Of a stretch of 64,000 nt of DNA, positions 1-64,000 are shown one piece after another (positions within the stretch are counted from its first letter, which is position 1; each line of letters starts with the position of its first letter). The position numbers were made by a program, and so were the translations under genes. The stretch is from Halichondria panicea (Eukaryota > Porifera > Demospongiae > Suberitida > Halichondriidae), in the NCBI RefSeq assembly GCF_963675165.1, contig NC_087377.1:4095899-4159898 (forward strand), written 5' to 3'. A model generated the notes under the pieces. The model searched no databases. It saw only the letters and a program-made list of their open reading frames with translations, and was not told the origin of the DNA.

Positions 1-2124
1 GTCATCATCATACTGTACAACATCTCTACCCCAGAGGCAGAATAGGAATATCAGCATACGGATTTGACACTAGACGGAATAGCTCTTATGGCTATCCAGC
101 AAGCATGTACATACCATCTCCACAAAGTAAGTGATTAGTATCATGCTAACCTCTTTAATGCCTCCCCCCTTATTCAGATATTGATGAATGCGTACCAAAC
201 TTGAATATTTGCGACCCAAATGCCCAGTGTATTAGTGTGAACGGACAATATGAATGTGTCTGCAATGATGGCTATGAGAAACAGAGAAATAAAACCTGTA
301 CTGGTATGTAACATGCAAGTGTGTTGTACTGATTAATTGCACCTTGTTGTAAAATTAATGCAGATATTGACGAGTGTGCAGTTGGTACTAGTGGCTGTGA
401 TGTCAATGCTTACTGCACTAACACTATTGGTGGGAATAACTGTACCTGCAATACTGGCTTTATTGGAACTGGAAGAACTTGTACTCCAGGTATAATTATG
501 TGCCGTTATAGATTTCAATTGATTTGACAACATTTTCAACAGAATCCAACTTAGCTGAATTTGAAGACTACTTGCCATTTATCGACTTGAAAAAAGATAT
601 ATCGCAAGCATTGGATCTAGCTGATGACTCATGTGCGAGAGTAACAGTGCCTGCCATTCCAATTGGACTCAGTAAAACTACACAAATATGGGTAAGCACT
701 AATTAGCTGCATATAATATTATGGTTCTGAATCAGCAGTTATTATTCTATTTTTACACTTGTATAGATCTGTGAGAATGGAGTCATTTCTATTGGTGAGA
801 GGCCCTTCAATCTTTTTAGGCCGCAACTCTTCCCCAGTGATAATCCACTTATCCAGCAGTCTAACATTTTAGCTCCATTCTGGAACGATCACGAACCAAA
901 TCCAAGCCTTGGAGCTGTGAAATATCAAATTTTGGATGAAGGTCCTGCACCTGATTCAGGCATCAATCGATTTATTACTCATCAGCGAGGTCTTGATGAG
1001 TTCAAAGGTGAATGGATGATAGTTGTGAGCTGGGAGAACGTATCTCCATACATTCGATACAGCGATGTTCAAGTAAGTATGTTGAAATTCACATACTGGT
1101 ATCTACGAGTCTATTATTATGTTCTTGTTATTGTACATTATACATGCATGCATGCAGGTACGGCAAAACTCCTACCAAGCTATAATTGTCTCCAATGACA
1201 CAACAGTATATGCTGTGTTCACTTACGATTCAAGGGCAATGAATTGGTTTGATGTGGATGATGGTGTGTACTCTGTTATTGGCTACAACTTTGATCAGAG
1301 GACCGCAGATTCACTAAATATTCCATCGTTTCAAAACCATCGTTTCAGTGGATCAAGTAATATCAAACAAATTTCAAGAAAACTTCAAGCCCAGGGCATC
1401 CAATGGACCAACCTGATTTATCTCATTGGGAGAGACGTTCAACGTTCAGCTGCGGAATGTGTAGCAATGGCAAGTAGAGATGAGAGTCATTTTATAGACC
1501 GTGGCGTTCGGGTAGAACAAGATCTGCCGTGCCCATGTTCAGTAAAACAAGCATTTCGAGATCGAAGATATATCCACGCTGCTGCTTATCTGGCTGAGAT
1601 CACTGGTGATGATAGATTCCTCTCAAAGAATTGCTTTGTACAAGTGTGCAGACCCCTCAAAATCGATACTGGTGTTCACATGTGCTGCTACAGTACAAGG
1701 TATAAGTTGATTTTTGCTGCATGCATGTAATTGATTACCTTTTTTCCAGACAGGAATCATTTGGAGCTCTGCTTGGATCATCATTCCAAAGTGAAGCAAG
1801 TTCTCCTTTACGATTCCATCCTTACACTGAGCGTGATGACTATTTGAAGTATGACTATCACTTTCAAAAGAGCTGTTGCTTCGGTGAATCAGACAACATG
1901 TGTCCAACTTACACCAACCAGCGCAGAGCTGATGAATGCAAGAGCTACACACCCTCAGAAGTTGGTGAGTTATTCAAAAGAAGGTTATGGATGGATGCAT
2001 GCATGTGTTTTTAAAGAGTATTATTATATCATACACTGCGAATCATTGCTGTTGATTTCCTCAGCCTTTATACAACTGCGGATAAATTACCTGTATTTCC
2101 CTCTTCTCTGTAGGGCCTACCTGA
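1..2124 (+). CDS. Secreted EGF-NIDO-AMOP protein, 5' end missing
   Basis: Exons by GT/AG and phase: 1-126, 178-303, 364-489, 543-691, 767-1072, 1158-1699, 1750-1964 and a final stub from 2114 with stop TGA at 2122-2124. Exons 2 and 3 each encode one calcium-binding EGF module (IDEC start, six cysteines), bounded by phase-1 introns as is usual for shuffled EGF exons. Exons 4-6 encode a nidogen-like NIDO domain (around APFWNDHE, then FTYDSRAMNWFD). The second half of exon 6 and exon 7 read as an AMOP domain (LPCPC, later CCY and SCCF). The order EGF-NIDO-AMOP resembles the MUC4/SUSD2 family of extracellular adhesion or mucin-like proteins, in which a VWD domain normally follows. Here the frame closes at SEVGPT before any VWD. 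The last exon is the weakest part of the model. The start lies upstream of the window. Confidence 0.8.
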
Positions 2125-4841
2125 GTGCATGTACCCAGGTACTAAGTTCAAGTGTGTCCAGTTGAGAACTGAACTATATACTCCTATTTCGTTTTGAGTT
2201 TGTATATGCATAGCTTAGAGAATTAAATGCCATTGAGTGGAGTTTTGGAATTTACAGTACATTATATGCTTAACTTACTTCATCAGTATGTTTACCTTAC
2301 CGTCTGTACAAGTAGGTATAGTGGCATGTGCGATATCAAGAGTTCATTATAGGCATGCATGCATTCCTACTGATATACCTATATATAGCTATATACGTAC
2401 CTTTAAGTTTATACTCTTCTTTCCATTCAACCCCCATTGAGAAATCGCTTCCTATATATACGCCACCGGATCTATATACAAACTTTCTCGCTATTGATTT
2501 AGATGAACATGATGATATAATTATGATGATGACAGCAAGTTTATGATTATAGAATGTGCATACGTATATATAGGGTTCACTATAATTATACAGTCGTGAC
2601 AGTATTAGTATCTGAGAAGCAGAATACCGTCGCTATATAACTACTATTACTATAAGTTTTGTCATTACTTGCTTAAAATCATAATATGAGGGGGAGAACT
2701 TCCATCATGTTATACATCCATGGTAACAGTCTCAATGACCCATGGTCTCAAAGCCTTTTAGGTGTTCTGGTTTTGTGCATCAGTTAATGCACTTCGATTT
2801 TTCGTAACCAAAAAAAGTCATGCTTGAATATATAGCATTTTTGTGTGATTACTTTCACACATGCAGGTGCTAGAGATTCTGAAACAGTTTGTTTATGAAG
2901 AGAGTGATCATTGCATTCATTATTTTACCAGACATTCACTCGAGCAGTCAACATGTATGAACATGTGGGATGAATGCTGCTAATGATCGGAGCAATTGAT
3001 TGTGTGAGTTCACACACCCTATATATACTGTTTGATTCTCTGTTATCTGGCCGTCTTGTTTGGTTGTGTATATATAGGCGTATATTGGTTGTGATTGTAG
3101 GAGTTGTGCTGATTATTTTATACATGCACAATCAGTGCATGTAGCTGTAACACTGAGTTGCGACACTGAAATAAATGCAAGATTCTCCTAGAAGCTCGAA
3201 AACTCTTGGGCTGATTATGTTTATATTTCTACATGCATAGTAAGTAATCCATGTTGTATAAGTCAGTATAATTATTGAGCTCAATGATCCCTCATGCATT
3301 ATACCGTACTGATAGGGGTGGGTTAAATGTTGTCAAGTTTTATCCCATGATAACATGCATTTAACGATTCATGCATGCACATGGTGGTTTCAAAGAAAAG
3401 TCTTGTTTTGTGCATCAATGTAGTCATTTTGACTTTTCGTAACCAGAAACACTTCATTCAATGATAATTGAAACAAAACACACATCATATCGTTTTATGT
3501 TACTCAAAACAACTGACAGTGTAAAATGTATGCATGATGACATATACAGCTACAGCTATATTATTATATAGCTAAAAGTTCTTATGAGTTTGTATAATTA
3601 TAGCTAGATCTAGTTGAGTTCTAATGTTTCTAATGTAAGGATGAAAGTAAGTATTCAGTATAATAGCTGTACAGTCGTGATAAGTACATGCATGCTCGAA
3701 GCTGAATTCATGGCATGCACTTATAGCTTAATCCTTTAATCCATCATACCGTCGCTATAACTATACTAAGTCTTGCCATTGTATCTACCAATAATAATAT
3801 TATGAGGGGGGAAGAAATGCCATCAATCTATTCCATGCATGGTAGCAGTTATTTTACTCAATGACCCATGCTGCATGGTCTCAAAGCCGTTTACTTTTGT
3901 GCATCACATCTCTAAAATTGATGGTATACATGTACCAACTTCATTGGCGTAGGAAGATTTTTGCAAGGGGGGCTCAGATGAGGTAATCGGCTGGTTCACG
4001 AGACTAGCTAAACATTGCTCTCCATGCAACAAGGGGGGGGGGGGGCAGCCGGCTCCAGGTACGCCACTGCTAACTTATGGATCAGTGGGATCCTGGCTAT
4101 AGATAGATTATTGAAATTCACTATCAAACCTAGTAGTTTTCACTGTCCATAATTAATAGGCTAGGCTATGTACAGTAACAGGAGTGCATGATCCTGACAG
4201 TAACTATATTGAAAGCAGTCTATATAATTATAAAGACTCGGGTTGGTTGCCGTGTTGACTTGGTTATTATGTATCTATAAGTGCTATACATATATTATAC
4301 ATAATTATAGTGTATATTCTGGTTTCATGCTGCTGCATAATGGCTGTATTGTTCATAAAAGTTTGCAGTATAATTATTCCTCCTCTTCCTGTATAAACAA
4401 ACAACTTCAAAGGAGGGGGCGTGGAGCTCTTATCTATTAGCTCCCCTGGCCATGTGGCCACATGCACAGTGCATGCAGTACAGTGCAGTAGTACAGCTAG
4501 CTAGCTACTCACCAAGCTGTACTGTGAAGGTGAAGTACTGAGGTGTGATTTAAAGACGTCTGGGGGTAACTAAATAGAGCTAGAGCTACGCTGTTTTCTC
4601 CCTTCTGTGCTGTCCTCAACCCTGTGAGCTGAACTTTATTAAAAGATAAAATGGTGTGTCTCTATGATTATTAACAAACCTAGCTATAGCTAGCTATAAA
4701 AGTATAGCTTTACCTGTGTACATGTATATAGCTGTGTCTTATATCAGCCAAGCCCTTACACGTACTGGTAGGTACATGCAGTTGGCCAGCTTGGCTGATA
4801 ATTAATATCTAGCTAATCTATTGTTGTTTTGTTTGGTAGAA
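2125..4841. other. Intergenic region between the NIDO gene and the receptor gene
   Basis: No coding exon could be supported here. The sequence is AT-rich with many TGCATGCA palindromes. A diverged segment occurs twice, at about 2590-2830 and 3665-3925, sharing a CAGTCGTGA start, an ACCGTCGCTATA block, an ATTATGAGGGGGG block and GGTCTCAAAGCC. A third partial copy lies near 3385-3450. A G-run sits at about 4027-4037. The promoter of the receptor gene should lie in the last few hundred bases; no TATA box or named operator could be assigned. Confidence 0.6.
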
Positions 4842-5300
4842 ATGGGACTTTGGGTGTGGACTCTTGTTTTGAGGTAAGTCGCCGTGAGTCATATGGCTAT
4901 GTACATTACCATAATTACATCAATCACAGTGCCAGAAAAAGTAATTATTTTTGCGAGACTATAATTATATAGATGTGAGTGTACGTGTGAATCATTATGG
5001 TGCTATAAAAATAATTATGGGCCGAAAATTTGAATTTCGTATAATTAGAGTGGCGCTGTAATTACATCAATTACGGTTTTATACGCTTGAACCTTTCTGT
5101 CTCCAGATATAAAACTGGTTTCCTAGACAATCACTGCATTGTGTCCACCGTAATGTGAATACTTGATATACTTCATCTTGTTACAAATACTCCTGGGCCT
5201 GAAAGCGTTGGTGGTATAATCTGTTATTGCAATTGATCCCTCTGAAAATAACACTCTAGTTATTATGCCTCGGTGCGCATGCGCAAGCGAGGTATACGGT

Positions 5301-5344
<44 letters not shown>

Positions 5345-6420
5345 CTGCTACAGCTGCTCAAGGATGAATCAAGTGCAAGTAAGAGTTTCTATAGGCTTCT
5401 ATTCATGTTTACTTGGATTTTAATTCGTGGATTTGCAAATAATGCTTCGTTCTCGAGTTATGCCTAGTTTTGCTTACTTGGAATGCCATTGCAGCCTTTT
5501 CAGAAGAGCACGTAGCCAAACTTGTTTACCGAGTGTTGCTACTCTACTTAGTAGTTAACTCTGTACTAGAACGCTAGCTATTGGTAGCTGAAAGAGTGAG
5601 AAGAGAGCTGCAAGGCTCTGCTAATGCAGCCATTAATTTTAGACTTGAACTTTTGGCATCGATCGTTTTTAACAACAATCATGGTTGATCATTACCCACT
5701 CCTTGAGTTTGCATGCAGCAAAATTAATTGTTCAACATGTCATAGCTATTAGTAGCTTTATGTTATGTAGCTTTGGCATCTCCACCGAGGCATCAGCACC
5801 TGCGGTGCTTTCATTCATACAGCTTTTTTTGAAATTTAAAAGCAGAAATGCTAATTGACCTCAAGATGTAACAAACCCTATAGTGTGGGTCCACACTGAA
5901 TGCTAAGATTGTGTTGTGGTCCCACAAATGGAGCATCATAGTATGGTGTTGATCCCACAAGCTAAACCTCGTAGAGTAAGTCGCCGAACTCCGTCAGACA
6001 TCAAATTGCGTCAGGTAAAAGGGCGTGTAACGCACAAACAAAACAAGACTGATTCAAACTAATTACACACACTAACAGATGGCCATGGGCCTATTATCCA
6101 GCGAAAACTTGGATAGGCCAAGTTGCTTCCAGTCTGAGCAGTGATAACTTGAAAAAAACTACCGAATTTTTCGATTTTCGTCAGAACGTACCGATCCCCG
6201 TTTTTGCCAAACTACACAGCTAGAGCTAACTGATACAAGCTGAGTACAATCTAGATATAGTGCAGTACAGAGTGGAGCAATTCCCAGAATCAGGCGACCC
6301 TGCAAAGCGGAGCTACACTAGTTTCTTTGTGAGGGTTGTAAGTGCTGAGTCAGCAATATTCTAGCTATAAGCGCTAGTATATAGCGCCTATATATCAGTT
6401 AGCTCCAGCTGTGTAGTTTG

Positions 6421-6456
<36 letters not shown>

Positions 6457-7660
6457 CCTTCTCTTCGAGGGGACTATAGCCACACCCTCAAACAACCAGA
6501 ATATTGTGTGCGAGTCATTCTCCGGCATGGAGCACATCTACAGGAGGTGCTCAGTATGCACCGCAACTTTTAAGTGAGCAATCATCAAAAATTACCGTAT
6601 AGCGGGTATATTTCGAGGTTATAAATTTTTGCTGAAATGCGTTTAGTAGAAAGGTTTTCGCGGATTTAATTTTCGTGGAATAGCGCCTTTATGCATGCAT
6701 GCGATATTAAATTTGCCTAATCCGCGAAAACCACAAACATTTATACCCTCGAAATGTACCCGCTATACGGTATGTGTACACCAGAGAAAAATTATATGCT
6801 CAGCCTAGAGCCCAGAATTAAGAAAGGAGTATACTAGAGTCGGCTCTGTAATTAGAGTTCTGGTGGTCCATATTCATCGATGGTATGATTTCAAATCTCC
6901 AATTTGAATGGACCATGATTTCCCATTTTCGGAAAAATATCATGGGCCATGTGACGGGTATTTTGTCAAAAACAGGCCTAAAACGAACCTTTGATTTTAA
7001 CACATCATCTGATAATGTCTCTCTCTAAGCTAAATTTCTGAACAAAATTTCTGTGTGATTGAGCCAATGGAATTGGAACTAAAGTTATGGCTGTAAGTTC
7101 AAATAAGCTGTTTACTTAACGCTGCCTACAGTAAAGCATTTTGATCTACATAATTATTCGTGAGCAAATATCACAAGCTAGCCAAATGTTATCAAGGTGA
7201 ATCATGACATTACCTTGTGGTATATAGCATTACCATGAGGTGGGATTATGGTGTGTACATGTACATGTAGGTTGATGGAGTTGCATTACAGTCAGACAGT
7301 GGTAAACATCCACAGAGTTGACCTTTAATCAAGAGCAGATACTCTTGGTCTTATTTATTATAATACACAACTTTAGTACTGTGTTTTGAAATTTGCAAGG
7401 CATTACTTGTTGTATGCATGTATGCTTTCAAATTGATAAATGCTGACTTGTACTCCCGATGTGAGCCATGTCTACTGTCTATACTAAATTTCCTAGCAAT
7501 TAGTCGTGTTTCTGAGGACTCTGCTGTCTTTTAACCAACTATGCAGCTATATCCTTTATAACGTCTGTGTTTGCCCGAGGTCATTGATATTAATCCCAAC
7601 CAGTTTGTAATTAAGGTTCACCTCCTTATGTTATAATTATGAACACATATATACCTCCCA

Positions 7661-7711
<51 letters not shown>

Positions 7712-7747
7712 CACACACACACTCACACACACACTCACACACACACA

Positions 7748-7786
<39 letters not shown>

Positions 7787-10700
7787 CACACACACACAAC
7801 ACATGCACACACACACTACTATGCCTGGGTGCAACCACAATTAGAGGTTAATAATTGTTTTGTGCTTGCCACCACATAGACCCATCCCCATTATCAGATA
7901 CTACCACCACAAAACCACCTGGCCCAGACCAGAGGAGGTAGGACACTTTCACTAATTATGACCTTTTAATGACATTCTAGGCCAAATTGCTTTTCGTTTT
8001 TTGCTGACTCAGCAGTAGTGTCTACTGTACTTCTGCTAGTCTCATATTTCAGCCCCCTCTAAAAATTGGGCGGCCTAATGCAAGTCCAGTTTATAGAGGG
8101 CGACTGATTTTTGAGACAATGCTTATGCACGATTTCTGTTGCTAAATCTGTTGACAACTAGTTGTGTTTGGTGTCTGTGACAGTTACTTGGACCTAACCC
8201 ATACTAGCTAGATCCAGTCGTGTTCTACTGCTGAGTTAGCAAAAACGAAAAGCATTTGGCCTGGAATGTCATTAAAAGGTCATAATTAGTGAAAGTTCAA
8301 GTTATGTCCGACCTCCTCTGGGCCCAGACAATACAGCCTGTACCTATAAATTAAGCCTCCCTCAAATGTGAATATAGCTTACAATCAGCGTGGCCCCATG
8401 AAGTGAATAGCTTACAAGTATACTAGTTGTTCTGAATGCAACAGATGAATGGGGAGGGTTGGTGCACCGTTAAAGAGTCTTTAACCCATCATTCGCAAGG
8501 CTGCGAGCATCTGTTTGCTTTTTCTATACCTGTATGGTGTACAAATATATACAAATCTTGTCGTAAATACACTTAGCATCAGAATAATCTATCTTTAAGT
8601 GAGCATTCCGTTTTAGCTAGTATACGTTGCAGTCGACACAATTCCACCCACCTTTTATTTTTTATTTTTCAAATCTCAAACACACACACACACACGTACG
8701 CAGGCTTATACCCAATGTACTGTACACAAGCCCCCCCCCACACACACACAGGCTCATAGCCGGAGATAAGTACGAGCTGGACACCAAACGATGCCTGGAC
8801 TCCCCTCCAGCTGAAACCAACTGCACCACTGATTCTTGTTCATTGGACACATCCGGCAGCAATGTAGAGATCAGCTGCTGTTGCTCATCGTATCTATGCA
8901 ATGCTTATTCGGGGTTGACATTCAGTGATGTCACCAGAGTTAGCGAATACGGTGAGTCTGAAAATTGAGAAATGAGCGTATTTTTTATCTCCGTAAGTCT
9001 AGTTGGGATTATCTAATTTCAGTAATTATGCATTTTGTAGCTCCTATTGCTCTATCAAACGTAAAAATCAATAATTGCTCTCATATTTTTTATGAAATGA
9101 TAGCTTATGTGTACATACATGCACACATTTACAATCTAAACGTGCTGACCTTAATACACGTAGGTTCCACTTTCTGTTTGCCAACCATGAGGTTGGAAAT
9201 CCTCATGTATTATAACGTGTAGGTACTATTACCCCCCACAGTGCACATTACACCCTGTGATAGCAGTACTTGTACTATTACCCCCCACAGTGCACATTAC
9301 CCCCTGTGGTAACAGTACTTGTACTATTACCCCCCCCCACAGTGCACATTACCCCCTGTGATAGCAGTGCTTGTACTATTACCCCCCCACAGTGCACATT
9401 ACCCCCTATGATAGCAGTGCTTGTACAAACTCGTGCGTGTTGGTGGATGGCAGTCCGACATGCTTCTGTCAGGACGGATACGAACTAGAAGCAGACGGAG
9501 TCAGTTGCACGGGTAAATAAATCTCCAACTAATAATTATCTCCGTTCTCGGTTTACGACTAGTTTTGGAAACCATTGTGTGTAGCCAAATTTGAACTTTG
9601 CTTATAAAAGATGTCCTTTGTATGCTACGTAAATTGCAATACGACTTTACAATGTGCCCACACACACACACACACACACACCCACGCACACTAGATATTG
9701 ACGAGTGCAGGATGAATCCCTGCTCCCATGATTGCTGGAATACCATCGGTAGTTTTTACTGTACATGTCCGGTGGATTCTCGTATTATGGAGGACATGGT
9801 CACCTGTGACGGTAATGCCATGACCACACCCATTGTTCCTCTATGGGTGTAGTATGTATACAGCTACTCGTATAGTGGGTAATTTTCGCGAACTATACCC
9901 ATTTAAATTTCGTTTACAGCTCAGGGTAGTGACGTTGAGTCTATTGCCGTAGAATAATTTCGTAGTTTTAAAATTTTCGTATGATACTCTTGAATACAAA
10001 ATGTCCGAGAAAATTTCCACCATGCGAAAATAACCTGCTATATAGTTATACGGTAACTCTAATTTCTGTTGAAAATGTTCAATGTAGTGCGTACGTTTTT
10101 CAGATATCACTCTAATAATGGATGGAAGTTATTAGCCTTCATGCATGCGTATAGTAAAAAAATGTTATTTACCTTTTTTCTGGCAATGCCATATACACGT
10201 ATATCCTGATATCTAAACGCCCCCTTCCCCTGCATAGAACCTAGTCTGGTGTGTTTTTCTACTACTGAACCGTTGATGTTTCAGTATTGTAACGATGATC
10301 TAATGGCGACTGACAGTGATATTTCTGAGTGCAATGCAATATATCAGCTATTGGAAGATGGAACATTTGAACTAGAGGTAAAGCCAGCTATAACTACCGT
10401 ATAGCGGGTAATTTTTTGTGGGGCAACATTTTGTGCAGTTCATTGCTAATTGTCTATGTATAGACAAGAATTTCTCTGATTTCTCTGATTGTAGGCGCAA
10501 TACATGTACATGTACAGAGGTATAAATAACAGTCGGTCATCGGTCAATTTACAAGCAATTAGCCTATATTTGACCGACCATTTAGCTACTTGCTTCGGTC
10601 ATAGTGTCCTAGCAAAAGGCCAAAAGTCATAGTTATAATGCGAATGCGCACTAAAATAATGATCTCATAACAGCCATGTGCTTTGTTCATTGCACAAGAG

Positions 10701-13700
10701 GAGGCCTATAGATATTTATATAGCTATGTCAGCAGAGTGACAAGACGACTAGGTAAGCTTCTATTTTATGATCTAAGCATTACTTTACCTTCCATAAACC
10801 CTCCTTTTTTATAGAGATTACTAAAGACATTGCATGGGTAATTTAGTGTCCGATCAATATCACCTGATGGCAGAACAAAATGTATTATGCTAGGACAACT
10901 TGTCAGGACAATCCAGATGTGTTATTTATACCTTTGCATGTAGTTAACCCTTTAACCGCCACGGGCCACGATCGTGGCCCGCAATAGTGACTTTTTTTGC
11001 GAAATTCTAATTCTGCGATACTTAGGAAGTAGCTCGAACTACGCACATCCCTGTATAGAGGAAGAGCTGTAGAATCACGTGCAATTTAGTCTAGAAATTT
11101 CCAAGCCACGTTGCTATGTTAAAATTTCATTAGCATCTTACCGCACGAAGTTTATAGCTGTGGCTAGGTTGTTTACTTGTGCCGATGTGCTTGAACAGCT
11201 TGAGGACAGCAATGGCGATGTCTCCTCTGGTGATAACAGTGCCTATGAAGGAGAGGGGATAGTAGGATACCTCCCAAAGGCTACCAGCTTTATGCCAGAC
11301 GCTGATGAACTGTCTGGGACTGAGGACATGCATGACATGGACCTAGACGCTAGCACTATGGACCAAGACGGTGAAAGACCAGGAGAGGGCTCACTGTGTG
11401 ACTCTGGCAAGTAGTATAGTATAGCTAGAATATCAGTAGTGTAAGTATAGTATAGCTAAAATAGAATTAGCAGTAATGAACAGTCTTTATGTGAGCTTGT
11501 AAATTTCATAGATCGTTCACCGATATAGTAATACATGTACGTATTGTACTTCAAATTGATATATCTTAGCACTGTTACATTCATATAATGTGAAAATCAA
11601 GCTTAGTCAAGCCTTTATACCACAAGTGCAAAAAACATTTTGTGAAAAAATGGGTAAGAGTAGGGTTGGAAGAGCATGCGCACTGAAGTAACAAAAAGTT
11701 CGAAAACAAGATTGTGGGTTGGTATAGTCTTGCATGCTCCAACTAGTTGGGGGTGGGGTGCAATCTTTAACAGTTGGGTCCAGCACTACTTCTCGATCGT
11801 TACACCTCTTTCTTTATTTGAGACGCTCAATCACTTATTTTACCATTGCATGTGTTTCTACATAAGAATGAATGAGGCTTTTTCGAATTAACTTTTCTTT
11901 CTGCCACAGCACTGAAACACAAGTGTAAAATAATATTAAATTTGAGACTCTACAGATGAGCCCTGCCCACCAAAAACTCGAAGTAGTGCTGGACCCAACT
12001 GTTAAAGATTGCACCCCACCCCCAACTAGTTGGAGCATGCAAGACTATACCAACCCACAATCTTGTTTTCGAACTTTTTGTTACTTCAGTGCGCATGCTC
12101 TTCCAACCCTACTCTTCCCCATTTTTTCACAAAATGTTTTTTGCACTTGTTTGTAAACTTTTTTCACTGCATGTATTATTAATACATTTTATAAGTGGTC
12201 CTGGAAAACACGTACAATATTTTAAGTAATGACGTTTTGTAATCGGGGCGTTCCTTTTAGGGTTACCCATCATCTTGTTCAGGTCCGTTTGAGTGGCTCA
12301 TCCAACATGCAGCCGTACTTATCACTATTCTTTTTTTCACAAAAGTTTTTTACACTTGTTTGTACCTACACTTTTTTCTTCACAGGTACCAGCATAGATT
12401 TGTCTATGGTTGCTAGCTAGATCAAAATAATATCTTCAGTAGGTGGCAATCCACCTTTACTATGATAAAAGATCTAGCTAACTATACTGAATTTTTATTT
12501 GCACTGTTGCAGTTTGTGTCTGTCATGATAATTTTCATGAAGTTTTTTAACCACATGCACAAGCTCGGAGCCTCAGAATGAAGAGCTTCAAATGCTTCAA
12601 CGTACACAAGCATTAACTGGAGCGGTAAGGATCGACAGTACAAAACACTACTGTTGCTATGGACCTCAAGTGGTTGCTAAGATCAGAGGGGTGTGGCCAT
12701 GCTATCTGAGCATGCTCAGTAGGAAAACAATGGCGACCTCACCTCTGTACCTATTAAAGAGGGCGTAGCTTCCACCCTAGCAAATTTAACTTCGAGGTAA
12801 AATGATTAGTGACTGCACTACCCAAGGCGGCACAGAACAGTGCGGTGCCATTAGTTTGTCTTGTGGACTTACAGTTCTCTAGATTATCTGACTGAAGAAC
12901 GTGAGAGGAAGATGAAGAAAAAGTTGTTGTTTTTTTTGTTTTGCTGTTTTTATAACTTTTTCATACAATGTTCAATTCAGTTCATATTTCACACAAATGT
13001 CACAAATGATATGGGCAACAGATATATAAACTCAAAATAACTGTGTCTTGTGTCTTGGGTGAGATCCAGAGGGGGCCTTTTTGCTGTTTTCGACCCAACT
13101 CTACTATTAGCACTACCGTGCTAATGATATGATAGGCTGATCCATAAAAAAATTTTTTGGATTTTATCTCACCGCTGGCCGAGCATTTAAAATGATAAAA
13201 ACGGTTGAGCGTAATAACCATGGTTATTATGGCAACACATGTTGCACCATTTTATTCCTTGTTGTATGGGCATTCTATTGGTACATGGTTGCTAGGCATT
13301 TTATTGCTCTGGAAACCCGATAGAGAATTTACAGACATTTCACTTCACTGTTAATTAAGAATCCGATGGTTAAAGGGTTAAGCATGTCTGTTAGTGTCCA
13401 TAAACACAAGGGGATAGCATGTACTGTATTACTAGAATATTTTGCGAGTGAAAAACCTTTGCGAATGAGCCAAATCAGCAGAAAAGTTGACCCAATATTG
13501 CTAGCTGAACCACGAATATTTTGTCCCCCGAAAATTACCCGTTATACAGCTAGCTGGATGTTTTGCAAAGGACGAGACAGACAGGTGTCCTCCCACCACC
13601 AGTGAGCGGTGTGTGCTCGCTCAAGTGCCACAGACGACCAGATACCAATGTTGCTGTACACACTACTCTTGCAATGCAAAATTCAACATCGAATTTCCAA

Positions 13701-16449
13701 CTGTGAGCAACAGTACGGTTACTGTAGCACCAACCACCATCACCACTACCAACTCTACCACAGACGTGATTCCAAACACTACCCTCGAGCCACGCTTATC
13801 TACTCTTATCTTTGTCTTTGGACTGATAGTTGTCATGATATTTATCGGTATGTTGTTTGTAGTATGTCTGATAATCTACTGTCGTTTTTCTAAGAAGAGA
13901 AAAATATCGATTTGCGAAGTGTCTCGTATTACTAATAGCGAACCCATTGAGGCAAGTGACGCCCACAATATTAATCTTCGAAACGAGATTGGCAGGGGAC
14001 GGTTCGCTGTGGTACACTATGCTCAAATGAGAGGGAGTGACGTGGCCGTGAAGGTGAGTGTGTGTGTGTGTGTGTGTGTGTTGTGTGTGGGGGGAGTGAC
14101 GTGGCCGGGAGAGTGAGTGTGTGTGGGGGGGGAGTGTAGTCAGCTGTGTACACATAGATCATGTTCCTAATATCATAGTACCAGTAACGACCTCGTAAGC
14201 TGTTCAAAAATTAGTGTATGCCTCCTGGCGTTAACCTAAGGCATAATTATTATAACTAGTTGCTTTATTTCTCTCATGCATCTCACGCAGTGCTTCGATG
14301 TGAAGGAAAGTTTCACCAAAGAAGTCGCAATCTATCTCCTCAATCTGTTCCAGCATCCAAACGTTCTCAAGTTTCTAACATTCGTGGAAAACACGGAAGA
14401 GAACAACTACTGGATCGTGTTTGAGTATCATGAGAAGGGATCCTTGTACTCTCTTCTCCAACGCAAACCAGTCACCCTCAAAGAATTCTGTGCTCTGTCC
14501 GAGTCCATAGCTTGCGGTGAGATAATATGCATGTGCAGTATAATATACATGTTACTGTGTTTGTAGCCTCATACAAATTATTGTGTGTGCATTCGAAATA
14601 TCTCTATACTATACGATTGACTAAACTTTCCAAACTTAGACCAACTTCATCAGCTAAATTTTTTCTTTCTCTGATTCACAGTATTTGTCAAGTGTGCAGT
14701 GAACTATCATCCTAAACAGTCTCACGATGTAATAAACTGAGAGAACAGATTTGCATCATTTGGGTCCAAACTGCCACCATTTCATACATGTGTACTTTTT
14801 AGACATAACCATCACCAAGCTGCGTATCAGATAACCCTATATATGTATTTCCACGACCTGCACATGCAGGCCTGGCGTTCCTTCACAGTGAGTTCACTAT
14901 CGAAGGTGTTACCAAACCATGTGTGGCACATAGAGATCTCAAGTCTAAGAATATTCTGGTTAAATCCGACGGAAAATGTGCCATTTCTGACTTTGATCTG
15001 AGTATTCGGTTTCCTCTCTCAGAACAAGATGGTCACGGACAAGTGAGTAGGGGTGGGGCATAACTTCTCTACTGTATGTACTAGCAATATATATATATAT
15101 ATATAACAGTGTACATACATTTTCGCGTATTCCATAATTATTATATATAATGCTGATTATGCTTTTTGGGTATAGTGTACATTCTGACTGCGTCATCTCA
15201 TCAACGTATACCTTCTATGTACCCTCTGTAATACGACCTCCACAGTAAAACCATGTGTACATGTATGTGTGTCAGCTTGTCTGGGCAGAAGACTATAAGC
15301 CACTGTCGGTACTTGTATGGCAATGCCCAATGGTGACCTTTGTTTCATAATACCACGATTATATAACTCTCTGGCAGGTCGGTACTAATCGTTATATGGC
15401 TCCAGAGGTCTTGGAAGGTTGCATCACGTTCAACAGAGCAGCCTATAAGCAGATAGACTGCTACGCCGTTGGTTTAATCTTCTATGAGATAATGACCAGA
15501 ACAGAGTTGAATGGCGGTGAGTGTTACAAGTATGCAAGCATTTCTTTAGGTACTTATACTTCCATGCGTGCAAGAGTTGATGCATGTTCATACGTACATA
15601 AAATAACACTTTCTGTTAGCATCATGGGTCCAAGAATAATAATAATTATATATACATAAAGCCCCCCCCCCACACTCATGCACACGACATGTTACCTGCC
15701 ACAGAGGCTGTACCTGATTACCGACCCCCATTTGATGGAGAGGTGCCGGAACACCCCACCATAGAGGACATGCGCAATGTAGTGGCTGTGGGCGGTCACC
15801 GTCCCTCCTTTCCAGGCCGCTTCATCATCGATGGCGTGAGTTAATAATTATTTATAATTTAATTAAAACCTGAGACAAATCGTATCCTCCCTCACACACA
15901 CACACACCCTACCGCCCACACACACACACACCCTCCCACTACATACAGTCGTTTGACAGGTTGACGGAGATGATCACGGAACTGTTGGACACTTACCCTG
16001 AGGCCAGGATCACTGCTGAGGCCATCTCCAGAGGATTGACAAATTTCAGAATTTCAAAGTTTCCGGATGATAATGTCATCGATAGTGGCTATGAGAACGA
16101 GGTGTGTACAGTACATGTGCCCCTCCCCCTGGCTCCACCCAACTTTCATTATAACTGTATACCGTTGTTTGTTTGCGTTTGTAAATCAGCCTTAAAAATC
16201 AATAAGTGCTTCTGCAGTTACGTTGTACCAAACGATAACTACACGTATGTCTACTTAATGTGTAGTATACACACACCCTATCCCTCCACCCACTACACAC
16301 ACGCACACTCACAGATCCCTAGTACCCCTCATCAAGTATCCTCGTTGCCTCCCCGTCCCCCTTCACACTCAACCACCCCGGGGCCGGCTCATCCCTGCTT
16401 GGCTATAGCACTAGCTTACACTGGCAAAACAACAGAGACCACAGTCTAA
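4842..16449 (+). CDS. Type II TGF-beta/activin-like receptor Ser/Thr kinase with EGF modules
   Basis: Thirteen exons: 4842-4873, 6457-6573, 8752-8951, 9393-9512, 9695-9811, 10238-10377, 13550-14053, 14291-14516, 14870-15042, 15378-15516, 15705-15835, 15949-16101, 16315-16449. All phases match; the total is 2187 nt, or 728 residues. Signal peptide about 1-19, split by intron 1. Three-finger ectodomain 1 spans about 20-116 and ends CCCSSYLCN. EGF modules follow at about 117-156 and 157-195 (second starts DIDEC). Ectodomain 2 spans about 196-280 and ends CCCTHYSCN. A Thr-rich stalk leads to a membrane span at about 326-352. The kinase starts near 384: GRGRF loop, VAVK lysine 410, HRDLKSKN at 506, DFD (not DFG) at 526, MAPEV near 550. 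The spacing and motifs HEKGSL, HGQVGTNRYMAPEVLEG and EDM match ACVR2-type receptors. No type I GS box was seen. The C-terminus is ETTV, a class I PDZ-ligand pattern. Known for the family: it binds TGF-beta-superfamily ligands at the cell surface and phosphorylates type I receptors. Confidence 0.9.
5264..5812 (+). repeat. ~550-bp interspersed repeat, copy A, full length
   Basis: It begins TATGCCTCGGTGCGCATGCG, runs into a GT microsatellite at about 5303-5341 and ends near CACCGAGGCATCAGCACC. The same start, middle (TACTTAGTAGTTA, AGAACGCTAGCTA) and end recur at 21958, 22330 and, inverted, at 25733-26295. A partial middle occurs at 39650-39850 with a partial end at 37087. It lies in intron 1 of the receptor gene. 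No coding capacity was seen. Confidence 0.8.
6422..6456 (+). repeat. (AC)n microsatellite forming a 3' splice site
   Basis: An uninterrupted AC tract ends in ACAG directly in front of receptor exon 2, so it stands where a polypyrimidine tract would normally be. Confidence 0.8.
6592..6776. mobile_element. Foldback element with TACCGTATAGCGGGTA ends
   Basis: Both ends are inverted: TACCGTATAGCGGGTATATT at the left and TACCCGCTATACGGTA at the right. Inner blocks are also inverted (TTTTCGCGGATT versus AATCCGCGAAAA). It is a short non-coding palindromic element in receptor intron 2. Related ends occur at 9868-10056, about 10397, 13436-13549 and 34590-35065. Confidence 0.75.
7660..7818. repeat. 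Long (CA)n microsatellite
   Basis: About 150 bp of CA repeats with occasional ACTC interruptions in receptor intron 2. Any open frame through it is a repeat artefact. Confidence 0.95.
7930..8320. mobile_element. hAT-like MITE with 9-bp target duplication
   Basis: The terminal inverted repeats are CAGAGGAGGT at the left and ACCTCCTCTG at the right, and continue for about 100 bp (CACTAATTATGACCTTTTAA and its complement; TTGCTGACTCAGCAG and its complement). The 9-mer GGCCCAGAC directly flanks both ends (7921-7929 and 8321-8329). The CAGAGG/CCTCTG termini are hAT-like, although hAT usually duplicates 8 bp. It lies in receptor intron 2 and has no coding capacity. Confidence 0.85.
9223..9424 (+). 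repeat. ~50-bp minisatellite that copies a splice acceptor
   Basis: Four tandem copies of a unit of about 48-52 bp contain CCCCACAGTGCACATTAC, a stretch ending ATAGCAGT, then TTGTACTATTAC. The last copy supplies the 3' splice site (AG at 9391-9392) and first codons of the EGF1 exon. The upstream copies therefore each carry a decoy acceptor and exon start. Confidence 0.85.
9868..10056. mobile_element. Foldback element of the TATAGCGGGTA family, diverged
   Basis: The left end CGTATAGTGGGTAATTTTCG and the right end CGAAAATAACCTGCTATA, closing near TTATACGGTAA, are inverted relatives. It lies in the intron between the EGF2 exon and the second ectodomain exon. Confidence 0.65.
11160..11414 (+). 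pseudogene. Acidic reading frame, possible piggyBac transposase N-terminus
   Basis: An open stretch encodes CADVLEQLEDSNGDVSSGDN and then a long Asp/Glu/Ser-rich run ending CDSGK before a TAG. Acidic, low-complexity N-termini are common in piggyBac transposases, and the frame lies just inside the left end of the TTAA-flanked element. There is no ATG near the start of the open frame, and no catalytic DDD region follows, so it is treated as a remnant. The family call is inference from context. Confidence 0.4.
11622..12150. mobile_element. Foldback element nested in the piggyBac-like element
   Basis: The arms are about 150-170 bp. The left arm starts ACAAGTGCAAAAAACATTTT and contains GAGCATGCGCACTGAAGTAA and AACTAGTTGGGGGTGGGGTG. 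The right arm from about 11985 is the near-perfect reverse complement. The loop is about 200 bp. Part of the terminal sequence recurs near 12335-12370. No coding capacity was seen. Confidence 0.85.
13436..13549 (+). repeat. Right end of a TATAGCGGGTA-family repeat forming a splice acceptor
   Basis: CCGAAAATTACCCGTTATACAG matches the inverted end of the family (elsewhere TACCCGCTATACGGTA). The GG of the family end reads AG here, and this AG (13548-13549) is the acceptor of receptor exon 7. The matching left end lies at about 10397, just inside the donor of the same intron, so one repeat, later split by the piggyBac insertion, appears to span the intron. Confidence 0.6.
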
Positions 16450-17265
16450 ACCCACCACCCTCGATCTGTCATCACACACCCTCACTGAACTGAATTCAAT
16501 CTTTAACGACAACTCTGACTCGACTCCACAATAATTATGTTAAGTATCACAAGACCTTCTTCCCATAAGCTATACATTCATTTTTCGATTTTATGATGCA
16601 TGTAAATAATTTAGTAATAATTTATGGAGATTATTGTTAAAGATAATTATTGCACCATTTTAAACTGCACTGTCAGATCAGTATACTTTAAAATAATTAT
16701 GCTGTTTTAAAATTACTGCATGTGTACGTGGTATAATTATCGTGTATATAAGATAAGCGATCAATTTGACATAAATTATATATATGATGATTGACTTGAA
16801 TATAAGTTAGGGGGTGGGTGGGATCCCTGCCCACACATCTTAATTTTCCGTGGTGATCATGAGTACGGAGTAGCAACGCTCGCACACTCGAACTTTGTCA
16901 CTGTAGCCTCTCTAGGAGTGGGAATCGTTTGGTATAGTATACATGTTCCACAGTAAATGCCCCCGCACTTGCGACAGTACGAATGCTGTGTGTGTGGGGG
17001 GGCAATTCATACGTAACATACATGCATATGTATATACATAAATACATGAACTAGGATTATTGTAGGGCGGATACTATTTCAGAGCACTACTCGGGAGGGT
17101 GCATGGAGTCTATGAAATTATTTGTAGGAATTTATTTGTAGAACTTACTCTCCTGCGAATAGTAGAGAAGGACTTCTTGCAGGCCATGCATTCTTTGGCT
17201 TCCTCGTCCGGTACCCAGCCATGCACGACGGTACAGCATATGTGCTCTGCCCCACACGCCACCCA
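16150..17265. repeat. Tandem duplication, copy 1 (receptor last exon and FYVE 3' end)
   Basis: It starts near TATACCGTTGTTTGTTTG and contains the last receptor exon (+), intergenic DNA and the inverted 3' exons of a FYVE gene. It ends near GTGCTCTGCCCCACACGCCA. The next 1.1 kb repeats the same order with scattered substitutions and indels, so the duplication is not recent. Confidence 0.85.
16840..17250 (-). pseudogene. FYVE zinc-finger 3' end, broken copy
   Basis: The minus strand reads YCRKCGGIYCGTC at about 16940-16975, but the frame is lost soon after. The first His of the HHCRKCG motif region is altered. The upstream FYVE exon around 17154-17250 is recognisable, but has lost a base near CCGTCGTG relative to the other copy. 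This copy is an orphan of the tandem duplication, cut off from the rest of its gene. Confidence 0.7.
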
Positions 17266-18372
17266 TTATACCGTTGTTTGTTTGATTGTATGTGTTTGTA
17301 AATCAGACTCAAAAATCAGTAAAATGCTTAATTCTGCAGTTACGTTGTTACAGTACCAAACGATAACTACATGTACGTATGTCTACTTGTGTAGTATATA
17401 CACACCCTATCCCTCCACCCACTACACACACGCACACTCATCTCCGCCCACTACACACACACAGATCCCTAGTACCCCCTCATCAAGTATCCTCGTGGCC
17501 TCCCCGTCCCCCTTCACACTCAAGCACCCCGGGGCCGGCTCATCCCTGCTAGGCTATAGCACTAGCTACACTGGCAACACAACAGAGACCACAGTCTAAA
17601 CCCACCACCCACGATCTATCATCACACACCCTCACTGAGAACTAAATTCAATTGACTCTGACTCGATCCACAAATATGTTAATTTTAATGTAGCTATCAC
17701 AAGACCTTCTTCCCTCTCAAGCCCACAATCAAGCTACATTAATTTAGATTATTGTTGAAGATATATAATATTATCGCAAACTGCCACTTGTCAGATCAGT
17801 ACTTTAAAATATGCTGCATGTGTATGTGGTATAATTAAATTTAATGGTGTATAATTATGTATTATAGTGGATAAGATAAGCAATAAAATTTGACATACAA
17901 TGATTGACTTGAAAATAATATTGAAACACACACATAATTAGGGGGTGAGTGGGATAGCTAGTCTTAATTGTCCTTGGTGAGTACAGAGTAGCAACACTCG
18001 CACACTCGAACTTTGTCACTGCAGCCTATCTCCAGGAGTGGGAATCGTTCGGTAGTACACGTTCCACAGTAAATGCCCCCGCACTTGCGACAGTGATGCT
18101 GTGTGTGTGGGGGGGGAATTCTTACGTAACATGCATACATGCATATGTATATATACGTAGATACATGAACAAGGAAATATATTTTTTGGTATATAGGCAG
18201 ATACTAAATTCAGAGCACTACTCGGGAGGGTGGGGTCTATGAAATGAATTTGCTTATACTCTCCTGCGAATAGTGGTGAAGGACTTCTTGCAGGCCATGC
18301 ATTCTTTGGCTTCCTCGTCCGGTACCCAGCCATGCACGACGGGTACAGCCTATATGCTCTGCCCCACACGCC
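17266..18372. repeat. Tandem duplication, copy 2
   Basis: Second copy of the unit at 16150-17265, in the same orientation. It carries a second version of the receptor terminal exon (17465-17599) and the better preserved FYVE exons (17964-18427, minus). Confidence 0.85.
17465..17599 (+). CDS. Duplicated receptor terminal exon (possible alternative last exon)
   Basis: It has a 3' splice site after ACACACACAG, the same phase 0 and the same length (135 nt) as the first terminal exon. It encodes a Ser/Pro-rich tail ending TGNTTETTV. Relative to the copy at 16315-16449, the middle is read in a different frame (compensating indels), yet both end TTETTV and stop. It could be spliced in place of the first last exon, or be an unused duplicate; the sequence alone does not decide. 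Confidence 0.5.
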   Translation: MPSTPSSSILVASPSPFTLKHPGAGSSLLGYSTSYTGNTTETTV

Positions 18373-18427
18373 AACCATTATCGAGCAACGAGTCTGGGCT
18401 AGGCCTGTACATGGGAGTGGTGTCAAA
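17964..18427 (-). CDS. FYVE zinc-finger protein, C-terminal exons, with in-frame TAG
   Basis: Minus-strand exons 18427-18260 and 18098-17964 join in phase 0. Together they give every FYVE hallmark: WVPDEEA (the WxxD box), CMAC, RRR joined to HHCRKCGG across the intron, YCGTC and VRVCECCY. The protein ends VLTKDN. FYVE fingers bind phosphatidylinositol 3-phosphate on endosomal membranes (established for the family). Upstream in the same exon the frame reads NGWRVGQSI, then a TAG codon, then AVPVVHG. The duplicate copy has TAT at that position, so the TAG is a point change (nonsense, polymorphism or sequencing error), unless a splice acceptor at ATATAG is used. Further upstream exons were not found. 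Confidence 0.7.
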
Positions 18428-19797
18428 CTGTAGCATGATGGTAATAAAGGCTGCATACGTACGTATACTTAGACAATAAAAATAAAGGCTATGTTACATA
18501 CGTACGTATGACGCATAACCCACACCTTTCCCAACCCTTCAATCAGTAAGGGCATACCTCTATAACTTGGACCACCTATACGCATGTACAGATTCTACGA
18601 GCACTGACAGGTTGTCGAAGTTGTATGTCAAACAATTAGCTGATGTTACGTCTGAAAGGTACTTACAGTGGTCGTCAACCAGCAACGGACCAATGCGAAC
18701 TCAGCAAACCCTAATGAAAGCACATTTGGCCAAGGTCGTGACGAGACAGCAAGAACATCTTAGATTGAAGCAAGACCAGATTTTATCGCGGTGTGTATAC
18801 GTGAGCCTCAATCAAAGACACCATTGAGCAGTCCGTTAATTCAACCTTCGTTTCCACATCACCAAGTCATCACACATTTCAGTCGCCACCCTCAGTACGT
18901 TTTCAGGGGTTGTCACCACCGACTCAGTATCAAACAATGCAAAGCACGCGCAGCTGCCTCTCAATCATTGCTACTCATTTAGAGCCTGATGACATACCGT
19001 CCTTTTGCGAATCAATATCAGAAGTGACATTCGTAGGTGGAAATTCCGAAATTGCTATCCAATCGACAGGCACAATGTAGTAAATTGCCAGATTTGCAAT
19101 ACATTTAAGTGAAAAGCAAGTATCTTTCAGTGGTGGAAAACCCTCTGACATAGCCTCTACTGACAGAGACGTAATTTATCTCAGTGGTGGACAATCATAT
19201 CCTCCTGCAAAGCAAGTGTCGACACCTTTCGGTAGCGGACATCCCTCAGCATCGTACAGTTCGCAGAGAACGCAGTCACCCGGCCATTAGCTATCATAAA
19301 TGATACTATATGTACATATCTATCGTCGTATATATACGAAGATGGGCAACAATCAAGCTAAATCAAAGTTGCAGAGTTATTTCAGCTAAAAATCTGTGCA
19401 GATACATGCTAGGTTTGTTCACTGTTTGTTGCTATATGTACTTCATGTCTTTTACCACTGCCGCGCCATATCCATATATAGGGTGATGGATCTCCTCCCC
19501 ATGTTAAAGGATTCTGATGGACACTTCGGCTTCACAGGGTGATGGATCTCCTCCTCTTAGAAGAATTGATGGACACTTCGGCCCTACAGAGGAATGTGCC
19601 CCCTATACAGGAATGACAGTATACATGTAAGTTATCTGCTACAATAAAACTGGCCAAATGAAGTGCTTATGTACGTACGTATGTAACCTTGTCTCTGTGT
19701 TTTCAATGATGAATTATTATATATTTGGCTGTGTTTGTTTACAGACTGTACATCATAAAGTGTGTTTGCTTATTGTTTTTTAGGTACGCTCTCTCAC
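18428..19797. other. Region without a supported gene
   Basis: An open stretch at 18567-18827 (+) encodes a Gln/Arg-rich segment around VTRQQEHLRLKQDQI that I do not recognise; it lacks splice support. Near 19490-19590 the phrase GGGTGATGGATCTCCTCC recurs, and CAGTGGTGGA recurs at 19125-19190. Otherwise nothing could be assigned. Confidence 0.4.
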
Positions 19798-19885
19798 CAT
19801 TTTGACTGATCTCCCATCTGTGCAACGGCGGCAACCAACTCCCTTACTGTTTCGACTGGTGGTGGATCTCCCATCTGTGCAACAA
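19798..19885 (-). repeat. 54-bp coding-like tandem repeat
   Basis: On the minus strand the unit reads GDPPPVETVRELVAAVAQ and is repeated with the frame kept. The same unit recurs, again about twice, at 21757-21842. The two sites flank a stretch of transposon debris. Confidence 0.6.
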
Positions 19886-19989
19886 TGGTAAAAGTACACA
19901 AATGAACTTCTGCTCCTCTAGACAACCTGCTCAACCTTCCACATACACACTGGCATAAAGTACTCTCTAATAAACAAAAAATCTGAAAT

Positions 19990-20476
19990 GGGAGGCCCAC
20001 TACAACTCTATATCAGCTAAAGCCTACAAGGTGTTAGGCCTTCTGAAAAGAACTTTTTCTTCTACCAAGTCGATCAAAACTAAGAAACAACTCTACCTTT
20101 CCTTAGTGAGATCTCAGCTATCATATGGATCTCAACTCTAGTGACCAATGCTGCTCAGGCATAATTATTGTTATTAGAAAATACAAAGGAGAGCCACAAA
20201 TCTACCTAAACATTCGTACCACCTTGAGCTGGCGGACGTTATATTTTTTATAAACTCGCAAAAAATCCTTCAAGCGGATTCGATATATCCAAGAATTATG
20301 CTACAGTTGCTACGGGGACTACCAGTGACTAAAACATACTTTTGTCACACAAACTTACTCCGGCACTTCTACTACAATCGTCTTCCTATAGACTTTGGAA
20401 TGGCCTACCATCGATAGATATCTCTCTCTCAAGCAAAACAATCAAGAAACAAATCAGGGAATTCCTGTGGCTGTAA
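19990..20476 (+). mobile_element. LINE (non-LTR retrotransposon) reverse-transcriptase C-terminal fragment
   Basis: Translation gives AKAYKVLGLLKRTFSSTKSI, LYLSLVRSQLSYGSQL and, after frameshifts, QRRATNL-like, FDIYPRI, RLWNGLPSIDISL and KKQIREFLW. This order is typical of the C-terminal part of LINE ORF2 proteins (the ...LVRSxLxYGSxxW... and RLWNxLP... blocks). There are multiple stops and frameshifts, so it is a dead 5'-truncated fragment. Confidence 0.8.
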
Positions 20477-20787
20477 TTTACGTTAAATTTTAATTACATG
20501 TATTATGTGTTTGGTAACCTGTCTCTACAGGCTTGCCATCAGCATTACGAAGTCAGTGTTACATTCATCATGTATTCTGTCCTTAATGTAGCCTCGATTC
20601 CAGGCCGCTGAGAAAGGCGGCCTGGTATACACTGTTTACGCATGCGCCAGAATTACCAAGAATCTTGGTAATCGTAAATTGTAGTATATTTATCAGTATT
20701 CTTATTCCGCATTTAGTTGTAAAACATTGATATCCGTTTCATTTATAATGATGTCATTGAAAAAAGAAATCTAGTCCAAGTTGTGTA

Positions 20788-21095
20788 ATGGCTGCTACCT
20801 TCTCTTCTGCTCTCGCGTACAAGTTATCATGTGTTGGAAAACCAGGTCTAGTCTTGAAAGACAAGCAGCTGGAGGTGTTGAAGTGTCTGTACGCTGGTGT
20901 TTATGTGGGTACCGTACCGACCGGCTATGGCAAGTCCCAGAGCAAGTCCATCTGCTTTCCAGACACTCCCTTTCTTGATTGATGTGAAGCTTGACAGGAC
21001 CAGTGCACCTCTCTCTGAAAGAAGTGTTGTGATGAAAGAAGTGTTGTGATGGTGATTTCTCCTCTTGTTTCTCTGAGTGAAGCCATCTTCAAAGT
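20788..21095 (+). pseudogene. RecQ-like helicase fragment, frameshifted
   Basis: From the ATG at 20788 the frame reads LKDKQLEVLKCLYAG, then PTGYGKSQ, a Walker A of the RecQ type. After a frameshift near 20975 the other frame gives PFLIDVKLDRTSAPLSE, and about 50 bases further VVMVISPLVSL, the motif Ia region. The order Q-motif, Walker A, ISPLVSL is that of RecQ-family DNA helicases, which are often copied in invertebrate genomes. The rest of the helicase is absent. Confidence 0.7.
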
Positions 21096-21756
21096 GTTAG
21101 TGTGTCTGTTCGACGTTCAGTGCCATTCTCTCTGGAAGGAAGTATTGTTGTGACATTTGCCGAAAATTGGTCACAGAGTAAGTACGTGGTATCTGATCCG
21201 AGAACTGTGTGGCCTGAATGTGTCTACAATCCGAGGGACTTGTGTGTACCCGATCCGAGGGACTTGTTGCTTGAGTGTGTATCCGGACTTGTTGCTTGAG
21301 TGTGTATTAATGGATAGTGCTTCAATGGTAAATCTATTGTGTGAATCAATAAGTAGTCCTCACATTATGTTACGTCACAGCCACTGTACTTATCCACATT
21401 TATTTTTTACCCACAGGTTTAACTAATTTCTTATGAGATTAACTTGTCGCCTGAGTGTGCATCCGATCCGAGCCTCAAGTTAATGAATAAATCTACAGAG
21501 CTGATGTTTTACTTAGCTGTCTCTGTCTACAGTATATACAGAGAGGTAGCCTCTCCTTTTTCTTTTTTCTGTTCTTTATCACAATAAGATAAAATACTGT
21601 TTTAACGTTCAATGAGATAAAATACGGTGAATAATAAATTAATTGTCCACCCACGCGCCAACAGTAAATACCCAGGCCCACTATTCAAGGGGCTGGAGTC
21701 GAGGCTATCCTTAATGCTGAAAAAAAAATCAATTCAGTTGAATTGAATTGAACTAA

Positions 21757-21842
21757 CCCTCTTACTGTTTCGACTGGTGGTGGATCTCCCCTCTGTACAA
21801 CGGCGGCAACTAACTCTCTCTCCGTTTCGACTGGTGGTGACC
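21757..21842 (-). repeat. 54-bp coding-like tandem repeat, second site
   Basis: The minus strand again reads PPPVETERELVAAVVQRGD followed by DPPPVETVR, matching the repeat at 19798-19885. Confidence 0.6.
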
Positions 21843-21957
21843 GATTCCCCAAATAGGACAGATATCCTTTATATTTCGAACAAGGCAAGTATTTACAAGT
21901 TACATATATAACTATTGTAAAGAGTAAAGAAAAGCCAGCTAGTGGCTGGGGTATTTT

Positions 21958-22329
21958 TATGCCTCGGTGCGCATGCGCAAGCGAGGTATACGGTAGTGTG
22001 TGTGTCTGTGTGTGTGGACTGCTACAGTTGACGATTTAATTTGTCGATTTGCAAAATAAGCTCGAGTTATGCCTAGTTTTGAGCGGAGTGCATAGCAAAT
22101 CTTGTTAATGGAGTGTTACTCCACTTAGTAGTTACTTAGCTCTGCACTAGAACGCTAGCTGCAAGAGTGAGAAAAGAGATGCAAGGCTCTACTGATGCAG
22201 CAGCCATTTAAGTTTAGACTTTGTACTTTTGGCATCCTTTTTAGCAATAATCATTCGATCATGTTCATTCATTATGAATAGCTGTTACGTATGTAAACTT
22301 TGCACATCCATCGAGTCATCATGCTTTCA
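21958..22329 (+). repeat. ~550-bp interspersed repeat, copy B, internally deleted
   Basis: It starts TATGCCTCGGTGCGCATGCG like copy A and keeps the middle blocks TACTTAGCTCTGCACTAGAA and GCAAGAGTGAGAAAAGAGAT. It ends at CATCGAGTCATCATGCTTTC, directly abutting copy C. Confidence 0.8.
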
Positions 22330-22490
22330 TTATGCCTTGGTGTGTATGCGCAAGTGAGGTATACGGTAGTGTGTTTGTGTGTAGACTGCTACAGCTCAAT
22401 CAACTTGGATTTTAATTCGTGGATTTGCAAAATAATGCTTCGTTTTTCAGAAGAGTGCGTAGTAAAGTTTGTTCACCGAATCTTAGTAGC
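22330..22490 (+). repeat. ~550-bp interspersed repeat, copy C, truncated
   Basis: A diverged start, TATGCCTTGGTGTGTATGCG, follows copy B head to tail. Homology fades after GAATCTTAGTAGCTAGCA. Confidence 0.7.
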
Positions 22491-22891
22491 TAGCAGTATC
22501 TCAAGTGGATTGATCACACCCACTCAACTTTACCACGTGTGATTTTGGATTGACTGAGAGGCGTGGCCAACACCCACCTTAATAAATGATATTCATCGCT
22601 ATTGGCTAGCACCCACATAGAATAATCCTGACCTCATTCAAGGAGGGCGGCAGCTCTCGACTAAGTACAGGCAGCCATAGAGGAAACCATCTATTGGAAA
22701 ACTGAAGGGGCGTGGTTCCGTAATTATTTATAATTATTTTTGCGCATGCCCAAGTCATCCTCCTCATGTTACTGGTGCTATTCTTTCTGAGAGCAACAAT
22801 CTTCAATCTTCCTTGATCTTTGGTAAGCGATTGCTCATAATGCGAGAGACTATTCTTACATTTTTGTCTTTCTTTGTTTACAGATTCTATT

Positions 22892-23059
22892 ATGCCTTTG
22901 ACAAAGGTGTATGATTCTAAAGCAAAATGCACGCACTGCAACACTACTCAAAAATTAACAAACCCCAAAACAACCGCAAAACTATTTATTGAAGATTATG
23001 TCAGGGAACACAATTTGTCTCCGGGCAAATCAAGATATCAAGATATCCTACAAGCAGTG
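22892..23059 (+). CDS. Hypothetical exon with CxxC motif
   Basis: A 3' splice site (TTTGTTTACAG at 22883) precedes the ATG at 22892; a GTACGT donor follows at 23060. The exon encodes a basic segment with AKCTHCNTTQKL (one CxxC pair) and FIEDYVREHNLSPGKSRYQ. I do not recognise the family. The CxxC near the start could be half of a zinc finger. It lies in transposon-rich DNA just ahead of a reverse-transcriptase fragment, so it may belong to a mobile element. Confidence 0.4.
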
Positions 23060-23171
23060 GTACGTCTGATGCTGCATGATGACTTAATCGATAATTCTTT
23101 CAATATCTCATACAATGTAATTACTAGCTTATTTATCATTTCAAGCAAAATTATTGATTTTGTTCGTCTAA

Positions 23172-23475
23172 ACAGCAGTATGGCTTCATGAAAAACAAAT
23201 CATGTTGTTCTCAACTATTATCAACATTCGCTATTGTATACGAGGCCCTGGACAAGGTCAACATGATATATTTAGCAAGGCCGTCCCTCATAAAGAACTC
23301 CTCTACAAACTGTAGAGAATAGGCATCACAGACGACTTGTGGTTATGGTTCAAGAATTACTTAAGTGACCGCTCCCACTATGTATCTTTCAGCGTCTTCT
23401 ACAGAAGCAGTTTTATCCGGAGTTCCCAGGAAGTATCCTAGGGCCACTCCTCTTCATAATTTATGTAAATGATTG
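23172..23475 (+). mobile_element. LINE reverse-transcriptase core fragment, degraded
   Basis: Frames give QYGFMKNKSCCSQLLST, VYEALDK, HKELLYKL, then RIGITDDLWLWFKNYLSDRS and a VSQGSILGP-like block with errors. This order matches the fingers-palm part of LINE reverse transcriptases, upstream of the region seen at 19990-20476. Several stops are present. The catalytic YADD box was not found. Confidence 0.75.
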
Positions 23476-23529
23476 ATTATAACTGCTTCCTTTTTGCTAA
23501 GCTACTCAAGACCATAAATACTATGGAAG

Positions 23530-24021
23530 ATCAAACTAAAAAAACATTTGCAATGTGAACGTTGCTAGGATTGCCAGGAAAAGAAAAGCACGAAAAAGCG
23601 AAGAAACAAGAAATTCGGCGAGTGCATAACTCCAATCCGTTACAACTTCATTCACATGTACTGTTTCAATTTTTTGTTCGTTTTGTGCTTTTCCTGGCCA
23701 ATCCTTCAGTAATTTTTATCATATAATTATAGTGAATTTTTTGCAAGATGTTTTCCCTTACAGTGTTGAGCAAACATGCAAGTGTTGGATGTGTGGGTGG
23801 ATGATTGTGAATTCAGTTATTTGGGTTCATTTTTACCCAACTTGTATTTTGATTCTAAAATCATTATCAACAGTAGGCCACTCGGCTGTACATGTTCATG
23901 GCGTTGTAACGGATTGGAGTTATGCACTCGCCGAATTTCTTGTTTCTTCGCTTTTTCGTGCTTTTCTTTTCCTGGCAATCCTAGCAACGTTCACATTGCA
24001 AATGTTTTTTTAGTTTGATTC
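23530..24021. mobile_element. MITE with ~125-bp terminal inverted repeats
   Basis: The left arm starts ATCAAACTAAAAAAACATTT and includes GCGAAGAAACAAGAAATTCG and GAGTGCATAACTCCAATCCG. The right arm (23890-24021) is its reverse complement and ends TTTTTTTAGTTTGAT. A short piece of this terminus (ACATTTGCAATGTGAA) also occurs near 32050. No coding capacity was seen. Confidence 0.85.
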
Positions 24022-24989
24022 CCTTTCTTTTTCAGTACAGCAGTATTTTTATACTCTTCAATAATGAAATGTGAAATGCCTAAGAGGAATGTCAAGAAGC
24101 AAGAGAAGTTCAAGAAGAGAAGAGAAGACAGGCCATGCAGACTGGAATATATGAACACATAATTCTTATTACAGTGTTCATTTATCTATGCATGCTAAAT
24201 ACTGGAGTGTATACTTCAAAGTGCAAAAGCATTGGAGGCCTATGGTAGATCTAGCCAGTAGCATACCTGAGTTGAGAATGGAGAGAAGTTGGAGAAAAGG
24301 ACTAGGGACTGTTTGTGTACCAATCAATGTCACAGCCGGTTAACCAGCCACGCCCATCTCATAAGTTGCCATGTGCGTTGCTGTGGCAGTCATTTAAAGA
24401 TGGCGGAATTGCGTAGGTAAGAAAAGTGGAGCCTGAGAGGTCATCTGCCTCTTGGAAGCGAACGCAATTCTGAGAAAAACGCCCATGGTCCGGATTCTAG
24501 TCGACTAGAGGCTGTATCTAGAATCTTCTGAACATGTCTGTACAAGGAGGAAATGCTTTCCAAGAAAGTTACTTACTTACTTACTTACTTACTAACTTAC
24601 TTACTTACTTAGTCAGTCAGACGAAACGCGGTGAAATATGAAAATAGTGCAATTTTTCAAATATCAATAGTAATGCATGAGAATATTCATTGACTATAAT
24701 TTCACACATTTAGACAGATAAAAGGCTAACTAAGCTATCTGTCAACTCAGTTTCTTGCTGTGGCCCTTCCCTGCAGAAATAGAGCAGTCTAAACACGAGT
24801 CAAAATTTGTGCAATAATTGAAAACACACACAACTGCACTGTCAATCCTATGTACAACCTACTGGTTGTACTAATCACCAAAGGCTTGAAGATGACCTAA
24901 AGGCAATCAGTGATTTTTTTTTAACATTAAGAGAATCATCACTACTTTTAGAGCATTATCAAGTATAAACAGAGCAGGGTATTTACTGT
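24022..24989. other. Non-coding stretch with (TTAC)n and a possible first exon
   Basis: A good start context (AAGATGGCGGAATTGCG, ATG at 24400) is followed by a GTAAG donor at 24417, which looks like a tiny first coding exon. No convincing second exon was found, so it is not called a gene. A (TTAC)n microsatellite occupies about 24565-24615. Confidence 0.4.
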
Positions 24990-25482
24990 TAAATATATTA
25001 TCGGTGGCTTTATTTACCTGTATTAAAAATCTAAATAACCCTCACTCTGTGCCTCTAACAACAAACGTGCTTCGGCACCATTATGCTGTAAAAAATCAGC
25101 ACTTGCCTTTTCTATATAATCTGACACCATGCATTATGTATGGATTGCGCTAAACTTTTTTGCTTTAATATAATTATCCTAATAATCCTGGTCTGCATTT
25201 GCAAAAAAGTGGATTCATCATGAAAGTAAAATGGGAGTGTGATACATAATTATACTATCTAACTCAGTTAATTTATCGAGAAATTGTTTTCTATATGCTA
25301 CCTTTCATGTCCACCCCCTTTTGATGGTTTACCTGCTTAAACCCCAATATATATAACCATTTCCTAGCTGTTTCTCGAGTTATAATACATTCATGTTCAT
25401 TTTCGATCCACACACGAAACATTTCTACTGTTAAATTAGGTACACCTAACAAATTTCCTTGCACTGACACAGAATTCCTCAT
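24990..25482 (-). pseudogene. DDE-type transposase remnant
   Basis: The minus strand from 25482 reads VPNLTVEMFRVWIENEHECI, ITRETARKWLYILGF and HQKGVDMKG, the helix-turn-helix/WLYxLGF...KKGxYxDG pattern of an invertebrate transposase family with a DDE_3-like domain. The frame breaks at about 25291. Further on (about 25225-25190) FHDESTF followed by a frameshifted ANADQ block resembles the second catalytic Asp region. It is a dead fragment. The family assignment is from memory of the motif pattern. Confidence 0.6.
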
Positions 25483-25732
25483 TTTTAATCAAGCTGTACG
25501 GCTTTTTGATACTCTTACCCCGACTAGATGCCAGAATGGTCTCAATTAATGCCATCGTCATCAATTACAGATGGATCTACATTAACTAGTGAAAGATAAT
25601 AATGAGCTGCCCACCTGCGTACCGTTTCGTTTCAGCATTAACACCACTTATGTCAGCTGCCCTTTTAGACGCATCAACTATACCGTCCCCCCACATCTTT
25701 ACTGCTATACTAATGAAAGCACCATAGGTGCT

Positions 25733-26295
25733 GATGCCTCGGTGGAGGTGCCAAAGCTACATAACATAAAACTACTAATAGCTAGCTTTTATACACACAT
25801 TGATTATAATTATCATGATGAATTTTGCTGCATGCAATCAACCGAATAGTGGGTAATGATCAACCATGATTGTTGTTAAAAACGATCGATGCCAAAAGTT
25901 CAAGTCTAAAATTACTGAATGGCTGCAAGTCAGCAGAGCTAGAGAGCCTTGCAGCTCTCTGCTCACTCTTGCAGCTACCAATAGCTAGCGTTCTAGTGCA
26001 GAGCTAACTACTAAGTAGAGTAGTAACACTTGGTGAACAAGTTTTGCTACAGACTCTTCTGAAAAGGCTGCAATAGCATTCCAAGTAAGCAAAACTAGGC
26101 ATAACTCGAGAACGAAGCATTATTTTGCAAATCCACGAATTAAAATCCAAGTAAACATGACTAGAAGCCTATAGAAACTCTTACTTGCACTTGATTCATC
26201 CTTGAGCAGCTGTAGCGGTCTACACACACACACACACACACAGACACACAAACACACTACCGTATACCTCGCTTGCGCATGCGCACCGAGGCATA
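25733..26295 (-). repeat. ~550-bp interspersed repeat, copy D, full length, inverted
   Basis: Reverse complement of copy A end to end: it starts TGCTGATGCCTCGGTGGAGG and ends TGCGCATGCGCACCGAGGCA, including the CA microsatellite at 26221-26241. It separates an open stretch at 25589-25730 (+, Cys/Tyr-rich, unrecognised) from a minus-strand open frame starting at about 26297. Confidence 0.85.
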
Positions 26296-26296
26296 A

Positions 26297-26486
26297 AAAC
26301 CTTGAGGGCAGTTGCCTTGTGAAGCTCAGGGCTTATGTTACGCTCAACGTAGTCCTCAATACTATCGCTGCCCTGGTCAAAAACGTCTGGGCACTGCTTG
26401 AGCATTTTCTGAAGGGTAGGCTGGCTATGTCCATGTGTATCTATTATTACAACCAAAAATGCTGTCCCCTCTTGGTCGCTTGACAT
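26297..26486 (-). CDS. Hypothetical protein fragment, cut by a repeat insertion
   Basis: The minus strand encodes EGTAFLVVIIDTHGHSQPTL, then QCPDVFDQGSDSIEDYVERN and ELHKATALK, a non-repetitive, protein-like composition. Open sequence continues upstream of the ATG at 26486 in the same frame (QIPLTQPRESKRQAEDNLRP). At the 3' side the frame runs straight into repeat copy D, which probably truncates it. I do not recognise the family. Confidence 0.4.
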
Positions 26487-27888
26487 CAGAGGTCTCAGGT
26501 TATCTTCGGCCTGTCTCTTACTCTCCCTTGGTTGGGTTAATGGGATCTGATTAGATATGTCCCCTAGAATACTAGCGATCCCTCTCCTTCGCCGGAGTAC
26601 TGGTGAGAAAGTTGCGAATGAGCAACAACAACGTACCCCTCTGCCTGTTCAACCTCGCCAAGCTATCATGGACGAGAAGAAGACCAAGAAACGTTTGGCT
26701 GAAAATGGAAGAAATTATCTGGTAAGCTATATAGTGAATTGGCCGACACTGTGGAGGGGCCATGGTGCACGTGGAAACAAAAGTGTTTACGTAAGTATTG
26801 AAGTTTATAGTGTCGCCATAATTTCCTCTGCAAAGATGGAAAAAGTGATGTTGTCCTATACAAAATAACCAAAGATGAATGCCTAATAGTTATGTGTTAT
26901 TCCCCGACATTATAAAAGACAAATAATATTATACTCATTGCCCCGGTAACAATCAATCAGCAGAAGAAGTAGCTAGCTAGTATAGTTTTAGTTGAGGACT
27001 GTTCAATGTACGTTATCTGTCATGCGATTTTCTCAGCGCAAGTTCATTAAAACAAGAATTTAAGAATTTAAAATTAAGGAATTATAAAGCCTGCCTTAAA
27101 ACGAAAATGGCACTCTTTCTATAGTTATTGAGGAGCCGCTTGCAACTGTACGAGGAAATGTAAAGTATGCAAACTTGAACGGCAGATAAAGCGTGCCGTC
27201 TATATACTTGATCAAAACATAATGCGTGTGGTCTGCCAAAATAACTAAAACTTATATCAGCATGATGGTAAAACGTTTTTGGCCTATTGCACTAGTACAG
27301 TTCGGATCGCAGTGCTCATCTTTCTCTCAGCTCAAGACTAGCTAGTTTGTACACGCTATATAAATTCAAGCTAGTATCATTTCACACTCCTCCTGAGGGA
27401 GCATCATTCTCAAGTTTGGAACGCCCCCCGCCATAATCTCTCATTTTCGGTCAATTAGGTTAGCTTATATTAGGAATTAAATAGGGTGTTCCCAACATTG
27501 CCCGCTGAGGGGAAGCTTCGACCAAGATAACCCACCTCCCTACTACACTGAGCCAAAACAGACGTTAAAGATCCACTATGTATTGCTAAATACCCCCCAC
27601 CCCGCTCCTGGTGAGGGCACCCGCCTTAGACACATGGTTATACAATTTTAAATGTGGAGGAAGTACACGGTTCCCATTATTACTGTTTGAAGTGGCTTGC
27701 CCCAGCCTGCGATCTAGTTGCAATATCCTATGGTCTTAGGTGTAGACATGTCGTTACCTTACTTATTTTGCTACCTAGAACTCATGGAATGGAAAAAGAC
27801 AAAGGTTCCTGATACAATTGTTTCTGAATGTAAATGAACAATCTATAGTTATTGAACTTGTACATGTTAAGTTTATGTTTATTTACAG
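26487..27888. other. Mostly non-coding region before the unrecognised gene
   Basis: An open stretch at 26557-26790 (+) encodes a basic segment (EKKTKKRLAENGRNY) that ends near GNKSVY at a GTAAGTATTGAAGTT donor-like site. The same GTGTCTAC/GTAAGTATTGAAGTTT junction recurs at 60766-60790, so it may be a dispersed repeat rather than an exon. 26880-27888 shows nothing I can assign. Confidence 0.35.
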
Positions 27889-29238
27889 TGGACCCAGTGG
27901 TGATCATCAGTTTCACATCCTCCGAAACTGTTCACGACTGTTTAGGACCCTCAATTGCAGTGGCACCGACCGAAGAGGCACTTGAATTACCACGTCAAGG
28001 TAATGCACCTATCAATGTCAAGCCCCACCCCTGACATACGGGCAGTATAGGGGCATTAGTAGGGGGTTATACTGCTTTTAGCACTCACTTTCCCCCCAAG
28101 ACAGGGGCTTTTGCATCAACATTTTTCCCAGCAATTTTGAGGGCGGGGCCAATGTTTGCGCATGCGCATCATAAAGTTGCCATGTGTTAGATTAGCTGAC
28201 AAAAAATCAAAATCCCCTGTTAATCCCCAGTGTACCCCCACCATATATACAAGGGATTGATAGGGGATTATACACATGAAGAACCCCCACCCCATTGGGC
28301 ATTCATTAATTGAAAATGTATAATCCCCACCCAATCCCCTATACTGCCCGTATGTCAGGGGTGGGGCTTGACATTGATAGGTGCATAATGTTTGACCCTT
28401 TGAATATTGCAGGTGCAACTGCTGCACTAAGTTTGGCCGCCGCCTCACTTTGGGTCAATCTAGCGGCAAAAAAGGCTATTGGCAGTGAGGCCTATGAGAA
28501 GTGCCGGGGTAAAGATGAGCATGATACCCCCATCTCACCGGGGTTATATCTGGCTGGGTTAAATTGTTCTCAAGTAAGTGCCTTATGATTTTTGCCTGAA
28601 GTATGGGGGGGAAGTAATATCAAGAGTTTATGATAGAGAGAGTATCGAACGTAGGCATACTGTGTATCAGATGTATGCGGAGAGTAACGTGACTTCCTGT
28701 ATCTGTCACAAGCTTGGAATTTGCACACTGACCAATCCAAGTGTGGGTGATGTCATCTATCAAGAAAGTAGATTACATCACCCACACTTGGATGGGTTGA
28801 TAGATTACATCACCCACGCTTGGATTGGTCAGTGTGCAAATTCCAAGCTTGTGACAGATACAGGAAGTCACGTTACTCTCCGCATACATCTGATACACAG
28901 TATGCCTACGTTCGATACTCTCTCTCTATCATAAACTCTTGGTAATATCTAAGGTGTGTCATGGTTGAACTTCAGGGGTCGCTTCCAATATATGTAAGGC
29001 CCTAGGGACTACTGTACTCCTGAGCACAATCAGCGCTGCTATTATTTTATCACATGTTGTTTTTCTTTCGCAGCTTCATAATATAACCGGCTATTTCAAC
29101 AGATATGCCATGTGGAAAGTGAAATGCCAAGAAGCCAACAAATCATTGGGATCTGTATGTGTCGTCACGGGCGCTGAGACAAAAATGAAGATAACAAAAG
29201 TAGCTGTAGGACCATTTGTGAACATTCTTGAATTGTGA
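27889..29238 (+). CDS. Unrecognised gene, last three exons
   Basis: Exons 27889-27999, 28413-28573 and 29074-29238 (stop TGA) have good GT/AG borders and matching phases (1, 1, 0). They encode VDPVVIISFTSSETVHDCLG, a short Ala-rich helix (TAALSLAAASLWVNLAAKKA), YEKCRGKDEHDTPISPGLYL, and finally HNITGYFNRYAMWKVKCQEA and KITKVAVGPFVNILEL. The family was not recognised. Both introns contain a palindromic mobile element (28005-28385 and 28621-28941). Upstream exons were not identified, so the N-terminus is missing. Confidence 0.6.
28005..28385. mobile_element. MITE with ~50-bp perfect inverted repeats
   Basis: The left terminus CACCTATCAATGTCAAGCCC continues through CCTGACATACGGGCAGTATA; the right terminus from about 28338 is the exact reverse complement. 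It fills most of the first intron of the unrecognised gene. No coding capacity was seen. Confidence 0.85.
28621..28941. mobile_element. Foldback element, CAAGAG ends, 7-bp target duplication
   Basis: It has arms of about 140 bp and a very short loop: the left starts CAAGAGTTTATGATAGAGAG, the right ends CTATCATAAACTCTTG. The flanking 7-mer GTAATAT is duplicated (28614-28620 and 28942-28948). Related by termini and target length to the elements at 33250 and 38226. Confidence 0.9.
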
Positions 29239-29666
29239 ACATTCTTGGATAGTTTGTTTAGGAAGGTTTAATAGGAAGAAATGTCTAATAGAAAAAATGT
29301 TTAATTCATCCGTCCATGGTCAAATGTTAAGTAGGGGGCGTACACATGCATGGTGCAATCCTCTCAGTCCATCTAATTGGTTCATTAGGTGTTGATCATG
29401 GCGTGGGGGCGTGTCAATACCCTAAGTACATTGTACCATACTTATTGGATTTTGTTAAAAATAATCGCACCAGAGGTTTCTTTTGAGGTTGAAAAATTAT
29501 GTTGAAGTCCAGTATCGCATCTACCATAGATTGAAAAGGAAGGAGATTGGAAACGAAAATTTTTGCGTGAAACACTCCGCGTTATAGAATGTACTGTACA
29601 CAACTCCCAAGCCCCCTAACACACACACAGAGGTTGTTTACAGTGCATTACCTACCTGGGGGGGGG
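29239..29666. other. Spacer before the large inverted-repeat block
   Basis: No gene seen. The spacer ends in a G-run (about 29658-29666) immediately before the left arm of the inverted repeat. Confidence 0.5.
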
Positions 29667-29734
29667 TATGGCACGCCAAGTGTAACAAAAATAAATAGCG
29701 CTATAGGACGTCATAAAGTAAGGGAAAACGTCAT

Positions 29735-29800
29735 GCATGCAAGACGTGCTGTAATCGTTACAAGACGTGCTCTAACGTTACAAGACGTGCTGTAATCGAG
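29735..29800 (+). repeat. Short direct repeats ahead of the integrase gene
   Basis: CAAGACGTGCTGTAATCG occurs three times in about 65 bp (the middle copy is altered), 50-110 bp upstream of the ATG. The right arm has the same set. Such subterminal repeats could be transposase-binding sites or promoter elements (inference). Confidence 0.6.
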
Positions 29801-29845
29801 TGCGAGGCTCAAGGTCAAAAGGTGACTGGGTGTTCATTAATTAAA

Positions 29846-31541
29846 ATGGTTGATCAAAGAGCTGGAGCTGGAGATCGAGTGTGGGGATGGGAAACATTTC
29901 TCCAAGAAATGGAGACTTTCCTTACTACGGTAGATAGAGAAATCGATTATACTCAGTCTACTAGTTATGCCCAGTTCGTTATTGAGAGGTTTGAGGTTTG
30001 TATACATGCTCTATCTTCCCTTCGTGTACAAATTGAAGATGATGGCGATGATGAGACGATTGAAGTTTGCACGGCATTGAAGGAAATAATGGACAGTTGT
30101 GTGTTGCTCAAGACAATGTGGTACACTCGACTTGATGAGTTGGATGCACACACAGACGGAGGCTACCAAGTTCCCCAGGTTGCTAGGAGAGTAGGACGTG
30201 GCCGTCCCCAGCTATTTATTTGTCAAGACCAGTTGGAATACCTATGTAGTTTAAATTTCACTTGGACTGAGATTAGTAAACTATTGGGTGTCTCTCGAAT
30301 GACTATCTATAGAAGAAGAGGGGAGTTCGGCATTCTAGATGTTCATAGTGCTGCAAGAAGTATAAGTGACAGTGATCTACGTACAAAGCTCCAACAGGTG
30401 CGTCGAGAAATGCCAAATATGGGAGAGACACTGGTGATTGGGCGACTACGGTCATTGGGATATGCTGTCACTAGACAAAGGGTGCGTAATGCTATCCACG
30501 CAACCGATCCCCTGAATGCAGCTCTGAGATGGAGAGGAATCCTCACTGCTCGGCGCCCTTACTCTGTTCCCTCGCCCAACTCTCTATGGCACATGGGTAA
30601 GTCATATATAGGTGTTGTGTGACCAGGTTTATGGTTAATGTGTGTCAATTAAGTTTTAGATAAAGGAGCCCAGATGTGTGTACATGCATGTATATAGGTT
30701 GGAGCCTTATTATTATAGTAGTAGCAAGACTTGTGTATACAATACATGCATACTAATCATATCTTGTATTCGTACAGATGGCCACCACAAGCTTGTGAGA
30801 TGGGGCATGGTAACGCACGGGGCTATTGACGGATATAGCAGACTCGTCGTGTTTCTTCGCTGTAGCAATAATAACACTGCCGAAACAGTTTATAATCTCT
30901 TCCTTTCAGCTGTCCAACGGTTTGGACTACCGTCAAGAATGCGATCTGACTACGGTGGTGAAAATTATCGTGTAGCAGCACATATGCTAGAGAGTAGAGG
31001 ATATGACCGCAACAGCATGATAACTGGCAGTTCCGTGCACAACCAGCGGATTGAGCGCCTCTGGCGCGATATGCATCGTTGCGTAACAGTGATATTTTAC
31101 AAGTTATTCTATTACCTAGAGCAACATGGTTACTTGGATCCTGATAACATGTTTCATCGGTATTGTTTACAGTACGTCTATCTTCCACGTATCAACCAGT
31201 CACTGAAAGTATTTATGGAGGGTTGGAACTGTCATGGGGTTCGAACGGAACACAATCTAACACCACATCAATTATTTGTGCGGGGAGCACTTCAAATGCA
31301 GAGAAGAGGACTTCAAGCCCTAGACTTTTTCGAACATATTGATGAAATGTATGGTGTAGACGAAGAAATCAGTACGGGTGATGACGATTACACAGTTCGT
31401 ATACCCCCAATTGGTCTTGCATTGTCTGATGAGAATATGGCTTTGTTGAAGGAAAGAGTAAATCCTCTGGCAGACAGCGATAATTTTGGGATAGAACTGT
31501 ATGTTGAAACACTTACTTTTTTACGTACTTTGATTAACTGA
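29846..31541 (+). CDS. Integrase-like DDE transposase (retroviral-integrase fold), left copy
   Basis: Two exons, 29846-30596 and 30778-31541 (phase 1 junction, GTAAGT donor), give 504 residues. The ATG at 29846 was chosen because the codons upstream lack an ATG. A helix-turn-helix lies around residues 142-165 (TWTEISKLLGVSRMTIYRRR). The integrase core begins at the exon join: WHMDGHHKLVRWG supplies the first Asp, RSDYGGEN the second, and IERLWRD the Glu, spaced about 36 residues after the second Asp, a D,D-35E-like pattern. HNQRIERLWRD and YVYLPRIN are typical of a family widespread in cnidarian, sponge and fish genomes. No LTRs, protease or reverse transcriptase are adjacent, so it is not a retroviral provirus. 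The catalytic residues look intact. Confidence 0.85.
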
Positions 31542-31549
31542 GATTTGTT

Positions 31550-32482
31550 AATGAATGTGCAGTGCGTAATGCCAGTAATAATTACAAATTTATATCCAAG
31601 TTGAATGATGGTACAGTGCATGGAACCCCTCTATAACGGACACCTTTAATTGGAGAACAAAAAGTTTTGGCCGTTGTTAAGGGGTTGTTTTGTATGCAAA
31701 CTTTTGGGACCTGGGTGTCTGGCCGGTATGTCGCAGTTGGCCGTTAAGAGGGGTTCCACTGTATATAATTTTTATCATTTATGTTAATGAATGTCTGTCA
31801 GATGCAGGTACACATAATTATATAGACACACTATAAAGAGTATGACTAATATTATAGTAGTACTGCCAATACACAATGTTAGGACGTATATTATTATTAT
31901 ACTGGAATAGGTTGCAAGTACGTAGCCACTGTATATACACTTGGTAGATATTGTCATATAGTTTTACAGATGCTGTTTGTTAGTCTGAGTCAAATTTCTC
32001 ATTGGCTTGTGGCACCGTCTTCAATTATACCTGAATCCGGATAGAAAAACATTTGCAATGTGAAAAATTGCTACAATCCTATGTACAACCTACTGATTCA
32101 TATAGCATTTGAACGTGGAACATTTGTGGAACAATCATAATTATTACATGCATGCTTGCAACATGATAATCATAAGCTCATGCAGATAACTATATAATTA
32201 TATCTTCACTGTGACAAATGCAAGCACATGCATGTACTACTTGCATGCATGTATAGAAGGTCTTGCTAATTTTGCATTCATAAGTTATAGGTGTTATATA
32301 TAACAATTCTCCTGGGACCAAAGCTTGCATGCTTTTTATTGGACCTATATACCTACATCACTCAGTAATACAAAAATCACAGCGATGAATGCTTTACAAT
32401 ACAATAACATCGTCATAAAGGTAATAATTATGGCCAAAAAACATTGACAGACATGCATGCAGTGTTATCAATATTGCAAACG
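31550..32482. other. Convergent 3' spacer with a small TIR repeat
   Basis: Between the stop of the integrase gene and the end of the inverted HECT exon. 31621-31765 is a compact repeat with inverted ends GGAACCCCTCT and AGAGGGGTTCC, built around GGCCGTT blocks. Its mirror copy lies at about 56868-57003. No gene seen. Confidence 0.65.
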
Positions 32483-32756
32483 TCAATAGCTGTCCATTCT
32501 CCACAAGTACTCGCTTGACAAACAAGCTCGGAACTCAGAAACAAACACTTGGTATGAAGGGTATGTTGAGGATAGAATCAGGGATGGTGCACAGGTGAGG
32601 GCAATGGGTCTACGTGAAGAACCGGTAAGAGCATTAAATTCTAGAGATATTTTCGAAGAGGAACACACCGAGCTGCCAGTAACGAAGCGCAGAAAAGTTC
32701 GCAATTCATCCAGTCCCATATTTCCTATAAATTGACGCAGATAACCTAAAACCCTA
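32483..32756 (-). pseudogene. Isolated HECT-domain C-lobe exon (minus strand), copy 1
   Basis: The minus strand encodes LGYLRQFIGNMGLDELRTFL, RFVTGSSVCSSSKISLEF, then RRPIALTCAPSLIL (the TC holds the HECT catalytic Cys) and YPSYQVFVSEFRACLSSEYL before the stop. The frame is intact, unlike the plus-strand copy at 55797-56070. In front of it the minus strand has TGTGAATAG, a possible 3' splice site, so it looks like a last exon. No other HECT exon lies upstream on this strand within the window, so it is an exon without a gene here. Confidence 0.75.
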
Positions 32757-33249
32757 TTCACATGTATTTTACACATAGTTATGTGGAAGGTCTTGCTAAT
32801 TTGATATGCTATCATTATAATAGCTGTTTTATAACAATTCTGCCTTTATACACATGTATATATACCAACCAAAGCTCACATGCACAGTATTTTGATTTTA
32901 TAGGACCTACTGAGTGTTCTACGTAATTATATAACCAGCGTGCTGTCCACAAACTGTTCTCTTGCAGATGATATAAGGGGTTGTATGGGATAAATATGTA
33001 AGAGTGTATGGATTGGTAAGTGTATAAAAACATGATAGTGACGATCAAAACGGATGCAGTTAAATTGCAAATGGGTTGTTTTCCACAATAATTATCAACA
33101 ATTTGAACGAACACTGGACAGTCTTGATCAAGTTTCTAAAGGATGACGGCTGGCTTTTACCATCCACTCTTATCCAATTTGCTCTAATAGGAACAATTGT
33201 CGTGCAACAATATACATAACAAATTAAAAATTCCGATAATTAATAGTAT

Positions 33250-33467
33250 CAAGGGCGTATAAAAGAAGAGAGGGCATGCAACTCCACTATCAGTACACGT
33301 AGCTAGCAGAGTTCAAACGTGGGCGGAGGAATGTGTGCATTTGCATGCAGTGCTAAAAATAGAAATGTCTATTTTTAGTATTTCATGCACAGTCATGCAC
33401 ATTTATCCGCCCACGTTTGAATTCTGCTCTTGGAGTTGCATGCCCTCTCTTCTTTTATACGCCCTTG
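33250..33467. mobile_element. Foldback element, CAAGGG ends, 7-bp target duplication
   Basis: The arms start CAAGGGCGTATAAAAGAAGA and end TCTTCTTTTATACGCCCTTG, with inner arms around AAACGTGGGCGG/CCGCCCACGTTT. The flanking ATAGTAT is duplicated (33243-33249 and 33468-33474). It recurs at 44321-44538 within the large duplication. Confidence 0.9.
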
Positions 33468-33479
33468 ATAGTATTACGT

Positions 33480-36193
33480 ACATAAGTACATAACAGCCAG
33501 CTGTATAGGTATAGTCTTCACAGTCATGTAATAACAACTTACCTACAGCTTCTTTTTGCAACTCCGGGCCTATACTCAGTGAGGCTACTGAATCACCCGG
33601 GGAGTATACACATGCACACAGTTATTCTTGCCCGTTGGTATGTGGTTAGGTATATATGCAGTGGTTTATAACTGTGCTACATGCAGAACCTGCTTTTACA
33701 TAGGAATGATATATACGTCATGTATAGGGAATCATATACATGCATGTATAGGGAATCATATATACACAGATCCCTGTGGTTAGGGATGTTGATGCATGCA
33801 TGTATGTTTTTCACATGCTTTTCATGTATATATCACTTGTTTACATACGTAAAATCTATTTTCTTGCCATGGCCATACATGCAGCTGCAATTTAAAACTT
33901 CTTTGTCATTGCAGCATATAGAGCTTGAGTAACGCATTTAGAATGAGTTATATAGACTATATCGATGTTTAGAAAGGACCCTTTTCATCAGAGAGGCACC
34001 TTCAGGGGCATGCATGCATGATCTCTCTTGAGTAGCCAACATGTATATAGTCTAGATTAAGAATTCATTCTCAACTCTATAACTTATGTATATACTCTTT
34101 GTTCTCAGTATGCCTTTTTATTGCTGTCATATAGCAACTGGCAATAAAATCATTATTGACCAATCACTCGGTTTGTATGGATACACTGAATTCTACCCTC
34201 CGGTATCATGCACCTGGACTAACATCCAGACGCTCCTGCATGTCCAAAGTAATCCCCCATGATGGAACATATATATAGCACTGCAGTAGCTGGTGACGTT
34301 TAACAAGAGTCCAACTGTAATTGCTGAACGAGTTTGAACGTACGTTTGGCCTAATATATATAGCTATACACTGACCAAACCTATATACAAGAGCATGGTT
34401 ACATTTACCCCACTTGATACCCCATGCATGCATGCAGGGAGTTGCAACTAACACTATACAAGGATATAAAAATAATATACTGTCACAAAAAGCACATGCG
34501 TGCATGTCTTAACTATATCATGCAGGCATGCATGCATGCATGTATACATTATATACATGCAGAGTATTTTACACCATAATTATATATAATTATAGCGGGT
34601 AAATTTGGCAATTTTCATTTGACGATGTTGCATGGAACAGCGCCCTATATAATATTATATGAACCTTGTGAGTTCGCATACACTCAATGCCTTTAATACT
34701 GCAAATCTTTGAGCATGCGCAATTAAAAAGGCTGCAGTAACACGCAGCGCGGGAACAAATATCTGGACAGCGATTTAGTAAATCAGGACACCGATTTAGT
34801 AAAGCGTGAGACCGGTACGTGAGACCGCTTTAATTATAGTAGTGGGACACTGATATAGTGAAATAGTGAAGTGCATGACGTGGATTAGACATGCAGTTTT
34901 TACACATGGTGTTTTGACACAAACGACACTCCATAGTATACTACGGCACGGCATTATTAACCACGTGGGATATACTGGGCATTGGCGATTTTTAATTTTT
35001 GGTGACCCTCATGCATGCACCTTCATTCGCCAAATCGACAATTACCCACTATAATTACCCACTATATACAGTATATATGTATACATGTGCACACTTACTC
35101 AATGATCAGTCTTGGTGCATGCATGCATCAGATAGTGCATTTTGGGGGCATCAGTATAGAGCTCACAAAAGGCTATTGAAGGGTTTTTGAGGTAAGCAAC
35201 TTCATCTGAGTGTCGAGATCTGGGGAAAATAGATGGTCTGTGATTTCCAGCATGAGAAGGTAATTGCTCCAATGTGGGTTATCTTCAGGAACAAATTGGG
35301 CCACCATGCATGAAAGGAAACAGGCGGCTCAGTAACCATGCACGACTGCATGCTGAAGGTAAATGCAAATCAATACCTTTTCTTTTGTTTCAGCTACTGT
35401 GGAAAAACACTGACGACAAGGCGGTCTGTATATGCACTCGCTCCTTCCTTAAGCCTCCCATAAATGAACTAGCAGGATTATCATTGCATGCTAGCAACCA
35501 TTGGTCAACCACTTCAGAGTGCCAAAAACTCTGAGGGGTTCACTCCCATGTATACCCACCACTTCTACTATACTGATTATCATTGACCCTGCATGCCCCA
35601 CACTATTCCTACACTATTCGGAATTTCCAATATAATATTGACTGAGTCCTATACACTATTACTTTAATTCATCGTCCTAACACTATATATAATCTGCAGC
35701 TATAATAATTATTGCACGAGAACATAATTATAACATCAAATCTATATAAGGTATAGGGGTGGGCACATTATCATACTGGTATAATGATGGGCACACTTTC
35801 GACAGCACTGCCAAACATGATTCTACAGTTACTGTAGCACAGTGACATTCCGCACACATGCATGGTTGAGACGATTTTTGTAGATTCAATTGTAAGCATG
35901 TAGTGTAGTCACTCTGTGATGTTACATTATTTTTCATGGTTGAAATCACTGAAATGGGTTTGAGCATATAGCACTTTTTCAAAAGTATTGCAAAGCATAA
36001 TTATATTGGGAACATTTCTGAACATAATAAATGATGGCCATTTCTGCAGCTTGCCAATTGTTGGAGTAGCCTGACCACAGCATGCATTCCTTCCTCACTA
36101 AATTGTAACACTTTTTGCTTCTGCTTGCTCTGTATCCCTCCTGCGGCTACGCCTCGAGGCATAATTGAGTCGAATTATGTCATAATTGTGAGC
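33480..36193. other. Non-coding stretch upstream of the UBX-HECT gene, copy 1
   Basis: No convincing exon seen. 34590-35065 carries TATAGCGGGTAAATTTGG at one end and GACAATTACCCACTATA at the other, so it may be another member of that foldback family. Many TGCATGCA runs. A small spliced candidate around 35350-35535 (TTGTTTCAG acceptor) was too weak to call. The same sequence is present at 44551-47264. Confidence 0.5.
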
Positions 36194-39100
36194 ATGCGCA
36201 GTGGACTATTAGACCATGTGCCGGAGAAGATGATGGCAGAGCTAGAGATCGAGAAGACTTTCAGCCCTAATATCATTCCATCGCAGAAGAAAGTGCTAGT
36301 TTGCTTTGGAGAAAGAAAAAGGGAGGTGTCCTTTAGCAGTGAGGGAGGAAATGGAGAGTTATTGAAGCAAACACAGCTCGTGTTTCGAGATATAGATCAA
36401 AACAAAAATTTAGTGCTTCAACTGAAAAGCGAGGAGTGGGACGGACTGTTCTTAGACGTGACCGATAATGTGTCCGTCGCTGATAAATCCGTACTGAGAG
36501 CTGTTTTGCCAAATCAACCCACAGCCAGTGCATCTGCATCTGCATCTGGTAGTACGTTGAGAGAAGAGGTGAGTACACTCTTTGTTCTAATTACAGATCA
36601 CTCCAATAGTAGAACCAACTGTTAGTTTTAATTCTTCTTTTGTTCTACTGTAAGACCTTGATTTAAGGTGACCCTCCAAATATGCGACACCCTCGAGCTT
36701 AGACAATTTTCTGACCTCTAAAAGTAGCGACAGGTGCGTTGACAATTATTTTTTAGTGTCGCGTCCTAAATAGAGGTAAATGTAGCCACACCTATATCCT
36801 CGATTCTAGGCCACTGGAAAATCAGTGTTTTAAGCGGCCTGAAATCGAGGCTAGTAGACTTACCTCCAATTACCTCTAAATATGCGACACCTGGACTTCA
36901 ATATAATTTTCGACCTCCAAAAGAAGCGACCTCCTTCGAAAAAGTGTCACCTTAAATCGAGGTCTTACGGTATTCTAATATGAACCATTTAATATGACCA
37001 TTTCCATTTCGTAATTATTTTATTGTGGTTCTTAGCTAATTAGTTAGCACAAACCTCAAAGTCTGCAAGCCAAGCTCATAAAGCTTTGCCACCTCCACCG
37101 AGGCATCAGCACCCCGCGGTGCTTACATTATTAACCCGAGGCCGAGCCGCGGCCACGGGTTATAGTAGTCTGTTGGTTTGTATGTTGGTTTGTTTGTCTG
37201 TGACATCTGAGTCTGCTCACCTGGCTGCCAAGGTACTGCGTTTACAGTATGGATAGCCTCCACACAACAAGTTATTAGTTTCAATAGTGGCAGATTTTGG
37301 TGTTGAAGCTTCGTTGTCGAATAAAAGCTAGCAAAAGCTAAGAAGCTTGAACTCAAGGGGTAGCTAGCTACATCCGAGTCTGCTCACCTGGCTGCCATAG
37401 CACTGCGTTTACAGCATGAATAGCCTCCACACAACAAGTTAACAGTGGCAGATCTTGATGTTAAAGCTTCGTTGTGAAGAAAAACTAGCAAAAGTTAAGA
37501 AGCTTGAACTCACGGGGTACGGTTAGCTCTAGCTACATGTGGCCTTTATTCGAGGCACTCTAATTACAGCCACGTGGAGCCTTATTTGGAAGAGACTACT
37601 CGGGGACTTCCTTTGCTGGCTCTACTGTGAGACTACTCCGGGTCCCACGCTGCATGTGTAAAACTCCAGGCAGCTGGGATCCTACTATACCGGTCCAGGA
37701 CTCCCAGTGCATGTCAGGTGCCTTATTTGTAGCCTTCTTTGCTGACTAGACTCTGCTATGATCCTATAGTCCTGCTGCTCATAGCGCTCAAATCTGTATA
37801 GTTTAGGCTATATAGGTTTCTGTGTTCACAAGTTTTATTGCTCCTGCCTGCTCACTATACGGTTAAGTTGAGGCTCTGCTGGGAGTGAGTGGAGAACCTT
37901 GCCTGCTACATACTACTGCATTTATTGTAGAACAGTCTTCTGGTTTCTTATTATTGTCAACAGCCTAGCCGAGGGTTAGCACTTCAGTGCTCTAGTTTGT
38001 TTGTGATAGCCTATTCTACTCACCTGGATGCCATGGCGCTGCGTTTACAGCATGGATAGCCTTCACACAACAAGTTATTAGTTTTAATAGTGGAAGATTT
38101 TTATGTTAAAGCTTCGTTGTCAAATAAAAGCTAAGAAGCTTGCTTCTGAGTCTGCTTACCTGGATGTCATAACGGTGCGCGTTTACAGCATGGATAGCTT
38201 TCACACAACAAGTTGTTAGTTTCATCAAGAGTGCATAAGAAGAGAAGAGTATCGAACTACCGATACTGTGCACAAACACTGTGCACAAAGTAACATGACT
38301 CGCACGTGATGAAGTATTGTAAACTTACTAGTAATCTCCTAGTAAATGTTAACCGTGACGTTTTTAGGGGTGTGGTAAATTGAACAATATAATATGAGCT
38401 AGCTAGTTTCCCGTTTAGCGATCAGAGCTGCTCACTGCACACTGATAGGAGACGATCCCTTCACAAAAATCATCTAAATAGAGACAATAGTCAGTTGATT
38501 CTCTTCACTTGCACTCTTTACTCACTATTAACAAATTCTGTGCGTTGCGTAATTATGCGCAAACGTCATCAATTGCGCGTTGCTCACGTGCAATTGACCG
38601 GATGTCACGTTACTTTGTGCACAGTGTTTGTGCAGAGGTATTGGTAGTTCGATACTCTTCTCTTCTTATGCACTCTTGGTTTCATAGTGGCAGATCTTGA
38701 TGTTAAAGCTTCCTTGTCGAATAAAAGCTAGCAAAAGCTAAGAACTAGAACAGCCACGTTGGACTAGCTACACGTGGCCTTTATTCGAGGTGCCATTTAC
38801 AGCTGAAGTGATCCTTTACCAGGAACATTGGTAAATGGAGAGCTCGCCCTCGTCAAAATTCTGAGAATTCAGGACGGGAAACTAAGTTCTTTGTTGGAGT
38901 GGCCTAAAGTAGAAAGATAGAATTATGATTGTGGTTGTTTCTTCTTTCATGTTCCTTGCTTATCCTAGCCCCATGAGCCATTTCTAAGAAGCCTGCTATG
39001 ACTCAGGCCTTTGCATCTATGTGCATGTCTCATAATCATGCACTACTAATCTCAGCTTGCCTCAATTTCTACTTTTCTCCTATTTACTTGCTGCTTAGCC

Positions 39101-42100
39101 AGCTACTTCCATGGCATCCTCATGCATACTACTACATTCTCTTTTCTGGTTTTTATATATTCATGTCAACAGCTAGCCGAGGGTTAGCACTTCAGTGCTC
39201 TAGTTATTATTATTATAGAGGTTCAAATGACCACACCCCTACAGTAGATACAATACCGGAAGTAAACAATTATGCTGCTGATATACTTCAATAGAACACT
39301 ACTTCGGGTACATACATTTTTGATTTTTGGAAGAAGCTAGAGGCACGTACAAAGAGTTCTTTTGTCACACTGAGTACCTAGAATGCTTCTAATAATAGCT
39401 AAGACTGTGCAACTCATCGATGGTCTCAAGTGATATAAACATGTAGAATGTATGGTGTAGCTGTAGATAATTGGCTAAATAATAGTTATAGGCTGAGTCC
39501 AAGGTCTCTATGGGATTATGAGACCTGAAGGCCAGAGGCTGTAGTGTCCCGAGGGTGCTACTAAGGGCCTGATGTCTCATAATCCCATAGTGACCGTTGG
39601 ACGAGGCCTATAACTGATTTAGAATAGCGCTAAGCTATTAACACAAAGGAGACTTTGCAACCAAGAGCTTCTACAGGCTTCTAGCAACGTTAAAGCTTCG
39701 TTCTCCGAGCTATGTCTAGTTTACATAACAAAAAAAAAATGAAGGCCGTTTCCGTCTCTTGAAATCATGCGTAGCAAAACTGCTAATAGAAAGTTGCTAC
39801 TCTACTTAGTAGTTAGCTCTGTTAGAGCGCTAGCTATTGGTAGCTGCATGAGTGATCAAAAAGCTGCACTGCACAACACAATAACTTTTACTTTTGCAAG
39901 TAGTCGCACCTCTGTATTGATTTTACAGCATCATCGTTACTATGACTTCAACATAAATGCCATAGGCAAGTACATATAATGGACCTCCATAGAAGACCTC
40001 TGCTGAGGTGGGTCTCAAAGTGAAATAATGGACCTCTCAGTGACCAATCAGATTGCCGTATTTGTACAAGCATTTTCTAAGTAGGGTTATTTAATAGTAT
40101 GGGACCAGGGCTTCAATTAAACAATCCTTTTACGACCATGTGTATTTTGTTTACAGTCTCGTAGTGTGACATCTAAAGCTGTGTCTGGCTTAAAGCGTAT
40201 TTCGAAGACTAGTGGTGCCTGTGCGAAAGTGTTGGCAACTATTTTCCCTTCAACAAAAAGTGTTCCACCAAAAGACCTCAATGTTTTTGATCCCCTGGAC
40301 GATTGTGTTGCTCAATCAGCGCAAAACAAAAAAAAGTCGACCAGAGTCAAATCAATATCTGTCAAAGTAATTCTTGTACCCGGGTGTTCCACGTTAGTTC
40401 TACCCAAGGGAAGGAAGAGACTGAAGTTAATAGCAGATAAACGCATTGAGGCTATCGAAATTAAGCGAAGTATGTCTCCTGCTGATGTTCAAAACAGAAT
40501 CAAACGTGGATTCAAGCACCTTAACTTGCAAAATTGGGAATATTTAGTTGCTGATGCGGGGAAGCTGTCAGTATCCACAAACCAGGCCCCAGGAGGGGAG
40601 ATAGTGGATAGACGAGGGGGGCTCTACATTAGGGAGAAGGAAGAAAAGGTAAATATTATACTGGTATCTGTTATGATAAGCAGTACATAAACTTCTCTTT
40701 TGTTCAACCCAGACTGCAACAGTAATCGCATCCACTTTCCAAGGAACATCGTCTAGTACTGCTTCCACTTCCCAGGGAACAGCATCAATCATTGCGTTCA
40801 CTTCCCAAGGAACATCATCTAGTATTGCTTCCACTTCAGCATCAATCATTGCGTCCACTTCCCAAGGAACATCATCTAGTATTGCTTCCACTTCAGCATC
40901 AATCATTGCGTCCACTTCCCAAGGAACATCATCAAGAATTGCATCCACAACATCACCAAGCATTGCATCTGCTTCTTATTTACAGGAAATAAGCACACCG
41001 ATACTCAAGGTATGGCTGGTCATACTAGTAGTAGGTGTCACACTGTGAAGTAAGTAGCTGGTAGTAGATTTTTATGTTGCGAGTTTGTTGACTGAATAAT
41101 AGAGACTTTTTTATACGGATGTTGAATGATGTGTTTATTCTTCATAAAGGATGATGCGAGCTCCATTATGTCATCTGATGAAGAGTTGCCACCTGCCTTT
41201 CTGTCTAGAGTTGTTCCAGGAAAGGTAGTGTATAGAGAATTGAAATTATTTTGTTGATTTTTACATACAGGTTAATGAGAGTGTCGAACAAACAAGGATG
41301 ATTGTTGCTGAGCAGGATCGTGTGTATGAAGAAGGGTTACGCATTGACCAGTCAAAAGAGCGAAAACGTCTTTGGACAGAGGTGACTAAAATACCTTAGA
41401 CACTACTTGATAAGAACTGTACTTGTGAAAAGTGCCTCAGAGGAATGTTGTCATACAAAAAAAGCTTGTTTATTTGAAACAATGTCAAGCCTCAAGGGCG
41501 CATGCGCACGTAGTATCTAAACAGTTTTTGTCGATGCCCGGCACCCTCGCCCACAACAGTGTCTAACTGTTATTTAATTTGGCCAAATGAACAATTTTAT
41601 GAACTTCTTTAACTTGTAGATGGTCCAGGCCAGTAAAATTTCTCTAAGAGAAAAACTGACCTCCACAAACCCGGATGATGGAAAACAGATTTACATGCGG
41701 CTACCCAATGGCGACAGAGTGGGTTCTACCTTTTCCAATGAAGCTTCTTGTCAGGTAACATATAGTGTTATTGGATAGTTTTTGTAGGCGTTGTCTTATT
41801 TTATTCTAGGTTCTCTACGAGTACGTTTTTGCAATGAGCGATTTGGAGGACCCGTATGGGATCTGTTGTATGTTTCCCCGATCAATTGTCACCACTGATC
41901 AGACAATCGCAGATGTCCAAGGAATCCTTATTGTTGATGAGAGGAATGGATACTTTGATCCTGTATCTTTGGTAAGCTCATGCTCTGCACAAACATACAC
42001 ACCCCCCCCCCCCAATGCCTACAAACTGTGTTTTAGTTGGCATTGAACACACACCAATTTGAAACTTGTATATAGACAAGTAACCTATACTTCTACTACT

Positions 42101-42281
42101 TACATTGTACCAGTGTACATGCATGCATGATTATTATTGGAAAAGAGACAATTGTTGTGAGTTCATGATGGTAATAGTTGAAGATGCTGGTTGTGTTATA
42201 CGTACATAGGTTCACCGTAAGGGAGGTGTCTGCGTGCCGGATAAGTCTAATGGCCGGACAAGTCAGATGTGCTTTCTAAAG
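36194..42281 (+). CDS. UBX-HECT ubiquitin-ligase-like gene, copy 1, truncated at the gap
   Basis: Exons 36194-36568, 40157-40648, 40713-41009, 41150-41224, 41271-41381, 41620-41754, 41810-41971 and 42210-42281 are all phase 0, giving 573 residues. Exon 1 starts at ATG 36194 (an alternative ATG is at 36230). Exon 2 is basic. Exon 3 is a Ser/Thr-rich run of 19-residue repeats (IASTSQGTSSS). Exons 5-7 match the end of FAF/UBX-type proteins: AEQDRVYEEGLRIDQSKERK is the coiled-coil lead-in, then IYMRLPNGDRVGSTF and VLYEYVFAM form a UBX-like ubiquitin fold (about residues 465-545). The HECT exon should follow but falls beyond the N gap. UBX domains usually bind p97/VCP (family knowledge). Confidence 0.75.
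36650..36968. mobile_element. TIR element in UBX-HECT intron 1
   Basis: The ends GTAAGACCTTGATTTAAGGT and ACCTTAAATCGAGGTCTTAC are inverted; inner blocks (ATGCGACACC, GACCTC, AAAAGTAGCGAC) recur. A nested hairpin CCTCGATTCTAGGCC / GGCCTGAAATCGAGG lies at 36798-36851. A relative of the hairpin is at 20591-20632. Copy 2 lies at 47721-48039. Confidence 0.75.
37129..39203. repeat. Complex repeat block in UBX-HECT intron 1
   Basis: It is bounded by TTAACCCGAGGCCGAGCC and CCGAGGGTTAGCACTTCAGT. Inside, a segment of about 170 bp recurs roughly four times (about 37208, 37378, 38020, 38148), each with CTGCTCACCTGG, GCGTTTACAG, CACACAACAAGTT and AAAGCTTCGTTG. A foldback element is inserted at 38226-38678. 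Copy 2 lies at 48200-50274. Confidence 0.75.
38226..38678. mobile_element. Foldback element, CAAGAG ends, 7-bp target duplication
   Basis: The left starts CAAGAGTGCATAAGAAGAGA; the right ends TCTCTTCTTATGCACTCTTG. GTTTCAT is duplicated at 38219-38225 and 38679-38685. Inner arms contain GTGCACAAACACTGTGCACA. Copy 2 lies at 49297-49749. Confidence 0.9.
39485..39614. repeat. Hairpin element
   Basis: Inverted arms GTTATAGGCTGAGTCCAAGG / GGCCTATAAC and CTATGGGATTATGAGAC / GTCTCATAATCCCATAG. It is followed by a partial copy of the ~550-bp repeat (39650-39850). Copy 2 lies at 50556-50685. Confidence 0.75.
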
Positions 42282-42870
42282 GTAAATCTGTATGATGTGA
42301 CGATCAAAAGACATGATATATATCTTTGTACCAGGTCGTTTTTTCTTCTAATAGAACGCTAGGTTGAAAAGTAGGCCTGGGGAAGATCGTATCTGGGCGT
42401 GGTAAAACTACTATACGTGTGGTATTTACTCTGCTACAGTAATCTACAAAATTATTAATATCTCACGATGAAAGCAATTTAGCTAGCTCAGTGGTAGCTA
42501 CTTGTATATAGTAGTTCCTAGTAAGTTTAGATGTCAAACAAGAAGGCCTGACTCTCAAAGCATCAAGTCCAAGCTGTCAAACTCCTGTGAGAAGGAAAAT
42601 ATGATGTGATTTGGCAAGTCTTTGTGCTACCAGCTGCTGCAAACAATGAACTTGGAAGCCAGCTCAGCCATAGACACATAACTAGATACATGTAGGATAC
42701 TGTTACTTTCCTTGGCATTTTTCTGTATTTTCATTCACATTTTACGGCATGTTTTACAATACAGTTTACAATTTCTATAGACACGCCCAGATACAATCTA
42801 TCCCATCTCCCTACCTAAAGAAAAATTGGCCTGGGAACGAGGCTAAGTGTGATATTATGTTATAGTTATA

Positions 42871-42955
42871 CTAGGGATTTATGGCAGTAAACCACCGAGC
42901 ACGAGGGCGTAGCCCCGAGGGCGAGGTGTGGTTTACGTTGCCATAAATCCCTAGC
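42871..42955. repeat. Short hairpin in the intron before the HECT exon
   Basis: CTAGGGATTTATGGC and GCCATAAATCCCTAG are exact inverted ends about 55 bp apart, with GTAAACCAC/GTGGTTTAC inside. Copy 2 lies at 53942-54026. Confidence 0.75.
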
Positions 42956-43443
42956 AACCATAGTATGAGTGTTATATATCCTATGTGATTGGCTAGCTAT
43001 AATTGCGCATTTACTCCTCTATACCATGGTAACTCAAGTTAAAACTATCAGAAAGTAAAAAGAAAGCATTGTGGGAAAGCTTGCTCTGTCAATAGCTAGC
43101 TAGCTACAGGTACAAAATGCTTACCGTTCGACACCAGAGTTCTCCAGTTCCACGCTGTTAAAGAAATGCTGATCTAGCAAACACTTTGAGCCCTGCCCTG
43201 ACTCCTCCTCCAAGATTAAAGCCTCACAAACAGCTAAAGCCACCCATACCCACAGAGCTGGAGCCAGACAGTGCGCGCGCAGAGTGGTGCCAAGGCTCCC
43301 ACTTGCAAGCACTTGCACTAGCTCTAGCTTGAGAATACGAATGACCAGCTCTCTTATCAAGTGACAAGTGCCTCACTATCTTTGACAAACTATGACTAGT
43401 CACTAAGCTACAGTACAGCAAAGCAACCAAACATTGATATGGC

Positions 43444-43643
43444 NNNNNNNNNNNNNNNNNNNNNNNNNNNNNNNNNNNNNNNNNNNNNNNNNNNNNNNNN
43501 NNNNNNNNNNNNNNNNNNNNNNNNNNNNNNNNNNNNNNNNNNNNNNNNNNNNNNNNNNNNNNNNNNNNNNNNNNNNNNNNNNNNNNNNNNNNNNNNNNNN
43601 NNNNNNNNNNNNNNNNNNNNNNNNNNNNNNNNNNNNNNNNNNN
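43444..43643. other. Assembly gap (200 N)
   Basis: Exactly 200 unknown bases, probably a nominal gap size. Sequence before it matches 54500-54514, and sequence after it matches 32573 onward, so two near-identical contigs meet here. Confidence 0.99.
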
Positions 43644-43827
43644 TAGAATCAGGGATGGTGCACAGGTGAGGGCAATGGGTCTACGTGAAGAACCGGTAAG
43701 AGCATTAAATTCTAGAGATATTTTCGAAGAGGAACACACCGAGCTGCCAGTAACGAAGCGCAGAAAAGTTCGCAATTCATCCAGTCCCATATTTCCTATA
43801 AATTGACGCAGATAACCTAAAACCCTA
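43644..43827 (-). pseudogene. HECT C-lobe exon fragment (minus strand), copy 2, cut by the gap
   Basis: Identical to 32573-32756. The distal part of the exon, encoding the C-terminal tail, is missing because the contig starts here. Confidence 0.75.
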
Positions 43828-44550
43828 TTCACATGTATTTTACACATAGTTATGTGGAAGGTCTTGCTAATTTGATATGCTATCATTATAATAGCTGTTT
43901 TATAACAATTCTGCCTTTATACACATGTATATATACCAACCAAAGCTCACATGCACAGTATTTTGATTTTATAGGACCTACTGAGTGTTCTACGTAATTA
44001 TATAACCAGCGTGCTGTCCACAAACTGTTCTCTTGCAGATGATATAAGGGGTTGTATGGGATAAATATGTAAGAGTGTATGGATTGGTAAGTGTATAAAA
44101 ACATGATAGTGACGATCAAAACGGATGCAGTTAAATTGCAAATGGGTTGTTTTCCACAATAATTATCAACAATTTGAACGAACACTGGACAGTCTTGATC
44201 AAGTTTCTAAAGGATGACGGCTGGCTTTTACCATCCACTCTTATCCAATTTGCTCTAATAGGAACAATTGTCGTGCAACAATATACATAACAAATTAAAA
44301 ATTCCGATAATTAATAGTATCAAGGGCGTATAAAAGAAGAGAGGGCATGCAACTCCACTATCAGTACACGTAGCTAGCAGAGTTCAAACGTGGGCGGAGG
44401 AATGTGTGCATTTGCATGCAGTGCTAAAAATAGAAATGTCTATTTTTAGTATTTCATGCACAGTCATGCACATTTATCCGCCCACGTTTGAATTCTGCTC
44501 TTGGAGTTGCATGCCCTCTCTTCTTTTATACGCCCTTGATAGTATTACGT

Positions 44551-47264
44551 ACATAAGTACATAACAGCCAGCTGTATAGGTATAGTCTTCACAGTCATGT
44601 AATAACAACTTACCTACAGCTTCTTTTTGCAACTCCGGGCCTATACTCAGTGAGGCTACTGAATCACCCGGGGAGTATACACATGCACACAGTTATTCTT
44701 GCCCGTTGGTATGTGGTTAGGTATATATGCAGTGGTTTATAACTGTGCTACATGCAGAACCTGCTTTTACATAGGAATGATATATACGTCATGTATAGGG
44801 AATCATATACATGCATGTATAGGGAATCATATATATACAGATCCCTGTGGTTAGGGATGTTGATGCATGCATGTATGTTTTTCACATGCTTTTCATGTAT
44901 ATATCACTTGTTTACATACGTAAAATCTATTTTCTTGCCATGGCCATACATGCAGCTGCAATTTAAAACTTCTTTGTCATTGCAGCATATAGAGCTTGAG
45001 TAACGCATTTAGAATGAGTTATATAGACTATATCGATGTTTAGAAAGGACCCTTTTCATCAGAGAGGCACCTTCAGGGGCATGCATGCATGATCTCTCTT
45101 GAGTAGCCAACATGTATATAGTCTAGATTAAGAATTCATTCTCAACTCTATAACTTATGTATATACTCTTTGTTCTCAGTATGCCTTTTTATTGCTGTCA
45201 TATAGCAACTGGCAATAAAATCATTATTGACCAATCACTCGGTTTGTATGGATACACTGAATTCTACCCTCCGGTATCATGCACCTGGACTAACATCCAG
45301 ACGCTCCTGCATGTCCAAAGTAATCCCCCATGATGGAACATATATATAGCACTGCAGTAGCTGGTGACGTTTAACAAGAGTCCAACTGTAATTGCTGAAC
45401 GAGTTTGAACGTACGTTTGGCCTAATATATATAGCTATACACTGACCAAACCTATATACAAGAGCATGGTTACATTTACCCCACTTGATACCCCATGCAT
45501 GCATGCAGGGAGTTGCAACTAACACTATACAAGGATATAAAAATAATATACTGTCACAAAAAGCACATGCGTGCATGTCTTAACTATATCATGCAGGCAT
45601 GCATGCATGCATGTATACATTATATACATGCAGAGTATTTTACACCATAATTATATATAATTATAGCGGGTAAATTTGGCAATTTTCATTTGACGATGTT
45701 GCATGGAACAGCGCCCTATATAATATTATATGAACCTTGTGAGTTCGCATACACTCAATGCCTTTAATACTGCAAATCTTTGAGCATGCGCAATTAAAAA
45801 GGCTGCAGTAACACGCAGCGCGGGAACAAATATCTGGACAGCGATTTAGTAAATCAGGACACCGATTTAGTAAAGCGTGAGACCGGTACGTGAGACCGCT
45901 TTAATTATAGTAGTGGGACACTGATATAGTGAAATAGTGAAGTGCATGACGTGGATTAGACATGCAGTTTTTACACATGGTGTTTTGACACAAACGACAC
46001 TCCATAGTATACTACGGCACGGCATTATTAACCACGTGGGATATACTGGGCATTGGCGATTTTTAATTTTTGGTGACCCTCATGCATGCACCTTCATTCG
46101 CCAAATCGACAATTACCCACTATAATTACCCACTATATACAGTATATATGTATACATGTGCACACTTACTCAATGATCAGTCTTGGTGCATGCATGCATC
46201 AGATAGTGCATTTTGGGGGCATCAGTATAGAGCTCACAAAAGGCTATTGAAGGGTTTTTGAGGTAAGCAACTTCATCTGAGTGTCGAGATCTGGGGAAAA
46301 TAGATGGTCTGTGATTTCCAGCATGAGAAGGTAATTGCTCCAATGTGGGTTATCTTCAGGAACAAATTGGGCCACCATGCATGAAAGGAAACAGGCGGCT
46401 CAGTAACCATGCACGACTGCATGCTGAAGGTAAATGCAAATCAATACCTTTTCTTTTGTTTCAGCTACTGTGGAAAAACACTGACGACAAGGCGGTCTGT
46501 ATATGCACTCGCTCCTTCCTTAAGCCTCCCATAAATGAACTAGCAGGATTATCATTGCATGCTAGCAACCATTGGTCAACCACTTCAGAGTGCCAAAAAC
46601 TCTGAGGGGTTCACTCCCATGTATACCCACCACTTCTACTATACTGATTATCATTGACCCTGCATGCCCCACACTATTCCTACACTATTCGGAATTTCCA
46701 ATATAATATTGACTGAGTCCTATACACTATTACTTTAATTCATCGTCCTAACACTATATATAATCTGCAGCTATAATAATTATTGCACGAGAACATAATT
46801 ATAACATCAAATCTATATAAGGTATAGGGGTGGGCACATTATCATACTGGTATAATGATGGGCACACTTTCGACAGCACTGCCAAACATGATTCTACAGT
46901 TACTGTAGCACAGTGACATTCCGCACACATGCATGGTTGAGACGATTTTTGTAGATTCAATTGTAAGCATGTAGTGTAGTCACTCTGTGATGTTACATTA
47001 TTTTTCATGGTTGAAATCACTGAAATGGGTTTGAGCATATAGCACTTTTTCAAAAGTATTGCAAAGCATAATTATATTGGGAACATTTCTGAACATAATA
47101 AATGATGGCCATTTCTGCAGCTTGCCAATTGTTGGAGTAGCCTGACCACAGCATGCATTCCTTCCTCACTAAATTGTAACACTTTTTGCTTCTGCTTGCT
47201 CTGTATCCCTCCTGCGGCTACGCCTCGAGGCATAATTGAGTCGAATTATGTCATAATTGTGAGC
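44551..47264. other. Non-coding stretch upstream of the UBX-HECT gene, copy 2
   Basis: Same content as 33480-36193; no gene supported. Confidence 0.5.
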
Positions 47265-50200
47265 ATGCGCAGTGGACTATTAGACCATGTGCCGGAGAAG
47301 ATGATGGCAGAGCTAGAGATCGAGAAGACTTTCAGCCCTAATATCATTCCATCGCAGAAGAAAGTGCTAGTTTGCTTTGGAGAAAGAAAAAGGGAGGTGT
47401 CCTTTAGCAGTGAGGGAGGAAATGGAGAGTTATTGAAGCAAACACAGCTCGTGTTTCGAGATATAGATCAAAACAAAAATTTAGTGCTTCAACTGAAAAG
47501 CGAGGAGTGGGACGGACTGTTCTTAGACGTGACCGATAATGTGTCCGTCGCTGATAAATCCGTACTGAGAGCTGTTTTGCCAAATCAACCCACAGCCAGT
47601 GCATCTGCATCTGCATCTGGTAGTACGTTGAGAGAAGAGGTGAGTACACTCTTTGTTCTAATTACAGATCACTCCAATAGTAGAACCAACTGTTAGTTTT
47701 AATTCTTCTTTTGTTCTACTGTAAGACCTTGATTTAAGGTGACCCTCCAAATATGCGACACCCTCGAGCTTAGACAATTTTCTGACCTCTAAAAGTAGCG
47801 ACAGGTGCGTTGACAATTATTTTTTAGTGTCGCGTCCTAAATAGAGGTAAATGTAGCCACACCTATATCCTCGATTCTAGGCCACTGGAAAATCAGTGTT
47901 TTAAGCGGCCTGAAATCGAGGCTAGTAGACTTACCTCCAATTACCTCTAAATATGCGACACCTGGACTTCAATATAATTTTCGACCTCCAAAAGAAGCGA
48001 CCTCCTTCGAAAAAGTGTCACCTTAAATCGAGGTCTTACGGTATTCTAATATGAACCATTTAATATGACCATTTCCATTTCGTAATTATTTTATTGTGGT
48101 TCTTAGCTAATTAGTTAGCACAAACCTCAAAGTCTGCAAGCCAAGCTCATAAAGCTTTGCCACCTCCACCGAGGCATCAGCACCCCGCGGTGCTTACATT
48201 ATTAACCCGAGGCCGAGCCGCGGCCACGGGTTATAGTAGTCTGTTGGTTTGTATGTTGGTTTGTTTGTCTGTGACATCTGAGTCTGCTCACCTGGCTGCC
48301 AAGGTACTGCGTTTACAGTATGGATAGCCTCCACACAACAAGTTATTAGTTTCAATAGTGGCAGATTTTGGTGTTGAAGCTTCGTTGTCGAATAAAAGCT
48401 AGCAAAAGCTAAGAAGCTTGAACTCAAGGGGTAGCTAGCTACATCCGAGTCTGCTCACCTGGCTGCCATAGCACTGCGTTTACAGCATGAATAGCCTCCA
48501 CACAACAAGTTAACAGTGGCAGATCTTGATGTTAAAGCTTCGTTGTGAAGAAAAACTAGCAAAAGTTAAGAAGCTTGAACTCACGGGGTACGGTTAGCTC
48601 TAGCTACATGTGGCCTTTATTCGAGGCACTCTAATTACAGCCACGTGGAGCCTTATTTGGAAGAGACTACTCGGGGACTTCCTTTGCTGGCTCTACTGTG
48701 AGACTACTCCGGGTCCCACGCTGCATGTGTAAAACTCCAGGCAGCTGGGATCCTACTATACCGGTCCAGGACTCCCAGTGCATGTCAGGTGCCTTATTTG
48801 TAGCCTTCTTTGCTGACTAGACTCTGCTATGATCCTATAGTCCTGCTGCTCATAGCGCTCAAATCTGTATAGTTTAGGCTATATAGGTTTCTGTGTTCAC
48901 AAGTTTTATTGCTCCTGCCTGCTCACTATACGGTTAAGTTGAGGCTCTGCTGGGAGTGAGTGGAGAACCTTGCCTGCTACATACTACTGCATTTATTGTA
49001 GAACAGTCTTCTGGTTTCTTATTATTGTCAACAGCCTAGCCGAGGGTTAGCACTTCAGTGCTCTAGTTTGTTTGTGATAGCCTATTCTACTCACCTGGAT
49101 GCCATGGCGCTGCGTTTACAGCATGGATAGCCTTCACACAACAAGTTATTAGTTTTAATAGTGGAAGATTTTTATGTTAAAGCTTCGTTGTCAAATAAAA
49201 GCTAAGAAGCTTGCTTCTGAGTCTGCTTACCTGGATGTCATAACGGTGCGCGTTTACAGCATGGATAGCTTTCACACAACAAGTTGTTAGTTTCATCAAG
49301 AGTGCATAAGAAGAGAAGAGTATCGAACTACCGATACTGTGCACAAACACTGTGCACAAAGTAACATGACTCGCACGTGATGAAGTATTGTAAACTTACT
49401 AGTAATCTCCTAGTAAATGTTAACCGTGACGTTTTTAGGGGTGTGGTAAATTGAACAATATAATATGAGCTAGCTAGTTTCCCGTTTAGCGATCAGAGCT
49501 GCTCACTGCACACTGATAGGAGACGATCCCTTCACAAAAATCATCTAAATAGAGACAATAGTCAGTTGATTCTCTTCACTTGCACTCTTTACTCACTATT
49601 AACAAATTCTGTGCGTTGCGTAATTATGCGCAAACGTCATCAATTGCGCGTTGCTCACGTGCAATTGACCGGATGTCACGTTACTTTGTGCACAGTGTTT
49701 GTGCAGAGGTATTGGTAGTTCGATACTCTTCTCTTCTTATGCACTCTTGGTTTCATAGTGGCAGATCTTGATGTTAAAGCTTCCTTGTCGAATAAAAGCT
49801 AGCAAAAGCTAAGAACTAGAACAGCCACGTTGGACTAGCTACACGTGGCCTTTATTCGAGGTGCCATTTACAGCTGAAGTGATCCTTTACCAGGAACATT
49901 GGTAAATGGAGAGCTCGCCCTCGTCAAAATTCTGAGAATTCAGGACGGGAAACTAAGTTCTTTGTTGGAGTGGCCTAAAGTAGAAAGATAGAATTATGAT
50001 TGTGGTTGTTTCTTCTTTCATGTTCCTTGCTTATCCTAGCCCCATGAGCCATTTCTAAGAAGCCTGCTATGACTCAGGCCTTTGCATCTATGTGCATGTC
50101 TCATAATCATGCACTACTAATCTCAGCTTGCCTCAATTTCTACTTTTCTCCTATTTACTTGCTGCTTAGCCAGCTACTTCCATGGCATCCTCATGCATAC

Positions 50201-53200
50201 TACTACATTCTCTTTTCTGGTTTTTATATATTCATGTCAACAGCTAGCCGAGGGTTAGCACTTCAGTGCTCTAGTTATTATTATTATAGAGGTTCAAATG
50301 ACCACACCCCTACAGTAGATACAATACCGGAAGTAAACAATTATGCTGCTGATATACTTCAATAGAACACTACTTCGGGTACATACATTTTTGATTTTTG
50401 GAAGAAGCTAGAGGCACGTACAAAGAGTTCTTTTGTCACACTGAGTACCTAGAATGCTTCTAATAATAGCTAAGACTGTGCAACTCATCGATGGTCTCAA
50501 GTGATATAAACATGTAGAATGTATGGTGTAGCTGTAGATAATTGGCTAAATAATAGTTATAGGCTGAGTCCAAGGTCTCTATGGGATTATGAGACCTGAA
50601 GGCCAGAGGCTGTAGTGTCCCGAGGGTGCTACTAAGGGCCTGATGTCTCATAATCCCATAGTGACCGTTGGACGAGGCCTATAACTGATTTAGAATAGCG
50701 CTAAGCTATTAACACAAAGGAGACTTTGCAACCAAGAGCTTCTACAGGCTTCTAGCAACGTTAAAGCTTCGTTCTCCGAGCTATGTCTAGTTTACATAAC
50801 AAAAAAAAAATGAAGGCCGTTTCCGTCTCTTGAAATCATGCGTAGCAAAACTGCTAATAGAAAGTTGCTACTCTACTTAGTAGTTAGCTCTGTTAGAGCG
50901 CTAGCTATTGGTAGCTGCATGAGTGATCAAAAAGCTGCACTGCACAACACAATAACTTTTACTTTTGCAAGTAGTCGCACCTCTGTATTGATTTTACAGC
51001 ATCATCGTTACTATGACTTCAACATAAATGCCATAGGCAAGTACATATAATGGACCTCCATAGAAGACCTCTGCTGAGGTGGGTCTCAAAGTGAAATAAT
51101 GGACCTCTCAGTGACCAATCAGATTGCCGTATTTGTACAAGCATTTTCTAAGTAGGGTTATTTAATAGTATGGGACCAGGGCTTCAATTAAACAATCCTT
51201 TTACGACCATGTGTATTTTGTTTACAGTCTCGTAGTGTGACATCTAAAGCTGTGTCTGGCTTAAAGCGTATTTCGAAGACTAGTGGTGCCTGTGCGAAAG
51301 TGTTGGCAACTATTTTCCCTTCAACAAAAAGTGTTCCACCAAAAGACCTCAATGTTTTTGATCCCCTGGACGATTGTGTTGCTCAATCAGCGCAAAACAA
51401 AAAAAAGTCGACCAGAGTCAAATCAATATCTGTCAAAGTAATTCTTGTACCCGGGTGTTCCACGTTAGTTCTACCCAAGGGAAGGAAGAGACTGAAGTTA
51501 ATAGCAGATAAACGCATTGAGGCTATCGAAATTAAGCGAAGTATGTCTCCTGCTGATGTTCAAAACAGAATCAAACGTGGATTCAAGCACCTTAACTTGC
51601 AAAATTGGGAATATTTAGTTGCTGATGCGGGGAAGCTGTCAGTATCCACAAACCAGGCCCCAGGAGGGGAGATAGTGGATAGACGAGGGGGGCTCTACAT
51701 TAGGGAGAAGGAAGAAAAGGTAAATATTATACTGGTATCTGTTATGATAAGCAGTACATAAACTTCTCTTTTGTTCAACCCAGACTGCAACAGTAATCGC
51801 ATCCACTTTCCAAGGAACATCGTCTAGTACTGCTTCCACTTCCCAGGGAACAGCATCAATCATTGCGTTCACTTCCCAAGGAACATCATCTAGTATTGCT
51901 TCCACTTCAGCATCAATCATTGCGTCCACTTCCCAAGGAACATCATCTAGTATTGCTTCCACTTCAGCATCAATCATTGCGTCCACTTCCCAAGGAACAT
52001 CATCAAGAATTGCATCCACAACATCACCAAGCATTGCATCTGCTTCTTATTTACAGGAAATAAGCACACCGATACTCAAGGTATGGCTGGTCATACTAGT
52101 AGTAGGTGTCACACTGTGAAGTAAGTAGCTGGTAGTAGATTTTTATGTTGCGAGTTTGTTGACTGAATAATAGAGACTTTTTTATACGGATGTTGAATGA
52201 TGTGTTTATTCTTCATAAAGGATGATGCGAGCTCCATTATGTCATCTGATGAAGAGTTGCCACCTGCCTTTCTGTCTAGAGTTGTTCCAGGAAAGGTAGT
52301 GTATAGAGAATTGAAATTATTTTGTTGATTTTTACATACAGGTTAATGAGAGTGTCGAACAAACAAGGATGATTGTTGCTGAGCAGGATCGTGTGTATGA
52401 AGAAGGGTTACGCATTGACCAGTCAAAAGAGCGAAAACGTCTTTGGACAGAGGTGACTAAAATACCTTAGACACTACTTGATAAGAACTGTACTTGTGAA
52501 AAGTGCCTCAGAGGAATGTTGTCATACAAAAAAAGCTTGTTTATTTGAAACAATGTCAAGCCTCAAGGGCGCATGCGCACGTAGTATCTAAACAGTTTTT
52601 GTCGATGCCCGGCACCCTCGCCCACAACAGTGTCTAACTGTTATTTAATTTGGCCAAATGAACAATTTTATGAACTTCTTTAACTTGTAGATGGTCCAGG
52701 CCAGTAAAATTTCTCTAAGAGAAAAACTGACCTCCACAAACCCGGATGATGGAAAACAGATTTACATGCGGCTACCCAATGGCGACAGAGTGGGTTCTAC
52801 CTTTTCCAATGAAGCTTCTTGTCAGGTAACATATAGTGTTATTGGATAGTTTTTGTAGGCGTTGTCTTATTTTATTCTAGGTTCTCTACGAGTACGTTTT
52901 TGCAATGAGCGATTTGGAGGACCCGTATGGGATCTGTTGTATGTTTCCCCGATCAATTGTCACCACTGATCAGACAATCGCAGATGTCCAAGGAATCCTT
53001 ATTGTTGATGAGAGGAATGGATACTTTGATCCTGTATCTTTGGTAAGCTCATGCTCTGCACAAACATACACACCCCCCCCCCCCAATGCCTACAAACTGT
53101 GTTTTAGTTGGCATTGAACACACACCAATTTGAAACTTGTATATAGACAAGTAACCTATACTTCTACTACTTACATTGTACCAGTGTACATGCATGCATG

Positions 53201-56070
53201 ATTATTATTGGAAAAGAGACAATTGTTGTGAGTTCATGATGGTAATAGTTGAAGATGCTGGTTGTGTTATACGTACATAGGTTCACCGTAAGGGAGGTGT
53301 CTGCGTGCCGGATAAGTCTAATGGCCGGACAAGTCAGATGTGCTTTCTAAAGGTAAATCTGTATGATGTGACGATCAAAAGACATGATATATATCTTTGT
53401 ACCAGGTCGTTTTTTCTTCTAATAGAACGCTAGGTTGAAAAGTAGGCCTGGGGAAGATCGTATCTGGGCGTGGTAAAACTACTATACGTGTGGTATTTAC
53501 TCTGCTACAGTAATCTACAAAATTATTAATATCTCACGATGAAAGCAATTTAGCTAGCTCAGTGGTAGCTACTTGTATATAGTAGTTCCTAGTAAGTTTA
53601 GATGTCAAACAAGAAGGCCTGACTCTCAAAGCATCAAGTCCAAGCTGTCAAACTCCTGTGAGAAGGAAAATATGATGTGATTTGGCAAGTCTTTGTGCTA
53701 CCAGCTGCTGCAAACAATGAACTTGGAAGCCAGCTCAGCCATAGACACATAACTAGATACATGTAGGATACTGTTACTTTCCTTGGCATTTTTCTGTATT
53801 TTCATTCACATTTTACGGCATGTTTTACAATACAGTTTACAATTTCTATAGACACGCCCAGATACAATCTATCCCATCTCCCTACCTAAAGAAAAATTGG
53901 CCTGGGAACGAGGCTAAGTGTGATATTATGTTATAGTTATACTAGGGATTTATGGCAGTAAACCACCGAGCACGAGGGCGTAGCCCCGAGGGCGAGGTGT
54001 GGTTTACGTTGCCATAAATCCCTAGCAACCATAGTATGAGTGTTATATATCCTATGTGATTGGCTAGCTATAATTGCGCATTTACTCCTCTATACCATGG
54101 TAACTCAAGTTAAAACTATCAGAAAGTAAAAAGAAAGCATTGTGGGAAAGCTTGCTCTGTCAATAGCTAGCTAGCTACAGGTACAAAATGCTTACCGTTC
54201 GACACCAGAGTTCTCCAGTTCCACGCTGTTAAAGAAATGCTGATCTAGCAAACACTTTGAGCCCTGCCCTGACTCCTCCTCCAAGATTAAAGCCTCACAA
54301 ACAGCTAAAGCCACCCATACCCACAGAGCTGGAGCCAGACAGTGCGCGCGCAGAGTGGTGCCAAGGCTCCCACTTGCAAGCACTTGCACTAGCTCTAGCT
54401 TGAGAATACGAATGACCAGCTCTCTTATCAAGTGACAAGTGCCTCACTATCTTTGACAAACTATGACTAGTCACTAAGCTACAGTACAGCAAAGCAACCA
54501 AACATTGATATGGCTAGAAGTAGACAAAATTATCTACATGATCTTGTACCAAACATGTCTGGGGAAATATCAGAGGGAATTATCATAGTTAACCCCCAGT
54601 CATATCCTAGCAACTACATGAAAACAGGATATATAGTGATATTTGTATTTGATATTTATATTTGAACATGGTGATAGAACTTTGATGTGGAATTTTCAGC
54701 CATAGTCCTGCAACTTTGTTTACCGTGATAGAGGAGTTTGACAGGGTCAATAGGTCAAGGATTATTGCAGCAGAAAATTATTCCTACAATTTTTGGTCAC
54801 AACATTTCTTACCTTCCCTTCCAGCTTGTAACTCAGGAGAACACTACATTTTCCGCTGCTTACAGTTGTAAAACATTAGGGGGCGAAATTGTATTTAGTG
54901 ACCTTTTGACCCTGTTGAACCTCCCTCTTTATCCCCCTACCCATGCATACTTGATTGTTTGATATTATGTGTCTGTTTCTATCTGTTTAGCCAATGACAC
55001 TCGAATGACCTTTGTGAACTCCCAACAATTCTACCTTGGACCATATCATTCTGTGAAACGTGGCGATGTATTTAAGGATGTCATTTCTCTGTACCAAAAC
55101 CAAGCGAATAAACTGTTGAAAGAATATCCAATGCGTATTTGCTTTGAGGGGGAGAAAGGCATAGATGAAGGTGGAGTGTCGAGGGACATGTATTCAGCAT
55201 TTTATGAATCTGCCTATGAGCGTCTCTTTGATGGTAGCTCACTCTTGTGTCCTGTAGTCCACCCTGAAATGGATAAAGCGTGTCTCTCCACCTTTGGTCT
55301 TGTACTTTCACATTCGTACATAATGTCAGGAATTCTTCCGATTCGGATTGCCTTCCCTTGTTTAGTTCAATCTCTGCTAGAAACTTCCGTCTCATTAAGT
55401 GATACTGTTCTTTTGGAGTCATTCATCGATAGTGTAAGTATTCACGAGGCAGGTATTCTTAAGGAAGCTATGGCTGTGGTTGGACAGCAAGTTCCTGTGT
55501 TTTCTTCTGAAATCAAATGCGAATTAATATCACTGTTCAGTCGATACAATAGCAGACAAGTGCCTACCCCAAATAGTTTAAAGCAGATGGTGGTAAACTT
55601 GGCTAGGTACGAGTTTGTTTCAAAGCCTGCTGCTGCTTTGTCTCTTATCCATTGCGGAGTGCCTGAGCAACACCAAGTGTTCTGGGATAACATGATGGTT
55701 GATGGTCTTCGAATGCTTTACTGGGCACTGAGTGTGTCTTCTGCCATGGTGTTGAAGATGCTCGAGGAAGCTGAAGGTGGTGATCAATCCCAAGATAGGG
55801 TTTTAGGTTATCTGCGTCAATTTATAGGAAATATGGGACTGGATGAATTGCGAACTTTTCTGCGCTTCGTTACTGGCAGCTCGGTGTGTTCCTCCTCAAA
55901 AAATATCTCTAGAATTTAACGCTCTTACCGGTTCTTCACGTAGACCCATTGCCCTCACCTGTGCACCATCCCTGATTCTATCCTCAACATACCCTTCATA
56001 CCAAGTGTTTGTTTCTGAGTTCCGAGCTTGTTTGTCAAGCGAGTACTTATGGAGAATGGACAGCTATTGA
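47265..56070 (+). CDS. UBX-HECT ubiquitin-ligase-like gene, copy 2, with HECT exon and frameshift
   Basis: Exons 1-8 are those of copy 1 shifted by 11,071 (47265-47639, 51228-51719, 51784-52080, 52221-52295, 52342-52452, 52691-52825, 52881-53042, 53281-53352). The HECT exon runs from 54991 (after TCTGTTTAG) to the stop at 56068-56070. It encodes a HECT N-lobe (FYLGPYHSVKRGDVF, MRICFEGEKGIDEGGVSRDM) and C-lobe (TFLRFVTGSSVC, TCAPSLIL with the catalytic Cys, then YPSYQVF). Two problems remain. The HECT exon needs phase 1 but exon 8 ends in phase 0, so a small exon is missing; 54825-54867 (43 nt) is a candidate. At about 55898-55906 an A-run has one base more than the inverted copy, giving a stop at 55917-55919, before the catalytic Cys. 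HECT ligases carry ubiquitin on this Cys, so a true frameshift would inactivate the enzyme. Confidence 0.7.
54515..54990. other. Unique intron sequence before the HECT exon
   Basis: Contains a small inverted pair, TTTGACAGGGTCAATAGGTC near 54737 and GACCTTTTGACCCTGTTGAA near 54900, probably a short mobile element. A possible 43-nt exon (54825-54867) lies inside it. Confidence 0.4.
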
Positions 56071-56080
56071 CGTTTGCAAT

Positions 56081-56224
56081 ATTGATAACACTGCATGCAT
56101 GTCTGTCAATGTTTTTTGGCCATAATTATTACCTTTATGACGATGTTATATTATTGATAACACTGCATGCATGTCTGTCAATGTTTTTTGGCCATAATTA
56201 TTACCTTTATGACGATGTTATTGT
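56081..56224 (+). repeat. 72-bp tandem duplication
   Basis: The unit starting ATTGATAACACTGCATGCAT occurs twice in a row, directly after the HECT stop. The left arm has it once. It accounts for the length difference between the arms. Confidence 0.9.
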
Positions 56225-57083
56225 ATTGTAAAGCATTCATCGCTGTGATTTTTGTATTACTGAGTGATGTAGGTATATAGGTCCAATAAAAAGCATGCAA
56301 GCTTTGGTCCCAGGAGAATTGTTATATATAACACCTATAACTTATGAATGCAAAATTAGCAAGACCTTCTATACATGCATGCAAGTAGTACATGCATGTG
56401 CTTGCATTTGTCACAGTGAAGATATAATTATATAGTTATCTGCATGAGCTTATGATTATCATGTTGCAAGCATGCATGTAATAATTATGATTGTTCCACA
56501 AATGTTCCACGTTCAAATGCTATATGAATCAGTAGGTTGTACATAGGATTGTAGCAATTTTTCACATTGCAAATGTTTTTCTATCCGGATTCAGGTATAA
56601 TTGAAGACGGTGCCACAAGCCAATGAGAAATTTGACTCAGACTAACAAACAGCATCTGTAAAACTATATGACAATATCTACCAAGTGTATATACAGTGGC
56701 TACGTACTTGCAACCTATTCCAGTATAATAATAATATACGTCCTAACATTGTGTATTGGCAGTACTACTATAATATTAGTCATACTCTTTATAGTGTGTC
56801 TATATAATTATGTGTACCTGCATCTGACAGACATTCATTAACATAAATGATAAAAATTATATACAGTGGAACCCCTCTTAACGGCCAACTGCGACATACC
56901 GGCCAGACACCCAGGTCCCAAAAGTTTGCATACAAAACAACCCCTTAACAACGGCCAAAACTTTTTGTTCTCCAATTAAAGGTGTCCGTTATAGAGGGGT
57001 TCCATGCACTGTACCATCATTCAACTTGGATATAAATTTGTAATTATTACTGGCATTACGCACTGCACATTCATTAACAAATC

Positions 57084-58779
57084 TCAGTTAATCAAAGTAC
57101 GTAAAAAAGTAAGTGTTTCAACATACAGTTCTATCCCAAAATTATCGCTGTCTGCCAGAGGATTTACTCTTTCCTTCAACAAAGCCATATTCTCATCAGA
57201 CAATGCAAGACCAATTGGGGGTATACGAACTGTGTAATCGTCATCACCCGTACTGATTTCTTCGTCTACACCATACATTTCATCAATATGTTCGAAAAAG
57301 TCTAGGGCTTGAAGTCCTCTTCTCTGCATTTGAAGTGCTCCCCGCACAAATAATTGATGTGGTGTTAGATTGTGTTCCGTTCGAACCCCATGACAGTTCC
57401 AACCCTCCATAAATACTTTCAGTGACTGGTTGATACGTGGAAGATAGACGTACTGTAAACAATACCGATGAAACATGTTATCAGGATCCAAGTAACCATG
57501 TTGCTCTAGGTAATAGAATAACTTGTAAAATATCACTGTTACGCAACGATGCATATCGCGCCAGAGGCGCTCAATCCGCTGGTTGTGCACGGAACTGCCA
57601 GTTATCATGCTGTTGCGGTCATATCCTCTACTCTCTAGCATATGTGCTGCTACACGATAATTTTCACCACCGTAGTCAGATCGCATTCTTGACGGTAGTC
57701 CAAACCGTTGGACAGCTGAAAGGAAGAGATTATAAACTGTTTCGGCAGTGTTATTATTGCTACAGCGAAGAAACACGACGAGTCTGCTATATCCGTCAAT
57801 AGCCCCGTGCGTTACCATGCCCCATCTCACAAGCTTGTGGTGGCCATCTGTACGAATACAAGATATGATTAGTATGCATGTATTGTATACACAAGTCTTG
57901 CTACTACTATAATAATAAGGCTCCAACCTATATACATGCATGTACACACATCTGGGCTCCTTTATCTAAAACTTAATTGACACACATTAACCATAAACCT
58001 GGTCACACAACACCTATATATGAATTACCCATGTGCCATAGAGAGTTGGGCGAGGGAACAGAGTAAGGGCGCCGAGCAGTGAGGATTCCTCTCCATCTCA
58101 GAGCTGCATTCAGGGGATCGGTTGCGTGGATAGCATTACGCACCCTTTGTCTAGTGACAGCATATCCCAATGACCGTAGTCGCCCAATCACCAGTGTCTC
58201 TCCCATATTTGGCATTTCTCGACGCACCTGTTGGAGCTTTGTACGTAGATCACTGTCACTTATACTTCTTGCAGCACTATGAACATCTAGAATGCCGAAC
58301 TCCCCTCTTCTTCTATAGATAGTCATTCGAGAGACACCCAATAGTTTACTAATCTCAGTCCAAGTGAAATTTAAACTACATAGGTATTCCAACTGGTCTT
58401 GACAAATAAATAGCTGGGGACGGCCACGTCCTACTCTCCTAGCAACCTGGGGAACTTGGTAGCCTCCGTCTGTGTGTGCATCCAACTCATCAAGTCGAGT
58501 GTACCACATTGTCTTGAGCAACACACAACTGTCCATTATTTCCTTCAATGCCGTGCAAACTTCAATCGTCTCATCATCGCCATCATCTTCAATTTGTACA
58601 CAAAGGGAAGATAGAGCATGTATACAAACCTCAAACCTCTCAATAACGAACTGGGCATAACTAGTAGACTGAGTATAATCGATTTCTCTATCTACCGTAG
58701 TAAGGAAAGTCTCCATTTCTTGGAGAAATGTTTCCCATCCCCACACTCGATCTCCAGCTCCAGCTCTTTGATCAACCAT
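57084..58779 (-). CDS. Integrase-like DDE transposase, right copy
   Basis: Mirror copy of the gene at 29846-31541: exons 58779-58029 and 57847-57084 on the minus strand. The protein is nearly identical, with one Arg to Cys change in the N-terminal part. The intron donor reads GTAATT instead of GTAAGT, which may weaken splicing. The DDE residues (DGHHKL, SDYGGEN, IERLWRD) are kept. It is transcribed toward the UBX-HECT gene, as is the left copy. Confidence 0.85.
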
Positions 58780-58958
58780 TTTAATTAATGAACACCCAGT
58801 CACCTTTTGACCTTGAGCCTCGCACTCGATTACAGCACGTCTTGTAACGTTACAGCACGTCTTGTAACGATTACAGCACGTCTTGCATGCATGACGTTTT
58901 CCCTTACTTTATGACGTCCTATAGCGCTATTTATTTTTGTTACACTTGGCGTGCCATA

Positions 58959-60208
58959 GGGTAGAGCCTATGCAGTACCCATAAATTGGTGTAATAATTA
59001 TTACACCCCACTTCTAACAGTGAAGTAATATGTAAGTACTGTAAATAAGACTATAAGAGCAAATAGTATGGGAGCTGTTAGCTTCTTGCGTTATGCAAAA
59101 TTATTAACATAACATTTGGAGAACTGTAGGAAAGGGGAAAGTTAAATGAGCCAAAATTTCTTAACGGGATGATTAATGTGTTCTTCAGTAACCAGGTTAA
59201 ATGTGAGATGAATAAGAATCAGTCTTGGGAGACTATGTTTTCATTTTAAAAGTAAGATACAATTACGTGGTCAATCCCAACGTATTTATGTTGTTATTGT
59301 AAGACTGTAACATTTTGTGTCGCAGGATCGCTACTGGATTACATAAAGCAAAATGATTTGGAAAAAACGTGAAAGTACCTGCATTTTGTGTCTTCAATCA
59401 CTGTTGTGTCCACCCACCTTCGTGAGCTTGGACACGGGGAGCTAGCTGACAACAATTTTATTATTAGTGGCTTCACCTGTGACAGCTTTGTATTCTTTGT
59501 AACGGTTTTTCTTTGAGTTACGACAAACCCCAATTACTCACAGATGTAGAGTATTGAGAGAGCAAACATCGAAAAAGTTCACTCTTATTAGATTGAGAAT
59601 ATATATGCCAGTTGTTTCTGTTTAAATGAAAATTAGCGCAGACTTAGAAGGGTGTTCACATGGTACATTAAACCAAGGAAAAATTACGAGACTCATGTGA
59701 ATACAAATCATTGCAAGCAGTGCTCTTGTTCACTAGGTTTATGCTTATAATTATGACTAACAGCTAGTGACACATCAAGTTCTACAGCATCATGACGTGG
59801 CAGGGCACATTCCATTACAGTGTCCCAGTATTTGAGGAGATAACAGAAGATCCACAAAAATGTGTTGATAACTGTGTATTAAAGTGAAGACAGCATGCCA
59901 TTGCTAAGAAGCTCCACAGCATATTGCTCAAAGAGTGATACGTATATCCATTTTTATATACATTGATCCTGAATCTTCATTGATCCAAGTTCTCAACTGA
60001 TCCTCTCACCTATAGCTGTTAATTGTTAGTGATGGCTGGGCGAGATGTCCATTGTGTCTATGCTAGTGACACATCAAGTCCTCCTACACCATCATGACGT
60101 GGCAGACTACATACAAACTACGCAGAATACGACCGGCTACACAATCGCGAAGATTTAGTTATTAGATGGCAGACATGGTATATTCGTTGATCTTAGACAA
60201 AAATAATT
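58959..60208. other. Region right of the inverted block, no supported gene
   Basis: The phrase TAGTGACACATCAAGT followed by CATCATGACGTGGCAG occurs at about 59766 and 60064. A second pair of related phrases (CATTGCTAAGAAGCTCCACA) occurs at 59900 and about 60935. These point to an old local duplication of about 0.3-1 kb. No exon could be supported. Confidence 0.45.
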
Positions 60209-60598
60209 ATGGTTGTGTCAGTGCTTCAGTACATGAAGCGCCGGCAACCAAACGGCAAACTGTACTGTCTCCCCTGCTACATGCAGGCGGTGGGAAGTGT
60301 TACCGTATATGTGTTTCAGGGTCACGCAACTTGCAGTTTACTCAAACCCTGTTTAGAAGACCTTAAGCAAATCAAAGAATTGTTTGAGGATGGTGTATTG
60401 TCACAAGAATTTATGGAACAAAAAACATACTATGACATCGTGGCATGCGTACAAGTGGGTGTTGTATGCCTTACACGATATGTGGACACGTACACAACTA
60501 GGCGTGGTTTTGTATCCCGTTGCTATGGGCATTGCTATGGGCATGCAATATGCACAATTATTGTGCATGCCTCGGTAGTTAATAATATTATAAGATGA
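60209..60598 (+). CDS. Hypothetical Cys-rich protein with SHOCT-like helix
   Basis: An open frame encodes YMKRRQPNGKLYCLPCYMQA (a CxxC pair), HATCSLLKPCLEDL, then KQIKELFEDGVLSQEFMEQK, an amphipathic helix-turn-helix of the short SHOCT-like kind (LxxLFxxGxxxxxEFxxxK). After YYDIVACVQ the composition becomes unlike a protein, so the exon may end near 60448. A splice donor was not settled. Function unknown. Confidence 0.4.
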   Translation: MVVSVLQYMKRRQPNGKLYCLPCYMQAVGSVTVYVFQGHATCSLLKPCLEDLKQIKELFEDGVLSQEFMEQKTYYDIVACVQVGVVCLTRYVDTYTTRRGFVSRCYGHCYGHAICTIIVHASVVNNIIR

Positions 60599-61562
60599 AG
60601 TGTCTAAGGACCAACAGGTACTAATTACTTGTGACTATTACTTTTGTCCAAGAAAGGACTTGATTTCTCTGAAATTTACGAGCATTGCTTCTAGCAAGTA
60701 TTCACGAGAAAGATTCCAAAAAAACAGAGAGGCAGGGGCTGTGGTGCAGGTGCAGGAGGTAGGAGTGTCTACGTAAGTATTGAAGTTTTATATTAATTAA
60801 TAGTGTTGTTTAAACTTTCCATAATTTCCTCCATCTGCAGATATTCAATGTACCAGTGACTATCAATCACTGCCAATCCTATGTAAAACCTACTGTCACC
60901 AGCTTACTTTCCACTTTGCGTATGCGCATGTCATTGCTAAGAAACTACACAGCATATGGCTCCAAGAGTGATATATGTATATATCCAGGAGTCCTATCCT
61001 GTTCAAGATGAAGCACTTTATAGCAGTGTGTCTGGTCCTCTCCGCTATACTGTCATGCATGGATACACATTTATAGCTGTGTCAGTCCATGTGCTTTGTC
61101 TCTACTGTTAATGCGTTTTCTCTGAACGTTAACTGTCAATGGGGGGGAGATGCCATTGCTGAGACCACCATACTGAGATTTGGTGAGCAGCTACTAGTAT
61201 ACATGTAGCCATGGCAACTATTGTCTGATAGACAAGTACACACAATACATGTATTCGCTAGCTGTCCTACTGTGTGTGCTAGCCAACAAAGCTGACAAAG
61301 GAAGTTGAAAAGGAAGCAAAGCTTGCAATGTAGATAAAAAACTATCTGTCTGGAATGGCCGTACGGATAGTTCCCATTGTCATTGTCACATAATAATGTC
61401 TCTTTTTGCTGCAGATCTGTGGTTCAAGTGGGAGTAAGAACCTCTACTCAGAGGTAACCTAAAAAGTTGCCAGAACATTGGCTCAGAAGAAATACACAAC
61501 TGACAATCGTAAATATATGGCGCCGCACATTTTGTAGCCACAGGAGCGAAAGGGTCTCTGTG
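60599..61562. other. Non-coding region
   Basis: 60710-60850 resembles 26690-26830 (the GTGTCTAC/GTAAGTATTGAAGTT block and the CATAATTTCCTC block), so it is an interspersed repeat. No gene supported. Confidence 0.4.
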
Positions 61563-62755
61563 CAATGTGCATGTGGCTCTCCCTGCATGTCCGTAGTTCA
61601 GTTACCATGCATGTGTGATGATCCATAATTATGCACACAGCTAGCTACTGTTGTACGAATATATAATTATGCTTTGTATATAATATTTATGGGCAGTCCC
61701 ATTACAGTGCTCAATGAAACTGGAAAGTCGAGATGTGCTCTCTCACTCGATCATATTATATAGGGCCACTGTATCGTCCTATGCAAATTTTATAGAAAGA
61801 TCAGCAAAATCCACACTTCCATATGTGATCGACTATCCATTCCTGAAGGAATGTCTAAGTAGAGCAAAACAACTCCTCTATAGACCAGCAGGAGACATAT
61901 ACAATGGTGCAAGGGATCTCGTGTTCCTATATAACAGCACCCTACGTCACTACCAACTTTAATGTGGGCAGTGATGAGAGGTAAGAGACGATACAATTGC
62001 TTAGATCAATAGGCACATCAGGAGCTTCATTCTGTAGCAAGAGACAGTGTTCCTCGCAAAACCCCTTATTGCGAATTGGAGAGTTTGTACATGCAGTCAC
62101 ACAAAAAAAGTTCGCCCAAGAAGGAGATGGAAAGGATGAAAAGAGCATTGAATTATTATTTGAGATGAGCCTGCATGGCTGCAATGTGCATGTGGCTCTC
62201 CCTGCATGTCCGTAGTTCAGTGTACGAATATATAATTATGCTTTGAAGCCGACTTTCTTTAAAATAAATATCAACGTGTATCACATGACAACAAGGCGAG
62301 GTTGCTGACTTCAATCTTGACTGACTGCCCTTGCTATAATATTTGTATAATATTATATTGTCTACCAGTGTCTAGTGTCATTGAAAAAGTGCAGGCAGTG
62401 ACAAGGACAGTGAAATTATATTGTATAATATAATATAAAATATAATATTTATGGGCAGTCCCATTACAGTGCTCAATGAAACTGGAAAGTCGAGATGTGC
62501 TCTCTCCCTCGATCATATTATATAGGGCCACTGTATCGTCCTATGTAAATTTTATAGAAAGATCAGCAAAATCTACACTTCCGTATGTGATCGACTATCC
62601 ATTCCTGAAGGAATGTCCAAGTAGAGCAAAGCAACTCCTCTAGACCTGCAGGAGACATAATTATACAATGGTGCTAAAGTCAGCAAGAGATCTCGTGTTC
62701 CTATATATCAGCACCCTACGTCACTACCAACTTTAATGTGGGCAAGAATAAAAAT
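61563..62755. repeat. Tandem duplication of a coding-like segment
   Basis: Unit 1 (61563-62181) and unit 2 (62182-62755) both start ATGTGCATGTGGCTCTCCCT. Both contain TATTTATGGGCAGTCCCATT, the segment encoding VSSYANFIERSAKSTLPYVI, and the end CACTACCAACTTTAATGTGG. Unit 2 has lost bases (for example a CTCCTCTAGACC stop), so only unit 1 keeps the frame. Confidence 0.8.
61714..61962 (+). CDS. Hypothetical C-terminal exon, unit 1
   Basis: The open frame encodes YRATVSSYANFIERSAKSTL, PYVIDYPFLKECLSRAKQLL and GARDLVFLYNSTLRHYQL, then TAA. It has a globular, helical composition and I do not recognise it. A downstream repeat of the same segment (62455-62740) is broken. Splice borders are unclear. 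Confidence 0.4.
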   Translation: MKLESRDVLSHSIILYRATVSSYANFIERSAKSTLPYVIDYPFLKECLSRAKQLLYRPAGDIYNGARDLVFLYNSTLRHYQL

Positions 62756-62937
62756 CAAAACAGCTATTTATAAAAAATAATCGGGTGCTTATTGTTATTG
62801 GCCACCCGCACCTCCCCCACGTCGTCCCGAGGAAGGCAAAGAAAGAATAGTTAATATCTACCATGGACAAGTGAACTTTTAGAATGATAGATGAACAGTG
62901 TATTTATTGTTATTGTCTTTAAATTTATAACATTTCA

Positions 62938-63783
62938 AAAGTCTGTGGAGAACCACTGGGACTCCCTCCACAGTCCACAGTGTGGAAGAATTTACGAAGG
63001 CAAAGCAACTTGCAGAGCTCTTGTAAAACTAATCCAGATTACCAAAAACATTGGAATCGAGGTTCGCGAAACATGTTTATACCCTCGAAATAATTATGAC
63101 CCACTATACACAGTATACAGTACATGCATGTGTGTATAGTGTGACTGCAGCTGTTAGTTGGCATGCATAGCAGGGATATGCCCACACTGGTACGTGGTGG
63201 TGGTGGTTGGTACTGACCACCTTTAGACAAAAACTCATATGGTAAAAGAGGCAAATTTTGTGTGATGATCATTGATCTGAAATAGCCAGCACTTAGGAAA
63301 GTTGTAGTAAGTGTGTGGTGTTGCACGTATATATCATACTTTTGCCATCGATTCTACTCCTTCTTTGCAGCCTCCACTCGCCTAATATGGATGCCCCACC
63401 CTATCCCTATGATATAGCCATCTCAGTGTTGGGCTCCATTGCTGTGGTGATCATCATCGTTATTGTAGTGTTAATACTATATCTTCTCTTCGATCACTAC
63501 TTTGTGTGCCACCGCCGCTCCTCCATGGCCGGTAAAATATTCATACTATAATTTATTATTCGTAATACCATAATTATAGCGCGAAATTTTCAAAGCACAA
63601 TAAATTTTATTTCAAAGCACTTAAATTTATAACATTTCAAAAGCCTGGAAACGTCTGTGGAGAACCACTGGGACTCCCTCCACAGTGTGGAAGAATTTAC
63701 GCAGGCAAAGTAAACCTGAGGCTGCAACTTGCAGAGCTCTTGTAAAACTAATCCAGATTACCAAAAACATTGGGATCGAGGTA
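62938..63783 (+). repeat. Duplicated ~125-bp segment flanking a membrane-span exon
   Basis: GTGGAGAACCACTGGGACTC ... CAGAGCTCTTGTAAAACTAA ... ACATTGGAATCGAGG at 62938-63066 is repeated with small indels at 63648-63783. The two copies lie on either side of the exon at 63371-63531. Confidence 0.75.
63371..63531 (+). CDS. Transmembrane exon of a gene leaving the window
   Basis: Acceptor CTTCTTTGCAG and donor GTAAAA frame an exon encoding MDAPPYPYDIAISVLG, a strongly hydrophobic span (SIAVVIIIVIVVLILYLLF), then HYFVCHRRSSMAG. Small residues and a Cys/His/Arg-rich stop-transfer follow the span, so this looks like the single-pass membrane exon of a cell-surface protein. The other exons are not identified. 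Confidence 0.6.
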
Positions 63784-64000
63784 AAACTGAAGCATATGGA
63801 TTGCATATGAGTGCTTTATGTTTGATTCTGTGCTTTGTACTGGCTCAGCATTTTTACCCTTATCCATTAAGACCTCAAATGGAAGAAACTGTGCGTCGAT
63901 CCCATCGTTGCAGAGGGTAATTGTTTTCGGAAGTGACGATGTATTCGAACAGCCGCTCAAGTCGAATATTGTATATCATACACTAACAAAATTGTGTTTT

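What the first reader, a model, noticed from the sequence alone, without database searches (positions are those of the whole stretch)
4842..14053. TGF-beta type II-like receptor with two ligand-binding folds separated by EGF modules
The joined exons give an ectodomain order of three-finger fold (ending CCCSSYLCN), EGF, calcium-binding EGF, three-finger fold (ending CCCTHYSCN), then one membrane span and the kinase. Canonical TGF-beta receptors have a single three-finger ectodomain and no EGF. The two folds are recognisably related to each other (CTATFKLIAGDKYEL versus CNAIYQLLEDGTFEL), so the ectodomain was duplicated and EGF exons with phase-1 borders were shuffled in between. I know of no described receptor with this layout. 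Exon phases sum to an exact open frame of 729 codons.
Basis: partly seen in the sequence, partly recalled or inferred. Interest (0 to 1): 0.88.

Follow-up and report, generated by a model that had tools for sequence, protein, structure and literature searches.

The report
Sponge TGF-beta type II receptor variant
A sponge gene encodes a TGF-beta-type cell-surface receptor with two ligand-binding modules held apart by a pair of EGF modules; close relatives carry three such modules, so this looks like a trimmed version of a sponge receptor design already in the databases, not a unique invention.

Summary
Joined exons from 4842 on give a signal peptide, three-finger ligand-binding domain (LBD), EGF, calcium-binding EGF, LBD, one hydrophobic span and a kinase without a GS box, in one open frame with GT-AG introns. 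The layout is not new. The Halichondria panicea orthologue (P0001, 80% identical), an Ephydatia fluviatilis protein (P0029) and six relatives of unnamed origin have the same order plus one more LBD in front: LBD1-LBD2-EGF-EGF-LBD3-kinase. The window keeps LBD2 and LBD3; no LBD1 is found in the window, so this form most likely arose by loss, not duplication. A 2026 paper states that sponge type II ectodomain duplications were already described. The LBD2-LBD3 spacer is 98-104 residues in 8 of 8 relatives and 100 here. Likely mechanism: a type II receptor kinase whose membrane-proximal LBD3 binds ligand, with LBD2 on a fixed spacer as an added capture or tuning module. The two-LBD, EGF-spaced form is a new variant of a known kind. 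No RNA evidence from this species was available.

The parts
4842..4873 (+). exon 1, start of signal peptide (MGLWVWTLVL)
   Evidence: 9 of 10 residues identical to the H. panicea start; next best 10-mer in six frames of the window 6 of 10; tblastn alone gives E 6.0 because it is short; donor gtaagt
5259..5823 (.). dispersed repeat inside intron 1, the place where LBD1 exons would be expected
   Evidence: 88% identical, inverted, to 25704-26300; partial 74% match to 22077-22262
6457..6573 (+). exon 2, rest of signal peptide and first half of the distal LBD (= LBD2 of relatives)
   Evidence: acceptor cacag, phase 2 in and out; 63% to P0001 residues 116-158
8752..8951 (+). exon 3, second half of LBD2 (CCCSSYLCN)
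   Evidence: 84% to P0001; followed by a TFSD-type linker also present after LBD2 in relatives
9232..9392 (+). three partial tandem copies of the acceptor and start of the EGF1 exon, first Cys codon kept
   Evidence: family D3; two of them hit (9241, 9342)
9393..9512 (+). exon 4, EGF1 (first Cys replaced by Tyr), phase 1-1
   Evidence: 87.5% to P0001
9695..9811 (+). exon 5, calcium-binding EGF2, phase 1-1
   Evidence: EGF_CA 39.5 bits (cut-off 27) when the EGF pair is scanned alone, 25.1 in the whole protein, where cEGF passes with 32.0 of 26.6
10238..10377 (+). exon 6, first half of the proximal LBD (= LBD3 of relatives)
   Evidence: 61% to P0001
13550..14053 (+). exon 7, second half of LBD3 (CCCTHYSCN), hydrophobic span, kinase start with VAVK
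   Evidence: 76% to P0001; start chosen from P0001
14291..14516 (+). exon 8, kinase
   Evidence: 93.5% to P0001
14870..15042 (+). exon 9, kinase catalytic loop HRDLKSKN and DFD
   Evidence: 95% to P0001
15378..15516 (+). exon 10, kinase APE region
   Evidence: 94% to P0001
15705..15835 (+). exon 11, kinase
   Evidence: 91% to P0001
15949..16101 (+). exon 12, kinase end and tail
   Evidence: 85% to P0001
   Evidence: 96-97% repeat of 17476-17638, spacing about 1150; homologous frame has a stop at its second codon
17465..17599 (+). exon 13, tail ending TTETTV and stop
   Evidence: 93% to the P0001 C-terminus; frame and acceptor

Best explanation
It is a sponge TGF-beta-family type II receptor serine/threonine kinase. 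It is the orthologue of the H. panicea protein annotated activin receptor type-2B-like and belongs to a clade whose ectodomain is LBD1-LBD2-EGF-cbEGF-LBD3. In this genome LBD1 appears to have been lost, and exon 1 now joins the LBD2 exon at an acceptor 13 bases before the shared GTIATPS sequence. Shown: exon chain, order, kinship, no LBD1 in the window. Inferred: it acts as a type II receptor (binds a dimeric TGF-beta-family ligand, recruits and phosphorylates a GS-box type I receptor, and so activates Smads). LBD3, nearest the membrane, is the main ligand-contacting domain. The EGF pair is a fixed spacer that holds LBD2 away from it, so that LBD2 adds ligand capture (a second ligand, or the second type II site of the same dimer) or tunes signalling. 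The C-terminal TETTV is probably a PDZ anchor.
Against: No transcript or protein evidence from this species. Three changes could signal weakening: LBD1 loss, EGF1 Cys to Tyr, DFG to DFD (DxG in 7 of 7 relatives covering it). The ActRII contact triad (positions recalled: Y60, W78, F101) is T/L/S in LBD2 and N/F/Q in LBD3, so ligand binding in the ActRII manner is not supported by residues. Spacer constancy partly follows from EGF modules having similar lengths. The kinase group lies beside, not inside, the sampled type II clade. An assembly error at intron 1 is possible, since the window has a 10.9-kb duplication across an N gap elsewhere. P0001 comes from a genome contig and may be a predicted model. 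The fold models have mean pLDDT of only 62-63, and the window protein itself was not folded.
Confidence: 0.72

Rival explanations
1. The locus is a decaying or specialised copy: a pseudokinase or ligand sink that binds ligand without signalling, tolerated because another type II receptor does the work.
For: DFG reads DFD, EGF1 lost a cysteine, LBD1 is missing, the last exon is duplicated with one broken copy; the first three are intact in H. panicea. A synthetic human two-LBD TGFBR2 bound more ligand with limited Smad activation (PMC13187141 Discussion).
Against: The frame is open through 13 exons, kinase 257/275 identical with catalytic Lys, HRD and the DFD aspartate kept. EGF1 is also cysteine-poor in E. 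fluviatilis, so that loss is tolerated. The own-genome search for a second copy did not complete.
Confidence: 0.17
2. LBD1 is present in the animal but missing from this assembly (collapsed or wrong haplotype), so the receptor is the ordinary three-LBD sponge form.
For: 8 of 8 relatives have an LBD1 box; the assembly has a 99.99% duplicate around an N gap in the same window; intron 1 is repeat-rich.
Against: No N in 3500-15400; exon 1 and the 6457 acceptor join in phase, while an acceptor at the GTIATPS border, entered in the phase of exon 1, runs into TAG (read by eye and the phases).
Confidence: 0.15
3. Two genes: a secreted or membrane LBD-EGF protein and a separate single-LBD receptor starting near 10238.
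For: None found beyond the long intron 10378-13549.
Against: H. panicea and E. fluviatilis proteins and four unnamed relatives with a complete kinase carry all domains in one chain; phases fit across every junction.
Confidence: 0.03

Closest known systems
Halichondria panicea activin receptor type-2B-like (P0001)
   Same: Orthologue, 80% identical; LBD2-EGF-cbEGF-LBD3-TM-kinase, same signal-peptide start and TTETTV end
   Different: Has an extra N-terminal LBD1, the first Cys of EGF1 and DFG in the kinase
Ephydatia fluviatilis receptor serine/threonine kinase (P0029, 974 aa); probably from the sponge receptor cDNAs of Suga 1999 (link recalled, paper not readable here)
   Same: Same domain order and LTETTV end
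   Different: Three LBDs; EGF1 cysteine-poor; kinase 43% identical to that of P0001
Vertebrate LBD-multiplied receptors (ACVR1, BMPR2, TGFBR2; PMC13187141)
   Same: More than one LBD ahead of one kinase; individual LBDs were lost again in herring-like fish
   Different: TGFBR2 LBDs joined by linkers mostly shorter than 24 residues; no EGF modules mentioned in the sections and passages I read; separate origins by that paper
ActRIIA/ActRIIB
   Same: ACVR2A is the best PDB kinase match; LBD2 of relative P0146 models like ActRII ectodomains
   Different: One LBD, no EGF; contact triad not kept in the window

Membership tests
[quoted passage not shown]
   the best 34 of 60 listed PDB rows are activin, BMP or TGF-beta receptors, then a drop from 154 to 58 bits; tree
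TGF-beta family type II receptor kinase | no GS box before the kinase | tested here: met
   no PF08515 match at E up to 1; juxtamembrane stretch has no SGSG
TGF-beta family type II receptor kinase | three-finger ectodomain with CC..CN box | tested here: met
   hhalign 96.3% and 97.0% to single-LBD receptors, 10 shuffled controls at most 4.0%; fold match on relative P0146, not on the window protein; Pfam misses it
TGF-beta family type II receptor kinase | one membrane span | tested here: inconclusive
   one long hydrophobic helix in the AF2 models of relatives P0001 and P0146, aligned to the window; no membrane predictor was run
TGF-beta family type II receptor kinase | kinase branches inside the type II clade | tested here: inconclusive
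   sponge group (90/94) lies beside, not inside, the sampled type II clade (85/87) and apart from type I (100/100); unrooted, 27 rows
TGF-beta family type II receptor kinase | phosphorylates a type I receptor on ligand binding | not testable with these tools
   needs biochemistry
canonical single-LBD receptor architecture | one LBD and no EGF | tested here: not met
   two LBDs and two EGF modules
ActRIIA/B proper | hydrophobic ligand-contact triad (positions recalled) | tested here: not met
   LBD2 T/L/S, LBD3 N/F/Q
sponge multi-LBD EGF receptor clade | LBD2-EGF-cbEGF-LBD3 with 98-104 residue spacer | tested here: met
   100 residues; relatives
sponge multi-LBD EGF receptor clade | kinase orthology | tested here: met
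   257/275 with P0001; joint branch 100/100
sponge multi-LBD EGF receptor clade | three LBDs | tested here: not met
   no LBD1 in the window; hence filed as a variant; the rest of the genome was not searched
sponge multi-LBD EGF receptor clade | C-terminal (S/T)ET(T/S)V | tested here: met
   TTETTV with exon 17465-17599; 6 of 6 relatives with a complete C-terminus, 2 of 8 being cut short

The most novel reading that the evidence does not exclude
Sponge type II receptors are bispecific single-chain receptors: LBD2 keeps an activin-receptor-like fold and LBD3 a BMPR2/TGFBR2-like fold, and the length-locked EGF pair is a ruler that lets one chain grip both type II sites of one ligand dimer or two ligands at once. 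This genome shows that the distal LBD1 is dispensable, so domain number is tuned by loss as well as gain.
Probability: 0.12. Interest if true: 0.72.

Novelty: new variant of a known kind. Interest (0 to 1): 0.42.

Why it matters
TGF-beta receptors are usually described as single-LBD proteins conserved across animals. Sponges keep a second, EGF-spaced blueprint, with three LBDs in the relatives and two here; Pfam's activin-receptor model matched none of these LBDs in the nine multi-LBD proteins scanned, so it is easily overlooked. The conserved spacer makes a testable hypothesis about how more than one LBD is used, and the window offers a natural LBD1-less form beside a close three-LBD orthologue.

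Full report
What the sequence holds. The window lies in a 131-Mb, 39-contig genome; that it is a sponge close to Halichondria is inferred from the match below. With the exon that ends at 14053 starting at 13550 and the last exon at 17465-17599, thirteen exons with GT-AG introns give a 728-residue protein in one frame. The order is signal peptide (by eye), LBD (10 cysteines, CCCSSYLCN), EGF, calcium-binding EGF, LBD (10 cysteines, CCCTHYSCN), hydrophobic span, kinase, tail ending TTETTV.

The last exon. The H. panicea C-terminus matches 17462-17596 at 93% in frame, while the matching frame at 16317 has a stop at its second codon.

Relatives. A search with its kinase region found the same kind of protein from E. 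fluviatilis (P0029) and three unnamed sources (P0025, P0026, P0027); 2300 proteins passed, 120 were listed, and 5 of those 120 carry EGF-type Pfam domains, all five of this group. A search with their alignment added P0143 and two partial ones, P0144 and P0146. In 8 of 8 there are three LBD boxes with the cbEGF between the second and third; EGF1 lies before the cbEGF in each. Six have a complete kinase and C-terminus; P0144 is cut inside the kinase and P0146 lacks the kinase. Only two of the eight have an organism name; that the rest are sponges is inferred from kinship. The calcareous sponge Sycon protein P0132 has one LBD box and no EGF family match.

Loss of LBD1. The LBD1 of H. panicea finds only the LBD2 and LBD3 exons in the window at E below 0.1; the next match, E 0.15 at 4401-4487, lies upstream of exon 1. 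Intron 1 has no N and contains a 565-base dispersed repeat. Exon 1 itself is kept: 9 of 10 residues match, against 6 of 10 for the next best place in the window, though tblastn alone rates so short a match E 6.0. Since 8 of 8 relatives have LBD1, loss here is the simplest reading. PMC13187141 (section 6 read) reports later loss of individual LBDs in herrings, anchovies and shads, a precedent.

Kinase. Best PDB match of the kinase from exon 8 on is ACVR2A, 180.8 bits. In a 27-row tree the window joins P0001 (100/100) in a sponge group (90/94) beside the sampled type II receptors. Catalytic Lys, HRD and the DFD aspartate are present; the DFG glycine is Asp here and Gly in 7 of 7 relatives that cover it.

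Spacer. From the LBD2 box to the first Cys of LBD3 there are 98-104 residues in 8 of 8 relatives and 100 here, a spread of 1.7% against 5.5-20% for the five other segments measured (one of the five on 7 proteins). EGF modules have naturally narrow lengths, so this is suggestive, not proof of a ruler. PMC13187141 predicts that at least 36 linker residues are needed for one chain to hold both sites of one TGF-beta dimer (passages).

How it likely works. Inference: a type II receptor with its main ligand contact in LBD3 and an accessory LBD2. The ActRII contact positions (recalled) are largely not kept; the W78 position is Phe in LBD3 of the window and in LBD3 of 6 of 8 relatives. Among the LBD1 and LBD2 rows none has Phe or Trp there; one (P0146 LBD1, misplaced by the script and corrected by eye) has Tyr; P0144 LBD1 is cut and was left out. 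LBD2 is better conserved than LBD3 between window and H. panicea (63/77 against 61/88), which suggests that the distal LBD is under constraint; between other relatives the ranking varies.

Literature. PMC13187141 (abstract, sections 6 and 10, passages) reports 12 vertebrate LBD multiplications and says sponge and oyster duplications had been described, citing Suga 1999 (not held) and Herpin 2005 (seen only as a citation). PMC5684314 (passages and section 6) calls most glass-sponge receptors typical in domain composition. PMC3169577 and PMC2657120 contain no word beginning with EGF, and the one in PMC8235796 concerns LRP5/6; of these three I saw passages only.

Verdict. A true gene and a correct reading of its domains; an orthologue of a sponge receptor type already in databases, most likely reduced from three LBDs to two. 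The claim of an undescribed layout does not hold.

Noticed in passing
32573-43443 and 43644-54514: 10,871-base direct duplication, 99.99% identical, on either side of a 200-N gap (43444-43643); looks like a false duplication in the assembly.
   Followed up: partly
29667-32473 and 56152-58958: 2.8-kb inverted pair, 99.9% identical, whose first copy holds an integrase core ORF (PF24764, 258 bits) and a helix-turn-helix ORF: probably a recent transposable element.
   Followed up: partly
1-2000: Upstream exons on the same strand with a calcium-binding EGF module (180-302) and a nidogen-like (NIDO) match (1158-1700, 27.5 bits of 25).
   Followed up: partly
11622-11792 and 11980-12150: 171-base inverted repeat, 99.4% identical, inside the 10378-13549 intron.
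   Followed up: no
9232-9392: Three partial tandem copies of the EGF1 exon start keep the Cys codon where the exon itself has Tyr.
   Followed up: partly
17599 and P0001, P0025, P0026, P0027, P0029, P0143: The six relatives with a complete end, and the window, finish in (S/T)ET(T/S)V, which looks like a conserved PDZ-binding motif.
   Followed up: no
P0029 EGF1: EGF1 of E. fluviatilis is also cysteine-poor, so the first EGF seems to tolerate disulfide loss.
   Followed up: no
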